The notes below the pieces were generated by a model. The model was not told the DNA's origin, searched no databases, and worked only from the letters and a program-made list of their open reading frames with translations. A DNA stretch of 64,000 nt from Tetracentron sinense. Taxonomy: Eukaryota; Streptophyta; Magnoliopsida; Trochodendrales; Trochodendraceae. The stretch is from NCBI GenBank assembly GCA_015143295.1, contig CM026564.1:12140416-12204415 (forward strand), in the 5' to 3' direction. Below, piece after piece: positions 1 through 64,000 of this stretch. Position 1 is the first letter of the stretch. Each line of letters opens with the position of its first letter. A program made the position numbers and the translations under genes.

Positions 1-1721
1 GACTTACATTTGGGGGTTTTGGCTTACCATAAACCTAAAAAGAGTCTTGAGAGCTTAAGAGAGGGGGAGGATCTCGAAGAGAGGGTTTTTCATCTTTGAG
101 GAGAGATTAAGCAAGTGGGTGACCTAGATCACTCCCAAAGGCTTGGATTCTTCAACTCCAAGGCAAGGTTTGTGAGAAACGCCTCCTCCAAGCTCGGTAG
201 TGCCTCCACCCACATTTTGGAGGGTTTCCCTCATCCTTTTGAAGGTCGGTACCTTTTGCTGCCCTCCTAGTCATGGTTTCCTCTTTTCCTTCCTTATTTT
301 TTGTTCTCCCTAAACCATAACTATGCTATGAGTTGGAATGCATGAATGGAGATGGATGTTGGGTGAAGGATGCCATGTATATGAGATGTGATGAATGAAA
401 TTGGAAGGGTATTGTACCAATAATAAACCCACATGTATGTTGTGAATATAAACCCACCTAGAAAAGCAAGGTGTAGGCTTTAACAAATAATATACACACC
501 ACATGTTTGATGAAATGCCAAGGTGAAGAAAATGAGTTGTAAATCAAGAAATGCATGCTTAAAAGCATATGGAATTGTTAGGGTTTATGATAGTGTGATT
601 AATTACTTTCTCTAAATGGCATGAATATTTACTTGTTTAAATTAATGATATTCTATGTATTGTTGAAATTCCAAATGTCATATTTAATTCCAAGTGAAAG
701 TATGTACACAATTCCACGAGCACGGCATGCATGACATGGCTTACTGGGGCTTTTTTTTTCTAGAATATGGATGTTAGAGGTAGGACATATCTTACGATAT
801 GTTTTACCTCGTTTTTGACAAGGACAAGAACAAGCATTGCACATGACGGAGTTTGCACTTCCCTCCCATCTCATTGAAAGAGGGGTCTCCCCTCACTCAC
901 AAGTGCATCTCATTCAAAGAAAGGTGTCCCTTCCCTCCCAAGTGCATGTCATTGAAAGAAGGGTCTCCCTTCCCTCTCAAGTGCATCTGACAAGTGCATC
1001 TTACAAGTGCATCTCACAAGTTACATGAGCATGTTTAAATTCTAAGCAAGCACGCATGGCATGACACGCTCAATAAGATCAAGCAATACAGACATGAAAA
1101 GTTTTCATGCACGAAAAGGATATTTTTAAGTCAAGTCAAGTGCATGATGATTTTAGGAGATTTATCAACTTTTATATGATGCAAGCATGAATATAAATTG
1201 TTTTACTCTTCTGTTATTATATAAATTGCTTCCTGCTGCACATATCTTTATAGTTATGCTATGACTATTGGTTAGCACTTGGTACACGCCGAGTATTCCA
1301 TGCTCAGCCATACGTTTATGTCGGCAGGTACTGAGGGAGTTGCCGCTCCTTTCGACATCTGTGCTCCTGGGCCATGGGTGGAGGAGGTGTACGTTGAGGA
1401 ACCTATGGAGGAACCTCATGCATACGAGTACTACTAGGTGGTAGATTCTAAGTGATTGTGGGTGAGCGTGAGAGATTGTGTTCATGTATTTTGGCGGGCC
1501 TATCTGCACCTTCTTTTGTGATATCATTTTGTACAAACTTGGATCATATATATACTTAGAGGTTTGGTTAATCTTCTGCTGTGCCATTTTAGTTATGTTT
1601 CTGCTATTATTGTCCTCTATTGTATATGCTCCAGGTATTTTGTAGGTTGGTTTGTCAAGCAAGTCATGATAAGTCGTCCAAGATTCACTCTAACTCCTAG
1701 GGTGGGTTTTGGGTTGCGATA
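1..1721 (+). repeat. 5' LTR of A1 (partial)
   Basis: The 3' part of a family A LTR. It ends in the family-typical block aactcctagggtgggtttt followed by a degraded terminus (gcgata instead of gcgaca). Inside are the hairpin minisatellite (about 886-1010), a palindrome remnant near 785, the hairpin at 1288-1308 and the micro-ORF 1318-1437. The LTR start lies before the window. Confidence 0.88.
1318..1437 (+). CDS. LTR micro-ORF, 39 codons
   Basis: Small ORF inside the LTR, starting 9 nt after a short hairpin (1288-1308). It reads MSAG, then APFDICAPGPWVEE, then a tail ending EYEYY and TAG. The same start (atg tcg gca ggt), the PFDxC...PWVEE core and the stop recur in every family A LTR of the window and, with many silent changes, in families C, D and F. 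No known family is recognised. The peptide is acidic and too short for a signal peptide or membrane segment. If the genomic RNA starts upstream of it, it would be an upstream ORF in the gag leader. It could instead be a conserved RNA element; the protein-level conservation argues for coding. Confidence 0.55.
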   Translation: MSAGTEGVAAPFDICAPGPWVEEVYVEEPMEEPHAYEYY

Positions 1722-1725
1722 GAAG

Positions 1726-1737
1726 TGGTATCAAAGC
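1726..1737 (+). other. Primer binding site of A1 (tRNA-iMet type)
   Basis: tggtatcaaagc, one base off TGGTATCAGAGC, 4 nt after the LTR end. This is complementary to the 3' end of plant initiator tRNA-Met, the usual minus-strand primer for this group. Confidence 0.85.
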
Positions 1738-1920
1738 TTAGGCTTTAGGTCTTTAGGGTCGCTTAGAATCTAATACCGCGGCTTGACAAGAGCATATGTC
1801 AAGAAGCAGGATAGGAAGGAAGTAAGTCGGAAGCGAGCCATGTTCCAAGTATAAGTCTAAAAGTTTAGTCTTAGTCAGAAAGGTTTGTTTCAACCAAGTA
1901 CGGGTCTTAGGGATGATAGA

Positions 1921-2462
1921 TGTCACGCCCCAAAATACCCCCTAGGAGTTTAGGGATACTTTAGGCGTGACTATACGTACTTGCCAAACCATCCTGTCAT
2001 GAACATGATAATTACAGTACTAAAACAATGATAATCAGAGCGCGGAAGCTAAACATAAATGCATAAGCGTAAACTAACTTTTCATTTCTTCTATAGTTCT
2101 CAAAATGGTATTCCAAGTGATCATAATTATACAAACATGCCTAGGACTAAGGTGGACAGGCCCACTTATTAAAATGTCAAACTACATAAAACCCTCTCGT
2201 ACTCTCCCCTCAACAGTAGTCGAGGTACGGCCACACGTCGAGATCTCGGTCCGCCTGAGACTGCAGTGGGATAGACGGCTCTCTCTCCTCTATGTACTCT
2301 TCCTTGACCCAAGGCTCTGGGTCGAGGGCTCTCTCGGTACCTGCCGACATGAGAGTACGACTGAGCATGGAATACTCAGCGAGTACAAGCTACTAGCTAA
2401 CCATAACAATTAATAAAACACCACAACAGTAATACAATACAGAGCAGTAAGAAGAACATCAC
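1921..2462 (-). repeat. Family F LTR fragment in the A1 leader
   Basis: The left edge begins tgtcacgccccaaaatac, the reverse complement of the LTR end seen at 62,072. The fragment then runs backward through the second hairpin (near 2140-2180), the micro-ORF (2210-2350) and the first hairpin (near 2365). About 540 bases are present. The right edge near 2462 rejoins A1 leader sequence shared with A2 and A3, so only the 3' part of an LTR is here. No matching target duplication is seen at the right edge, which suggests truncation after insertion. Confidence 0.75.
2210..2350 (-). CDS. LTR micro-ORF, 46 codons (family F type)
   Basis: Minus-strand ORF in the F-type LTR fragment. It starts MSAGTERALDPEPWVKEEY and ends with an RDLDVWPYLDYC tail before TGA. 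It is nearly the same peptide as the one at 61656-61796, sixty kilobases away, and shares only the MSAG start and the PW(V)xEEY core with family A peptides. The extra C-terminal block rich in D, W and Y is typical of F and C types. Function unknown. Confidence 0.55.
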   Translation of the reverse strand: MSAGTERALDPEPWVKEEYIEEREPSIPLQSQADRDLDVWPYLDYC

Positions 2463-2512
2463 ATGGTTTCAAGTGAGACTCATGTGGTGCTATTGTTCTC
2501 AGGACTTTAGTC

Positions 2513-3761
2513 ATGAAAGGGGGCACACGGGGTCATGGACCACATACCAGAGCTTCATCTTCTTCTCGGGATGAGGTTGAGCAGTCGGACCTCTCACAGG
2601 TCTTAGGCTCTATTGCTGAGACTCTCGCCCTCCTGGCGGCTCGGCAAACTATACCGTCGTCGGCAGCACCTACTCCACCGCCTACGACTCCAGTACATCG
2701 TACAGCTGGGGTTGAGGCATTTAGGAGATTGAGGCCTCCATCATTCCATGGGAGTGTGGACCCTCTTGCTGCGGAGGCTTGGATCCTCCAAGTGGAGAAG
2801 ATATTTGCAGTTCTCTCTCCGACAGAGGAAGAGAAAGTAGCATGGGCTGTTTTCATGCTAGAGGGCGAAGCGCACCATTGGTGGTTGTCCGCATTGAGGA
2901 CATGAGATTTGACCATGGAGGGTCAACCTTGGACTTGGGAGGAGTTCAAGGACACTTTTTATAAAAAGTATTTTCCGATAGGAGCACGGGAAAAGAAAAA
3001 GAGAGAATTCATTAACCTTGAGCAAGGTTCGATGTCCGTGGCCGCTTATGAGGCCAAGTTCTCGGAGCTCTCTAGATTTGCGCCTCACATGGTTGCCACT
3101 GAGGCAATCAAAGCGAGAAGATTTGAGCAAGGGCTCAAAGATGTTATCATGGAGAAGGTTTTAGTTTTCAGACATGCTACCTACCCTGAGGTAGTAGACA
3201 AGGCCTTATTGTTCAAGACCAATTCAGAGGCGGTGTCCAAGAAGAGGGAGTTGGCGAGAGGCCAACCTAACAGTTCAGCACCTCTAGAGAGGTGGGCTCG
3301 TACCGGCCCTTAATAGTACGCATGGCCAGCACCACCGATGAGGCCGTCTTATGCACCTCCAGTCCCACGGTCGTACGTGCCTCAGGCACCGCGACCTCAG
3401 GCTCTTCCGGCCCCACGACCAGTGGCACCTCAGGTAGCGAGGTACGCTCCACCTCCAGCCCCTCTGACTTACACTTATGAGGTATGTACTTCATGCGGCC
3501 GAAGGCATCCGGTAGGAGATTACCGAAGAGCAACGGGTGGATGTTATCATTGCTGTCGCCAGAGCCATATGATCAGAGATTGCCCTACTCGGCATTTACC
3601 AGGCCAGTCTCAGGGGATTAGGCCCCCAGCACGCCCAGCAGGATCACACCAGGCGTCATCTCAGCCTACACGTTCTGCACCTCCACCTCGTCAGGCAAAC
3701 CAGGGGCGAGTTTTTGCCTTGACAAAGGGTGATGCACTTTCATCTGACGATGTAGTGCAAG
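2513..3761 (+). pseudogene. gag: gag of A1, with nonsense mutations
   Basis: Nucleocapsid precursor forming the cytoplasmic particle. In one frame there is an N-terminal low-complexity stretch with SSSSRDE, a retrotransposon gag core (from about SFHGSVDPLAAEAW to KRRELARG), a proline-rich linker and a zinc knuckle CYHCCRQSHMIRDC (CX2CX4HX4C, all ligands present). The start ATG at 2513 matches the start in A2 and A3. Breaks: TGA at 2903-2905 where A2/A3 have an arginine codon (CGA-type change), and paired stops TAA TAG at 3311-3316 where A2 reads Tyr-Gln. The reading frame then runs open to 3761, where the intron-like gap starts after the first base of a glycine codon; an unspliced frame stops at 3773-3775. 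Confidence 0.88.
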
Positions 3762-3903
3762 GTACGCAGTTGTAGTTTATTTAATTTTCCTTAAATTTTT
3801 GTTATGGATTATTCGATTGTGTACATATATGGCATATTATATATATACACCTGTATGTATACGCTGTTGATGCATGGATTGACATAGCTAGTTAAAATTT
3901 CAG
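3762..3903 (+). other. Putative spliceosomal intron between gag and pol (142 nt)
   Basis: AT-rich interval bounded by caag|gtacg and tttcag|gaac. Removing it joins gag frame 2 to pol frame 0 inside one glycine codon (phase 1), giving VVQG followed by [16 protein letters not shown]. The same junction occurs in A2 (146 nt), A3 (142 nt) and D1 (148 nt). Family B is uninterrupted here. In-frame stops occur in the unspliced reading. Splicing is inferred; no transcript is available. Confidence 0.75.
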
Positions 3904-6900
3904 GAACTTTACTAGTCAATGAGTGTTTGGCTCGAGTGTTGATTGATACCGGGTCTACTCATTCATTTGTCTCGTCGAGTTTTTCAGAAGGCTTTTCTGT
4001 GGAGCCTAGTCAGCTAGAACAGGAGTTGGCCATTTTAACTCCTCTCGGCAAGACAGTATTGGCGGATAAAGTGTATAGTAACAGTGTGGTTCAAGTGGGG
4101 AGCCACGAGTTGGCGGTTGATCTAATCCTTCTCAGATTTCAAGACTTTGATGTTATATTGGGAATGGATTGGTTAGCAGCGCATCATGGGCATGTAGCTT
4201 GCTTTAAGAAAATGGTACTCTTCAAGCCGGTAGAAGGAAAACCATTTTACTTTCGAGGGTTGAAAAGGAGAGGTATTGCTTGCTTTGCGGCGTTGAGTTT
4301 AGCGAACCCCAAGGCAAAGGACTCTTCGACTATTCCGGTCATGAGTGAATTCCTGGATGTGTTTCCAGAGGAGTTACCAGGATTACCTCCAGATAGGGAG
4401 ATTGAGTTTGTGATCGAGTTTGCACCAGGCACAACTCCTATTTTCAGGGCTCCGTATAGAATGGCCCCTATTGAACTCAAGGAGTTGAAGACACAGTTGG
4501 AGGAATTACAAGGCCTTGGTTTCATTCGACCAAGTGTCTCACCGTGGGGTGCCCCGGTGTTATTCGTTAAGAAGAAAGATGGCTCGATGCGGATGTGCGT
4601 CGATTATTGGCAATTAAACAAAGTCACTATAAAGAATAGGTACCCATTGCCTAGGATTGATGACTTGTTCGATCAGTTAAAGGGAGTAAAATTTTTCTCT
4701 AAGATAGATCTTCGATCGGGCTATCACCAGTTGAAGATTAAGGCGGAAGATATTCCCAAAACTGCTTTTCGGACTCGATATGGACACTACGAGTTCTTGG
4801 TGATGCCTTTCGGTCTCACGAACGTGCTGGCAGCCTTTATGGATTTGATGAACCGAGTGTTCCAGACATGTCTTGATCGATGTGTGATTGTGTTTATCGA
4901 TGACATCTTGATATATTCCCAGACACGGGAAGATCACATCCGAGACCTTCGTCTTCCTTTGGAAATGCTGAGAGAGCACAAGCTATACGCCAAATGCAGT
5001 AAGTGTGAGTTTTGGTTGGAAAAGGTGGCATTCCTAGGCCACGTCGTTTCTGCGGAAGGCATATCGGTGGATCCGAAGAAGATAGAGGCAGTCATGAGTT
5101 GGGCGAGGCCCAAGAGTGTCAGCTTTCTTGGGTTGGCAGGCTACTACAGGAGATTCGTAGAGGGTTTCTCCAGCCTTGCAGCACCGCTCACTTATTTGAT
5201 AAGGAAGAACGCGATGAGGTGTATAGTGATGCTTCACATGTTGGACTTGGGTGTGTGCTTATGCAACACAAGAAAGTCATTGCCTATGCATCTAGATAAT
5301 TGAAGGAGCATGAAAAGAATTACCCCACGCACGACTTGGAACTTGCTGCAATCGTGTTTGCACTTAAGATTTGGCGACATTACTTGTACGGGGTAGAATT
5401 CTATGTGTATACGGATCACAAGAGCCTCAAATATCTCTTTTCCCAAAAGGAGCTGAATCTAAGGCAACGGCGTTGGATGAAATTTTTGAAAGACTATGAC
5501 TGCACCATCCAATACCACCTGGGCAAAGCAAACATTGTAGCGGACGCCTTGAGCAGAAGACCTCCGGGGTTATTAGCACACATGTTGGTGCAAGAATGGA
5601 GATTATTGGAGGATTTGACAAATCTGGACATTAGTGTGAATGATACAGTCCGCGGTCCTGTCTTGGCAAATGTCACGGTTCGGCCATACATTATAGATTT
5701 GATCCAAGAATATCAAGCCACGGATGCGGAACTATTGGCTTTCCGGGACAAGGAAGTTGCCAAGGGTAGTGAGGTCTTCTCTCTCACTAGTCGAGGTGCT
5801 ATCACATTCAAGGGAAGGCTTTGTGTCCCAGCCAATGCGGATCTTCGACGAGAGATTATGGATGAAGCTTATCGGATAAAGTACACTGTGCATCCAGGGG
5901 GTACAAAGATGTACCGAAAACTCAAGAGTCACTTTTGGTGGTGGAATATGAAGAGGGATGTTGCGGAATATGTGGCACGGTGTTTGTTGTGCCAGCAAGT
6001 GAAAGCAGAGCACATGCGTCCCGTAGGTCTATTACAGTCTCTTCCTATTCCCGAGTGGAAATGGGAGAACATCTCCATGGACTTCATAGTTGGCTTGCAA
6101 AAGACAGCAAGGAACTCAGATACGATTTGGGTTGCGGTGGACCATTTGACAAAGTCCGCGCACTTCTTGCCATACTGGACCACATTCAATTCTAGCTAGT
6201 TGGTTGTTCTGTACATCAAGGAAGTGGTTAGGCTACACAGGGTGCCAGTCAGTATTGTGTCAGATCGGAATCCAAGATTCACATCAAGATTCTGGAAGAG
6301 TTTTCAGGATGCCATGGGTTCCTGACTTGACTTCAGCATCACATTTCATCTACAGACGGATGGACAAACCGAGAGAGTGAACCAAGTCATCGAAGACATG
6401 CTTCGAGCTTATATGCTGGATTTCAAGGGAAGTTGGGAAGAACACTTGCTTTTAGTTAAATTCGCCTATAATGACAACTGCGAGGCCAGCATTCAAATGG
6501 CGCCATTTGAGGCCTTCTATGGGCGAAGCTGCAGGTCTCCTCTCTATTGGGATGAGGTAGGAGAGAGGAAGGTGTTGGGTCCGGAGTTGATCGAGCAAAC
6601 TGCTAGTATAGTCAAGATCATCCGGGATCGTTTGAAAGCCGCTCAAGATCGTTAAAAGAGCTATGCGGACACGCGCCGCAGTGACTTGGAATTCCAGGTT
6701 GGGGATCAAGTCTTTGTGAGGGTATCTCCTAGCAAGGGGATTATGAGATTTGGTAGGCGAGGCAAGCTTAGTCCTCAATATGTTGGCCCGTTTGAGATCC
6801 TCACGTGAGTTGGTGAGGTTGCTTACAGGGTAGCTCTTCCACCTCACATGGCCACGGTTCACAACGTTTTCCATGTGTCCATACTTCGGAAGTACATTGC

Positions 6901-7115
6901 GGACCCTTCGCATGTCATAGACTTGGAACCGTTGGAAATTCAAGAGGATCTCACTTTAATTAAGAGGCCGGTTCATATATTGGATCGGAGAGATTAGTCC
7001 TTCCAACAAAATGATTCCGTTGGTTCTCGTGCAGTGGCAACATCATGCTCGAGAAGATTCTACGTGGGAGCGAGAGGTCGAAGTCAAAGCGAAGTACCTG
7101 GAATTGTTTAAATGA
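3904..7115 (+). pseudogene. pol: pol of A1, frameshifted and with stops
   Basis: Polyprotein for element replication. Order: protease ([13 protein letters not shown], active D-T-G), RT (from [22 protein letters not shown] catalytic box near 4895), RNase H ([13 protein letters not shown] to ADALSRR), integrase (zinc region ending CLLCQQ; core [27 protein letters not shown]) and a chromodomain-like end (WQHHARED, TWERE). Breaks: loss of four residues (TEIR) near 5120, a deletion of roughly 0.1 kb with frameshift near 5210 at the RT/RNase H border, stops at 5297, 6197, 6323, 6653, 6806 and 6995, and a frameshift near 7000. Most stops are CGA-to-TGA or CAG/CAA-to-TAG/TAA type against intact sister copies. 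RT also has TNVLAAF for TNAPAAF. Not functional. Confidence 0.92.
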
Positions 7116-7201
7116 GTTATTGTATAGGTTTTGTATAGGACTTGTAATTTTGTTTTAGTTTGTAATACAAGTATTGTCTAAATTTCGAGGATGAAATTTT
7201 T

Positions 7202-7216
7202 GTAAGGGGGGGAGGA
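7202..7216 (+). other. Polypurine tract of A1
   Basis: Purine run with seven consecutive G followed by aggA, directly before the 3' LTR. It follows the tttcgaggatgaaattttt motif also seen before the 3' LTRs of the other copies. It is the expected plus-strand primer site. Confidence 0.85.
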
Positions 7217-7424
7217 TGTAGAGCCCCGGACTTTTCATGCTTAATGCTTAGCACTTTCGTAGCTAATTTGCCTTTAATGTAGTATAATTAATAAATAAGG
7301 AAGAAATTAAAAATTCCGAAATGTTAGAAATGTTCCTTTTTGAAGTACGAACTCAACGCAAGTTGAATCGTCAAAATCCGACGAACGAGTCAAAAGATAT
7401 GCCAAAACAGTTGGACCAACAGAG

Positions 7425-7595
7425 CACCGATCGCTCGTCCACAATAGCGATCGATCGGTAGCTATCGACTGGTGCACTTTTTTGTATGGAGAAATTTTCC
7501 AGAGAGCATGTTTTTGATCGGTCGCTTGGTCAAGAACACCGATCGCTCGGTAGGCAACCGATCGATCAGTCATAACCACCGATCGCTCAGTCCCC
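7425..7595 (+). repeat. Palindrome cassette type 1 (ccgatcgatcgg)
   Basis: Degenerate copies of accgatcgatcggt and accgatcgctcggt spaced by 10-40 bases. It lies between the conserved block ending gccaaaacag and the block tgtagaaattttagtaag. Other A LTRs carry different sequences in exactly this place. Confidence 0.8.
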
Positions 7596-9044
7596 CACGT
7601 TTTGTAGAAATTTTAGTAAGAGTGTTTTCGTCATTTGGGCGTTTCACTCATACCTTAAGATGTTTGCCCGAGCCTTTAGGGCTCATTTACCACACTTAGA
7701 AGATATTAGAGAGGAAGAGAGAAGAGAAGGAGATTTCTAAACCTAGGGTTTTATTTTTGAGAAGAAATCAAAGGGTTTGTGAGCCATAGATCACCTCAAG
7801 CTTAGATTGCTTCAAGATTCCGGTTCAAGCACGCGAGGAGCAGTTTTTCCAAGCCAGGGTAGCGACTCATGGACGTTTTGGAAGGAAATTCTTTCCCTCA
7901 TTTGTCAAGGTCGGTATCTCTTGCTACCCTCCTATTTTATACCCCTTTATTTCCCTTCTTCTTTATTGTTTTCGTAATATATAATCCTAATGGGATGAAT
8001 CGATGGTTGTGGATGTGAATGGGCGATTGGATGCCGTATGAATGGATTGTGATGAATGAAATGGGGAGGGCATTGTATCCATAATGAACAAACATGTATG
8101 ATGTGAGTATAACCCACCTAGAAAAGTATGATTTAGGTTTAAATAAATAATGGTCACACCCTATGCTTGATGAAATGCCAAGGTGAACAAAACGAAGGAT
8201 AAATTAAGAAAATGCATGCTTAATTACTTATGACCTTGTTAGGGCTTATGATAGTGTGAGTTCTTGTTTTCCCTAAAATGTCATAAATGCTTATTGTTTA
8301 AATTGTGACATGCTATATATTGTGAAATCCCCAAATGTCATATTTAAATTCCAATGCAAGTATGCACATGATTCAACGAGCACGGCATGCATGACATGAA
8401 TTATCGTTATTTTCAAGAACGAGATTTAGAGGTGGGGCATATCCTACGATATGTTTCACTTCGCTTTTGTCAAGGACAAGACATGCATCTCATAAAGAAG
8501 GGTCTCCCTTCCCTTGCAAGTGCATTTAGGAAGAAGGGTCTCCCTTTCCTCAGAAGTAGTCTACTTTTGGAGCAAGCAAGATGACATGGCATGGCAAGCA
8601 TGAACATTTAGGAAGAAGGTTCTCCCTTCCCTCACAAGTAGTTTATTTTCCGAGTAAGCAAGCATGACACGCATGGTATGGCAAGCATGAACATTTAGGA
8701 AGAAGGGTCTCCCTTCCCTCACAAGTAGTGTATTTTCCAAGCAATCAAGCATGATACAAGCATGACACGCAGGGCATGGCATGACACGCATGACACAATA
8801 GACAAGTTTTCAATCACGAAAAGGGTGTTTTAAGTCAAGTCAAGTGCACAAGTTTTCTAGGGTTTTATCGGCTTTTATGAATGCAAACATGATTGTGAAC
8901 TGCTTTACCTTCCTGTATGACATGAATTATTCCTGTTTTATATATATGCAAATTGCTTCCTGCTTTATGTATACTATCTGTGTGCTATGACTGTTGGTTA
9001 GCATTTGGTACCCGCTGAGAATTCCATGCTCAGCCGTACTTCTT

Positions 9045-9164
9045 ATGTCGGCAGGTACTGAGGGAGCTACTGCTCCATTCGATGTCTGTGCTCCGAGCCC
9101 TTGGGTGGAGGAGGAGTACGTCGAGGAGCCTGTGGAGAAACCTCCGATAGAGGGCTACTATTAG
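9045..9164 (+). CDS. LTR micro-ORF, 39 codons
   Basis: Reads MSAGTEGATAPFDVC, then APSPWVEEEYVEE, ending EGYY and TAG. It starts 10 nt after the hairpin in the same LTR. Compared with the copy at 1318, most differences fall outside the PFDxC and PWVEE core. Function unknown. Confidence 0.55.
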   Translation: MSAGTEGATAPFDVCAPSPWVEEEYVEEPVEKPPIEGYY

Positions 9165-9473
9165 GTGGTGGTAGATTCTGAGTGAGTGAGCAGTGGGTGA
9201 GTTGAGAGAGATATATACTTGTATTTTGGCGGGCCTGTCCGCACTTTCTTTTGTATATCTTTCGTATGAACTTCGATCATATATAAGTATGTACACATAG
9301 AGGTTTTTGGTTAAGTCTTCCATAGTGTTTTGTTGTATGTTTCCGCTATTATTGTCCTCTATTGTATATGCTCCAAGTGTTTTTGCAGGATTGTTTGTCA
9401 AGCAAGTCATGTAAGTCATGATCAGTCGTCCAAAGTTCACTCTAACTCCTAGGGTGGGTTTCAGGTCGCGACA

Positions 9474-9917
9474 GATTTCCTAGGTCAATTAGCTATACTC
9501 TTATTGTAATTTTATGATTAATTAGAGCTTTGGAGTGATCTTCTAAAATAGTCATAGGCTCCTATGGTCAATCTATGATTCTTGAGCTTTTCAACTTACC
9601 ATTCTTTTGAGGACATTTTACATAAGTCCTATACATTCTCAGAATAAAAAGTAAATACATTTAAAAATGATGAGAGATGATCTTGGCTTGACTTGGGTCT
9701 TGTGATTTTGCCTTTTGTCATCAATGGACCTGACTTGGACTAAGGTCTTATCTTGGATCTTCATCTTGTATTCAGTGAGTTGAACTTCCTCTTGGGTAAT
9801 TTTCATCATTTTTCATGATTGAAGTGCTATCAACTTATGTAATCTGAAATGTTCATGCACTTAAATGGTTTTATTAGTACAAAATATTTCATTATATTAT
9901 TATGTTATTATCAAAAT
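9474..9917. other. No gene seen (444 bases)
   Basis: AT-rich sequence between A1 and solo LTR S1. No long ORF, no repeat shared with the rest of the window, and no LTR terminus. The phrasing (cttgacttgggtcttg, ttggatcttcatcttg) resembles degraded noncoding retrotransposon sequence, but this is not established. It ends at the AAAAT target site of S1. Confidence 0.4.
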
Positions 9918-10159
9918 TGTCGCGACCTAAGACCCACCCTAGGAGTTAGAGTGAATCTTGGACGACTAATCATAGCTTGCACGACTTACTTGATAAACCA
10001 ACCTACAAAACCCACAGAGCATAACCTCTATGTATATACATACGTAAATCCAAGTTTATACAAAAATGAAACCAAAAGAAAGTGCGGACATGCCCGTCAA
10101 AATACATAAATCTAACTCTCAAGCTCACCCACAGCTATCCACTCAGAACCTACCACCGC

Positions 10160-10279
10160 CTAATAGTAGTCCTCTACCGGAGGTTCCTCCACAGGGTCCT
10201 CAACGTACTCCTCCTCCACCCAAGGGCTCGGAGCACAGACATCAAATGGAGCAGCCGCTCCGCTATCACCTGCCGATAT
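10160..10279 (-). pseudogene. LTR micro-ORF relic, start codon lost
   Basis: The same frame as intact copies is open for 39 codons: SAG, GAAAPFDVCAPSPWVEEEY, ending EDYY and TAG. The start is ATA instead of ATG (a G-to-A change). The core and stop are intact. Confidence 0.5.
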
Positions 10280-11817
10280 AAGAAGTACGACTGAGCATGG
10301 AATACTCAGCGGGTACCAAATACTAACCAACAGTCATAGCATACAGATAGCGATACATAGAGCAAGAAAGAATTCACACATATAAAACAGGAATAATTCA
10401 TATCATAACAATAAAGTAAAGCAGAATATAATCATGCTTGCATTCATAAAAGCCGATAAAACCCTTGAAAACACCGTGCACTTGACTTGACTTAAAGTAC
10501 CATTTTCGTGCTTGAAAACTCGTCTTGTCTATCTTGGTTGATTCTTGTAGATCGTGTCATGTCATGCGTGCTTGCATGTGATCATGTAACTTGTGAGATG
10601 CACTGATAAGATGTACTTGTGAGATGCGCTTGTGAGATGCCTTGAGAGGGAAAGGAGACCCTTCTTTATGCAATGCACTTGAGAGGGAAGGGAGACCCTT
10701 CTTCATGATATGTATGTACTTGCAAGGGAAGGGAGGCCCTTCTTTATGCTATGCACTTGTGAGTGAGGGGAGACCCCACGTGGAATATTTGTTCTTGTTT
10801 TCTTGTGAAAAGCGAGGTAAAACATATCGTAGGATATGTCCCACCTCTAATCCTGTTCTTGAAAATATGATAAATCATGTCATGCATGCCGTGCTCATGG
10901 AAGTCGTGTGCATACTTGCAATTGAATTTAAATATGACATGTTTGGGATTTCACAATACATTGCACATCACCATTTAAACAAGTAACAAATTAAACAATT
11001 TAGGGAAAATGCGAAAACACACTATCATAACCCAAACAATTTCCATAAACTTTAAACATGCATTTTCTTAATTTATTATTCATTTTATTCACCTTGGCAT
11101 TCCATCAAACATGGTATGTTCATTTTTTGTTAACCCTACAACATGCTTTTCTAGGTGGGTTATAATTCCATCATACATGTTTGTTCATTATGGGTACAAT
11201 GCCCTCCCCATTTCAATTATCAAAACACAACCATTGGCATCCAATCGCCCATTCCATCTCCATTCACAACATCCACACGTCTCAACTCATAGCACAAGTA
11301 TAGATGAAGGAAAACAAAGAGACATGGAGGAAAAGAGGAACTATAACTGGGAGGATAGCAAGAAGTATTGACCTTGATCAACGAGGAAGAAAACTCCTCC
11401 AAAAATGTTCGTGAGGTGCTGCCCTAGCTTGGAACATGAGCTCCACGAGTTCTCGAGCTTGAATCTTGAAGAAAATGGCCTTGAGGTTGATCTAAGCCTT
11501 CACCCCTTTTGATTTCTTCCCCAAATGGAAATCCTAGGTTAGAAATCTCCCTCTCCTCTTTCTCTAACTCTCAAATGTCTCAAAGTGTTGTAAATGAGCC
11601 CTAAAGGCTCGGGCAACCCTTAAGAGTAAACAGTGAAACGCCAAAACACCGAAAAAACACTTAATGAAATTTCTGCAAAAACACGAAGATCGAGCGATCG
11701 GTGTTTATGACCGATCGATCGGTTGTCTACCGAGCAATCGGTGAATTGACCGAGCTCCCGGTCAAAAATCAGCTCTATGAAAAATTTCCCCACACAAAAT
11801 TTTCGACCAGTCGATAG

Positions 11818-14336
11818 TGTGACGCCCCGAACCCGCACCTACGGAATCAGGTTCCAAGACGCGTGTCCGTTCGTTAAATCATGCAAGCGGAAGACTTTAC
11901 CCACGAAAATGCAGAAAATTTAAACATTTATCAGATGCTTCCAAAAAGAAAATTACACCTGTCATCACAATAGTCATCATACAAACCATATACCTGTATT
12001 ATTTACATCAAGTTTGTTTTACAAAAGTAGGCACCTCTATCATGCCAGGTACAACTTGTACAAGCTTCCAAAATGTCCAGATAGACTTTTCACTTACTGG
12101 TCAGCAGCTCTAAGATCTGCTAACACAAAAATTCAGTGAGCTATGAAGCCCAATAAAACCACAATCCTTCTAAACTATTTTCCATATAATAACACGCATC
12201 AATAATGATATAATAAGCAGTTCAATTTGCAGGTTACAGTAAAATAGAACAGTATATAATAAATTGTGACCCAAGGTCACTTAGGGTTACGTCACCCTAA
12301 CACAGGTTCCCGACCTCACATTACTTTCCAATTATGAGGTTCACTTAGGGTCCATACCGAACCATGAGTTCACCAACTCAGACAAATACACCAACCCTGA
12401 GTATACCAACTCAGACCACTTCGTATCCGAAGCTTACACACACAACATGGGCATTCACCCAATAAGGACATATTTTTCCATTCAATTGACTGGCCACATC
12501 TACCATGTATTCGCCGCCATCGCCCTGGGTATCAGTCAAGAAGGAACCCCGACCAACCTGCCTACCGTCATCTTTTGGCTAGTCTATGGAAGAACCTTGC
12601 CATCTATACCAATGCCGACATCTCCTGACGTTCCACCAAGAAGGGACCCCGATAGACACGGTACCGACATCTTCTAACCCACCAAGAGAGGAACCCCGGA
12701 CTATACACTATCTGATGTTCAACCACTTTAAACTCCCTAAGACTTCGACATCTCCTGACTATCAGTCACGGAGGAACCACGGGCCATGCAGGACACCGCC
12801 ACTCCTGACCTAATCCAAGAGGCACCGCAGACAACCTAGACAAACAGACCGACATCTCCCGACTATCAGTCACAGAGGAACCCTGGACCTTACTGGACAC
12901 CGTCTCTCCTGACCTAATCAAAGAGGAACCACAGACTATACTTAACCCTAGTTAGATTTTCTAACCACAGGTTAACCCCAGTTAACCCAAGCCTCGCTTG
13001 ATTAACTGAAATACTTGGGCCTTGCGCCCGTGAACTAACTCCAGTAACACACCGTCCCATTAGGGAGCGTTTTCAAGCTAACGGATGTCTCCATAGCCTT
13101 ATAAGACATGCAAAACAATTTTTCGTCACCCAAGAGTGGCGATACAATTTACCCAGGACCCGATCTGGGCTCCCTGAGGGACCACATAAAATCACAACAT
13201 CACATAGGGGTCTCCGCCCCTTTTTTTCATTCACGTTAAAAGACATGCATATACATCACATGAAATAATATAGCAAAATCAGCGGAAAAAGAGAAGAAAA
13301 GAGAGGGATTTTACCTGCTTTACGTGTTTCGAGGCGACTGGCACAAAAAGGGGCTCCGCCAACACGTTTGGGAGGGTAATCAATCCCAAGATAAAGCCCC
13401 TCTCTCTTTAACTTTCGCTTTCTCTCTCTACCTTTTTCTCTCTCTCTCTCTACAGGCAAATCGAGGCATCAGAGAAGAAATCAGACACCGCCAATACGTC
13501 GGGGACGTCGAAAAATCCTAAAACGATCTCCCTTTCCCTTTCTCTCTCTTCCTTTCTCTCTCCTCACTTTCTCTCTCTAAAGTGCTGTGTTTACAGAACG
13601 TGAGAAAATGGGGGAGGTTGGCCTCCATTATATATAGATAAGGTCATGTGCATAGCACATGACCATAATTAATGGTCCTGTTGACCAAGTCAACGGTTGA
13701 TTGTTTGACTATTTTTTTGCCTCCTCTTATGTATACGGCCTCCGTAGTCCTACTTAATGACATTTGATTTTGACGAAACTTTAGGTGACCGAACTTGGGG
13801 CAGTCTGACACCTATTGTAAAAATTTTGGGGAAAAATACTGAGTTTTCACAGCTGCACTTTAGTCCAGAAGAAAATTGCAAAACCCACTAATTTTCTGAT
13901 TTCGGACACAAAACACACTGTCGCTTCTTCGTTTGAGATAACTAACTGCCGAGACGATAGACATTAGTCCCCACGGCTGACCGACATGCATTAGTTTCAA
14001 CCGCACGGATTTCTATTAGGATCTCTAACAGATATTGGGTCCCACTTAATTTCTGGAAATATGGAAATTTTCCATTTTTCTCAATTTTATTTCACATAAT
14101 GGCCCCACGGTCCCACGAAATGGTACCTGATGGAACCGATATGGTAGGGGTGTGTCCCGACAATCGACTGGCACACTGTATACGATTTTCACCAAAAGAT
14201 ACTAAGATTTCCTCAGTGCACTTCAATCCCGAGCAAAATCTACTTTTTATTAATTTAACAAATAATTAACTAATTAACATCCATTAAGGACCCATAAATA
14301 CATAATTTTATTATATTAAAATTCCGGGTTATTACA
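11818..14336 (-). repeat. 3' LTR of B1 (2519 bp)
   Basis: In element orientation it starts tgtaataacccgg and ends ggcgtcaca. It holds degenerate repeats built on gaggaacc and gacatctcctgac (about 12530-12960), CT-rich runs (13395-13460 and 13540-13590), a TATA-like stretch (13628-13638) and a 10-bp inverted repeat (13642-13664). It is about 250 bp shorter than the 5' LTR, mainly because of one missing block. Confidence 0.93.
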
Positions 14337-14350
14337 ATCCCCCCTCCTTA
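14337..14350 (-). other. Polypurine tract of B1
   Basis: On the minus strand, a purine run (aaggaggggggat) immediately before the 3' LTR, downstream of the atttcgaggacgaaatttt motif common to this retrotransposon group. Confidence 0.8.
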
Positions 14351-14383
14351 CAAAAAATTTCGTCCTCGAAATTTACATATACA

Positions 14384-17300
14384 CTAATCATCAAATAACT
14401 GAGGATGATTGCTCCTAATGACATCTTCAAGTTCCCATGTGGCTTCCTCTATGCTATGGTGTTTCTAGAAAACTTTAACTAGCTTAATCGTTTTGTTTCA
14501 TAACACCTGTTCCTTACGGTACAAAATTATCACTGGCTTTTCTTCAAAAGTTAAGTCCTCTCTGACTTGAATTGGTTTGCGAGGGATCAAGTACATATTT
14601 TCTCAACATGGATATGTGGAATACATTGTGAATCCTTGCCAGCTCTGGTGGTAACGCCAAATGGTAGGCTACACCTCCTATTTTAGCCAAAATCTCAAAA
14701 TTTCCAATGAATCGTGGACTTAACTTTCCCCGCTTTCTGAATCGTACAATAACTTTTGATGGAGAGATTTTCAAGAAGACATGGTCGCCGACTTAAAACT
14801 CTAAGTCTCGGTGCTTTCCATCTGCATAGCTTTTCTGTCAACTTTGTGCAGATAATAACCTCGATCGAATCAACTCGATCTTCTTTGTTGTTTCTTGCAC
14901 CAACTCAGGTCCCAGTAGTTTACGTTCCCCTACTTCAGTCCAACATACTGGTGATCGACAACTCTACTTCCGTACAAGGCCTCGTAAGGAGCCATTTGAA
15001 TACTTGCCTGATAACTGTTATTATATGCAAACTCGATCAATGGCAAGTGATCATCCCAGTTTCCTTGAAAGTCCAGACTGCAAATGCGCATCATATCTTC
15101 TAGAGTTTGTATTGTGCGCTCAGACTATCCATCGGTTTGCGGATGATAAGCTGTACTCATGTTTAGCTGCGTACCTAAAGCTTCTTGCAAGCTCCTCCAA
15201 AATCGGGAAGTAAATCGCGGATCGCGATCTGACATAATAGATACTGGTACATCATGCAGCTTCACAATCTCCTTGATGTACAACTTTGATAAATTTTCCA
15301 GGGTTATGGTATCTTTTATAGCAAGAAAGTGAGCCGACTTCATCAATCGATCAACTATCACCCAAACAGCATCATGTCCACTCTTTGTTTTTGGTAACCC
15401 CACCACAAAATCCATCGTAATGTGCTCCCATTTCCACTCGGGAATAGGCAATGATTTTAACAATCCAGGTGGTTTCTGATGTTCTGCCTTGACTTGCTGA
15501 CAAATAAGACATCGAGATACATACTCTGTAATTTCTCTCTTCACACCGTTCCACCAGTAGTTATTCTTTACATCCTGATACATCTTTGTACTTCCAGGGT
15601 GCACCGCAAAACGAGATCGATGTGCCTCATTGAGCAGTTCATTCTTCAACTCAGGATTTCTAGGCACACAGATTCGACCTTTGAATCGAAGTATTCCATC
15701 TTCAAATTCTTCAAAATCTCCCATTTTTCCTTGAAGAATCTTATCTCTGATAACTTTGATCTTCTGATCTTCCAACTGTGTTTCTTGAATCTTTTGTAAT
15801 AACACTGGCTTGGCCTGAATACTAGCCAACTTGGCACTATTACCATGGAATCCTAGACTCAAATTCCAACTCTTGAATTCTTCGATCATCTTCCATCGCT
15901 CTGCCCTCATATATGCTAGAGATCCAACTGTCTTTCTACTCAGGGCATCAGCAACCACGTTACCCTTACCAAGATGATACTGGATTATATAGTCATAATC
16001 CTTCAAGAATTCCATCCATCTACGCTGTCGCATATTGAGTTCCTTTTGGGAGAATAGATACTTTAAACTCTTGTGATCACTATAGATCACCAACTTCTCT
16101 CCATAAAGATAATGTCTCCAAATTTTTAGTGCGAACACTACCGCAGCTAACTCCAGGTCATGCGTGGGATAATTCCGTTCGTGAATCTTGAGTTGTCTCG
16201 AACCATAAGCAATGACCTTTTTGTTTTGCATTAAGACACAACCGAGTCCCTTACTGGAAGCATCGCAATACACCTCAAATCCTCCAGATCCTAAGGGAGT
16301 TGTCAATACTGGAGCGGTTGTTAATCTCTTCTTTAATTCTTGAAAGCTTTGCTCCCGAGATGCTGTCCATTCGAACTTCACATTTTTCTTAGTCAATTCC
16401 GTTAATGGAGCTGCTATCTTCGAGAAACCTTCTACAAATCTGCGGTAGTACCCAGCCAATCCCAGAAAACTTAGAACTTCAGTAACAGTGGATGGCCTTG
16501 CCCAATCGGTTATTGCCTGAATCTTGGAAGGATCAACAGATATTCCATTTCTTGACACAATATGCCCAAGAAAGGCTACCTCTTCCATCCAAAACTCGCA
16601 CTTGGAGAACTTAGCATACAAGTGATTATCTCTTAATGTCTGTAGCGTAATCCTCAAGTGCTCAGCGTGCTTCTCATGACTAGGTGAGTACACCAAGATA
16701 TCATCAATAAATACCACAATAAACTGATCCAAGTACGGCCTGAAAAGGTAATTCATCAACTCCATAAAGGCTGCAGGCGCATTTGTCAGTCCAAAAGGCA
16801 TCACCAAGAACTCGTAGTGACCATACCGAGTTCGGAATGCTGTCTTTTGAATATCTTCTTCTTTGACCCTCAATTGGTGATAGCCGGACCGTAAATCAAT
16901 CTTTGAAAACACTTGGGCGCCTTGCAACTGATCAAATAGATCATCGATCCTGGGGAGAGGATACTTATTCTTGATCGTCGCTTGATTCAGCAGACGATAA
17001 TCTATACACAGATGCAAACTCCCGACTTTCTTTTGAACAAATAACACCGGTGCTCCCCATGGTGAAACACTAGGACGGATCAAGCCCTTATCTAATAGGT
17101 CTTGCAACTGAATCTTCAGTTCTTGCAACTCAGCAAGAGCCATCCGATACGGTGTTTTAGATATCGAGTCTACACCCGGAGTAACATCGATTGTAAAATC
17201 GATTTCTCTAGTAGGAGGGAGTCCTGGTAATTCATCAGGAAACACATCTCGAAACTCTCTGACCACCGAGGTATTCCCTAAAGTGTCATCTTCATCTTTA

Positions 17301-18761
17301 TCGACCACCACTGCAGCTAAATACCCAGTACACCCCTTATCTAGAAGGTGACATGCTTTAATTGCTGATATTAGCTTGGGTGCTTGACCTCGGATAATCC
17401 CCTGCATTTCGAACTCTAGGATGTCTGGAATTCGAAATATGACTTTCTTGGCATTACAATCTACCACTGCATGGTAATTAGCCAACCAATCCATCCCTAG
17501 GATAACATCATAATCCTTCATGTCTAACACGATCAGATCTACTAACATCCGTACACTATTGACAAGTATAGGACACCTATCATAGACTATTTTTATGCAC
17601 AGAACTTTCCCTGATGGTGTAGATATAGACATCATGCTTTTAAGTGTATTAGGCTTGTAACTTATGTGTTTAGCAAAACGAGTAGAGACAAACGAATGTG
17701 TAGCACCAATGTCAATCAAAGCATAAGCAGGTACTTGAAATACTAAAAGTTTACCTTCAATGACACCTTCGGTCTGCTGTGCCTCTTCCTGGGTAATTGC
17801 AAACACTCTTCCTTTTTCGCCTTCCAACACTAGTGGTTGGGCCTTAGGGCAATCCTTCTTGAAGTGTCCAGGCTTTCCGCACTGGAAGCAAACCTTCGCT
17901 CTACAGTCCTTGGTCAAATGGCCCTGACCACATTTCTCGCACTTAAGCCCCAATTTTCCTGTAGACCCTTGGCTTTTCATGTCCTCGAACTTTCTTTTCC
18001 CAGTAAACTGCCGGTTATTCTCCTTTATCCAGGGCTTCCCAACTGTCCCTTTGCCTTTGCCAGCACTAGACTGTGCCAGTTCTTCATGCACTCGCTCTAC
18101 TCTGAGTGCTCTATCTAATATCTCTGAGAAGGAGGTAAATCGTTGAGATGCCAATTTCCCTCTGATAGTTGGCTTCATTCCTTCTTCAAATTTCTCAACC
18201 CTCCACTGCTCATCCTCGACAAATCTCGCAGCGAACCTCGAGAGTTGATTCATCTTTTGTTCATACTCGCTAACCGACATATTTCCTTGGGTCAGCTGAA
18301 GAAACTCCATCTCCTTCCTCTTTTCTATTGACGCTGAAAAATAGCGCTCATAAAACAATTCAGTAAATTTTGCCCAAGTCACAGGCCTCTGATGCGGTGG
18401 AACTGTCCTTTCCGCTGTGGTCCACCAATGTTCCACTTCTCCTTCAAGTAGAAAGATAGAGAACTCGGGGCTTGTCATTTTCTGGCAAAGACATAGCCCT
18501 AAAAACTTTTTCCAGACTTCTAATCCATTTCTCCGCCTTCACCGGATCAGTAGTACCCGAAAAGGCCGACGGTCCAAGCCTCTTAAACTTCTCCAATCGG
18601 GTCACATTCCCATGCTCTGGCATGGTAGCAATGGGGATACGACTACCATTCCCATTTCCATTCATATTCTGGGCCTGTTGTTGCTGAATTAGGTTGGCTA
18701 GGGCTGTAATAGCCTTGAATGCTCCAGCCAAGGTATTCTCGGGTGCTCATCGAGGTGGCAT
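14384..18761 (-). pseudogene. gag-pol: gag-pol polyprotein of B1, one long frame with breaks
   Basis: Single gag-pol frame without an intron. The likely start ATG at 18759-18761 (MPPR) is followed by TGA at 18747-18749 (CGA-type change), then the gag N-terminus, then a frameshift near 18470. From 18478 the frame is open for 1117 codons: gag core, two zinc knuckles ([13 protein letters not shown] with CX2CX3HX4[15 protein letters not shown]), protease with DIG instead of DSG/DTG, RT (FIDDILVYS), RNase H ([19 protein letters not shown]), integrase zinc region (CLICQQ) and core ([20 protein letters not shown]). TAG at 15125-15127 follows YHPQTDG. The remaining integrase and chromodomain-like tail (EEATWE) continue to 14384 with a frameshift near 14565 and further stops. 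The D-I-G protease residue would probably inactivate it. Confidence 0.93.
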
Positions 18762-19110
18762 ATTTCACCTATAATTATAAAGTAACGAACTTTTAATAAT
18801 AAAATGAAACTGAAATGCACTGAGAATTCGATATCCAAAAAGAGACATTTCATTCATTTCATCTTTAATATATACATACCACACCATATACATGAACATA
18901 CTACATCATAGTATACAAAACATCATCTCCTCTATACAAGTATATACACCAAAAATCTATGAGTCGAGTGATAAGAAGACCGCCTAGGGCATCTACTATA
19001 CTCCAAAACCATATAGATACACTACAGTCTCCCCTCCTGACTCCTTACTCCTGCATCTAAACCTCAGTTGAGGTAGACGGACTACTCGCCTCCACCGACT
19101 TCTTCTTACT
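18762..19110. other. Spacer between B1 upstream ORF and gag
   Basis: AT-rich, without a long ORF. The upstream ORF may once have run about 18 codons further past its TAG (KKKS then a Ser/Thr-rich end), since the frame stays open to the next TAG. Confidence 0.5.
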
Positions 19111-19464
19111 CTACTTACGGTTGTTCAAAATTGCACGATACTCTTGTGCCGTAAGCCTCTTAGATGATAGGGGTGGAGGTATCCAACCAGTCCCATCAGG
19201 ACCAGGCCTAATGTCTGCCAGTGCCCGCTTGACCTGCCTTAAAATCTCACGACGTACCCGAGCTGGTACTGCAAGCTCCATCAGAGACGGGGGTGGAATC
19301 CAGGTAGTTCCGTCCGGATTTATCCGGACAGCCTTCGGCTTAATGGTCGCCATGATTTGTTGAGTCATCCCAAGCCACTCTGGATAACGGCGACTCAACG
19401 TGGCTGCCATCCGCTCATAATGCTGCCAATCTTCCTTAGTGGGGACTCTATGCATTAATGGCAT
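19111..19464 (-). CDS. Extra ORF between primer site and gag in B1 (117 codons)
   Basis: Unrecognised protein. The start MPLMHRVPTKEDWQHYERM at 19462-19464 is preferred because it follows ttgtgtgtatgtgcag|gg, which resembles a 3' splice site; the frame is open 30 codons further upstream, to 19554. The protein contains two related units: PDGTTWIPPP, then a helix-like ARVRREILRQV, and PDGTGWIPPP, then TAQEYRAILNNR. It is basic and soluble-looking with no membrane segment. Most chromoviruses have gag as the first ORF, so an ORF here is unusual. It could be a lineage-specific accessory protein or a captured host fragment. Confidence 0.6.
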   Translation of the reverse strand: MPLMHRVPTKEDWQHYERMAATLSRRYPEWLGMTQQIMATIKPKAVRINPDGTTWIPPPSLMELAVPARVRREILRQVKRALADIRPGPDGTGWIPPPLSSKRLTAQEYRAILNNRK

Positions 19465-19609
19465 CCCTGCACATACACACAATTTCCAAATCACTATCTG
19501 ATTTCGAAATAGGTGATGTACAATAATACATCTAGCCATACAACTAAAAATCATGTACTACGGTATTTCATGAACAAGTATGGTTTGTTAGGATGGTTAT
19601 TGCTCTTAG

Positions 19610-19621
19610 GCTCTGATACCA
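19610..19621 (-). other. Primer binding site of B1
   Basis: Minus-strand TGGTATCAGAGC, a perfect match to the tRNA-iMet type, two bases inside the 5' LTR edge at 19624. Confidence 0.92.
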
Positions 19622-19623
19622 AT

Positions 19624-22392
19624 TGTGACACCCCGAACCCGCGCCTAGGGGAATCAAGTTCCGAGACGCGTGTCCGTTCGTCAAATCATGCAAGCGGAAA
19701 GACTTTACCAGCGAAAATGCAGAAAATTTAAACATTTATCAGATGCTTCCAAAAAGCAAATAACATCTATCATCACAATAGTCATCATACAAACCATATA
19801 CCTGTATTATTTACATCAAGTTTGTTTTACAAAAGTAGGCGCCTCTATCACGCCAGGTATAACTTGTACAAGCTTTCAAAATGTCCAGATAGACTTTTCA
19901 CTTACTGGTCAGCAGCTCCAAGATCTGCTGACACAAAAAGTCAGTGAGCTATGAAGCCCAATAAAACTACAATCCTTCTAAACTATTTTCCACATAATAA
20001 CATGCATCAATAATGATATAATAAGCAGTTCAATTTATAGGTTCCAGTAAAATAGAACAGTATATAATAAATTGTGACCCAAGGTCACTTAGGGTTACGT
20101 CATCCTAACAGAGGTTCCCAACCTCACATTACTTTCTAATTATGAGGTTCAGTTATGAATGTATTATATTACCAAATTATCGTTTCGATCATCAATCATG
20201 TTTCATTTCGAGTCCTAAGACTCTATTAATTGGCCACAGCCCACAAATGTTTAGCTTAAAGTCTCTAAATCATAACCATAATACATTGAGTCATTTAGAC
20301 TCACACATGCTGTTCCGGCTTTCACCTGAACATGACCAAACCTTGGGTATACCAACCCAACTCACCTGAAATCCGATGATTCCATACCGAACCATGAGTC
20401 CACCAACTCAGACAAATACACCAACCTTGAGTATACCAACTTAGACCACTTCGTATCCGAAATTTACCCACACAACATGGGCATTCACCCAATAAGGACA
20501 TATTTTTCCATTCAATTGAGTGGCCACATCTACCGTGTATTCGCCGCCATCGCCCTAGGTATCAGTCAAGAAGGAACCCCGACCAACCTACCTACCGTCA
20601 TCTTCTGGCTAGTCTACGGAGGAACCCCGACATCTATACCAATGCCGACATCTCCTGACGTTCCACCAAGAAGGGACCCCGATAGACACGGTGCCGACAA
20701 CTTCTAACCCACCCAGAGAGGAACCCCGGACTATACACTATCTGATGTTCAGCCACTTTAAACTCCCTAGGACTCCGACATCTCCTGACTATCAGTCACG
20801 GAGGAACCACGGTCTATGCAGGACACCGCCACTCCTGACCTAGTTCAAGAGGCACCTCGAATAATCTAGACAAACAGACCGACATCTCCCGACTATCAGT
20901 CACGGAGGAACCCCGGGCCTTACCGGACACCGTCTCTCATAACCTAGTCAAAGAGGAACCACGGACTATACTTAACCCTGGTTAGATTTTCTAACCACAG
21001 GTTAACCCCAGTTAACCCAAGCCTCGCTTGATTAACTGAAATACTTGGGCCTTGAGCCCGTGAACTAACTCCAGTAACACACCGTCCCATTAGGGAGCGT
21101 TTTCAAGCTAATGGATGTCTCCATAGCCTTACAAGACATGCAAAACAATTTTTCGTCACCCTAGAGTGGCGATACAATTTACCCGGGACCCAATCTGAGC
21201 TCCCCGAGGGACAACATAAAATCACAACATCACATAGGGGTCTCCGTCCCTTTTTCATTCACGTCAAAAGACATGCATATACATCACATGAAATAATATA
21301 GCAAAATAAGCGGAAAAAGAGAAGAAAAGAGAGGGGTTTTACTTGCTTCACACGTTTCAAGGCGACTGGCGTAAAAAGGGGCACCGCCAACACGTCCGGG
21401 AGGGTGATCAACCCCAAGATAAAGCTCCTCTCTCTCAAACTTTTACTTTCTCTCTCTCTCAACATGCAAATCGAGGTGTCGGAGAAGAAATTAGACGCCG
21501 CCAACGCGTCGGGGACGTCAAAAAACCCTAAGAGGACTTTCCTTTCCCTTTCTCTCTCTTCCTTTCTCTCTCCTCACTTTCTCTCTCTTCCTTTCTCTCT
21601 CCTCACTTTCTCTCTCTAAAGTGCTGTGTGGCAGAACCTCCCCAGTTTACAGAATGTGAAAAAATGGGGGAGGTTGGCCTCCATTATATATAGATAAGGT
21701 CATGTGCATAGCACATGACCATAATTAATGGTCCCGTTGACCAAGTCAACGGTTGACCGTTTGACTATTTTTTTGCCTTCTCTTATGTATACGGTCTCCG
21801 TAGTCCTACTTAATGACATCTGATTTTGACGAAACTTTAGGTGACCGAACTTGGGGCAATCCGACACCTACTGTAAAAATTTCGGGGAAAAATACTGAGT
21901 TTTAAAAGCTACACTTTAGTCCGGAAGAAAATTACAAAACCCACTAATTTTATGATTTCGGACACAAAACACGCTGTCGCTTCTTCATTTGAGATAACTA
22001 ACAGCCGAGATGACAGACATTAGTCCCCATGGCCGACAGACACGCATTAGTGTCAACTGCATGGATTTCTATTAGGATCTCCAACAGATATTGGGTCCCA
22101 CTTAATTTCTGGAAATATGGAAATTTTCTGTTTTTCTGAATTTTATCACACATAATGGCCCCGCAGTCCCTCGAAATGGTACCTGATGGAACCGATATGG
22201 TAGGGGTGTGTCCCGGCAATCGACCGGCACACTGTGTACAATTTTTGCCAAAAGATACTGAGATTTCCTCGGTGCACTTTAATCCCGACCAAAATCTACT
22301 TTTTATTAATTTAACAAATAATTAACTAATTAACCTCCATTAAGGACCCATAAACACATAATTTTATTATATTAAAATTCTGAGTCGTTACA
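19624..22392 (-). repeat. 5' LTR of B1 (2769 bp)
   Basis: Highly similar to the 3' LTR at 11818-14336 but with about 230 extra bases (about 20151-20380) and a longer CT-rich run (21530-21620). Contains the probable promoter (21681-21770). Confidence 0.93.
21681..21770 (-). promoter_or_regulatory. Probable B1 LTR promoter: TATA box, inverted repeat, W-box cluster
   Basis: In element orientation, going downstream: four TTGAC cores (W-box, the plant WRKY site) at 21737-21741, 21745-21749 (opposite strand), 21753-21757 and 21761-21765; a perfect 10-bp inverted repeat GGTCATGTGC/GCACATGACC at 21698-21720; and a TATA-like tatatata at 21684-21691. Transcription would start about 30 bases lower, near 21655. 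The same layout is kept in the 3' LTR (13628-13700). WRKY control is inferred from the motif only. Confidence 0.6.
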
Positions 22393-22658
22393 GATAGCCT
22401 CCGATCGATCGGTTTTGGACCGATCGATCGCTCCATGGACCGAGCGATCGGTGCTCTGTAGGTCCAAACTGTTTTGGCCATATCTCTTGACTCGTTCGTC
22501 GGATTTTGACGATTCAACTTGCATTGGGTTCGTACTTCGAAAAGGAACATTTCTAACAATTTGAAATTTTCAATTTCTTCCTTATTTATTAATTGTACTA
22601 TATTAAAGGCAAAACGAAAGTGCCATGTATTACGCATGAAAAAGTCTGGGGCTCTACA

Positions 22659-22983
22659 AAAATTAATAGGGGTACTTATGGTTGTAACCTTGAGGCTAAT
22701 AGATACCATCTACTAGTTTCCTTTGTTGAATTTCCTAAATGAACAACATGATTTCAAAGTATGTTTTTATGAATTCTATGAATGACGTTTATGGGTTTAT
22801 AAGCTACTATTATGAATGAAATTCCATGATGATGCTCACAAGTCTCACATGTACACACAGCTTGCATGAATCGGATTTCTCATAAGTTGGATGTTTCAAA
22901 AGTCATGAGAAATGTTTTAAGGAGACCTCATAAGAACTCAAAGTGATTATGCCAAACTTTGGGTTGGTTTCTAAGATCGGTTT
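22659..22983 (+). repeat. Family C LTR, left piece
   Basis: Sequence between S1 and A2. It continues after A2 (from 32248) as the body of an LTR ending at 33011. It matches the layout of other LTRs at low identity (a line like ggctaatagataccatctactag corresponds to the ggtcggtac...ctaccctcctag line of family A). The LTR start was not found. Confidence 0.45.
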
Positions 22984-23204
22984 TGTAGAGCCCCGAACTT
23001 TTGACATTTATGCATGACACTTTCGTAGCCATTTTTCCTTTGAAGTAGTGCAATTCATAAATAAGGAAGAAATTGGAAATTCCGAAACATTAGAAATGTT
23101 CCTTTTCGAAGTACGAACCCAACTCAAGTTGAATCGTCGAAATCCGACGAGCGAGTCAAAAGTTATGACCGAAACAAGGAGGAAAAATATGGAATTTTGC
23201 TGCA

Positions 23205-23400
23205 AGTTACGACCGATCGTACACACCCTACGAACGATTGTAGGTGAGTTACGATCGATCGTAGAGGTTACGAACGATCGTAGAATCTCAGGAATTGACA
23301 AAAGTTTCGGGTCGATATACGATCGATCGAGGATAATTTACGATGGATCGTATTACAACTTACGATCGATCGTAGACAAGTTACGATCGATCGTAGATCG
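23205..23400 (+). repeat. Palindrome cassette type 2 (tacgatcgatcgta)
   Basis: About eight spaced copies of the 14-bp palindrome tacgatcgatcgta and one-base variants. It occupies the same LTR slot as cassette type 1 but uses TA-flanked instead of CC/GG-flanked cores. The same array is at 30300-30480 in the 3' LTR. Confidence 0.82.
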
Positions 23401-24798
23401 CTAATCCAGAAATTTTAATCGGATTTTTAGGGTTTCTTCACTACCTATAAAGGTTGCCCGAGCCTTTAGGGCTGTCATTCACACACCTAGAGTATTTTTG
23501 AGAGTTAGAGAGAAAGGAGAAGGGGATCCTAACCTAGGGTTTGTTCTTGAAGGAGAAATCAAGGGTTTGCTACCCTAGATCACCCCAAGCTTCGGTCAAG
23601 CTCGGGAGGACCACGTTCTCCAAGCTTGGTAGCATCTCACGCACGTTTTTGCAAAGGTTTTCTTCCCTATTCGGGTCGGTACTCTTTGCTACCCTCCTAG
23701 TCATAGCTTCTCTTTTCCTTTATTTCTTCTTGTTTTCCTTCACTTATATATGTGTTATGAGATTGGTGGTATGAATGGTGAATGGAGGTGGATGTTGGCG
23801 AATGGATGCCGTGTGGATGATGTGATGAATGAATGGGAAAGGGTATTATACTAATAATGAACATACAAGTGTGATGTGAGCATAACCCACCTAGAAAAGC
23901 ATGATCTAGGTTTAAGTGAATAATCAACACACCCTATGTTTGATGAAATGCCAAGGTGAACAAAATAAATGATAAATTAAGGAAACCCATGCTTAAGTAC
24001 TCTTGAAATTTGTTAGGGTTCATGATAGTGTGTTTCTTACATTTCTTAAAATGTGTAGATTATTACTCACTTAAATTGTTACATGTTATGCTTTGTGAAT
24101 TACCCCAAATTGCCATATTTAATTCCAAATGCAAGTATGCACACGATTTCACGAGCACGAATGCAGGGCATGTTTTATCGGCGTTTTCAAGAACACGGTT
24201 TAGAGGTGGGGCATATCGTACGATATGTTTTACCTCGCTTTTGGCAAGGACAAGACAATCATGCATTTTCATAAGAAGGGTCTCCCTTCCCTCGCAAGTG
24301 CATACATAACATAAGAAGGGTCTCCCTTCCCTCGCAAGTGCATCTCACAAGGACATCTCACAAGTGGATCTAACAAGTGGAAGGACAAGCATGAGCATTC
24401 TAGGAAGAAGGGTCTCCCTTCCCTCACAAGTAGTTTACTCTTCCGAGTAGGCATGATATGACATAGCATGACAAGCATGAGCATTCTAGGAAGAAGGGTC
24501 TCCCTTCCCTCACAAGTAGATTACCTTTCAGAACAAGCAAGCATGATACAAGCATGACATGGCATGACACGCATGATATGACAAGATAAGACAAACATGA
24601 CAAGTTTTCAAGCACGGAAATGGTATTTCCAGTCAAGTCAAGTGCACAGGGTTTTCAAGGGTTTTATCGGCTTTTCTGAATGCAAGCATGATTACGAACT
24701 GCTTTACTTCCTTCTATGATATGAACTGTTCTATTATATACATATATATGTGTGCATTGCTATCTCATGCTATGACTATTGGTTAGTATTTAGTACCC

Positions 24799-24819
24799 GC
24801 TGAGTATTCCATGCTCAGC
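24799..24819 (+). other. Hairpin 1 before the LTR micro-ORF
   Basis: Arms GCTGAG and CTCAGC around a 9-nt loop (tattccatg), 10 nt before the ATG of the micro-ORF. The block from the hairpin through atgtcggcaggt is the best-conserved stretch of these LTRs and is also found near 1288, 9014, 31796, 41135, 55360, 60184 and 61627, and on the minus strand near 2365, 10290, 35600, 45390 and 53195. Confidence 0.65.
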
Positions 24820-24829
24820 CGTACTTCTT

Positions 24830-24958
24830 ATGTCGGCAGGTTCTGAGGGAGCTGCTGCTCCATTTGATGTTTGTGCTCCTGGTCCATGGGTGGAGGAGGA
24901 GTACGTCGAGGAGCCTTTGGAGGAACCTCCCTTGAGGGTTATTAGTAGGTGGTGTTAG
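24830..24958 (+). CDS. LTR micro-ORF, 42 codons, altered end
   Basis: MSAGSEGAAAPFDVC and APGPWVEEEYVEEPLEE as in the other family A copies. A small indel near 24931 shifts the frame, so the usual GY-stop ending is replaced by a short unrelated tail (RVISRWC). Confidence 0.5.
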   Translation: MSAGSEGAAAPFDVCAPGPWVEEEYVEEPLEEPPLRVISRWC

Positions 24959-25012
24959 ATTCTGAGTGGATTAGCTGTGGGTGAGCATGAGTGATTATAT
25001 CCATGTATTTTG

Positions 25013-25026
25013 GCGGGCATGTCCGC
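25013..25026 (+). other. Hairpin 2 after the LTR micro-ORF
   Basis: Stem GCGG/CCGC around a GCATGT loop, about 55 nt after the micro-ORF stop. The same position in families F and C has stems AGGTGG/CCACCT (60407-60424, 61834-61851) and AGTGA/TCACT (32827-32842) around the same or a near-identical loop, so paired bases have changed together. Confidence 0.6.
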
Positions 25027-25253
25027 ATTTTCTTTGTTTTGTTTTCTCTTGTATTAAACTTGGACCATGTGTATATACTTAGAGGTTGTTAGACTTCCGC
25101 TGTGTCTTATAGTTATGCTTCCGCTGTTATCCTCTATTGTATATGCCCTGTGGGTGTTTTGCAGGTGGTCTGTCAAGCAAGTCATGTAAGTCATGATTTA
25201 GTCGTCCAAGATTCACTCTAACTCCTAGGGTGGGTTTTGGGTCACGACAGAAG

Positions 25254-25265
25254 TGGTATCAGAGC
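25254..25265 (+). other. Primer binding site of A2
   Basis: Exact TGGTATCAGAGC, 4 nt after the 5' LTR. Confidence 0.92.
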
Positions 25266-25610
25266 TTAGGCTTTAGGTCATTAGGGTCACTTAGAATCTA
25301 ATACCACGGCTTGACAAGAGCATATGTTGGGAAACGAGTTAGGAAGGAAGTGAGTCGGGAGCGAGTCTGCTTCCAAGTGTAAGACTAAACTCTAGTCTTA
25401 GTCTAAAATGGTTGCTTTAACCAAGTACGGGTCCTAGGTACGCTAGAACTCTAAAGTATAAGTATAATGTGATGAATACTCTGATGATTTGATGTGAGGT
25501 GTATTAGTATTATACAACTAATACAAATTAAATTATTGTGAAATGGCATTGAAATAAACTGTGCATTCAAGTTAGACTCATGTGGTGTTATTATTCTTAG
25601 GACTTTAGTC

Positions 25611-26859
25611 ATGAGACGGAACACACGGGGTCGTGGGCCATATACCAGAGCTTCCTCTTCTTCACGGGATGAGGATGAGCAGCCGGACCTCTCTCAGGTC
25701 TTAGGCTCTATTGCTGAGACACTCGCCATCCTGGCGGCTCGGCAAACTATACCGGCATCAGCGGTACCTACTCCACCGCCCGGAGCTCCAGTACATCGTA
25801 CAGCTGGAGTTGAGGCATTCCGGAGATTGAGGCCTCCATCCTTCCACGGGAGTGTGGACCCTCTTACTGCGGAGGCTTGGATCCTCCAGGTTGAGAAGAT
25901 ATTTGCGGTGCTCTCTCCTACAGAGGAAGAGAAAGTGGCATGGGCAGTTTTTATGCTAGAGGGTGAAGCCCACCATTAGTGGTTGTCCGCATTGAGGGCA
26001 CGGGACTTGACCATGCAAAGTCAACCGTGGACTTGGGAGGAGTTTAAGGACACGTTCTATAAGAAGTATTTTCCGGTTGGAGCTCGGGAAAAGAAAGAGA
26101 GAGAATTCATCAACCTTGAGCAAGGTTCGATGTCGGTGGCCGCTTATGAGGCCAAGTTCTCGGAGCTATCACGCTTCGCGACACATATGATTGCAACCGA
26201 GGCAATGAAGGCGAGGAGGTTTGACCAAGGGCTCAAGGATGTCATCATGGAGAAAGTGTCGGTCTTCAGGCACGCCACTTACGCTGAAGTAGTGGATAAA
26301 GCCTTGTTGGTTGAGACCAATTTAGAGACCGTGTCCAAGTAGAGAGAATTGGCGAGAGGCCAATCTAGTGGTTCGGTACCTTTAGAGAGGCGAGCCCGGA
26401 CTGGTCCTTATCAGTATACATGGCCAGCACCACAGATGAGGCCAACTTATGCACCTCCAGCACCCCAGCAGTACGTGCCACAGGCACCTCGACCTCAGGC
26501 TCTTCTGGCCCCACCGCCAGTTACCCCTCAGGCAGCGAGGTATACACCACCTTCGGTCCCTCCGGCCTACACATATGAGGTCTGCACTTCATGCGGCAAA
26601 AGGCATCCGGCAGGAGATTGCCGAAGAGCATCTGGTGGATGTTATCATTGCGGTCGCCAGGGCCACATGATCAGGGATTGCCCTAGCCGACATTTACCAG
26701 GCCAGTCTCAGGGTAGTAGGCCCCCAGCACGCCCAGCAGGATCATACCAGGCGTCATCTCAGACTACCCGGTCTACACCTCAGTCTCGCCAGGCAAACCA
26801 GGGGTGAGTTTTTGCCTTGACAGAGGGTGATGCACTTGCATCTGATGATGTGGTGCAAG
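25611..26859 (+). pseudogene. gag: gag of A2, with three stops
   Basis: Capsid/nucleocapsid precursor in one frame. The start MRRNTRGRG is shared with the A3 start. Gag core WTWEEFKDTFYKKYFP, then a proline-rich linker, then zinc knuckle CYHCGRQGHMIRDC (CX2CX4HX4C). Stops: TAG at 25977-25979 (A1 and A3 have TGG), TAG at 26340-26342 (AAG in A1 and A3), TGA at 26805-26807 (CGA in A1). The frame then runs to the splice-like site after 26859. It is followed directly by the intron and pol. Confidence 0.9.
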
Positions 26860-27005
26860 GTACGTAGTTAGAATTAATTTCTTTATTCGTGATTATTATG
26901 TTATGCTCTATTCTCTGTGTACGTACTTGGCATGTTCTATATGTATATATACCTACATGTATACGTTGTTGATGCATGGATTAACTCCGCTAGTTAAAAT
27001 TTCAG
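26860..27005 (+). other. Putative gag-pol intron of A2 (146 nt)
   Basis: Bounded by caag|gtacg and tttcag|gaac. It interrupts the same glycine codon (phase 1) as in A1. Exon ends are conserved while the interior diverges from A1. Confidence 0.75.
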
Positions 27006-29978
27006 GAACCCTACTAATCAATGAGTATTTGGCTCGAGTGTTGATTGATACCGGGTCTACTCATTCGTTTGTCTCGCCGAGTTTTTCAGAAGGCTTTTCT
27101 GTGGAGCCTAGCCAGCTAAAACCGGAGTTAGCCATTTCGATTCCGCTCGGCAAAACAGTATTGGCAGATAAAGTGTATAGAAATAGTGTGGTCCAAGTTG
27201 GAAGTCACGAGTTGGCGGTTGATCTCATCGTCCTGGGATTCCAAGACTTTGATGTTATATTGGGAATGGATTGGTTAGCAGCACATCATGGGCATGTAGC
27301 TTCCTTTGAGAAGATGGTACTCTTCAATCCGGTAGAAGGAAAACCATTTCACTTTCGAGGGTTGAGAAGTAGAGACATTGCCCGCTTTGCGGCGTTGAGC
27401 TTAGCTAACCCCGAGGCAAAGGACTCATCGACAATTCCAGTTGTGAGTGAATTCCTGGATGTGTTCCAGAGGAGTTGCCAGGATTACCTCCCAACAGGGA
27501 GATTGAGTTTGTGATCGAGCTTGCACCAGGCACAACTCCTATATTCAGGGTTCCGTATAGAATGGCCCCGATTGAACTTAAGGAGTTGAAGACTCAGTTG
27601 GAGGAATTACAAGGCCTTGGTTTCATTCGACCAAGTGTCTCACCGTGGGGTGCCCCGGTGTTGTTTGTTAAGAAGAAAGATGGCTCGATGCGGATGTGCG
27701 TCGATTATCGGCAATTGAACAAAGTCACTATAAAGAATAGGTATCCCTTGCCTAGGATTGATGACTTGTTCGATCAGTTGAAGGGAGCGAGATTTTTCTC
27801 GAAGATAGATCTTCGATCGGGTTATCACCAGTTGAAGATTAAGGTGGAAGATGTTCCCAAAACTGCTTTCAGGACTCGATATGGGCACTACGAGTTCTTG
27901 GTGATGCCTTTTGGACTCACGAACGCGCCGGCAGCCTTTATGGATTTGATGAACCGGGTGTTCCGGCCATATCTTGATAGGTGCGTGATTGTATTTGTTG
28001 ATGACATTTTGGTCTATTCCCAGACACGGGAAGATCACACACGCGACCTACACCTTGCTTTGGAAATGCTAAGAGAGCACAAGCTATACGCCAAACTTAG
28101 CAAGTGTGAGTTTTGGTTGGAAGAGGTGGCATTCCTAGGCCACGTTGTTTCTGCAGAAGGTATATCGGTAGATCCAAAGAAGATCGAAGCTGTTATGAGT
28201 TGGGCGAGGCCCAAGAGTGTTACTGAGATACGCAGCTTTCTTGGGTTGGCAGGCTACTACAGGAGATTCGTAGAGGGTTTCTCTAGCCTTGCAGCACCGC
28301 TCACTTACCTGACAAGGAAGAACGCCAAGTTTGTATGGAGTGATAAGTGCGAGATCAGTTTCACGGAACTGAAGAAGAGGCTTACTACAGCCCCTGTCCT
28401 TACTGTGCCATCTGGACCTTATGGTTATGAGGTGTATAGTGATGCCTCACACGTTGGACTTGGGTGTGTACTCATGCAGCACAAGAAAGTCATTGCCTAT
28501 GCATCAAGGCAATTGAAGGAAAATGAGAAGAATTATCCCACGCACGACTTGGAGCTTGCGGCAGTCGTGTTTGCACTTAAGATTTGGCGTCATTACCTTT
28601 ATGGGGTGGAGTTCTATGTGTTTACCGATCACAAGGGTCTCAAGTATCTCTTTTCCCAAAAGGAGCTGAATCTAAGGCAACGGCGTTGGATGGAATTATT
28701 GAAAGACTATGACTGTACCATTCAATACCACCCGGGTAAAGCAAATGTAGTGGCTGATGCTTTGAGTAGAAGACCTCCGGGGTTATTAGCATGCGCAAGG
28801 AATGGAAGCTACGGAAGACTTGGCAAATCTGGACATTAGTGTGAATGACTCTGTCCGTAGTCCCATCTTGGCAAATGTCACGGTTCGGCCATACATTATA
28901 GATTTGATCCAAGAATACCAAGCCACGGATGCTGAATTGTTGGCTTATCGGGACAAGGAAGTTGCTAAGGGTAGTGAGGACTTCTCTCTCACTAGCCAAG
29001 GTGCTATCACATTCAAGGGAAGGCTGTGTGTCCCAGCCAATGCAGATCTTCGGAGGGAGATTATGGATGAAGCCCACCGGGCAAAGTACACTGTGCATCC
29101 AGGGGTACGAAGATGTACCGGAACCTCAAGAGTCACTTTTGGTGGCGGAATATGAAGAGGGATGTTGCGGAATATGTAGCACGGTGCTTGGTGTGCCAAC
29201 AGGTGAAAGCAGAACACATGCGGCCCGCAGGTCTATTACAGTCCCTTCCGATTCCCGAGTGGAAATGGGAGAACATATCCATGGATTTCATAGTTGGCTT
29301 GCCAAAGACGGCAAATGGCTCAGATACAATTTGGGTTGTAGTAGGCCGTCTGACGAAGTCTGCGCACTTCTTACCTTACCGAACTACTTTCAACTCTAGC
29401 CAGTTGGCCGCTCTATACATCAAGGAAGTGGTGAAGTTGCACGGAGTGCCCGTCAGTATTGTGTCAGATCGGGATCCAAGATTCACGTCAAGATTTTGGA
29501 AAAGTTTCCAAGATGCTATGGGTTCCCGACTTGATTTCAGCACTGCTTTTCATCCACAGACGGATGGACAAACCGAGAGGGTGAACCAAGTAATAGAAGA
29601 CATGCTTCGGGCTTGTATGCTGGATTTCAAAGGCAGTTGGGAAGAGCACTTGCCTTTGGTGGAGTTCGCCTACAACAATAGCTATCAGGCGAGTATCCAA
29701 ATGGCTCCGTTCGAGGCCTTGTATGGGCGAAGATGCAGGTCTCCTCTCTACTGGGATGAGGTAGGAGAAAGAAAAGTACTTGGTCCGGAGTTGATTGAGC
29801 AAATTACTAGTATAGTCAAGATCATTCGGGATCGGTTGAAAGCCGCTCAAGATCGCCAAAAGAGCTATGCAGACACGCGCCGCAGGTTCTTGTGCAATGG
29901 CAACACCATGCTCGGGAAGAAGCTACATGGGAGCGTGAAGCCGAAGTCAAAACGAAGTACCCGGAATTGTTTGAATGA
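27006..29978 (+). pseudogene. pol: pol of A2, frameshifted, with C-terminal deletion
   Basis: Protease [15 protein letters not shown] with FVDDILVYS, RNase [14 protein letters not shown] to ADALSRR, integrase zinc region (CLVCQQ) and core ([28 protein letters not shown]). RT to RNase H is open over 454 codons (27475-28839). Breaks: one missing T near 27465, a small deletion near 28793 and one missing G near 29103. After ADTRRR (29886) about 350 bases found in A3 are gone, removing the integrase GPF/Y-like region and most of the chromodomain-like tail; only WQHHA-type remnants remain, out of frame, up to 29978. Confidence 0.93.
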
Positions 29979-30066
29979 ATTTTGTATAGGTTTTGTATAT
30001 GTAGCTTGTAATATTGTTTGATTCTGTAATGCATGTCTCGTCCAAATTTTGAGGACGAAATTTTTG

Positions 30067-30080
30067 TAAGGGGGGGAGGA
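30067..30080 (+). other. Polypurine tract of A2
   Basis: Run of G followed by aggA immediately before the 3' LTR at 30081. Confidence 0.85.
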
Positions 30081-32242
30081 TGTAGAGCCCCGAACTTTTG
30101 ACATTTATGCATGACACTTTCATAGCCATTTTTCCTTTGAAGTAGTGCAATTAATAAATAAGGAAGAAATTGGAAATTCCGAAACGTCAGAAATGTTCAT
30201 TTTTGAAGTACGAACCCAACTCAAGTTGAATCGTCGAAATCCGACGAGCGAGTCAAAAGTTATGGCCGAAACAAGGAGGAAAAATATGGAATTTTGCTGC
30301 AAGTTACGATCGATCGTACACACCCTACAAACGATCATAGGTGAGTTACGATCGATCGTAGAATCTCAGGAATTGACAAAAGTTTCGGGTCGATATACGA
30401 TCGATCGTGGATAATTTACGATGGATCGTAGTACAACTTACGATCGATCGTAGACAAGTTACGATCTATCGTAGATCGCTAATCCAGAAATTTTAATCGG
30501 ATTTTGAGGGTTTCTTCACTACCTATAAAGGTTGCCCGAGCCTTTAGGGCTGTCATTCACACACCTAGAGTATTTTTGAGAGTTAGAGAGAAAGGAGAAG
30601 GGGATCCTAACCTAGGGTTTGTTCTTGAAGGAGAAATCAAGGGTTTGCTACCCTAGATCACCCCAAGCTTCGGTCAAGCTCGGGAGGACCACGTTCTCCA
30701 AGCTCGGTAGCATCTTACGCACATTTTTGCAAAGGTTTTCTTCCCTATTCGGGTCGGTACTCTTTGCTACCCTCCTAGTCATAGCTTCTCTTTTCCTTTA
30801 TTTCTTCTTTTTTTCCTTCACTTATATATGTGTTATGAGATTGGTGGTATGAATGGTGAATGGAGGTGGATGTTGGCGAATGGATGCCGTGTGGATGATG
30901 TGATGAATGAATGGGAAAGGGCATTATACTAATAATGAACATACAAGTGTGATGTGAGCATAACCCACCTAGAAAAGCATGATCTAGGTTTAAGTGAATA
31001 ATCAACACACCCTATGTTTGATGAAATGCCAAGGTGAACAAAATAAATGATAAATTAAGGGAACCCATGCTTAAGTACTCTTGAAATTTGTTAGGGTTCA
31101 TGATAGTGTGTTTCTTACATTTCTTAAAATGTGTAGATTATTACTCACTTAAATTGTTACATGTTATGCTTTGTGAATTACCCCAAATTGCCATATTTAA
31201 TTCCAAATGCAAGTATGCACACGATTTCACGAGCACGAATGCAGGGCATGTTTTATTGGCGATTTCAAGAACACGGTTTAGAGGTGGGGCATATCGTACG
31301 ATATGTTTTACCTCGCTTTTGGCAAGGACAAGACAATCATGCATTTTCATAAGAAGGGTCTCCCTTCCCTCGCAAGTGCATACATAACATAAGAAGGGTC
31401 TCCCTTCCCTCGCAAGTGCATCTCACAAGGACATCTCACAAGTGGATCTAACAAGTGGAAGGACAAGCATGAGCATTCTAGGAAGAAGGGTCTCCCTTCC
31501 CTCACAAGTAGATTACCTTTCAGAACAAGCAAGCATGATACAAGCATGACATGGCATGACACGCATGATATGACAAGATAAGACAAACATGACAAGTTTT
31601 CAAGCACGGAAATGGTATTTCCAGTCAAGTCAAGTGCACAAGGTCTTCAAGGGTTTTATCGGCTTTTCTGAATGCAAGCATGATTACAAACTGCTTTACT
31701 TCCTTGTATGATATGAACTGTTCTATTATATATATATATATGTGTGCATTTCTATCTCATGCTATGACTATTGGTTAGTATTTAGTACCCGCTGAGTATT
31801 CCATGCTTAGCCGTACTTCTTATGTCGGCAGGTTTTGAGGGAGCTGCTGCTCCATTTGATGTTTGTGCTCCTGGTCCATGGGTGGAGGAGGAGTACGTCG
31901 AGGAGCCTTTGGAGGAACCTCCCGTTAAGGGTTATTAGTAGGTGGTGTTAGATTCTGAGTGGATTAGCTGTGGGTGAGCATGAGTGATTATATCCATGTA
32001 TTTTGGCGGGCATGTCCGCATTTTCTTTGTTTTGTTTTCTCTTGTATTAAACTTGGACCATGTGTATATACTTAGAGGTTGTTAGACTTCCGCTGTGTCT
32101 TATAGTTATGCTTCCGCTGTTATCCTCTATTGTATATGCCCTGTGGGTGTTTTGCAGGTGGTCTGTCAAGCAAGTCATGTAAGTCATGATTTAGTCGTCC
32201 AAGATTCACTCTAACTCCTAGGGTGGGTTTTGGGTCGCGACA
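30081..32242 (+). repeat. 3' LTR of A2 (2162 bp)
   Basis: Near copy of 22984-25249. Length differences come from one fewer cassette unit (30300-30480) and one fewer minisatellite unit (31350-31515). Perfect palindrome CATATCGTACGATATG at 31290-31305. Ends gggtcgcgaca. Confidence 0.94.
31822..31938 (+). CDS. LTR micro-ORF, 38 codons
   Basis: MSAGFEGAAAPFDVC, APGPWVEEEYVEEPLEE, ending VKGY and TAG. It keeps the normal end that the 5' LTR copy of the same element has lost. Confidence 0.55.
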   Translation: MSAGFEGAAAPFDVCAPGPWVEEEYVEEPLEEPPVKGY

Positions 32243-32247
32243 GGTTT

Positions 32248-33011
32248 ATCATGCTCATAAAGATTTCAACATCTAAGATCTAATAATTTCTCATAAGGAT
32301 CAATGCTCATAAGGATCTCATAAGTCTAAGATCGTTTTCACAAGCTCATATGGATCTCAAACCTTATAAGTACTCATAAGTCTCATACATTCTCTATGCT
32401 CAAAAGGTTCTCACATGTTCATATGACTCATAAGAACTCATAAGACAAACTCATAAGCAATAGATTCTCGCAAGACTTCATAAGATTTTGTTTTCATACG
32501 AATGCTCATATGGTAAATGTTCTCAAAAGTATGCACCTTTGATTTATGCTCTACTCTCTACGATTTCGATAAACGGTTCGCATGCTACTGTTTTATGACA
32601 TTGTTGGCTAGTGGTTGGTACCTGCTAAATGTTTCAATACTCAGCCGTACATTTTGATATCGGCAGGTCCATTAGACATATACATTCCAGTTCCATGGGT
32701 TGAAGAGGAGTATGTTAAGGAGCTAGTAGGCGGCTATCCCGAGGAAGGGAAGGACTTAGACAAATGGTCTTACGAGGCGTACTATTGAGTGACTAAGAGT
32801 GAGTGATAAGTATGTAAATTTTGATTAGTGAGCATGTTCACTCTTTACTTTTGTTATGTTGTACAAACTCTTGGAATACATCACAGGTTAAGTTTTTAGT
32901 TTTACGCTTCCGCTATGAATTGCCTTGTGTATTGGACAAGATGGTTTGTTATGATATCTTAGTCACACAGAAGGTCACTCCTAACTCCTAGGGGAGATTT
33001 GGGGTGCAACA
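32248..33011 (+). repeat. Family C LTR, right piece
   Basis: LTR tail ending aactcctaggggagatttggggtgcaaca at 33011 (core aactcctaggg shared with families A, D and F). It contains a run of degenerate ctcataaggatc units (32290-32500) in the slot where family A has the GAAGGG minisatellite, a micro-ORF relic (32657-32788) and hairpin 2 (32827-32842). No tRNA-iMet site follows, so it is probably a solo or truncated LTR. Confidence 0.7.
32657..32788 (+). pseudogene. LTR micro-ORF relic, family C type
   Basis: The frame begins ATA (not ATG) TCG GCA GGT, then PLDIYIPVPWVEEEY, then a longer tail with KDLDKWSYEAYY and TGA. The ending resembles family F peptides (RDLDxW) while the core matches family A. 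43 sense codons. Confidence 0.5.
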
Positions 33012-33737
33012 GTTGATATTGGAAGAACTTGAAAAATGGAAAATACTACGTGGTTGAAGACTTCAAAATAGGGTGAAATGGCCTTGAGTGACCTCGGGTT
33101 ACAAATTACGATATTATTACAATATGAGAATTGAACTGTGCTACTACATCATTATCGATGGATCTTACTATGTGGTAAATAGTGTAGATGGACTGTGGAT
33201 TTTGCTGGGCTTTATAGCTCGCTCCTCGTTTTATGTCTTTAGTTCCTAAAGCGTTGTCGATTGGCATGGAGCTATGTTTGATAGATTGTGGAAAGTGTAT
33301 TGCGCATTAGTGGCGAAAAAGTAAGGATTACTGTAGCAAGTAAGGTATCGCATTTGTTTATGATGGGTTATTTTGATGACCATTTGTTATTCATTATGTA
33401 AGCTCCTAAAAAAGGTTGAAAATTCTTGCATTTTCAGTGCAAAGTCTTCCGTATGCTTGGTAATGACGAATGGACCCGCGTCTTGGAACATGATTTTCTA
33501 AGGCGCGGGCTCAAGAAGTCACAATTTGAGGATCATGATAGAATATTCAGATAATCATTTGTTATAGTTTCGCTATGGTTTTTGAATTAATTTTAATTGA
33601 TGACATATTAAATTAAGGAAATTTTCAGGTTCAAATTTTATTATGCCTTGTATGCTTCTAATAGGACATTATGATAAGTAAGTCATGTGTCAAGGTTTCA
33701 CCTTGCACTATATGAGATTTTAGGGTACGACATGAGT
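33012..33737. other. No gene seen (726 bases)
   Basis: AT-rich sequence with no ORF, repeat or terminus recognised. It lies between the end of the family C LTR and the left edge of D1. It could be C element interior or host intergenic DNA. Confidence 0.4.
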
Positions 33738-35175
33738 TGTCGCGACCCACAATACCCCCTAGGAGTTAGGGATACATTGACTCGTGACCGTCGTATCATA
33801 CCTCCAGTATAATACATAAGGCACACGTGGAGACCTGTCAAAAACACAAACATATCTAGCGGAACCGATAAAGAATGCACAGCGGAATAAAATACTAAGC
33901 ATAGCGGAAGCAAAACGATACTCCTATAACTCAGTTCAAGTATGAACCAACAAACGTATATACATGTGAGAAACCCAAAAGTGGAGTGGACAAACCCCAC
34001 ACTCACATAACAAAATAACATCTTAAAGTTCTAAGTCTGCTGATAAACAAAAGTCGAAGTCTCGACACCTATCTATAGGACCATCGTCTTGATAAAGTCG
34101 AAGTACTCTTCCTCTACCCATGGTTCCGTACCACATATGTCGAACGGAGCCCAAGCACCTGCTGATGATAACAAATATCGGCTGAGCGTGGAATACTTAG
34201 CGTATACAAACTAATAACAATAAAGCAATATAGCATAGAGCATACAAAGCATGGAGATTGAAATCCTTAAAGCATATCAAAGCGTAGAAATCATGTATAG
34301 CATATGTGAAGAAATCCGAAATCTGAAACCAAAACCATATCCGTGTGAGTCATGCGATAATCATAGCCTTGTGAGTTCTTGTGAGTTCATGGAGTTACTT
34401 AGAGTCATTATGATCCGTAGAGGCATAGAGATACCATACAGCACATAGAGCATATCCTTAGAGATCTTAGAGCGTTACATTTATGATCCGTAGAGCTTGT
34501 GAGACGATCTTAGAGCTTATCTTAGAGTTCCTTGTGAGCATAGTATGATCCGTAGAGCTTGTGAAACAGTCTTAGACAAATCATGGAGTTACTTAGAATC
34601 GTTCCTTATTAGTCATTTTAGTGAAAAACACCTTTTTGTACTTTGAGAAATCCATGGAAAACATCGATTCAAGCGAGACATGCGAGCACATGAACATATG
34701 AGGGTAATAAGCATATTTAAGCATCAAAATCCCTTAGAGGTATTTCATCAAACACTTAGAGTGCATCGAAATAGTAGCTTACATCCAACAGAATATAACA
34801 TCTTTTCACACCATAGCAAATCGAGATATACATATAGCATAGAGTGAGGAGAATCATATTTAACAACTAGTAGGATTGCAAGATTGGTAGTAGAGTGTAT
34901 CTACCTTGGTAAAATGAACGTCTTTGATTCCCACAAGCTGGAACAAGCAAGAACCGTGAGTTCTTGGTTGAGAATCACCAAAAGAAATGGAAGAACTTGA
35001 TCTTCCACAAGCTTGAACAATCACCAAGCTCCTCTCCTTCTTCTCTCTCTCAAAATCTCTTAAAAATATGCAGTAAGGGTTTCTGAAACCCTAAGACACG
35101 AACCCAGCCTTTATATAGGCAAAGGGTAGTGGCTAAAGTCTTAAACACCCTTAGTGAAAAAATCGGCGTATAACC
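33738..35175 (-). repeat. Family D LTR, distal piece
   Basis: Left edge tgtcgcgacccacaatac. Contains a micro-ORF relic (34073-34168) and a degenerate array of agagcttgtgagac / gatccgtagag units (34370-34600), a third kind of array in the minisatellite slot. It is cut at the A3 target site taacc (35171-35175). Confidence 0.78.
34073..34168 (-). pseudogene. LTR micro-ORF relic, family D type
   Basis: Frame SSAG, then APFDICGTEPWVEEEY, then a short tail and TAG. The start position has TCA instead of ATG. Core residues PFDIC and PWVEEEY are intact although the flanking DNA differs from family A. Confidence 0.5.
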
Positions 35176-37527
35176 TGTCGCTACCCAAAACCCACCCTAG
35201 GAGTTAGAGTGAACTTTGGACGACTAATCATGACTTGCTTGACAAACCAACCTGCAAAACCCACAGAGCATATACAATAGAGGACAAAAACAGCGGAAAC
35301 ATACTCTAACATGGTATAGTGGAAGTCTACCAAACCTCTATGTATATACATACGTAAATCCAAGTTTATACAAAAAGGGAACCAAAAGAAAGTACGGACA
35401 TGCCTGCCAAAATACATGGATATGTCTCTCTCAACTCACCCACAGCTATATCACTCAGAATCTAAAACCACCTAATGGTAACCCTCTACTGGAGGTTCCT
35501 CCAAAGGTTCCTCGACGTACTCCTCCTCCACCCAAGGGCTCGGAGCACAGACATCAAAAGGAGCAGCTGCTCCGCCATCACCTAACGACATAAGAAGTAC
35601 GGCTGAGCATGGAATACTCAGCGGGTACCAAGCACTAACCAACAGTCATAGCATACGGATAGCATACATGAAGCAGGAAACAATTCACGCATATAAAGCA
35701 GGAATGATTCATATCATGACAATAAAGTAAAGCAATATAATTCATCATATTTGCATTCATAAAAGCCATTAAAACCCTTGAAATCTTGAGCACTTGACTT
35801 GACTGAAATTACCCTTTTTATGCTTGAAACCTTGTCTACCATGTCATGTGTGTCATGCTTATATCATGCGTGTCATGTCATGCCATGCGAGTATCATGCT
35901 TGCTTGTTCTGAAAAGTAATCTACTTGTGAGGGAAGGGAGACCCTTCTTCCTAGAATGCTCATACTTGTCATGCTATGTCATGTCATGCTTACTCGGAAA
36001 AGTAAACTACTTGTGAGGGAAGGGAGACCCTTCTTCCTAGAATGCTCATACTTGTCATGCTATGTCATGTCATGCTTACTCGGAAAAGTAAACTACTTGT
36101 TAGGGAAGGGAGACCCTTCTTCCTAGAATGCTCATGCTTGTCCTTCCACTTGTGAGATTCACTTGTGAGATGTCCTTGTGAGATGCACTTGCGAGGGAAG
36201 GGAGACCCTTCTTATGAAAATGCATGATTGTCTTATCCTTGCCAAAAGTGAGGTAAAACATATCGTAGGATATGTCGCACCTCTAAATCTCATTCCTGAA
36301 AACCTCGATAAATCATGTCATGTATACGTGCTCGTGAGGTCGTGTGCATACTTGCGTTTGGAATTAAATATGGCATTTGAGTAATTCATAACACATAACA
36401 TCAATGATTTGAGCAATTTAATATTCATATCATTTAGGGAAAGCAAACAATCACACTATCATGACCCTAGCAATTTCCATAAACCTTAAACATGCATTTT
36501 CTTAATTTATTATTCATTTTATTCACCTTGGCATTTCATCAAACATGGTGCATTCATTATTTATTAACCCTACAAAATGCTTTTCTAGGTGGGTTTTACT
36601 CACATCACATATGTATGTTCATTATGGGTACAATGCCCTCCCCGTTCATCCATCACATCAATACACACGGCATCCAATCGCCCACATTCATCTCCATTCA
36701 CCATTCACCATTCACCATTCACAACCCATCTCATAATACATGGATGTATAGAGGAACGCAGAAAATAAAGGAAAATAAGAACTATAACTAGGAGGGTAGC
36801 AAGAAGTACCGACCTTGAAGAAATGAGGAAGAAAAATCCTCCAAGAACGTTCGTGAGGCGCTGCCCTAGCTTGGAGAAACTCCTCCTCGCGTGCTTGAAT
36901 CAAAATCTTGAAGTAATCCAAGCTTGAGGTGATTGTGGGTCTTGAAAACCCCTTTGATTTCTCCCCAAAAGTAAACCCTAGGTTAGAAATTGCCCTCTCC
37001 TCTTTCTCTAACTCTCAATGTCTCTAAGAGTGGTAAATGAGCCCTAAAAGGCTCAGGCATCCCTTAAGAATAAAGAGTGAAACGCCAAAAGACCGAAACA
37101 CCCTTACTGAAATTTCTGCAAAAACACGAAGACCGAGCGATCGGTGGTTATGACCGATCGATCGGTTGCCTACCGAGCGATCAGTGTGTTGACTGAGCTC
37201 TCGACCAAAAATTAACTCTCTGGAAAATTTCCCCATACAAAAATCTTGACCGGTTGATAGCTACCGATCGATCGGTTTTGGACCGATCGATCACTCCATG
37301 GACCGAGCGATCGGTTGCCTACAGGTCCAAACTGTTTTGGCCATATCTTTTGACTCGCTCGTCGGATTTCGACGATTCAACTTGCTTTGGATTCGTACTT
37401 TGAAAAGGTACATTTCTGATGTTTTGGAATTTCTAATTTCTTCCTTATTTATTAATTGTAATACTTTAACGGCAAATTGGCTACGAAAGTGCCATGTATT
37501 AAGCATGAAAAAGTCTGGGGCTCTACA
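35176..37527 (-). repeat. 3' LTR of A3 (2352 bp)
   Basis: Edges tgtcgctacc and ctctaca. Type 1 palindrome cassette (37125-37320), GAAGGG hairpin minisatellite with four units (35925-36215), near-palindrome (about 36255), micro-ORF (35472-35591). Confidence 0.93.
35472..35591 (-). CDS. LTR micro-ORF, 39 codons
   Basis: MSLGDGGAAAPFDVC, APSPWVEEEYVEEPLEE, ending EGYH and TAG. The third codon is TTA (Leu) where other copies have GCA (Ala). Confidence 0.52.
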   Translation of the reverse strand: MSLGDGGAAAPFDVCAPSPWVEEEYVEEPLEEPPVEGYH

Positions 37528-37542
37528 TCCTCCCCCCCTTAC
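37528..37542 (-). other. Polypurine tract of A3
   Basis: Minus-strand run aagggggggagga directly before the 3' LTR. Confidence 0.83.
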
Positions 37543-39299
37543 AAAAATTTCATCCTCAAAATTTAGACGATACTTGCATTACAAACCAAAACAAAATTAC
37601 AAGTCATACACAAAACCTATACAAAAACTTATTCAAACAATTCCGGGTACTTCGCTTTGACTTCGGCCTCTCGCTCCCATGTAGACTCTTCTCGAGCATG
37701 ATGTTGCCACTGCACGAGAACCAATGGAATCGTTTTGTTGCGAAGGACTTGATCTCTCTGATCCAATATATGAACCAGCTTTTCAACTAACGTGAGATCT
37801 TCTCGAATTTCCAACGGTTCCAAGTCTATGACATGCGAAGGATCCGTAATGTACTTCTGAAGCATAGACACATGGAAAACGTTGTGAACCGCGGCCATGT
37901 GAGGTGGAAGAGCAACCCTGTAAGCAACCTCACCAACACGCGTGATAATCTCAAACGGGCCAACATATCGAGGACTAAGCTTGCCTCGCCTGCCAAATCT
38001 CATAATCCCCTTGCTAGGAGATACCTTCACAAAGACTTGATCCCCAACCTGGAATTCCAAGTCCCTTCGACGCGTGTCCGCATAGCTCTTTTGACGATCT
38101 TGAGCGGCTTTCAACCGATCCCGGATGATCTTGACTATACTCCCAGTTTGCTCAATCAACTTTGGACCAAGTACTTTCCTTTCTCCTACCTCATCCCAGT
38201 AGAGAGGAGACCTGCAGCTTCGCCCATACAAAGCCTCGAACGGAGCCATTTGGATACTCGCCTGATAGCTATTGTTGTAGGCGAACTCCACCAAAGGCAA
38301 GTGCTCTTCCCAACTGCCTTTGAAATCCAACATACAAGCCTGAAGCATGTCTTCGATAACTTGGTTCACCCTCTCGGTTTGTCCATCCCTCTGTGGATGA
38401 AAAGTTGTTCTGAAATCAAGTTGGGAACCCATAGCTTCCTGAAAACTTTTCCAGAATTTGGATGTGAATCTCAGATCCCGATCTGAAACAATACTGACTG
38501 GCACTCCGTGTAGCCTAACAACTTCCTTGATGTACAGAGCGGCTAACTGATTAGAATTGAACTTGGTTCGATAAGGTAAGAAATGCGCGGACTTTGTCAA
38601 ACGATCCACTACTGAGCCCCTTGCCGTCTTTAGTAAGCCAACTATGAAATCCATGGATATGTTCTCCCATTTCCACTCGGGAATAGGAAGAGACTGCAAT
38701 AGACCGGCGGGTCGCATGTGTTCTGCTTTCACCTGTTGGCACACTAAGCACTGTGCCACATATTCAGCAACATCTCTCTTCATATTCCGCCACCAAAAGT
38801 GACTCTTGAGGTTCCGGTACATCTTCGTACCCCCTGGATGCACAGTGTACTTTGCCCGGTGGGCTTCATCCATAATCTCCCTCCGAAGATCTGCATTGGC
38901 TGGGACACACAGCCTTCCCTTGAATGTGATAGCACCTCGGCTAGTGAGAGAGAAGTCCTCACTACCCTTAGCAACTTTCTTGTCCCGATAAGCCAACAAT
39001 TCAGCATCCGTGGCTTGGTATTCTTGGATCAAATCTATAATGTATGGCCGAACCGTGACATTTTCCAAGATAGGACTACGGACAGAGTCATTCACACTAA
39101 TGTCCAGATTTGCCAAGTCTTCAAGTAGCTTCCATTCCTGCACCAACATGCATGCTAATAACCCCAGAGGTCTTCTACTCAAAGCATCAGCCACGACATT
39201 TGCTTTACCCGGGTGGTATTGAATGGTACAATCATAGTCTTTCAAAAATTCTATCCAACGCCGTTGCCTTAGATTCAGCTCCCTTTGGGAAAAGAGATA

Positions 39300-41585
39300 T
39301 GTAGAGCCCCGGACCTTTTCACATTTAATGCATGACACTTTCGTTGCCATTTTTCCTTTAAAGAGGAATAATTAATAAATAAGGAAGAAATTGGAAATTT
39401 TGAAAGGTCAGAAATGTTCGTTTTCGAAGTACGAACCCAACGCAAGTTGAATCGTCAAAATCGGACGAACGAGTCAAAAGATATGGCCAAAACAGTCTGG
39501 ACCTGCAGGCAACCGATCGCTCGGTCCATAGAGCGATCGATCGGTCCAAAACTGATCGATCGGTAGCTATCGACTGGTCAAGATTTTTGTATGGGAAAAT
39601 TTTCCAGAGAGTTGATTTTTGGTCGAGAGCTTGGTCAACACACCGATCTATCGGTAGGCAACCGATCGATCGGTCATGAACACCGATCGCTCGGTACTCG
39701 CGTTTTTGCAGAAATTTCAGTAAGGGTATTATGGTCTTTATGTCGGTTTACTCTTACCTTAAGAGTTTAACCCGAGCCTTTAGGGCTCATTCTCAACACT
39801 TAGAAGATTTGGGAGATTAGAAGAGAGGAGAAAGGGTTTCCTAAGCTAGGGTTTTGCTTTTGGAGAAGAATCAAAAGGGTTTTGAGACCCTAGATCAACC
39901 CCAGGCCCGTTTTCTTCAAGATCAAGGCTCAAGCATTCGAGGAGCTCGTGATCCAAGCTAGGGCAGCCGCTACACGGTCGTTTTTGGAAGGGGTTTCTTC
40001 CTCATTGTTCAAGGTCGGTACTTCTTACTACCCTCCTAGTTATAGCTTCCCTTTTTCCTTTGTTTCTCCTTGTTTTCCTTCACTTATATATGTGTTATGA
40101 GATTGGTGGTATGAATGGTGAATGGAGATGGATGTTGGCGAATGGATGCCGTGTGGATGATGTTGGCGAATGGGAAAGGGCATTGTACCAATAATGAACA
40201 TACAAGTGTGATGTGAGCGTAACCCACCTAGAAAAGCATGATCTAGGTTTAAGTGAATAATGAACACACCCCATGTTTGATGAAATGCCAAGGTGAACAA
40301 AATAAATGATAAATTAAGGGAACCCATGCTTAATTGCTCTTGAAATTTGTTAGGGTTCATGATAGTGTGTTTCTTACATTTCTTAAAATGCGTAGATTAT
40401 TACTCACTTAAATTGTTATATGCTATGCTTTGTGAATTACCCCAAATTGCCATATTTAATCCCAAATGCAAGTATGCACACGATCTCACGAGCACGCATG
40501 AAATGACGTGATTTACCGATGTTTTAAGTATGGGACGTAGAGGTGGGGCATATCGTAAGATATGTTTCACTTCGCTTTTGACAAGGGCAAGACAATCACG
40601 CATTTCATAGGGAAAGGTCTCCCATCCCCTCGCATGACATGCATAGTATCGCATGACACGCATAGCATAGCATGGCATGACACGCATAGCATAGCATCAC
40701 ATGACACGCATAACTCTGCATGGCATGACACGCATGGATGCTAGTTGCAACGGGCTATGAACGGCAACTAGGCATACCCATCTGCATATAGGGTACTAGT
40801 TGCGACGGACTATGAACGGCAACTAGGCATGTGAACATGTTTAAATTATGGACAAGCAAGCATGATACTCGCATGACATGACATGGCACGCATGATGCAA
40901 GCATGACAAGCATGGCACGGTTAACAAGTTCCCAATCACGCAAAGGGTATTTCAAGTCAAGTCAAGTGCACGATGTTTTCAAGGGTTTTTATCAGTCTTT
41001 CTGAACGCAAGCATGAATATAAATTGCTTTACTTCCTTGGATGATATAAATTGTTCTTGTTCTATATATGCAACTTGCTTCCTACTTTATGTATGCTATC
41101 TGTATACTATGACTGTTGGTTAGTATTTAGTACCCGCTGAGTATTCCATGCTCAGCCGTACTTCTTATGTCGGCAGGTTCTGAGGGAGCTGCTGCTCCAT
41201 TTGATGTTTGTGCTCCTGGTCCATGGGTGGAGGAGGAGTACATCGAGGAGCCTTTTGAGGAACCTCCCATAGAGGGTTATCAGTAGGTGGTGTTAGATTC
41301 TGAGTGGATTAGCTGTGGGTGAGCATGAGTGATTATATCCATGTATTTTGGCGGGCATGTCCGCACTTTCTTTGTTTCGATTTCTTTGTATTAAACTTGG
41401 ACCATGTGTATATACTTAGAGGTTGTTAGACTTCCGCTGTATTTTATAGTTATATTTCCGCTGTCATCCTCTATTGTATATGCTCTGTGGGTTTTTGCAG
41501 GTTGGTTTGTTAAGCAAGTCATGTAAGCCATGTTTAGTCATCCAAAGTTCACTCTAACTCCTAGGGTGGGTTTTGGGTCGCGACA
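39300..41585 (+). mobile_element. S2: family A solo LTR inside A3 pol
   Basis: Plus-strand LTR (tgtagagcccc to gggtcgcgaca, 2286 bp) with target duplication AGATA at 39295-39299 and 41586-41590, inserted in RNase H. Carries the type 1 cassette (39505-39700). In the minisatellite slot it has only one GAAGGG unit and instead a gcatgacacgcatagc array (40634-40740) plus a duplicated inverted repeat CTAGTTGC/GCAACTAG (40741-40771 and 40796-40826). Confidence 0.95.
41167..41286 (+). CDS. LTR micro-ORF, 39 codons
   Basis: MSAGSEGAAAPFDVC, APGPWVEEEYIEE, ending EGYQ and TAG, 10 nt after hairpin 1. Confidence 0.55.
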   Translation: MSAGSEGAAAPFDVCAPGPWVEEEYIEEPFEEPPIEGYQ

Positions 41586-43226
41586 AGATACTTGAGACTC
41601 TTGTGATCGGTGAACACATAGAACTCCACCCCATAAAGGTAATGACGCCAAATCTTAAGTGCAAACCCGACTGCGGCAAGCTCCAAGTCGTGAGTGGGGT
41701 AATTCTTCTCATGCTCCTTCAATTGCCTTGATGCATAGGAAATGACTTTCTTGTGCTGCATGAGTACACACCCAAGTCCAACGTGTGAGGCATCACTATA
41801 CACCTCATACCCATAAGGTCCGGATGGCACAGTAAGTATAGGGGCTGTAGTAAGCCTCTTCTTCAGTTCCGTGAAACTGATCTCACACTTATCACTCCAT
41901 ACAAACTTGGCGTTCTTCCTTGTCAGGTAAGTGAGCAGTGCCGCGAGGCTGGAGAAACCCTCTACGAATCTCCTGTAGTAGCCTGCCAACCCAAGAAAAC
42001 TGCGTATCTCCGTGACACTCTTGGGCCTCGCCCAGCTCATAACAGCCTCTATTTTCTTCGGATCAACGGAGATGCCTTCCACAGAAACAACGTGGCCTAG
42101 GAATGCCACCTCTTCCAACCAAAACTCACACTGAGTTTGGCGTATAGCTTGTGCTCTCTCAGCATTTCCAAAGGAAGGCGAAGGTCTCGCATGTGATCTT
42201 CCCGTGTCTGGGAATACACCAAGATATCGTCGACAAACACTATCACGCATCGATCTAGGTATGGCCGGAACACCCGGTTCATTAAATCCATAAAAGCTGC
42301 CGGCGAGTTTGTGAGACCAAAAGGCATTACCAAGAACTCGTAGTGTCCATACCGAGTCCGAAAAGCAGTTTTGGAAACATCTTCCGCCTTAATCTTCACC
42401 TGGTGATAACCCGACCGAAGATCTATCTTTGAGAAAAATCTCGCTCCTTTCAGCTGATTGAACAAGTCATCAATTCTAGGCAATGGGTACCTATTCTTTA
42501 TAGTGACTTTGTTTAATTGCAGATAATCGACGCACATCCGCATCGAGCCATCTTTCTTCTTAACAAATAACACCGGGGCACCCCACGGTGAGACACTTGG
42601 TCGAATGAAACCAAGACCTTGCAATTCCTCCAACTGAGTCTTCAACTCCTTGAGTTCAATAGGGGCCATTCTATATGGAGCCCTGAAAAAAGGAGTTGTG
42701 CCTGGTGCAAGCTCGATCACAAACTCAATCTCCCTATCTGGAGGCAATCCCGACAACTCCTCTGGAAATACATCTAGGAATTCACTCACAACCGGAATAG
42801 TAGATGAGTCTTTTGCTTCGGGGTTAGCTAAGCTCAACGCCGCAAAACGAGCAATATCTCGACTTTTCAACCCACGAAAGTGGAATGGTTTTCCTTCTAC
42901 TGGCTTGAAGAGTACCATTTTCTCAAAGCAAGCTACATGCCCGTGATGTGCCGCTAACCAATCCATTCCCAATATCACGTCAAAGTCTTGGAATGCAAGA
43001 ACTATTAGATCGACCGCCAACTTGTGGTTTCCCACTTGAACCACACTATTTCGACACACTTTGTTTGTCAACACTGTTTTGCCGAGAGGAGTCGAAATGG
43101 CTAACTCCGGTTCTAGCTGACTAGGCTCCACAGAAAAGCCTTCTGAAAAGCTCAGCGAGACAAACGAATGAGTAGACCCAGTATCAATCAATACTCTAGC
43201 CAAACATTCATTGACTAGTAGGGTTC

Positions 43227-43368
43227 CTAAAATTTCAACTAGCTACGTCAATCCATGCATCACATCATATGTATATAGGTAGATAGATATATATCACGCC
43301 ACATACGTACACAAGGAGTAAAGCATAATATGACAATCGCGGATAAAAGAATAACTCTCAACGGGTAC
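43227..43368 (-). other. Putative gag-pol intron of A3 (142 nt)
   Basis: Minus strand, bounded by caag|gtacc and ttttag|gaac. Same phase-1 position in the glycine codon as A1 and A2. The 3' site has ttttag instead of tttcag. Confidence 0.75.
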
Positions 43369-44616
43369 CTTGCACCACATCATCAGATGCAAGTGCATCA
43401 CCTTCTGTCAAGGCAAAAACTCGCCCCTGGTTTGCCTGGCGAGGCGGAGGTATAGACCGGGTAGTCTGGGATGACGCCTAGTATGATCCTGCTGGGTGTG
43501 CTGGGGGCCTAATCCCCTGAGACTGGCCTGGTAAAAGCCGACTGGGGCAATCCTTGATCATATGGCCCTGGCGACCACAATGAAAACATCCACCCGATGC
43601 CCTTCGGCAATCTCCTGCCGAGTGCCTTCGGCCGCATGAAGTGCAGACCTCGTGTGTATAGGTTGGAGGGGCCGGAGGTGGAGCATACCTCACCGTCTGA
43701 GGTGCAACTGGCCGTGGAGCTGGAAGAGCCTGAGGCCACGGTGCCTGAGGTACATACTGCCGTGGAGCTGGAGGCGTATAAGATGGCCTCATAGGTAGTG
43801 CTGGCTACGTGTACTGATAAGGTTCGGTACGAGCCCGCCTCTCTGGAGGTGCCGAACTACTAGGTTGGCCTCTCGCCAATTCCCTCTTCTTGGACACTGT
43901 CTCTGAATTAGCCTCGACCAATAAGGCCTTGTCCACTACCTCAGGGTAGGTAGCATGTCTGAAAACCGATACCTTCTCCATGATAACATCCTTAAGCCCT
44001 TGCTCAAACCTTCTCGCCTTCATTGCCTCGGTGGCAACCATGTGAGTCGCGAAGCGTGATAGCTCCGAGAACTTAGCCTCATAACAGCTACAGTCATCGA
44101 ACCTTGCTCTAGGTTGATGAACTCTCTTTCTTTCTTCTCCCATGCTCCAACAGGAAAGTACTTCTTATAAAAAGTATCCTTGAACTCCTCCCAAGTTCAA
44201 GGTTGACCCTGCATGGTCAAATCTCGTGTCCTCAATGCGGACAACCACCAATGGTGGGCTTCGCCCTCTAGCATGAAGACAGCCCATGCTACTTTCTCTT
44301 CCTCTGTCGGAGAGAGTACCGCAAATATCTTCTCCACTTGGAGGATCCAAGCCTCCGCAGCAAGAGGGTCCACACTCCCATGGAAGGATGGAGGCCTCAA
44401 TCTCCTAAATGCCTCAACTCTAGCGGTACGATGTACTGGAGCTGCGGGCGGTGGAGTAGGTGCCGCCGATGATGGTATAGCCTGCCGAGCCGCCAGTATG
44501 GCGAGTGTCTCAGCAATAGAGCCTAAGACCTGGGAGAGGCCCGGTTGCTCATCCTCATCTCTAGAAGAAGATGAAGCTCTGGTGTGTGGTCCACGACCCC
44601 GTGTGCCCCGCCTCAT
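43369..44616 (-). pseudogene. gag: gag of A3, with stops and a frameshift
   Basis: Start MRRGTRGRG at 44614-44616; the frame is open 20 codons upstream but this ATG matches A2. Gag core, proline-rich linker and zinc knuckle CFHCGRQGHMIKDC are present. Breaks: TGA at 44197 (TGG in A2), a one-base loss near 44090, TAG at 43805 (TGG in A2) and TAG at 43478 (CAG in A2). Three of these four are G-to-A or C-to-T changes. It joins the intron at 43368. Confidence 0.9.
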
Positions 44617-44955
44617 GACTAAAGTCCTGAGAACAATAGCACCACATGAGTCTAACTTGAAACCACAATTTATCACAGTTCAATTGCACAATTATTCAAT
44701 TTGTACTAGTTGTATAATACTAATATACATCGCATCACAACCATCGGTGTATTTATAATATTATACCTTGGTGTTCTAGCATTCCTAAGACTCGTACTTG
44801 GCTGATACAACCATTTTGACTAAGACTAAAGTTTAGTCTTTCACTTGGATCAAAACTCGCTTCCGACTTACCTCCTTCCTAACTTGTTTCCTAACATATG
44901 CTCTTGTCCAGCCGTGGTATTAGATTCTAAGTGACCCTAGAGACCTAAAGCCTAA

Positions 44956-44967
44956 GCTCTGATACCA
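44956..44967 (-). other. Primer binding site of A3
   Basis: Minus-strand TGGTATCAGAGC, five bases from the 5' LTR edge at 44973. Confidence 0.92.
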
Positions 44968-44972
44968 CTTTT

Positions 44973-47193
44973 TGTCGCGACCCAAAACCCACCCTAGGAG
45001 TTAGAGTGAACTTTGGACGACTAATCATGACTTGCTTGACAAACCAACCTGCAAAACACACAGAGCATATACAATAGAGGACAAAAACAGCGGAAACATA
45101 CTCTAACATGGTATAGCGGAAGTCTACCAAACCTCTATGTATATACATACGTAAATCCAAGTTTATACAAAAAGGGAACCAAAAGAAAGTACGGACATGC
45201 CCGCCAAAATACATGGATATGTCTCTCTCAACTCACCCATAGCTATATTACTCAGAATCTACAACCACCTAATGGTAACCCTCTACTGGAGGTTCCTCGA
45301 CGTACTCCTCCTCCACCCAAGGGCTCGGAGAACAGACATCGAAAGGAGCAGCTGCTCCGCCATCACCTGCCGACATAAGAAGTACGGCTGAGCATGGAAT
45401 ACTCAGCGGGTACCAAGCACTAACCAACAGTCATAGCATACGGATAGCATACATGAAGCAGGAAACAATTCACGCATATAAAGCAAGAATGATTCATATC
45501 ATGACAATAAAGTAAAGCAATATAATTCATCATGTTTGCATTCATAAAAGTCGGTAAAACCCTTGAAATCTTGTGCACTTGACTTGACTGAAATTACCCT
45601 TTTTATGCTTGAAACCTTGTCTACCATGTCATGCGTGTCATGCTTGTATCATTCGTGTCATGTCATGCCATGCGTGTATCATGCTTGCTTGTTCTGAAAA
45701 GTAATCTACTTGTGAGGGAAGGGAGACCCTTCTTCCTAGAATGCTCATACTTGTCATGTTATGTCATGTCATGCTTACTCGGAAAAGTAAACTACTTGTG
45801 AGGGAAGGGAGACCCTTCTTCCTAGAATGCTCATGCTTGTCCTTCCACTTGTGAGATTCACTTGTGAGATGTCCTTGTGAGATGCACTTGCGAGGGAAGG
45901 GAGACCCTTCTTATGAAAATGCATGATTGTCTTGTCCTTGCCAAAAGTGAGGTAAAACATATCGTAGGATATGCCCCACCTCTAAATCCCATTCTTGAAA
46001 ACCTCGGTAAATCATGTCATGTATACGTGCTCGTGAGGTCGTGTGCATACTTGTATTTGGAATTAAATATGGCATTTGAGTAATTCATAACACATAACAT
46101 CAATGATTTGAGCAATTTAATATTCATATCATTTAGGGAAAGCAAACAATCACACTATCATGACCCTAGCAATTTCCATAAACCTTAAACATGCATTTTC
46201 TTAATTTATTATTCATTTTATTCACCTTGGCATTTCATCAAACATGGTGCATTCATTATTTATTAACCCTACAACATGCTTTTCTAGGTGGGTTTTACTC
46301 ACATCACATATGTATGTTCATTATGGGTACAATGTCCTCCCCGTTCATCCATCACATCAATACACACGGCATCCAATCGCCCACATTCATCTCCATTCAC
46401 CATTCACCATTCACAACCCATCTCATAATACATGGATGTATAAAGGAACACAAAGAAAATAAAGGAAAAGAAGAACTATAACTAGGAGGGTAGCAAGAAG
46501 TACCGACCTTGAAGAAATGAGGAAGAAAACTCCTCCAAGAACGTTCGTGAGGCGCTACCCTAGCTTGGAGAAACTCCTCCTCGCGTGCTTGAATCAAAAT
46601 CTTGAAGTAATCCAAGCTTGAGGTGATTGTGGGTCTTGAAAACCCCTTTGATTTCTCCCCAAAAGTAAACCCTAGGTTAGAAATTTCCCTCTCCTCTTTC
46701 TCTAACTCTCAATGTCTCTAAGTGTGGTAAATGAGCCCTAAAAGGCTCAGGCATCCCTTAAGAATAAAGAGTGAAACGCCAAAAGACCGAAACACCCTTA
46801 CTGAAATTTCTGCAAAAACACAAAGACCGAGCGATCGGTGGTTATGACCGATCGATCGGTTGTCTACCGAGCGATCAGTGTGTTGACCGAGCTCTCGACC
46901 AAAAATTAACTCTCTGGAAAATTTCCCCATACAAAAATCTTGACCGGTCGATAGCTACCGATCGATCGGTTTTGGACCGATCGATCGCTCCATGGACCGA
47001 GCGATCGGTTGCCTGCAGGTCCAAACTGTTTTGGCCATATCTTTTGACTCGCTCGTCGGATTTCGACGATTCAACTTGCGTTAGGTTTGTACTTCGAAAA
47101 GGAATATTTCTGATGTGTCGGAATTTCTAATTTCTTCCTTATTTATTAATTGTAATACTTTAACGGCAAATTGGCTACGAAAGTGCCATGTAT
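44973..47193 (-). repeat. 5' LTR of A3, outer edge missing
   Basis: Very similar to 35176-37527 but with one fewer minisatellite unit (45710-45915). Matches the 3' LTR up to gccatgtat and then stops. Type 1 cassette at about 46820-47010. Confidence 0.92.
45269..45376 (-). CDS. LTR micro-ORF, 35 codons
   Basis: MSAGDGGAAAPFDVC, SPSPWVEEEYVEE, ending EGYH and TAG. An in-frame 12-base deletion relative to the partner LTR removes one PLEE-type unit but keeps frame and stop. Confidence 0.55.
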   Translation of the reverse strand: MSAGDGGAAAPFDVCSPSPWVEEEYVEEPPVEGYH

Positions 47194-47567
47194 CGATCGG
47201 TGGTTTCAGCCGAGCGATCCGTTGAAAAAACCCTCTCTGGAAAATTTTTCCATACAAATAAGTTAACTGCTCGATAGCTACCGAGCGATCGGTAGAAGAC
47301 CGGTCGATTGGAGGATGGCACCTATCGATCGGTGATCCCCTGTTTTGCTGTAAAACCTTGTTTACACTATTTGAATCATCTCCAATCCAATTCTAACGCT
47401 CTTTAAGGCTTAATATATACTCCTTAGTGATATATGGACCCATTGAAACATGCACTCCATAAATCGAACTTCGTATATTCAATTAAAGCTCATTAGTGTA
47501 CAAGTCCACACTAGAACACTATTCACACTATTGACTACTTAGTGAAATAAAATTTTGGGGCTCTACA
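47194..47567 (-). repeat. Family D LTR, proximal piece
   Basis: Begins with a cgatcggt-type palindrome array (47194-47340) and ends ggggctctaca at 47567, next to the D1 purine tract. It is the missing half of the LTR at 33738-35175. Confidence 0.78.
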
Positions 47568-47581
47568 TCCCTCCCCTCTTA
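47568..47581 (-). other. Polypurine tract of D1
   Basis: Minus-strand aagaggggaggga directly before the LTR terminus, upstream of an atttcgatgacgaaatt motif. Confidence 0.78.
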
Positions 47582-47660
47582 CAAGAATTTCGTCATCGAA
47601 ATTAGAATGAAACCCAAAAGCATAAGAAGGAAAAAATACATACAAAACCCAACAAGAAAT

Positions 47661-50600
47661 TCACTCAAACAAGTGAAGGTACTTCTCCTTCATATCGGCT
47701 TCTCGTTCCCATGTAGCCTCTTCCGTAGAATGATGCTGCCATCTCACAAGGACTAAAGGGATAGTCTTGTTTCGCAACACTTGATCGCGACGATCCAAAA
47801 TCTGAATTGGTTGCTCAACCAACGTGAGATCCTCTCTTATCTCTATGGGATCAAGAGCAATGACGTGAGACGAATCCGGAATGTTTTTTCTAAGCATAGA
47901 CACGTGAAATACATTATGGACCGTTGCCATGTGAGACGGTAGTGCTACCCTATAAGCGACCTCACCAACCCTCATGATGATCTCAAATGGTCCCATGTAC
48001 CTAGGACTGAGCTTTCCCTTCTTTCCGAATCGCATGATTCCCCGACTTGGCAAAATCTTCACAAAGGCCCGATCTCCAACTCGGAATTCCAAATCTCTAC
48101 GGTGAGTATCCGCATAGCTCTTCTGCCTATCCTGAGCAGTTTTCAATCGCTCCTAGATAACTTTGACCCATTCTATGGTCAGCTCAATCAACTCAGGACC
48201 AAGAACTTTCCTCTCACCAACTTCATCCCAGTATAGCGAAGATCTGCAACTGCGACCATACAGAGCTTTGGAAGGCGCCATCTAGATGCTTACTTGATAA
48301 CTGTTGTTGTAAGCAAACTCAACCAACGGCAATTGTTTCTCCCAACTACCCTGAAAGTCTAGCATACAAGCTCGGAGCATATCTTCCACAACCTGATTCA
48401 CCCGTTCAGTCTGCCCATCAGTTTGAGGATGAAAGGTGGTGCTGAATTCCAAACAGAACCCATAGCATCCTGAAAATTTTTCCAGAACCTGGAAGTAAAC
48501 CTAAGATCTCGATCAGATATGATAGAAACTGGCACACCGTGTAGACGAACCACCTCCTTGACATACAGGACTACTAACTGATTCCCATTAAAAGTAGTCC
48601 GGTACGGAATAAAGTGTGCAGACTTAGTCAATCTATCTACAATCACCCAAATAGCATCAGAGCCCTTCACCGGTCACGGCAAACCCACGATGAAATCCAT
48701 CGAGATACTCTCCCACTTCCATTCCGGAATAGGGAGGGACTGTAAAAGACCTGCCGGCCTCTGATGCTCGGCTTTCACTTGCTGGCACACCAAACATCTA
48801 GCAACATACTCGGCGACTTCCCTCTTCATGTTTCGCCACCAGTAGTGCTTCTTCAGATTCTGATACATCTTGGTACCTCCCGGATGTACCGTATACTTGG
48901 ATCGGTGAGCCTCATCCAAAATCTCACCCCTCAACACCGTGTCGGCTGGAACGCACAACCTGCCTTTGAACGTGATAGCACCATCACAATTCAAAGCAAA
49001 CTCCTGACTGCCACTATTGACCGACTTGTCTCGGTAAGCAAGCAACTCAACATCTGAACTTTGCAATTCCTTGATTCGGCTCAAGATTTACAGCCTAACC
49101 ACAATGTTAGACATCACCGGCCCGTAGGTGACATTCCTGAGAGTAGTGTCTAAGCTACACATATCGTTCAACAACTTCCAATCTTGTACTCTCAAGTGAG
49201 CCATAACCCTATAGGGTTTCCTACTAAGAGCATCGGCTACCACATTAGCCTTACCCCGATGGTAATAGATAGAACAATCGTAGTCCTTCATAAACTCCAT
49301 CCATCGTCGCTGCCTCATATTCAACTCCTTCTGGAGAAAGAGATACTTCAAGCTCTTGTGGTCTGTGAACACCACGAACTCTTCCCTGTAGAGGTAGTGA
49401 GGCCAAATTTTCAGTGCAAACACGACGGCTGCAAGCTCTAAGTCGTGAGTGGGGTAGTTTTGCTCATGCTCCTTTAACTAACGGGAAGCATAGGCAACCA
49501 CCTGTTTATGCTGCATCAAAACACATCCCAGTCCAACTAGTGAGGCATCACTATAGACTTCGAAACCACCGCTTCCGGATGGAACTGTGAGGACAGGAGC
49601 TGTAATAAGTCTCTTCTTCAACTCTTGGAAACTCACCTCGCAATTGTCACTCCAAGTGAACTTAGTGTTCTTCCACGTGAGATAGGTAAGCGGAGCGGCT
49701 AAGATTGAAAATCCCTCCACAAACCTCCTGTAGTATCCTGTCAGGCCGAGAAAACTACGAATCTCGGTAACACTCTTCCGCCTTTCCCAATTCATCACTG
49801 CCTCAATCTTTACAGGATCGACTGAGATACCTTTAGTAGACACTATATGTCCAAGAAAGGACACCTTGTTCAGCCAAAACTCGTACTTACTCAACTTAGC
49901 ATACAACCTATGCTCTCGAAGAGTCTGCAATACAAAACAGAGATCTCTCGTGTGATCATCTCGTGACTGTGAATACACAAGGATATCATCTACAAACACA
50001 ATTACACACTGATCGAGAGATGATCTGAACACCCGGTTCATCAGATCCATAAATGCTGCCGATGCGTTAGTCAGCCTAAAAGACATGACTAGAAACTCGT
50101 AATGGCCGTATCGAGTCCTGAACACTGTCTTCGGAATGTCTTCCTTCTTGATCTTCAACTGATGATAACCCAATTGAAGGTCAATCTTGGAAAAGAACTT
50201 CACACCTTTCAGTTGATCAAACAAATCGTCTATCCGAGGTAATGGATGACGATTCTTGATTGTGACCTTGTTCAACTGCCGGTAGTCAATACACATACGT
50301 ATAGACCCATCTTCCTTCTTCACAAAGAGCACCGGAGCTCCCCAAGGTGAGACACTTGGCTGAATGAAACCAAGGCCTTGCAATTCTTCCAACCGGCCCT
50401 TTAACTCCTTTAGCTCAATAGGGGCCATCCTGTACGGAGCCCTAGAAATTGGCGCCATGCCTGGAGCTAACTTAATCGCGAACTCAATTGCCTGATCAGG
50501 AGGCAATCCCGATAAGATCTCTGGAAAGACATCCATATATTCACACACAACGGGCATGGATGTGGAGTCTCGCACTTCCGCCTTCTCGAGACTGAGAGCT

Positions 50601-50991
50601 GCAAAACGGGCAATGTCCCTCCTCTGAAGTCCTCTGAAATGAAATGGCTTCAACTCAGCGGGGTTAAAATTCACCACCTTCTCGAAACACCCCACGTGCC
50701 CATTGTGAGCTAAGAGCCAATCCATACCTAGGATGACGTCGAAATCCTAATCCTGAAATCCCAGAATGATCAGGTCTACTGGCAACTCGTGATGCATAAC
50801 TTGCACAACACTACCCTGATACACTTTATCTGCCTCTATAGACTTGCCCAATGGGGTCGAAATGGACAACTCCTGAGGTAGCTCACTTGGCTCGGATGTA
50901 AAGCCTTTTGTAAAGCTAGTTGAGACGAACGAATGAGTGGATCCCGTATCGATTAACACCCTTGCTAAGCACTCATTCACTAGTAACGATC
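47661..50991 (-). pseudogene. pol: pol of D1, many stops and a frameshift
   Basis: Protease [13 protein letters not shown] (50747-50980). A 6-base insertion that duplicates GAT adds a stop at 50747 just before [13 protein letters not shown] is open for 415 codons (49478-50725; FVDDILVYS). Stops follow at 49478 (CAG-type, after YASR), 49085-49087 and 48671-48673. Integrase has CLVCQQ and [12 protein letters not shown], with a frameshift near 48450 and further stops to about 48155. The C-terminal part is open again from 48146 to 47661 with GPFEIIMRVGEVAY and a chromodomain-like tail ([22 protein letters not shown]). It differs from family A at many residues (for example [10 protein letters not shown]-type changes), so it is a sister family. 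Confidence 0.9.
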
Positions 50992-51139
50992 CTGAGAATT
51001 TTAATCACCCAAGTTATAACATAAACCATACACACAACTATATATATAGATACAAGCATCGCAAAACATCACACAGGATACATATATACCACACATCATG
51101 GCAACATTAGAACTTAGACAAGACCAAACTTGCGCGTAC
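50992..51139 (-). other. Putative gag-pol intron of D1 (148 nt)
   Basis: Minus strand, bounded by caag|gtacg and ctcag|gatcg. It splits the same glycine codon as in family A (MQG then [16 protein letters not shown]). The interior shows little similarity to family A introns, which implies the intron predates the A/D split. Confidence 0.75.
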
Positions 51140-52358
51140 CTTGCATAACATCATCAGATGCCTGTGCGTCTCTATCAGCCATGGCAAAGACCCTGCCTTG
51201 GTTAGCCTAACGAGGCTGCTGGGTGGGCGGCACAGATCTAGAGGCCTACGATGAAGACCCCTGAAGTGAAGTCTGCCTGCCTATAGGTCGAACTCCCTAT
51301 GGTCCAGTCTGTGACTGCTTACGCGGGAAATCTCGAATCATGTAGCCCATCTTGCCACAGTGGAAGCATCCACCTGACATCTTGCGGTAATCCCCGGTCT
51401 TGTGCCGATGACCACAAACGGCGCATTCGTCAAAAGTCTGCGATGCGGAGGAAGCCAAAGGCATAACCCTCATAGCTTGTGATGCCATAGGGCGCGGTGC
51501 CTGAGGCACAAAAGAAGGTCTCTGAGCCGGCATCGGCTAGGAGAACTGGTACGGTGCAGTCCTAGTCCTCTTCTCGGACGATGAACCACTAGCCTGATCC
51601 CGAGACATGCTCTTTCCGAAGCCACTGTCTCTTCTTCTCACAAAGTCTTCCGTATTCTTCTCGGCGATCTTCGCCTTCCCTACTATCTCTCTCCAAGACT
51701 ACACTTGGAGAATGGACACCCGATCTCGAATAAAGGCCTTCAAGTCCATCTCAAACTTCCTGACCCGTAGGTCCTCCGTAGCAACCAAATGTGGAGCAAA
51801 CCTCGACAATTCAGTGAACTTAGCCTCATACTCGGCTACGCTCATTGACCTTTGCTCCAAAAACATAAACTCTCTTGCTTTTTGTTCCCGAATAAACCTG
51901 GGAAAGTACTGCTCCCTGAAAGTCTCTAAGAACTCTGCCCAAGTCTAGGGCACTCCTGCCTTTCCAACGTCTCTCTGCCTTTGGGCCCCTCTCCACCAGT
52001 GTTCGGCTTCACCTTCCATCACGAAGGAAGCCCATTCTACTCTTTGCTCCTCAGTACATCGGAGAGCCCGGAAGGTCTTCTCCGACTGCATAACCCAAGA
52101 CTCCACCACCATTGGATCCAGAGTACTGTAAAATGTCAGAGGCCGTAGTCTCCAAAAATCTTCAACCCCTGCGGTGTGATGCACTAATGTAGGCACAAGA
52201 GTAGCCGGTGGGGTAGGAATAGGTCTCGTTGCCAACAATGCCAAAGTCTCGGCTATGGAATCCATAGCATTCGTGAAATACAACAGTTCCTCTTCTCTCA
52301 GAACTTCACTCTCGGCCCTCCGAGTATGGTAACCTCGACCACGAATGCCGCGTCTCAT
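51140..52358 (-). pseudogene. gag: gag of D1, decayed
   Basis: Start MRRGIRGRGYHTRR at 52356-52358, same N-terminal motif as family A. Gag N-terminal domain open to 51945 (SWVMQSEKTF, VMEGEAEHWW), then stops and indels through the core (51540-51944). The nucleocapsid piece is open at 51297-51533. The zinc knuckle is broken: CFHCGKMGYMIRDF has Tyr for the ligand His and Phe for the last Cys. The last exon stretch before the intron (51140-51296) has further stops. Confidence 0.85.
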
Positions 52359-52760
52359 GATATCAAATCCTGAGATCAATTGGCAAAACATGAGTCTAAC
52401 TTGAATACCAACCTCACACATCATATAGCAGTTCAATATACATGAATTGCTATTACGCATATCGTATACATCGAGGTATCCACATAATCAGATAAGTATA
52501 ACTTAGAGTGTCCTAGCATAACTAAGATCCTTGTGTTGGGTATCTACCCTTGGTAATACGACTAAAGACAACCTCGATTAGGATAGACCAAGATCCTAAA
52601 CCGACCTAAGGATTCACTTGATACCGGTTATGTCGTGGTAACAAGCCTATGACAACAAGTCCATCTGAGTTCTACGTTCAACTTGGAGAACTACTTCCGC
52701 TGAGACAATTTTCCTAGAGTAAGATAACTCTAGTTCCCACTTGAAGGACACTAGCCTACG
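52359..52760. other. Leader of D1, primer site missing
   Basis: Noncoding sequence 5' of gag. A ctcag|g site lies 13 bases before the gag ATG. A region like the family A leader (pattern ccaag...ggatcttag...gctagg) can be followed to about 52550. No tRNA-iMet site is found before the LTR edge at 52761. Confidence 0.55.
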
Positions 52761-53058
52761 TGTCGCAACCCAAAACCCACCCTAGGAGTTAGAGTGAACT
52801 TTGGACGACTAATCATGGCTTACATGACTTGCTTGACAAACAACCTGCAAAACCCACAGAGCATATACAATAGAGGACATTATAGCAGAAACATAACCAT
52901 AAAGCACAGCGGAAGTCTACCAAACCTCTGTGTATATACATACGCAAATCCAAGTTATACAAAAAGAATCCAAAAGAAAGTGCGGACAGACCCGCCAAAA
53001 TACATGAATGTATATCTCTCATCTCACCCACCGCTATTCACTTAGAATCTAACACCAC

Positions 53059-53178
53059 CTACTGATAACCCTCTACAGGAGGTTCCTCCAAAGGCTCCTC
53101 GACGTACTCCTCTTTCACCCATGGACCAGGAGCACAAACATCAAATGGAGCAGCAGCTCCCTCAGAACCTGCCGACAT
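53059..53178 (-). CDS. LTR micro-ORF, 39 codons
   Basis: MSAGSEGAAAPFDVC, APGPWVKEEYVEE, ending EGYQ and TAG. One core residue differs (K for the first E). Confidence 0.55.
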   Translation of the reverse strand: MSAGSEGAAAPFDVCAPGPWVKEEYVEEPLEEPPVEGYQ

Positions 53179-53786
53179 AAGAAGTACGGCTGAGCATGGA
53201 ATACTCAGCGGGTACTAAATACTAACCAATAGTCATAGCAAAACCATAGCAGTATAGGAAGCAGGAAGCATTTCACATATATAAAGCAGGAGCCATCAAT
53301 ATCATAACAAGGAAATAAGGCAATTTATAATCATGCTTGCATTTCATGAAAATTCGATAACACCCTTGAAAACACCGTGCACTTGACTTGACTGAAAATA
53401 CCATTTCCGTGCTTGAAAACTTGTTATGTTTGTAGAGCCCCGGACCTTTTCACAGTTAATACATGACACTCTCGTTGTCATTTTTTCCTTTTTAAGAGGT
53501 ATAATTAATAAATAAGGAAGAAATTGGAAATTTCAAAACGTCAAAAATGTTCCTTTTCGAAGTACGAACACAACGCAAGTTGAATCATCACAATCGGATG
53601 AATGAGTCAAAAGATATGGCCAAAACAGTCTGAACCTGTAGGAAATCATAGCTCGGAAGGCACTAAGGACGTGCTCTGACGTCGTACTCTGATAACGTAT
53701 ACTGTGTGCATTCGTTGTACAGCTCACAACGGGCACGTTGTACAACTCACCACGGGCATGCTGTACATAAGACAACGGACTATTCA

Positions 53787-53940
53787 CAGCACCACGAGTT
53801 GGCACTATTCACGGCACCACGAGTTGGCACTATTCACGGCACCACGAGTTGGCACTATTCACGGCACCACGAGTTGGCACTATTCACAGCACCACGAGTT
53901 GGCACTATTCACAGCACAATGTGTTCAGCACTATTCACGG
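53787..53940 (+). repeat. Cassette type 3: 25-bp tandem array
   Basis: Five near-perfect 25-bp units plus one variant, each containing cactattcac and ccacgagttgg. It lies in the LTR slot that holds gatcgatc palindromes in other copies; flanks (gccaaaacagtctg before, ttgcagaaat after) are conserved. Confidence 0.88.
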
Positions 53941-55388
53941 TCCTCGCGTCATTGCAGAAATCCCAGTAAGGGTATTACGGTCTTTTGGTCAGTTCACTCT
54001 TACCTTAAGAGTTTAACCCGAGCCTTTAGGGCTTCATTCGACACTTAGAGAGTTTGAGAGAATAGGAGAAAGGGGAGAAGGCGATTCCAACCTAGGGTTT
54101 CCATGTTGGAGAGAAATCAAAGGGTTTTGAAACCCTAGATCAACCTCCAGCCCATTTTTCTTCAAGATCAAGGCACAAACTCGTGAGGAGCATCTCCTCA
54201 AGCTAGGGCAGCAGCTACACAGTCATTTGGAAAGAGGGTTTCTTCCTCACCTCTTCAAGGGTCGGTACTTTTTACTACCCTCCTAGTTATAGTTCCTCTT
54301 CTCCCTCTATTTCTTTTGATTTTTCTTTCATTGATACATGTGCTATGAGATGGATGAATGGTCAATGGAGAATGGTAAATGGTGAATGGTGAATGGAGAT
54401 GGAATGGGCGATTGGATGCCAATGGTTGTGTGTGATGAACAAATGGGGAAGGGCATTGTTCCAATAATGAACATACATGTACGATTTGAGTAAAACCCAT
54501 CTAGAAAAGCATGTTGTAGGGTAAATCCATAATGAACACACCCTGTTTGATGAAATGCCAAGGTGAATAAAGTGAGCTGAAAATTTGTAAAGGCATGCCT
54601 AATAAATTCTGAATATTACTAGGGCCTATGATAGTGTGTTTCTTGCTTTACCTAAAGGATATGAATATTACATTGCTCAATCTTTGATGCTACATGTGTT
54701 GTGAAATTACCCAAATGTCATCTTTAAATTTAAATGCAAGCATGTACACGTTTCCCATGAGCACGGCATGCATTACATGATTTATCGAGGTTTTCAAGAA
54801 CATGGTTAGAGGTGGGACATATCCTACGATATGTTTTATCATAAGAAGGGTTTCCCTTCCCTCGCAAGTACATACGTATCATAAGAAGGTTTCCCCTTCC
54901 CTCGCAAGTACATCTCACAAGGACATCTCACAAGTGAAAGGACATGACATGAGCATTTAGGAAGAAGGGTCTCCCTTCCCTCACAAGTAGTTTACTGTTC
55001 CAAGCATGACATGGCACGGCATGAGAAGCATGGGCATTTAGGAAGAAGGGTCTCCCTTCCCTCACAAGTAGTTTACTTTCCCAAGCAAGCATGACATGGC
55101 ATGACACACATGACACGCATGATACGATAAGATAAGACAAACATGACAAGTTTTCAAGCAAGGAAATGGTATTTTCAGTCAAGTCAAGTGCACGGTGTTT
55201 TCAAGGGTTTTATCGGCTTTTATGAATTCAAGCATGATTATATACTCCTTTACTTTATTGTCATGATATGAATTCTTCTTGCTTTATATGCTTGAATTGT
55301 TTCCTGCTTTATATATGCTATCTGTATGCTATGACTGTTGGTTAGTGCTTAGTACCCGCTGAGTATTCCATGCTCAGCCGTACTTCTT

Positions 55389-55505
55389 ATGTCGGCAGGT
55401 TCTGAGGGAGCTGCTGCTCCATTTGATGTTTGTGCTCCTGGTCCATGGGTGGAAGAGGAGTACGTTGAGGAGCTTTTGGAGGAACCTCCCGTAGAGGGTT
55501 ATTAG
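55389..55505 (+). CDS. LTR micro-ORF, 38 codons
   Basis: MSAGSEGAAAPFDVC, APGPWVEEEYVEELLEE, ending EGY and TAG. Followed by hairpin 2 with a G-T wobble in the stem (near 55570). Confidence 0.55.
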   Translation: MSAGSEGAAAPFDVCAPGPWVEEEYVEELLEEPPVEGY

Positions 55506-55872
55506 TAGGTGGTGTTAGATTCTGAGTGGATTAGCTGTGGGTGAGATGAGAGTCAGATTTATGTATTTTGGTGGGCATGTCCGCACTTTCATTTGGATTC
55601 TTTTTGTATAAACTTGGATTGATTATGTATATACATAGAGGTTTGGTAGACTTCCGCTATACCATGTTAGAGTATGTTTCCGCTGTTTTGCCCTCTCTTG
55701 TATATGCTCTGTGGGTTTTGCAGGTTAGTCGTCAAGCAAGTCATGATTGGTCGTCCAAAGTTCACTCTAACTCCTAGGGTGGGTTTTGGGGCGCGACAAT
55801 GTTGGTCTTATCTTATCGTATCATGCGTGTCATGTGTGTCATGCCATGTCATGCTTGCTTGGAAAAGAAAAC

Positions 55873-57848
55873 TAAGTTTCCAAGAGTTGAAGAAACGCCT
55901 CACCACAGCCCCTGTCCTTACTGTGCCATCTGGACCTTTTGGGTATGAGGTGTATAGTGATGCCTCGCACGTCAGACTTGGGTGTGTCCTAATGCAACAC
56001 AAGAAAGTCATTGCCTATGCATCAAGGCAGTTGAAAGAGCATGAAAAGAACTACCCCACTCACGACTTGGAGCTTGCGGCGGTCGTGTTTGCCCTCAAAA
56101 TTTGGCGACATTATCTGTACGGGGTGGAGTTCTATGTGTAGACGGACCACAAGAGCCTCAAGTACCTGTTTTCCCAAAATGAATTGAATCTAAGGCAACG
56201 ACGTTGGATGGAATTTTTGAAAGACTATGATTGTACCATTCAATACCACCCGGGTAAAGCAAATGTAGTGGCTGATGCTTTGAGTAGAAGACCTCCGGGG
56301 TTATTAGCATGCATGTTAGTGCAGGAATGGAAGCTACTTGAAGACTTGGCAAATCTGGACATTAGTGTGAATGACTCTGTTCGTAATCCTATCTTGGCAA
56401 ATGTCACGGTTCGGCCATACATTATAGATTTGATCTAAGAATACCAAGCCACGGATGCTGAATTGTTGGCTTATCGGGACAAGGAAGTTGCTAAGGGTAG
56501 TGAGGACTTCTCTCTCACTAGTCGGGGTGCTATCACATTCAAGGGAAGGCTGTGCGTCCCAGCGAATGTAGATCTTCGAAGAGAGATTTTGGATGAACCA
56601 CACCGTTCGAAGTACACAGTGCATCTAGGGGGTACAAAGATGTACCGGAACCTCAAGAGTCACTTTTGGTGGCGGAATATGAAGAGGGAGGTTGCGGAAT
56701 ATGTAGCACGATGCTTGGTGTGTCAACAGGTAAAAGCAGAACACATGCGGCCCGCAGGTCTATTACAGTCCCTTCTGATTCCCAAGTGGAAATGGGAGAA
56801 CATATCCATGGATTTCATAGTTGGCTTGCCAAAGACGGCAAGGGGCTCAGATGCGATAAGGGTAGTAGTGGATCGTTTGACGAAGTCCGCTCACTTCTTA
56901 CCTTACCGAACTACTTTCAACTCTAGTCAGTTAGCCGCTTTGTACATCAAGGAAGTGGTGAGGTTGCACGAAGTGCCCGTTAGTATTGTGTCAGATCGGG
57001 ATCCAAGATTCACATCACGATTCTGGAAAAGCTTCCAGGAGGCTATGGGTTCCCGACTTGATTTCAGCACCGCTTTTCATCCATAGACGGATGGACAAAC
57101 CGAGAGAGTGAACCAAATCATTGAAGACATGCTTCGGGCTTGTATGTTGGATTTCAGAGGCAGTTGGGAAGAGCACTTGCCTTTGGTTGAATTCGCCTAT
57201 AATAACAGCTATCAGGCGAGTATCCAAATGGCACCATTTGAGGCCTTGTATGGGCGAAGTTGTAGGTCTCCTCTCTATTGGGGTGAGGTAGGAGAAAGGA
57301 AAGTACTTGGCCCAGAGTTGATTGAGCAAACTGCAGGCACAGTTAAGATCATTCGGGATCGATTGAAAGCCACTCACGATCGCCAGAAAAGTTATGCGGA
57401 CATACGCCGTAGGGACTTGGAATTTTAAGTAGGGGATCAAGTTTTTGTGAAAGTATCTCCTAGCAAAGGGATCATGAGATTTGGAAAGCGAGGCAAGCTC
57501 AGTCCTCGGTATGTTGGGCCTTTTGAGATTATCACACGAGTTGGCGAGGTTGCTTACAGGGTAGCTCTCCCACCTCACATGGCCGCAGTTCACAACGTCT
57601 TCCATGTGTCTATGCTTCGGAAGTACATTGCGGATCCTTCGCATGTCATAGACTTGGAACCGTTGGAGATTCGAGAGGACCTCACCTTGATTGAAAAGCC
57701 GGTTCAGATTTTGGATCGAAGAGATCAGGTGCTTCGCAACAAGACAATCCCTTTGGTTCTTGTGCAATGGCAACACCATGCTCGGGAAGAAGATACATGA
57801 GAGCATGAAGCCGAATTCAAAGCAAAGTACCCGGAATTAATTGACTGA
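55873..57848 (+). pseudogene. pol: 5'-truncated pol: RNase H, integrase, chromodomain-like tail
   Basis: One reading frame from 55873 to TGA at 57848 without any frameshift. It begins inside RNase H ([28 protein letters not shown]), then ADALSRR, integrase zinc region (CLVCQQ), core ([28 protein letters not shown]), [14 protein letters not shown] and tail ([14 protein letters not shown]). Stops: TAG at 56139 (where A1 has TAT), TAA at 56436 (CAA-type), TAG at 57084 (CAG-type), TAA at 57426 and TGA at 57798 (TGG-type). Gag, protease and RT are absent; the left edge abuts a minus LTR fragment. Confidence 0.92.
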
Positions 57849-57935
57849 GTTTTTGTATAAGTTTGTATATGGCTTGTAATTTTCTTTTTGGTTTGTAATG
57901 CAAGTAGCGTCTAAATTTCGAGGACGAAATTTTTG

Positions 57936-57949
57936 TAAGGGGGGGAGGA
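57936..57949 (+). other. Polypurine tract
   Basis: aagggggggagga directly before tgtagagcccc at 57950, after aaatttcgaggacgaaattt. Confidence 0.85.
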
Positions 57950-58194
57950 TGTAGAGCCCCGGACCTTTTCACATTTAATGCATGACACTTTCGTTGCCAT
58001 TTTGCCTTTAAAGCGGTATAATTAATAACAAAGAAGAAATTGGAAATTCCGAAACGTCAGAAATGTTCCTTTTCGAAGTACGAACCCAACGCAAGTTGAA
58101 TCGTCAAAATCGGACGAACGAGTCAAAAGATATGGCCAAAACAGTCTGGACTTGCAGGCAATCGATCGCTCGGTTATGCACTTGAGGACGAGCT

Positions 58195-58668
58195 CTGGAG
58201 AGGCACCGGGCATATGCACTTAAGGACGTAGCTCAGAAGGCACTAAGGACGTAGCTCGGAAGGCACTAAGGACGTAGCTCTAATAACATGCTCTGACAAC
58301 GTGCTCTGATAAGGCACAGACAACGCATAGACAACGTACTCTGATAACTTAGCTCTAGCTCTGATAACGTATACGTTGTGTATCTGTTGTGCAACAGAAA
58401 ACGGGTACGTCGTGCAGCAAACAACGTGTACGTTGTACAGCTCACGACGGGCACGTTGTACATAAGACAACGGGCAACGAGCTCAGCACAACGTGTTTAG
58501 CACTATGCACAACACAACGTGACAACGTGTTCGGCACTATTCACAGCACAACGTGTTTGGCACTATTCACAGCACAACGTGTTCGGCACTATTCACAGCA
58601 CAACGTGTTCGGCACTATTCACAGCACAACATGTTTGGCACTATTCACAGCTCAACGTGTTCGGCACT
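58195..58668 (+). repeat. Cassette type 4: two tandem arrays
   Basis: First array (58195-58290): units with aaggacgtagctc and gaaggcacta. Second array (about 58486-58668): six to seven 26-bp units each with acaacgtgttcggcac and cactattcac. A single gatcgctcgg remnant (about 58163) shows the older palindrome array was here. Confidence 0.85.
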
Positions 58669-59655
58669 CGTGTTTTTGCAGAAATTTCGGTAAGGGCATT
58701 TTCGTCTTTTGGGTGTTAAACCCTTACCCATAAGGGTTTGCTCGACCCTTTGAGCCCTCATTCACAACCCTTAGACATTTTGAGAGCTAGAGAGTGAGAA
58801 GAAGAGGGTTTTGACCTAGGGTTTCCATTGAGGAAGAAATCAAAGGGGTGGACCATCCTAGGTTGTCCTCAAACTTGGATTTGCTTCAAGTTCAAGGCTC
58901 AAGCTCATGTGGGAGCCACTCTCCAAGCTAGGGCAGCCATCTCACGTACGTTTTGAAAGGGGTTTCTTCCCCAACTCGAGTCTTCCTCAAGCAAGGGTTG
59001 TTCCCTAACCTTTTTGGAGCTTCAATCAAGTTTCCCACCAAGGATCAAGCCTTGAGCAAAGTTAGTACATCCTACTAACTTACCCTAGCAATAAATCTAG
59101 GTTTTCCTTATGAAATATGATTCTGGTTAGTATGTTTCATTCCTTGCAAAATGTGTCATCCATAATAAATATAAACAAGATGAAGAAAGGATAGGGATGC
59201 TTGGATGGAGGTTGGATACGGCGATTGGATGCCGAATGTGTGATGTATGATGTGTGGGTTGTGGATTGGAAAATGGAGGGTGGGCATTGTACAAATAACA
59301 AACTTACCATTGTGTGATTCAATGGAAAATATGCATTAAAAAGAAGGAGATAAACTACTAAGGAATAATGTATAAAAGTGTTTGACAAAATACCTAAACT
59401 ATGAATAAATGATCTCAATGAAGAATATAGAAATGGGTTTTATGCATGCGTTTCTATAAATGATAAATTGATCAAATGTTATGGAAATTACTTAAGTTAC
59501 CTATGTTCACATCATGGAATGAAATGTAATGCCATATCTCTCTTGTCACCCGCATTCCCACATTTGTCACTATTGGCACGCACATGAGCACGCATGCACA
59601 CATGACCCAGTTTTTCGAGAGCATATGCATCTAATAATAACAACAATAAAATATT

Positions 59656-59922
59656 GCATGTCAAGGAGGTTGGGAGTTCAGGGGGAATTCGGGTACTAGC
59701 CTCTGGCTCACAAGAAAACCAAACATTGCATGTCAAGGAGGTTGGTAGCCCAGGGGGAATTCGGGTACTAGCCTCTGGCTCACAAGAAAACCAAACATTG
59801 CATATCAAGGAGGTTGGTAGCCCAGGGACATTCGGGTACTAACCTCTGGCTCACAAGTGCATTGCATATCAAGGAGGTTGGCAGCCCAGGGAGATTCGGG
59901 TGCTAGCCTCTGGCTCACAAGT
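59656..59922 (+). repeat. 72-bp minisatellite, four units
   Basis: Units begin at 59656, 59728, 59800 and 59864, each with tcaaggaggttgg and tagcctctggctcac. The length is a multiple of three, so an open frame crosses the array by chance. Confidence 0.88.
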
Positions 59923-60210
59923 TACAAGATGAAAGTTTACAAGATGATGATCATGCATTCATGCATGCACGCATACATGATTTCTACGAGGCATATCGAG
60001 GCAGGACATGGGTTTCAAGCTTGGGTTTTATCGGTGTTTTTGCATTCATGCACACACTTTTAAATGATTGTATTGTACCATGTCAAATACTGTTTAGTTC
60101 GTGATGCTTCTATTACTGCTTTGTATGGTATGACTATTACGTGTGTTATTATTGTTATGGCTAGCTAGTAGCTTGTACTCACTGAGTATTCCATGCTCAG
60201 CCGTACTTTA

Positions 60211-60366
60211 ATGTCGGCAGGTGCGCGAGCCCCTCTTGACATATGTGATCAGGGTCCTTGGATAGAGGAGGACTACGGGGAGGAAGAACCGTATGAGGAT
60301 CTAGTAGTCGAGCCTCAGGCGGAGGCGAGAGACTTAGACCATTGGCCCCACGGGGGTGACTATTGA
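60211..60366 (+). CDS. LTR micro-ORF, 51 codons (family F, copy 1)
   Basis: Starts MSAGARAPLDICDQGPWIEE, then an acidic tail, then RDLDHWPHGGDY and TGA. Only the MSAG start, the PLDxC and PW(V/I)EE core and the RDLDxWP end are shared with other types, and most shared codons use different third bases. It starts 9 nt after hairpin 1. Confidence 0.58.
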   Translation: MSAGARAPLDICDQGPWIEEDYGEEEPYEDLVVEPQAEARDLDHWPHGGDY

Positions 60367-61170
60367 TCGAGAAAGTGTTGGGTCTTATGTATTTTGATAT
60401 TTTGATAGGTGGGCCTATCCACCTTAGACTTAGGCGCGTTTTGTATTTATGTTAACTTGGAATACTACATTTTGGATCATTATAAAGAAAAGAAAAATTT
60501 AGTTTTCGCTTCAAGCAAGGATCCTCATTTTCCAAGATTGGAGCTTCAATCAAGGGTTTCCACCCAATATCAAGCCTTGATTTCAAGGTTAGTACACCCT
60601 ACTAACTTCCTTAGCAATAACCTAGGTTTTCTATTTTAAATGATGATTCGTAGTTTCATGTTTTCTTCCCTTTGAAATATGCTATTCACCTAAAATGTAA
60701 ACAAGATAATAATGAAAGTTGAGATGTGTGGATGGATGATGATGGAGGCGATTGTATGCCGTATGGATGTTGTGTGACGTGGAAAATGGAAAATGGTGGA
60801 AGGGCATTCTATGAATAACAAACTTACCTTGATGATGTGATGGAAAATATGCACTAAAAATAGGAAATGAAACTACTAAGGAATGTTGCATGCCGGATGT
60901 TTGATAAAATGCCTAAACTAGGAGTAAATGAATTATATGAAGAAAATAGAAGTATGCCTTATACAATTGTTCTTATAAATGATGAATTGACCAAATGCCA
61001 TGTAGGTTTCCTAAATTCTCACATGTTTATTCTATGAATTGCAATGCGATGCACTATCCTTCATGTCATACTTGTCATCATGGTTGCCACTATTGACAAG
61101 CACACTAGCACGCATGAACTGGGTTTTCCAAGAGTATTTGTATGTGGTAAATTAAACAAGAAAATAAGCA

Positions 61171-61363
61171 CATGTCAAGGAGGTTGGTAGCCCAAGTGAA
61201 GGGTACTAGCCTCTGGCTCATAAGAAAATGAAATAAACATATGTCAAGGAGGTTGATAGCCCAAGTGAAGGGTACTAGCCTCTGGCTCACAAGAAAATGA
61301 AATAATTACATGTCAAGGAGGTTGGTAGCCCAAGTGAAGGGTGCTAACCTCTGGCTCACAAGT
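61171..61363 (+). repeat. About 66-bp minisatellite, three units
   Basis: Diverged counterpart of the 59656-59922 array in the second duplicated unit (tcaaggaggttggtagccc, gcctctggctcac). Confidence 0.86.
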
Positions 61364-61655
61364 ATACAAGTCAAAGCATGAAATCCCAAACAAGACAGAC
61401 ACGTATGCATGATTTTCACAAGCAAGACCGAGACATGAAAAGGGTTTCTGAGCATGAGTTTTATCGGAGATTACGCATTCATGCACGTATGTCAAGATAT
61501 TATATTGCTTCATGTTCAATACTATTTATCTTATGCTGCTAGTATTGCTTTAAATTGTTATTTTGTATTGTGTTCACTATTGTGGTGCGTTTGTTGTTGC
61601 TATGGTTAGCTAGTGGCTTGTACTCGCTGAGTATTCCATGCTCAGCCGTACTTTT

Positions 61656-61796
61656 ATGTCGGCAGGTTCCGTGGGTGTCCTCGACCCTGAGCCTTGGGTC
61701 GAGGAAGAGTACATAGAGGAGAGGGAGCCACCTATCCCGCTGCAGTCTCAGGAGGGTAGGGATTTGGATGTATGGCCATACCTCGACTACTGTTGA
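61656..61796 (+). CDS. LTR micro-ORF, 46 codons (family F, copy 2)
   Basis: Starts MSAGSVGVLDPEPWVEEEY, ends RDLDVWPYLDYC and TGA. It is close to the minus-strand copy at 2210-2350. It differs strongly from the copy at 60211 in the same LTR, so the duplication is old or brought together two lineages. Confidence 0.58.
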   Translation: MSAGSVGVLDPEPWVEEEYIEEREPPIPLQSQEGRDLDVWPYLDYC

Positions 61797-62072
61797 GAGG
61801 AGAGTGTGACAGAGTTCCTTTTTGTATTTTGATAGGTGGGCATGTCCACCTTTACTTTGATTATGTGTTGTACATAAACTTGGAATACTAAAATGGTTTA
61901 TGAGAAAAGAAAAAGTTAGTTCCCGTTTCTACATTCATAATATAGTTTCTGCACTCTGATTATTATTGTATTATATCATGTTTAGCCTTGTTCATTACAG
62001 GACGGTTTGGCAGGTATGTATAGTCACACCTAAAGTATCCCTTAACTCCTAGGGGTATTTTGGGGCGTGACA

Positions 62073-62940
62073 TATATAAATGGTATTAAGGACTTTTCAA
62101 ATTATTTGATATTGTCTGTCAAGGGTATAAGTAACTTTTTACATTTTGTTTAATTTGTGAAAAATTTCTTAAAAAATATTTAATATTTATAGAGGAATTT
62201 TCATATTTTCCCTAATTATAAAGAGCTGGTCTATGGCTACTCCCAAATCTACTCCCTAATCATAACTATTTATACCACTAAGGACCAGGATTTTAGTTGG
62301 CTTATTTTATCTTTTCTAATGCCACATCAGATATAATCCTAACCGTTTAATAACTAAAATAAACGGTTAGGATTTTGGAGTGTATTTGGTGTTAGCCTCA
62401 AGGTTACAACCTTGGGTACCCATATTAATTTTGATGATAACTTAAATAATGAAATGACTTTTGTATTACTAATGTCTACTTTAGAGTATTTATGAATAAC
62501 AGTGTACAAAAGCATAAGCCAACCATTCAACTCAAATAACTTGGTGTTGCCATCCAAGTTGATGAAAGAAGCATACAAGTCAAAATGTGGAAGCAAATAA
62601 TATTCAATCTCAATAGAAGACCAAAGTTAAAGATCATGCCAAAATCCACAAAAGATGAACAACATTCTTGGAAGATTTCAAGAAGGAACTATCATTGAAG
62701 ATCCAAGAATCAAGGTTGAAGACTTTCAAGAAGGTTTAAAAAGATTAGTTTTTTAGTCTTTGAGAGTATTTAGGAAAAAATTTAAAAAGTTCTCATAAGT
62801 TGGTGTTGGAAAGCTCACAAACCTAGAATGACAATAGGTACCTTAAGCTCAAATTAAAAATACTTAAAGGACCTAAAAAGAACTTAATTATTTTCACTAA
62901 GACAAGGTACAAAACCTAGGAATTCAATCATATCAGTCAG
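62073..62940. other. AT-rich region, no gene seen
   Basis: No ORF of substance. A perfect 14-bp inverted repeat with a 12-nt loop lies at 62335-62348 / 62361-62374 (aatcctaaccgttt and its complement). A ttttgatgataac line at about 62430 is a phrase often seen at the start of plant Copia LTRs, but no full LTR was traced. Confidence 0.4.
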
Positions 62941-62969
62941 GTTAGTAGAACAAAAATTCTAACAGAATT

Positions 62970-63320
62970 TAGTCCATACAGTCGACTGGATGAAGGCATC
63001 CAACCGACTAGATGAAGACCAGAAATGAATCTGGCCTCTATACCTTATGATCAAACTGAAGATCATTTGAAATTCTTTTTATATCATTTTAAAGATCATG
63101 AAAACATGCTAATTATCATGATAAATAAGGTGGAAGACCATGGAATCAAATCCCATCACAAAGGCCTTGAAAAATGGATTTAGTTCAGAAAACGCACCAT
63201 CCAGTCGACTGGATGAAGGCATCCAGCCGACTAAATGAAGGCCAGAATGTTCATTTAGCCACTGTGATCATCCAGCCGACTAGATGACCCATCCAATCAA
63301 CTAGATGACTCGAGTAGAAC
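62970..63320. repeat. Palindromic cagtcgactg array
   Basis: Spaced copies of ccagtcgactggatg and variants (ccgactagatg). One copy is a perfect 18-bp palindrome (catccagtcgactggatg, 63198-63215). The layout resembles the gatcgatc cassettes in the family A LTRs although the sequence is unrelated. Confidence 0.65.
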
Positions 63321-64000
63321 AATAAATACTATGCAACGACTATTTTCAAACGACTATTTTTCATTTATTATGTTGCCCAAGTATTGAACCTATAGGGGGG
63401 TGAATAGGGTTTTGAAAAATTTAAATTTTAGAGTATTGGTCTTTTATGCAGAATTTAAATTTATCTAAATATTTGCAACTTTTGAATGTAAGCAAAGCAC
63501 AACAAAAATTAATGATAAGAATTAGATAAGCAAACACTGAGATTTGTTATCAAGGTTCAGCCAATCCAGCCAACTCCCTGCCTCAAGTTTTCTAGCTGGA
63601 GGGTTCAGCACAATTCACTAATCGTATAGACTCCTTCCTGGTGAAGTCCAAACATTTTACAACCTCTCCTGCAGGTCGAGATTGAACCTATACACTCCCT
63701 CTTTCAGGTCGGGATGGAACCGTTACACACAAGAGCACAACCCCTCTCTTGTAGTTTTGAATCTACTGCTTCAGTTGCAAGAATCCTTGATTCTTGACTT
63801 TTCTTTATAGATAAAGATTTTGATTTTCAATCCGATGAAAGGCTCTTCAAATGAGCTTGATAGGAGTTGAATAACACTCTTTAATAATCTAAGAAAATCA
63901 CCCAACAGAAGGTGTCGAATAGTGAAAGTGGGGTTTTTCGGTCGTTAAAACGAATCACCCTATTTCAACAGATATTTGTAATATCCGATTCTTAAATTCC
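63321..64000. other. Possible edge of another LTR retrotransposon
   Basis: Contains ttgaacctatagggggg followed by tgaatagggtttt (about 63376-63410), a line that recurs at junctions of Copia-type plant elements, then AT-rich sequence with repeated ggtcg(a/g)ga lines. No ORF or terminus is established before the window ends. Confidence 0.3.

Follow-up and report, generated by a model that had tools for sequence, protein, structure and literature searches.

The long terminal repeats (LTRs) of a set of plant Ty3/gypsy elements in the genome of Tetracentron sinense appear to hold a genuine micropeptide gene, 35-51 codons long in the 64,000-nt stretch of contig CM026564.1 analyzed here (hereafter, the window). 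As judged from comparison of the copies, this micro-ORF evolves under purifying selection on its amino acids in family A, in the F-type copies and across families, and it is almost certainly translated and selected. LTRs are regarded as control regions; here, they also contain a selected coding block, and one of the window copies resides in a solo LTR.

A micro-ORF within the LTRs

Six-frame reading of the window recovered the frame described in the original prediction at all 15 positions given there. Twelve of these frames open with ATG-TCG. Family A contributes the copies at 1318..1437 (+; a divergent subfamily), 9045..9164 (+), 24830..24958 (+), 31822..31938 (+), 41167..41286 (+), 55389..55505 (+), 35472..35591 (-), 45269..45376 (-; with an in-frame 12-nt deletion) and 53059..53178 (-); family D, a 51-codon copy with the tail RDLDHWPHGGDY (60211..60366, +); and family C, the copies at 61656..61796 (+; tail RDLDVWPYLDYC) and 2210..2350 (-). 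Three copies lack the ATG: one of family A (10160..10279, -; ATA), one of family F (32657..32788, +; ATA) and one at 34073..34168 (-; TCA) that is the nearest window relative of lineage E (see below). At the start place of the family F copy, an in-frame ATG is present in 13 of 19 related genome copies chosen by protein similarity.

Several details of the initial description require adjustment. The frame length had been given as about 31-51 codons, whereas the ATG-bearing frames span 35-51. The MSAG start holds generally, except that the copy at 35472..35591 begins with MSLG, and the common place of the stop does not extend to the copy at 24830, in which a 1-nt deletion relative to its siblings shifts the tail out of the normal frame (C-terminus LRVISRWC), so that the usual stop is passed. 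The count of four families is too low, given at least three further groups in the genome and the lineage to which the copy at 34168 belongs as a relic. Family B had been said to lack the micro-ORF; indeed, no such frame is found in one of the two family B LTRs among stop-to-stop segments of at least 25 residues in the three sense frames. Family B also has a long open gag-pol frame (15125-18478, -; 1117 codons) that ends inside the integrase core.

In the protein alignment of the 15 copies, the invariant residues are S2, G4, the P and W of PW, the second E after V, and Y. A second motif close to the stop, (R/K)DLDxW, is common to the C, D and F copies, and the distance from PWVEEEY to the stop varies from 10 to 29 residues among the ATG copies of the window. 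For families A, C, D and F, the window copies whose tail is unshifted have an aromatic residue as the last or second-last before the stop, as do most of the further groups. The peptide is acidic, with 10 acidic and 0 basic residues among the 39 of one genome copy (L039) counted manually.

Self-comparison, LTR ends and the leader place the family A frame within LTRs of approximately 2.2-2.3 kb and, as originally proposed, upstream of gag. The copy at 24830 lies in the 5' LTR (22984..25249, +; ends TGTAGAGCCCC...CACGACA) of an element spanning 22984-32243, and the copy at 31822 in its partner LTR, which starts at 30081. Just after the 5' LTR, at 25254, is TGGTATCAGAGC, which we take to be a tRNA-Met-type primer-binding site. 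The domain order on the plus strand is that of Ty3/gypsy elements: a gag-like frame from 25611, protease (26903-27514), RT-RNaseH (27475-28839) and an integrase zinc domain (29113-30021). The host elements presumably belong to the Tekay/Del lineage. No chromodomain was seen in the integrase region 29113-30021; a Chromo match (PF00385; E=1.8e-4, 21.8 bits, below the curated cut-off of 25.1) lies at the end of the frame 37629-39350 (-), which stands between the LTRs bearing the micro-ORFs at 35591 and 45376. The copy at 41167 is located in the solo LTR (39300-41585), which is flanked by a 5-bp target duplication, AGATA.

Hairpin and start block

Immediately upstream of the micro-ORF start is a hairpin, GTACCCGCTGAGTATTCCATGCTCAGCCGTAC (24793..24824, +), the 19-nt core of which has 14 window matches at up to 3 mismatches vs 0.06 expected. 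Among 21 distinct strings, full pairing is seen in 10 and a single mispair in 9; of the remaining two, one has two mispairs and the other is a chance match. The stem thus seems to be mostly kept, a weak indication because the search expression itself required a stem-like string. In family A, an out-of-frame AUG within the hairpin (24811 in the copy at 24830) precedes the micro-ORF start. By reading, the start codon stands in a weak context, with T or C at -3 and T at +4.

The start block ATGTCGGCAGGT (24830..24841, +) is shared without change, even at third positions, by 11 of the 12 window copies with an ATG, unlike the codons that follow it, so that this block is probably constrained at the nucleotide level as well. 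Within it, GCAGGT is nearly invariant among copies.

Several smaller features were noticed around the frame. A second small inverted repeat lies 3' of it (25013-25026 and equivalents) in the window A, C, D and F copies, with paired changes (GCGGGCATGTCCGC in A, GGTGGGCATGTCCACC in C, AGTGAGCATGTTCACT in F), and is followed by a partly conserved TTGTAT..AACTTGGA that resembles a poly(A) signal. One family B LTR (19900-19960, -) has a hairpin-like CTGACTTTTTGTGTCAG and then CAG at a comparable place, with no micro-ORF; a TATA-like CTATATATAATGG is found near 21690 in the same LTR.

Purifying selection on the encoded peptide

The distribution of substitutions follows codon phase. In family A (10 copies, 35 sites for each codon position), parsimony-informative sites number 5, 3 and 16 at the first, second and third positions, the excess at third positions that had been predicted; counted in the same phase, the flanks give 14/17/14 upstream and 18/23/25 downstream. 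For seven representatives, three of which are A subfamilies, the 18 gap-free codons contain 13/12/30 changes (p=0.001) and the 10-codon core 5/3/14 (p=0.003); all 15 copies together give 17/14/32 (p=0.003). In 18 of the 21 pairs of representatives, residue differences are fewer than when an equal number of base changes is scattered at random (p<0.05), and in 3 pairs they are not. Frame-breaking indels, too, are rarer in the frame than in the flanks, as anticipated: in family A, the frame has 2 indels (12 nt and 1 nt) in 120 alignment columns, compared with 9 in 189 columns upstream, 0 of them multiples of 3, and 31 in 377 columns downstream, 9 of them multiples of 3.

A codon model, with the tree built from the flanks and the frameshifted tail of the copy at 24830 masked, yielded a dN/dS ratio (w) far from 1: 0.128 (p=1.8e-17) for 18 codons of the 15 window copies, which are not independent because 24830/31822 and 35591/45376 look like LTR pairs of single elements. 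The estimates were 0.141 (p=2.3e-12) for the 12 ATG copies, 0.292 (p=4e-7) for the 35-codon family A body (10 copies) and 0.105 (p=1.5e-5) for the 12-codon tail of the four C, D and F copies. In this model, w showed no significant difference between internal and terminal branches.

These data also bear on whether there is a peptide at all. Conservation of the block could serve only a signal in the DNA or RNA, be it a hairpin, a splice element or a promoter element, with the open frame as a by-product, and the hairpin core and the ATGTCGGCAGGT block are indeed conserved at third positions too; however, downstream of the ATGTCGGCAGGT block conservation becomes codon-phased, and codon phase is apparent also between branches of the ATG-less lineage E, which renders such an explanation highly improbable. 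Pure nucleotide conservation was accordingly rejected, on the evidence of codon-phased change and low w in window and genome copies alike.

Copies across the genome

The A-type hairpin pattern has 11,567 and 11,653 matches, 23,220 altogether, at up to 3 mismatches in the 1.16-Gb genome, and the reversed control has 0. The C-type pattern has 3,605 and 3,688 matches at up to 1 mismatch, a set that may overlap the A-type set, and the F-type pattern 91 and 116. We sampled copies by the hairpin, so that they were not chosen by protein: the first 30 listed for A, which all lie on one contig, the first 30 listed for the F-type, and 10 of the 100 listed for C, none of these sets being random. The 18-codon block is present in 69 of the 70 anchored copies at 61% or higher nucleotide identity, the copy without it being L064. 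Among the 30 A copies, 29 retain the ATG and 28 the whole frame, 27 of these with the ATG. Because 69 of the 70 anchored copies have the block and the hairpin has 23,220 matches, coding frames in this one genome may number thousands.

Selection was again evident in the anchored copies, with w=0.16 (p=5e-13, n=30) for A and w=0.24 (p=3e-10, n=17) for the F-type copies outside lineage E. For lineage E by itself, the result is marginal (w=0.37, p=0.043, n=12), and for family C by itself, with 8 hairpin-anchored copies, it is not significant (w=0.44, p=0.19). For these sets, L062 was kept in the F-type set and left out of E, and L064 (no block), L093 and L096 (both divergent) were omitted. The last two, 2 of the 10 C-type hairpin copies, contain a strongly diverged MS(A/T)GT..PW(I/M)E frame with an early end and may represent a further family. 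Across 11 flank windows, those with too many gaps having been left out, the median w was 0.91 beside the A frames and 0.90 beside the F-type frames, with single values from 0.55 to 6.44; the codon model has noise, since 3 of the 11 deviate at p<0.05 (w=0.55, 2.08 and 6.44). Altogether, low w, fastest change at third positions and fewer frame-breaking indels, with which the hairpin-anchored A and F-type copies agree, back the proposal of a translated peptide.

Protein searches of the genome, in which 150 of 27,621 and 150 of 31,801 candidates were scored, produced copies selected by protein that were not used to estimate w. Nine of ten matches examined from the second of these searches have a recognizable core, and they include a further group, for example, MSVGPFDICAPGPWIEEDYGEEGPAEAQPEEDKNLDRWPYPGYY in L104. 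A PWEEEEY group is present among the F-type hairpin copies.

Searched with a profile of the window copies alone, other public sequence yielded one homolog (P0001, E=5.9e-5); three more (P0002-P0004) were found after P0001 was added to the profile, with later E-values that are inflated because these sequences are profile members. P0002 probably comes from another genome, given that the best of 150 scored matches in this one is only 67% identical. Its predicted structure has a mean pLDDT of 67.9 and a pTM of 0.21, and contains neither a helix of 4 residues nor a strand of 3. The searches of viral contigs and genome contigs gave no confirmed relative, Pfam gave 0 families for the 4 of 15 frames scanned, and Rfam at gathering thresholds had no match in the window.

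Organization of the leader

The region upstream of the hairpin in family A has an uneven distribution of AUGs. In 18 of the 30 related A copies, those in which both the upstream anchor and the donor-like motif were recognized, the ATG count is 2 over the 4,330 nt of an AUG-depleted stretch, where dinucleotide shuffles give 19.9 on average (range 10-31), and 1,009 over the 19,630 nt that separate this stretch from the hairpin, where shuffles average 619.5 (range 576-661). In the element at 22984-32243, a candidate AUG-free exon 1 occupies 23478..23674 (+), its start being placed from the TATA element CTATAAAG at 23445, which is absent from most other A copies examined. A donor-like site, ^GTCGGTAC (23675..23682, +; ^ marks the candidate splice point), follows it, approximately 1.1 kb upstream of the micro-ORF, with the ATG-rich stretch in between. 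The motif AAG^GTC(G/A)GTAC was recognized in 21 of the 30 A copies and not found in 9; the matching place in the C copy reads AAG^GTTAGTAC, and 5 of the 6 PWEEEEY-group copies examined have AAG^GTC(G/A)GTACC at a distance of approximately 1.05-1.13 kb upstream of the hairpin.

Two acceptor-like sites are candidates for the downstream ends: GGTTAG^ upstream of the hairpin (24781..24786, +) and TTATTATTCTTAG^ (25588..25613, +), 10 nt before the gag ATG at 25611. At the same distance from the gag ATG, YAG^GACTTTAGTCATG is found in three window family A copies, with a similar site in a fourth element, and it occurs also in unspliced genome copies. Splicing of the leader is thus an inference from these motifs. 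A genome-wide search for three exon-exon junctions detected no spliced copy: the 1, 6 and 6 matches are unspliced variants, as judged by their letters and, for the closest one, by its fetched sequence. This closest match, with 1 mismatch to the exon 1/pre-gag junction, was rejected as an ordinary unspliced leader.

The ATG-rich stretch of family A LTRs (24270-24520 and equivalents) includes GAAGGGTCTCCCTTCC units in varying repeat number, and repeated units like CCAGTCGACTGGATGAAGGCATCCA are found at 62970-63310.

A lineage without the initiator AUG

Lineage E comprises 12 of the 30 F-type hairpin copies, and CTG or TTG replaces the ATG in all 12. The E pattern has 131 genome matches at up to 3 mismatches, a few of which are ATG copies of another group. 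All 18 further E copies read TGA-(C/T)TG-TCG-GCA-GGT, which is no independent test of the CTG, these copies having been chosen by the pattern. Two E branches (20 and 4 copies) have 2/0/12 fixed differences by codon position, with 23/20/35 variable columns; these counts cover 24 of 30 copies, L072 (no anchor) and L112, L120, L121, L123 and L125 (indels) being left out. An internal stop is present in 11 of 29 aligned E copies, as expected of old insertions. Because the fixed differences between the branches are concentrated at third positions, the E peptide seems to have stayed under selection without an AUG. The region upstream is only partly AUG-poor in E.

Initiation at CUG or UUG would be the simplest reading for lineage E, in which the start codon seems to have changed naturally from AUG to CUG. 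The alternative is that the frame is entered by splicing at GCAG^GT and constitutes the terminal part of a longer spliced protein, as the near invariance of GCAGGT and, in the E copies examined, the missing start ATG and the in-frame TGA just upstream might suggest. However, in the A copies with the donor, the exon 1 frame is not conserved, has no Met and runs into stops at varying distances; moreover, the ATG is kept in 29 of the 30 A copies, and the genome contains no copy of an exon 1/GCAG junction. Entry at GCAG^GT from a coding exon 1 was disfavored on the lack of conservation of the family A exon 1 frame, and this alternative, weakened by that evidence as regards family A, appears improbable overall.

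Possible mode of action

In the scheme that we propose, transcription would start within the AUG-depleted stretch, and the leader would be spliced to the acceptor just before the hairpin. In such an mRNA, no other AUG-started frame would precede the micro-ORF, except where the hairpin holds an AUG, in which case the micro-ORF would come second. Were the same exon 1 joined to the acceptor that lies 10 nt before gag, the first AUG would be that of gag. The product, acidic and with no predicted structure, would act in trans as an accessory peptide, and its PWVEEEY and DLDxWPY motifs might bind a putative partner, be it a host protein, Gag or integrase.

The micro-ORF lies upstream of gag, and the copies and groups listed above have an aromatic residue last or second-last before the stop; both features would suit a peptide-dependent uORF acting in cis, translation of which stalls or recycles ribosomes and sets the Gag output of the same RNA, in the manner of conserved-peptide uORFs in plant genes or of pararetroviral leader ORFs. 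However, a fixed stalling geometry would hardly permit PWVEEEY to lie anywhere from 10 to 29 residues before the stop. Furthermore, there are 20 AUGs from 24811 to 25580, including those of the hairpin (24811) and the micro-ORF (24830), and the 18 others that stand before the gag AUG at 25611, 16 of them after the micro-ORF stop, would hinder reinitiation unless the leader is also spliced. Cis control is therefore the less likely option, with some chance of being correct, and, given that the variable spacing of core and stop argues against a stalling peptide, we lean slightly toward a trans-acting accessory peptide that binds through short motifs.

The broader proposal is tentative and, in our estimate, somewhat more likely to fail in part than to hold in full: there might exist a class of LTR-resident micropeptide genes that act in trans. 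Such genes would reside in both LTRs of plant chromoviruses, be expressed from an alternatively spliced leader as its early ORF (with a single exon 1 and separate acceptors for the micropeptide and for gag) and have persisted while the elements split into many families. They probably occur in a second genome as well, and in one lineage initiation would have shifted to a CUG/UUG codon that immediately follows a stop. If so, solo LTRs would be autonomous expression units for the micropeptide. The micro-ORF offers a concrete candidate for a plant retrotransposon accessory factor and a testable idea of how Gag could be produced behind an AUG-rich leader.

Relation to known systems

Within the literature searched, in which few subscription journals are covered, no LTR-located peptide of such a kind was recognized in titles and the beginnings of abstracts, and three peptide strings of the micro-ORF were absent from the searched text. 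LTR-encoded accessory proteins of retroviruses include MMTV Sag and HIV Nef, which are located in U3 and made from the 3' end by splicing; these share with the micro-ORF the position of a protein within the LTR and are longer. Plant genes, for their part, have conserved-peptide uORFs, that is, short frames with conserved amino acids in the 5' leader. The micro-ORF resembles these in amino acid conservation within a short leader frame upstream of the main ORF, but it belongs to a mobile element, and its core-to-stop distance varies.

The accessible part of a paper on LTR structure (PMC3601003) contains none of the terms ORF, open reading frame or peptide and states that no model could be built for plant Metaviridae. 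The additional ORFs (aORFs) of plant LTR retrotransposons, as far as they are described in the accessible text of a review, include env-like genes, Grande gene23, RIRE2 and Retand (Vicient and Casacuberta 2020, PMC7264820). Like these, the micro-ORF is an extra, family-wide ORF besides gag-pol, found, in A and the F-type, in most copies and under selection. However, the aORFs described there occupy the internal region, most of them between pol and the 3' LTR, whereas the micro-ORF is part of both LTRs, with the 5' copy upstream of gag; its locations include the LTR 22984-25249 and the solo LTR 39300-41585.

The leaders of plant pararetroviruses (CaMV, RTBV), in the part of the source available (PMC5902531), place a short ORF and a stem-loop before the first long ORF, and RTBV ORF I starts at AUU. 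The micro-ORF region is similar in its short ORF and stem-loop in a long leader and probably in non-AUG starts, but differs in the order of the two, the micro-ORF being on the 3' side of the hairpin, and in the amino acid conservation of the micro-ORF across families.
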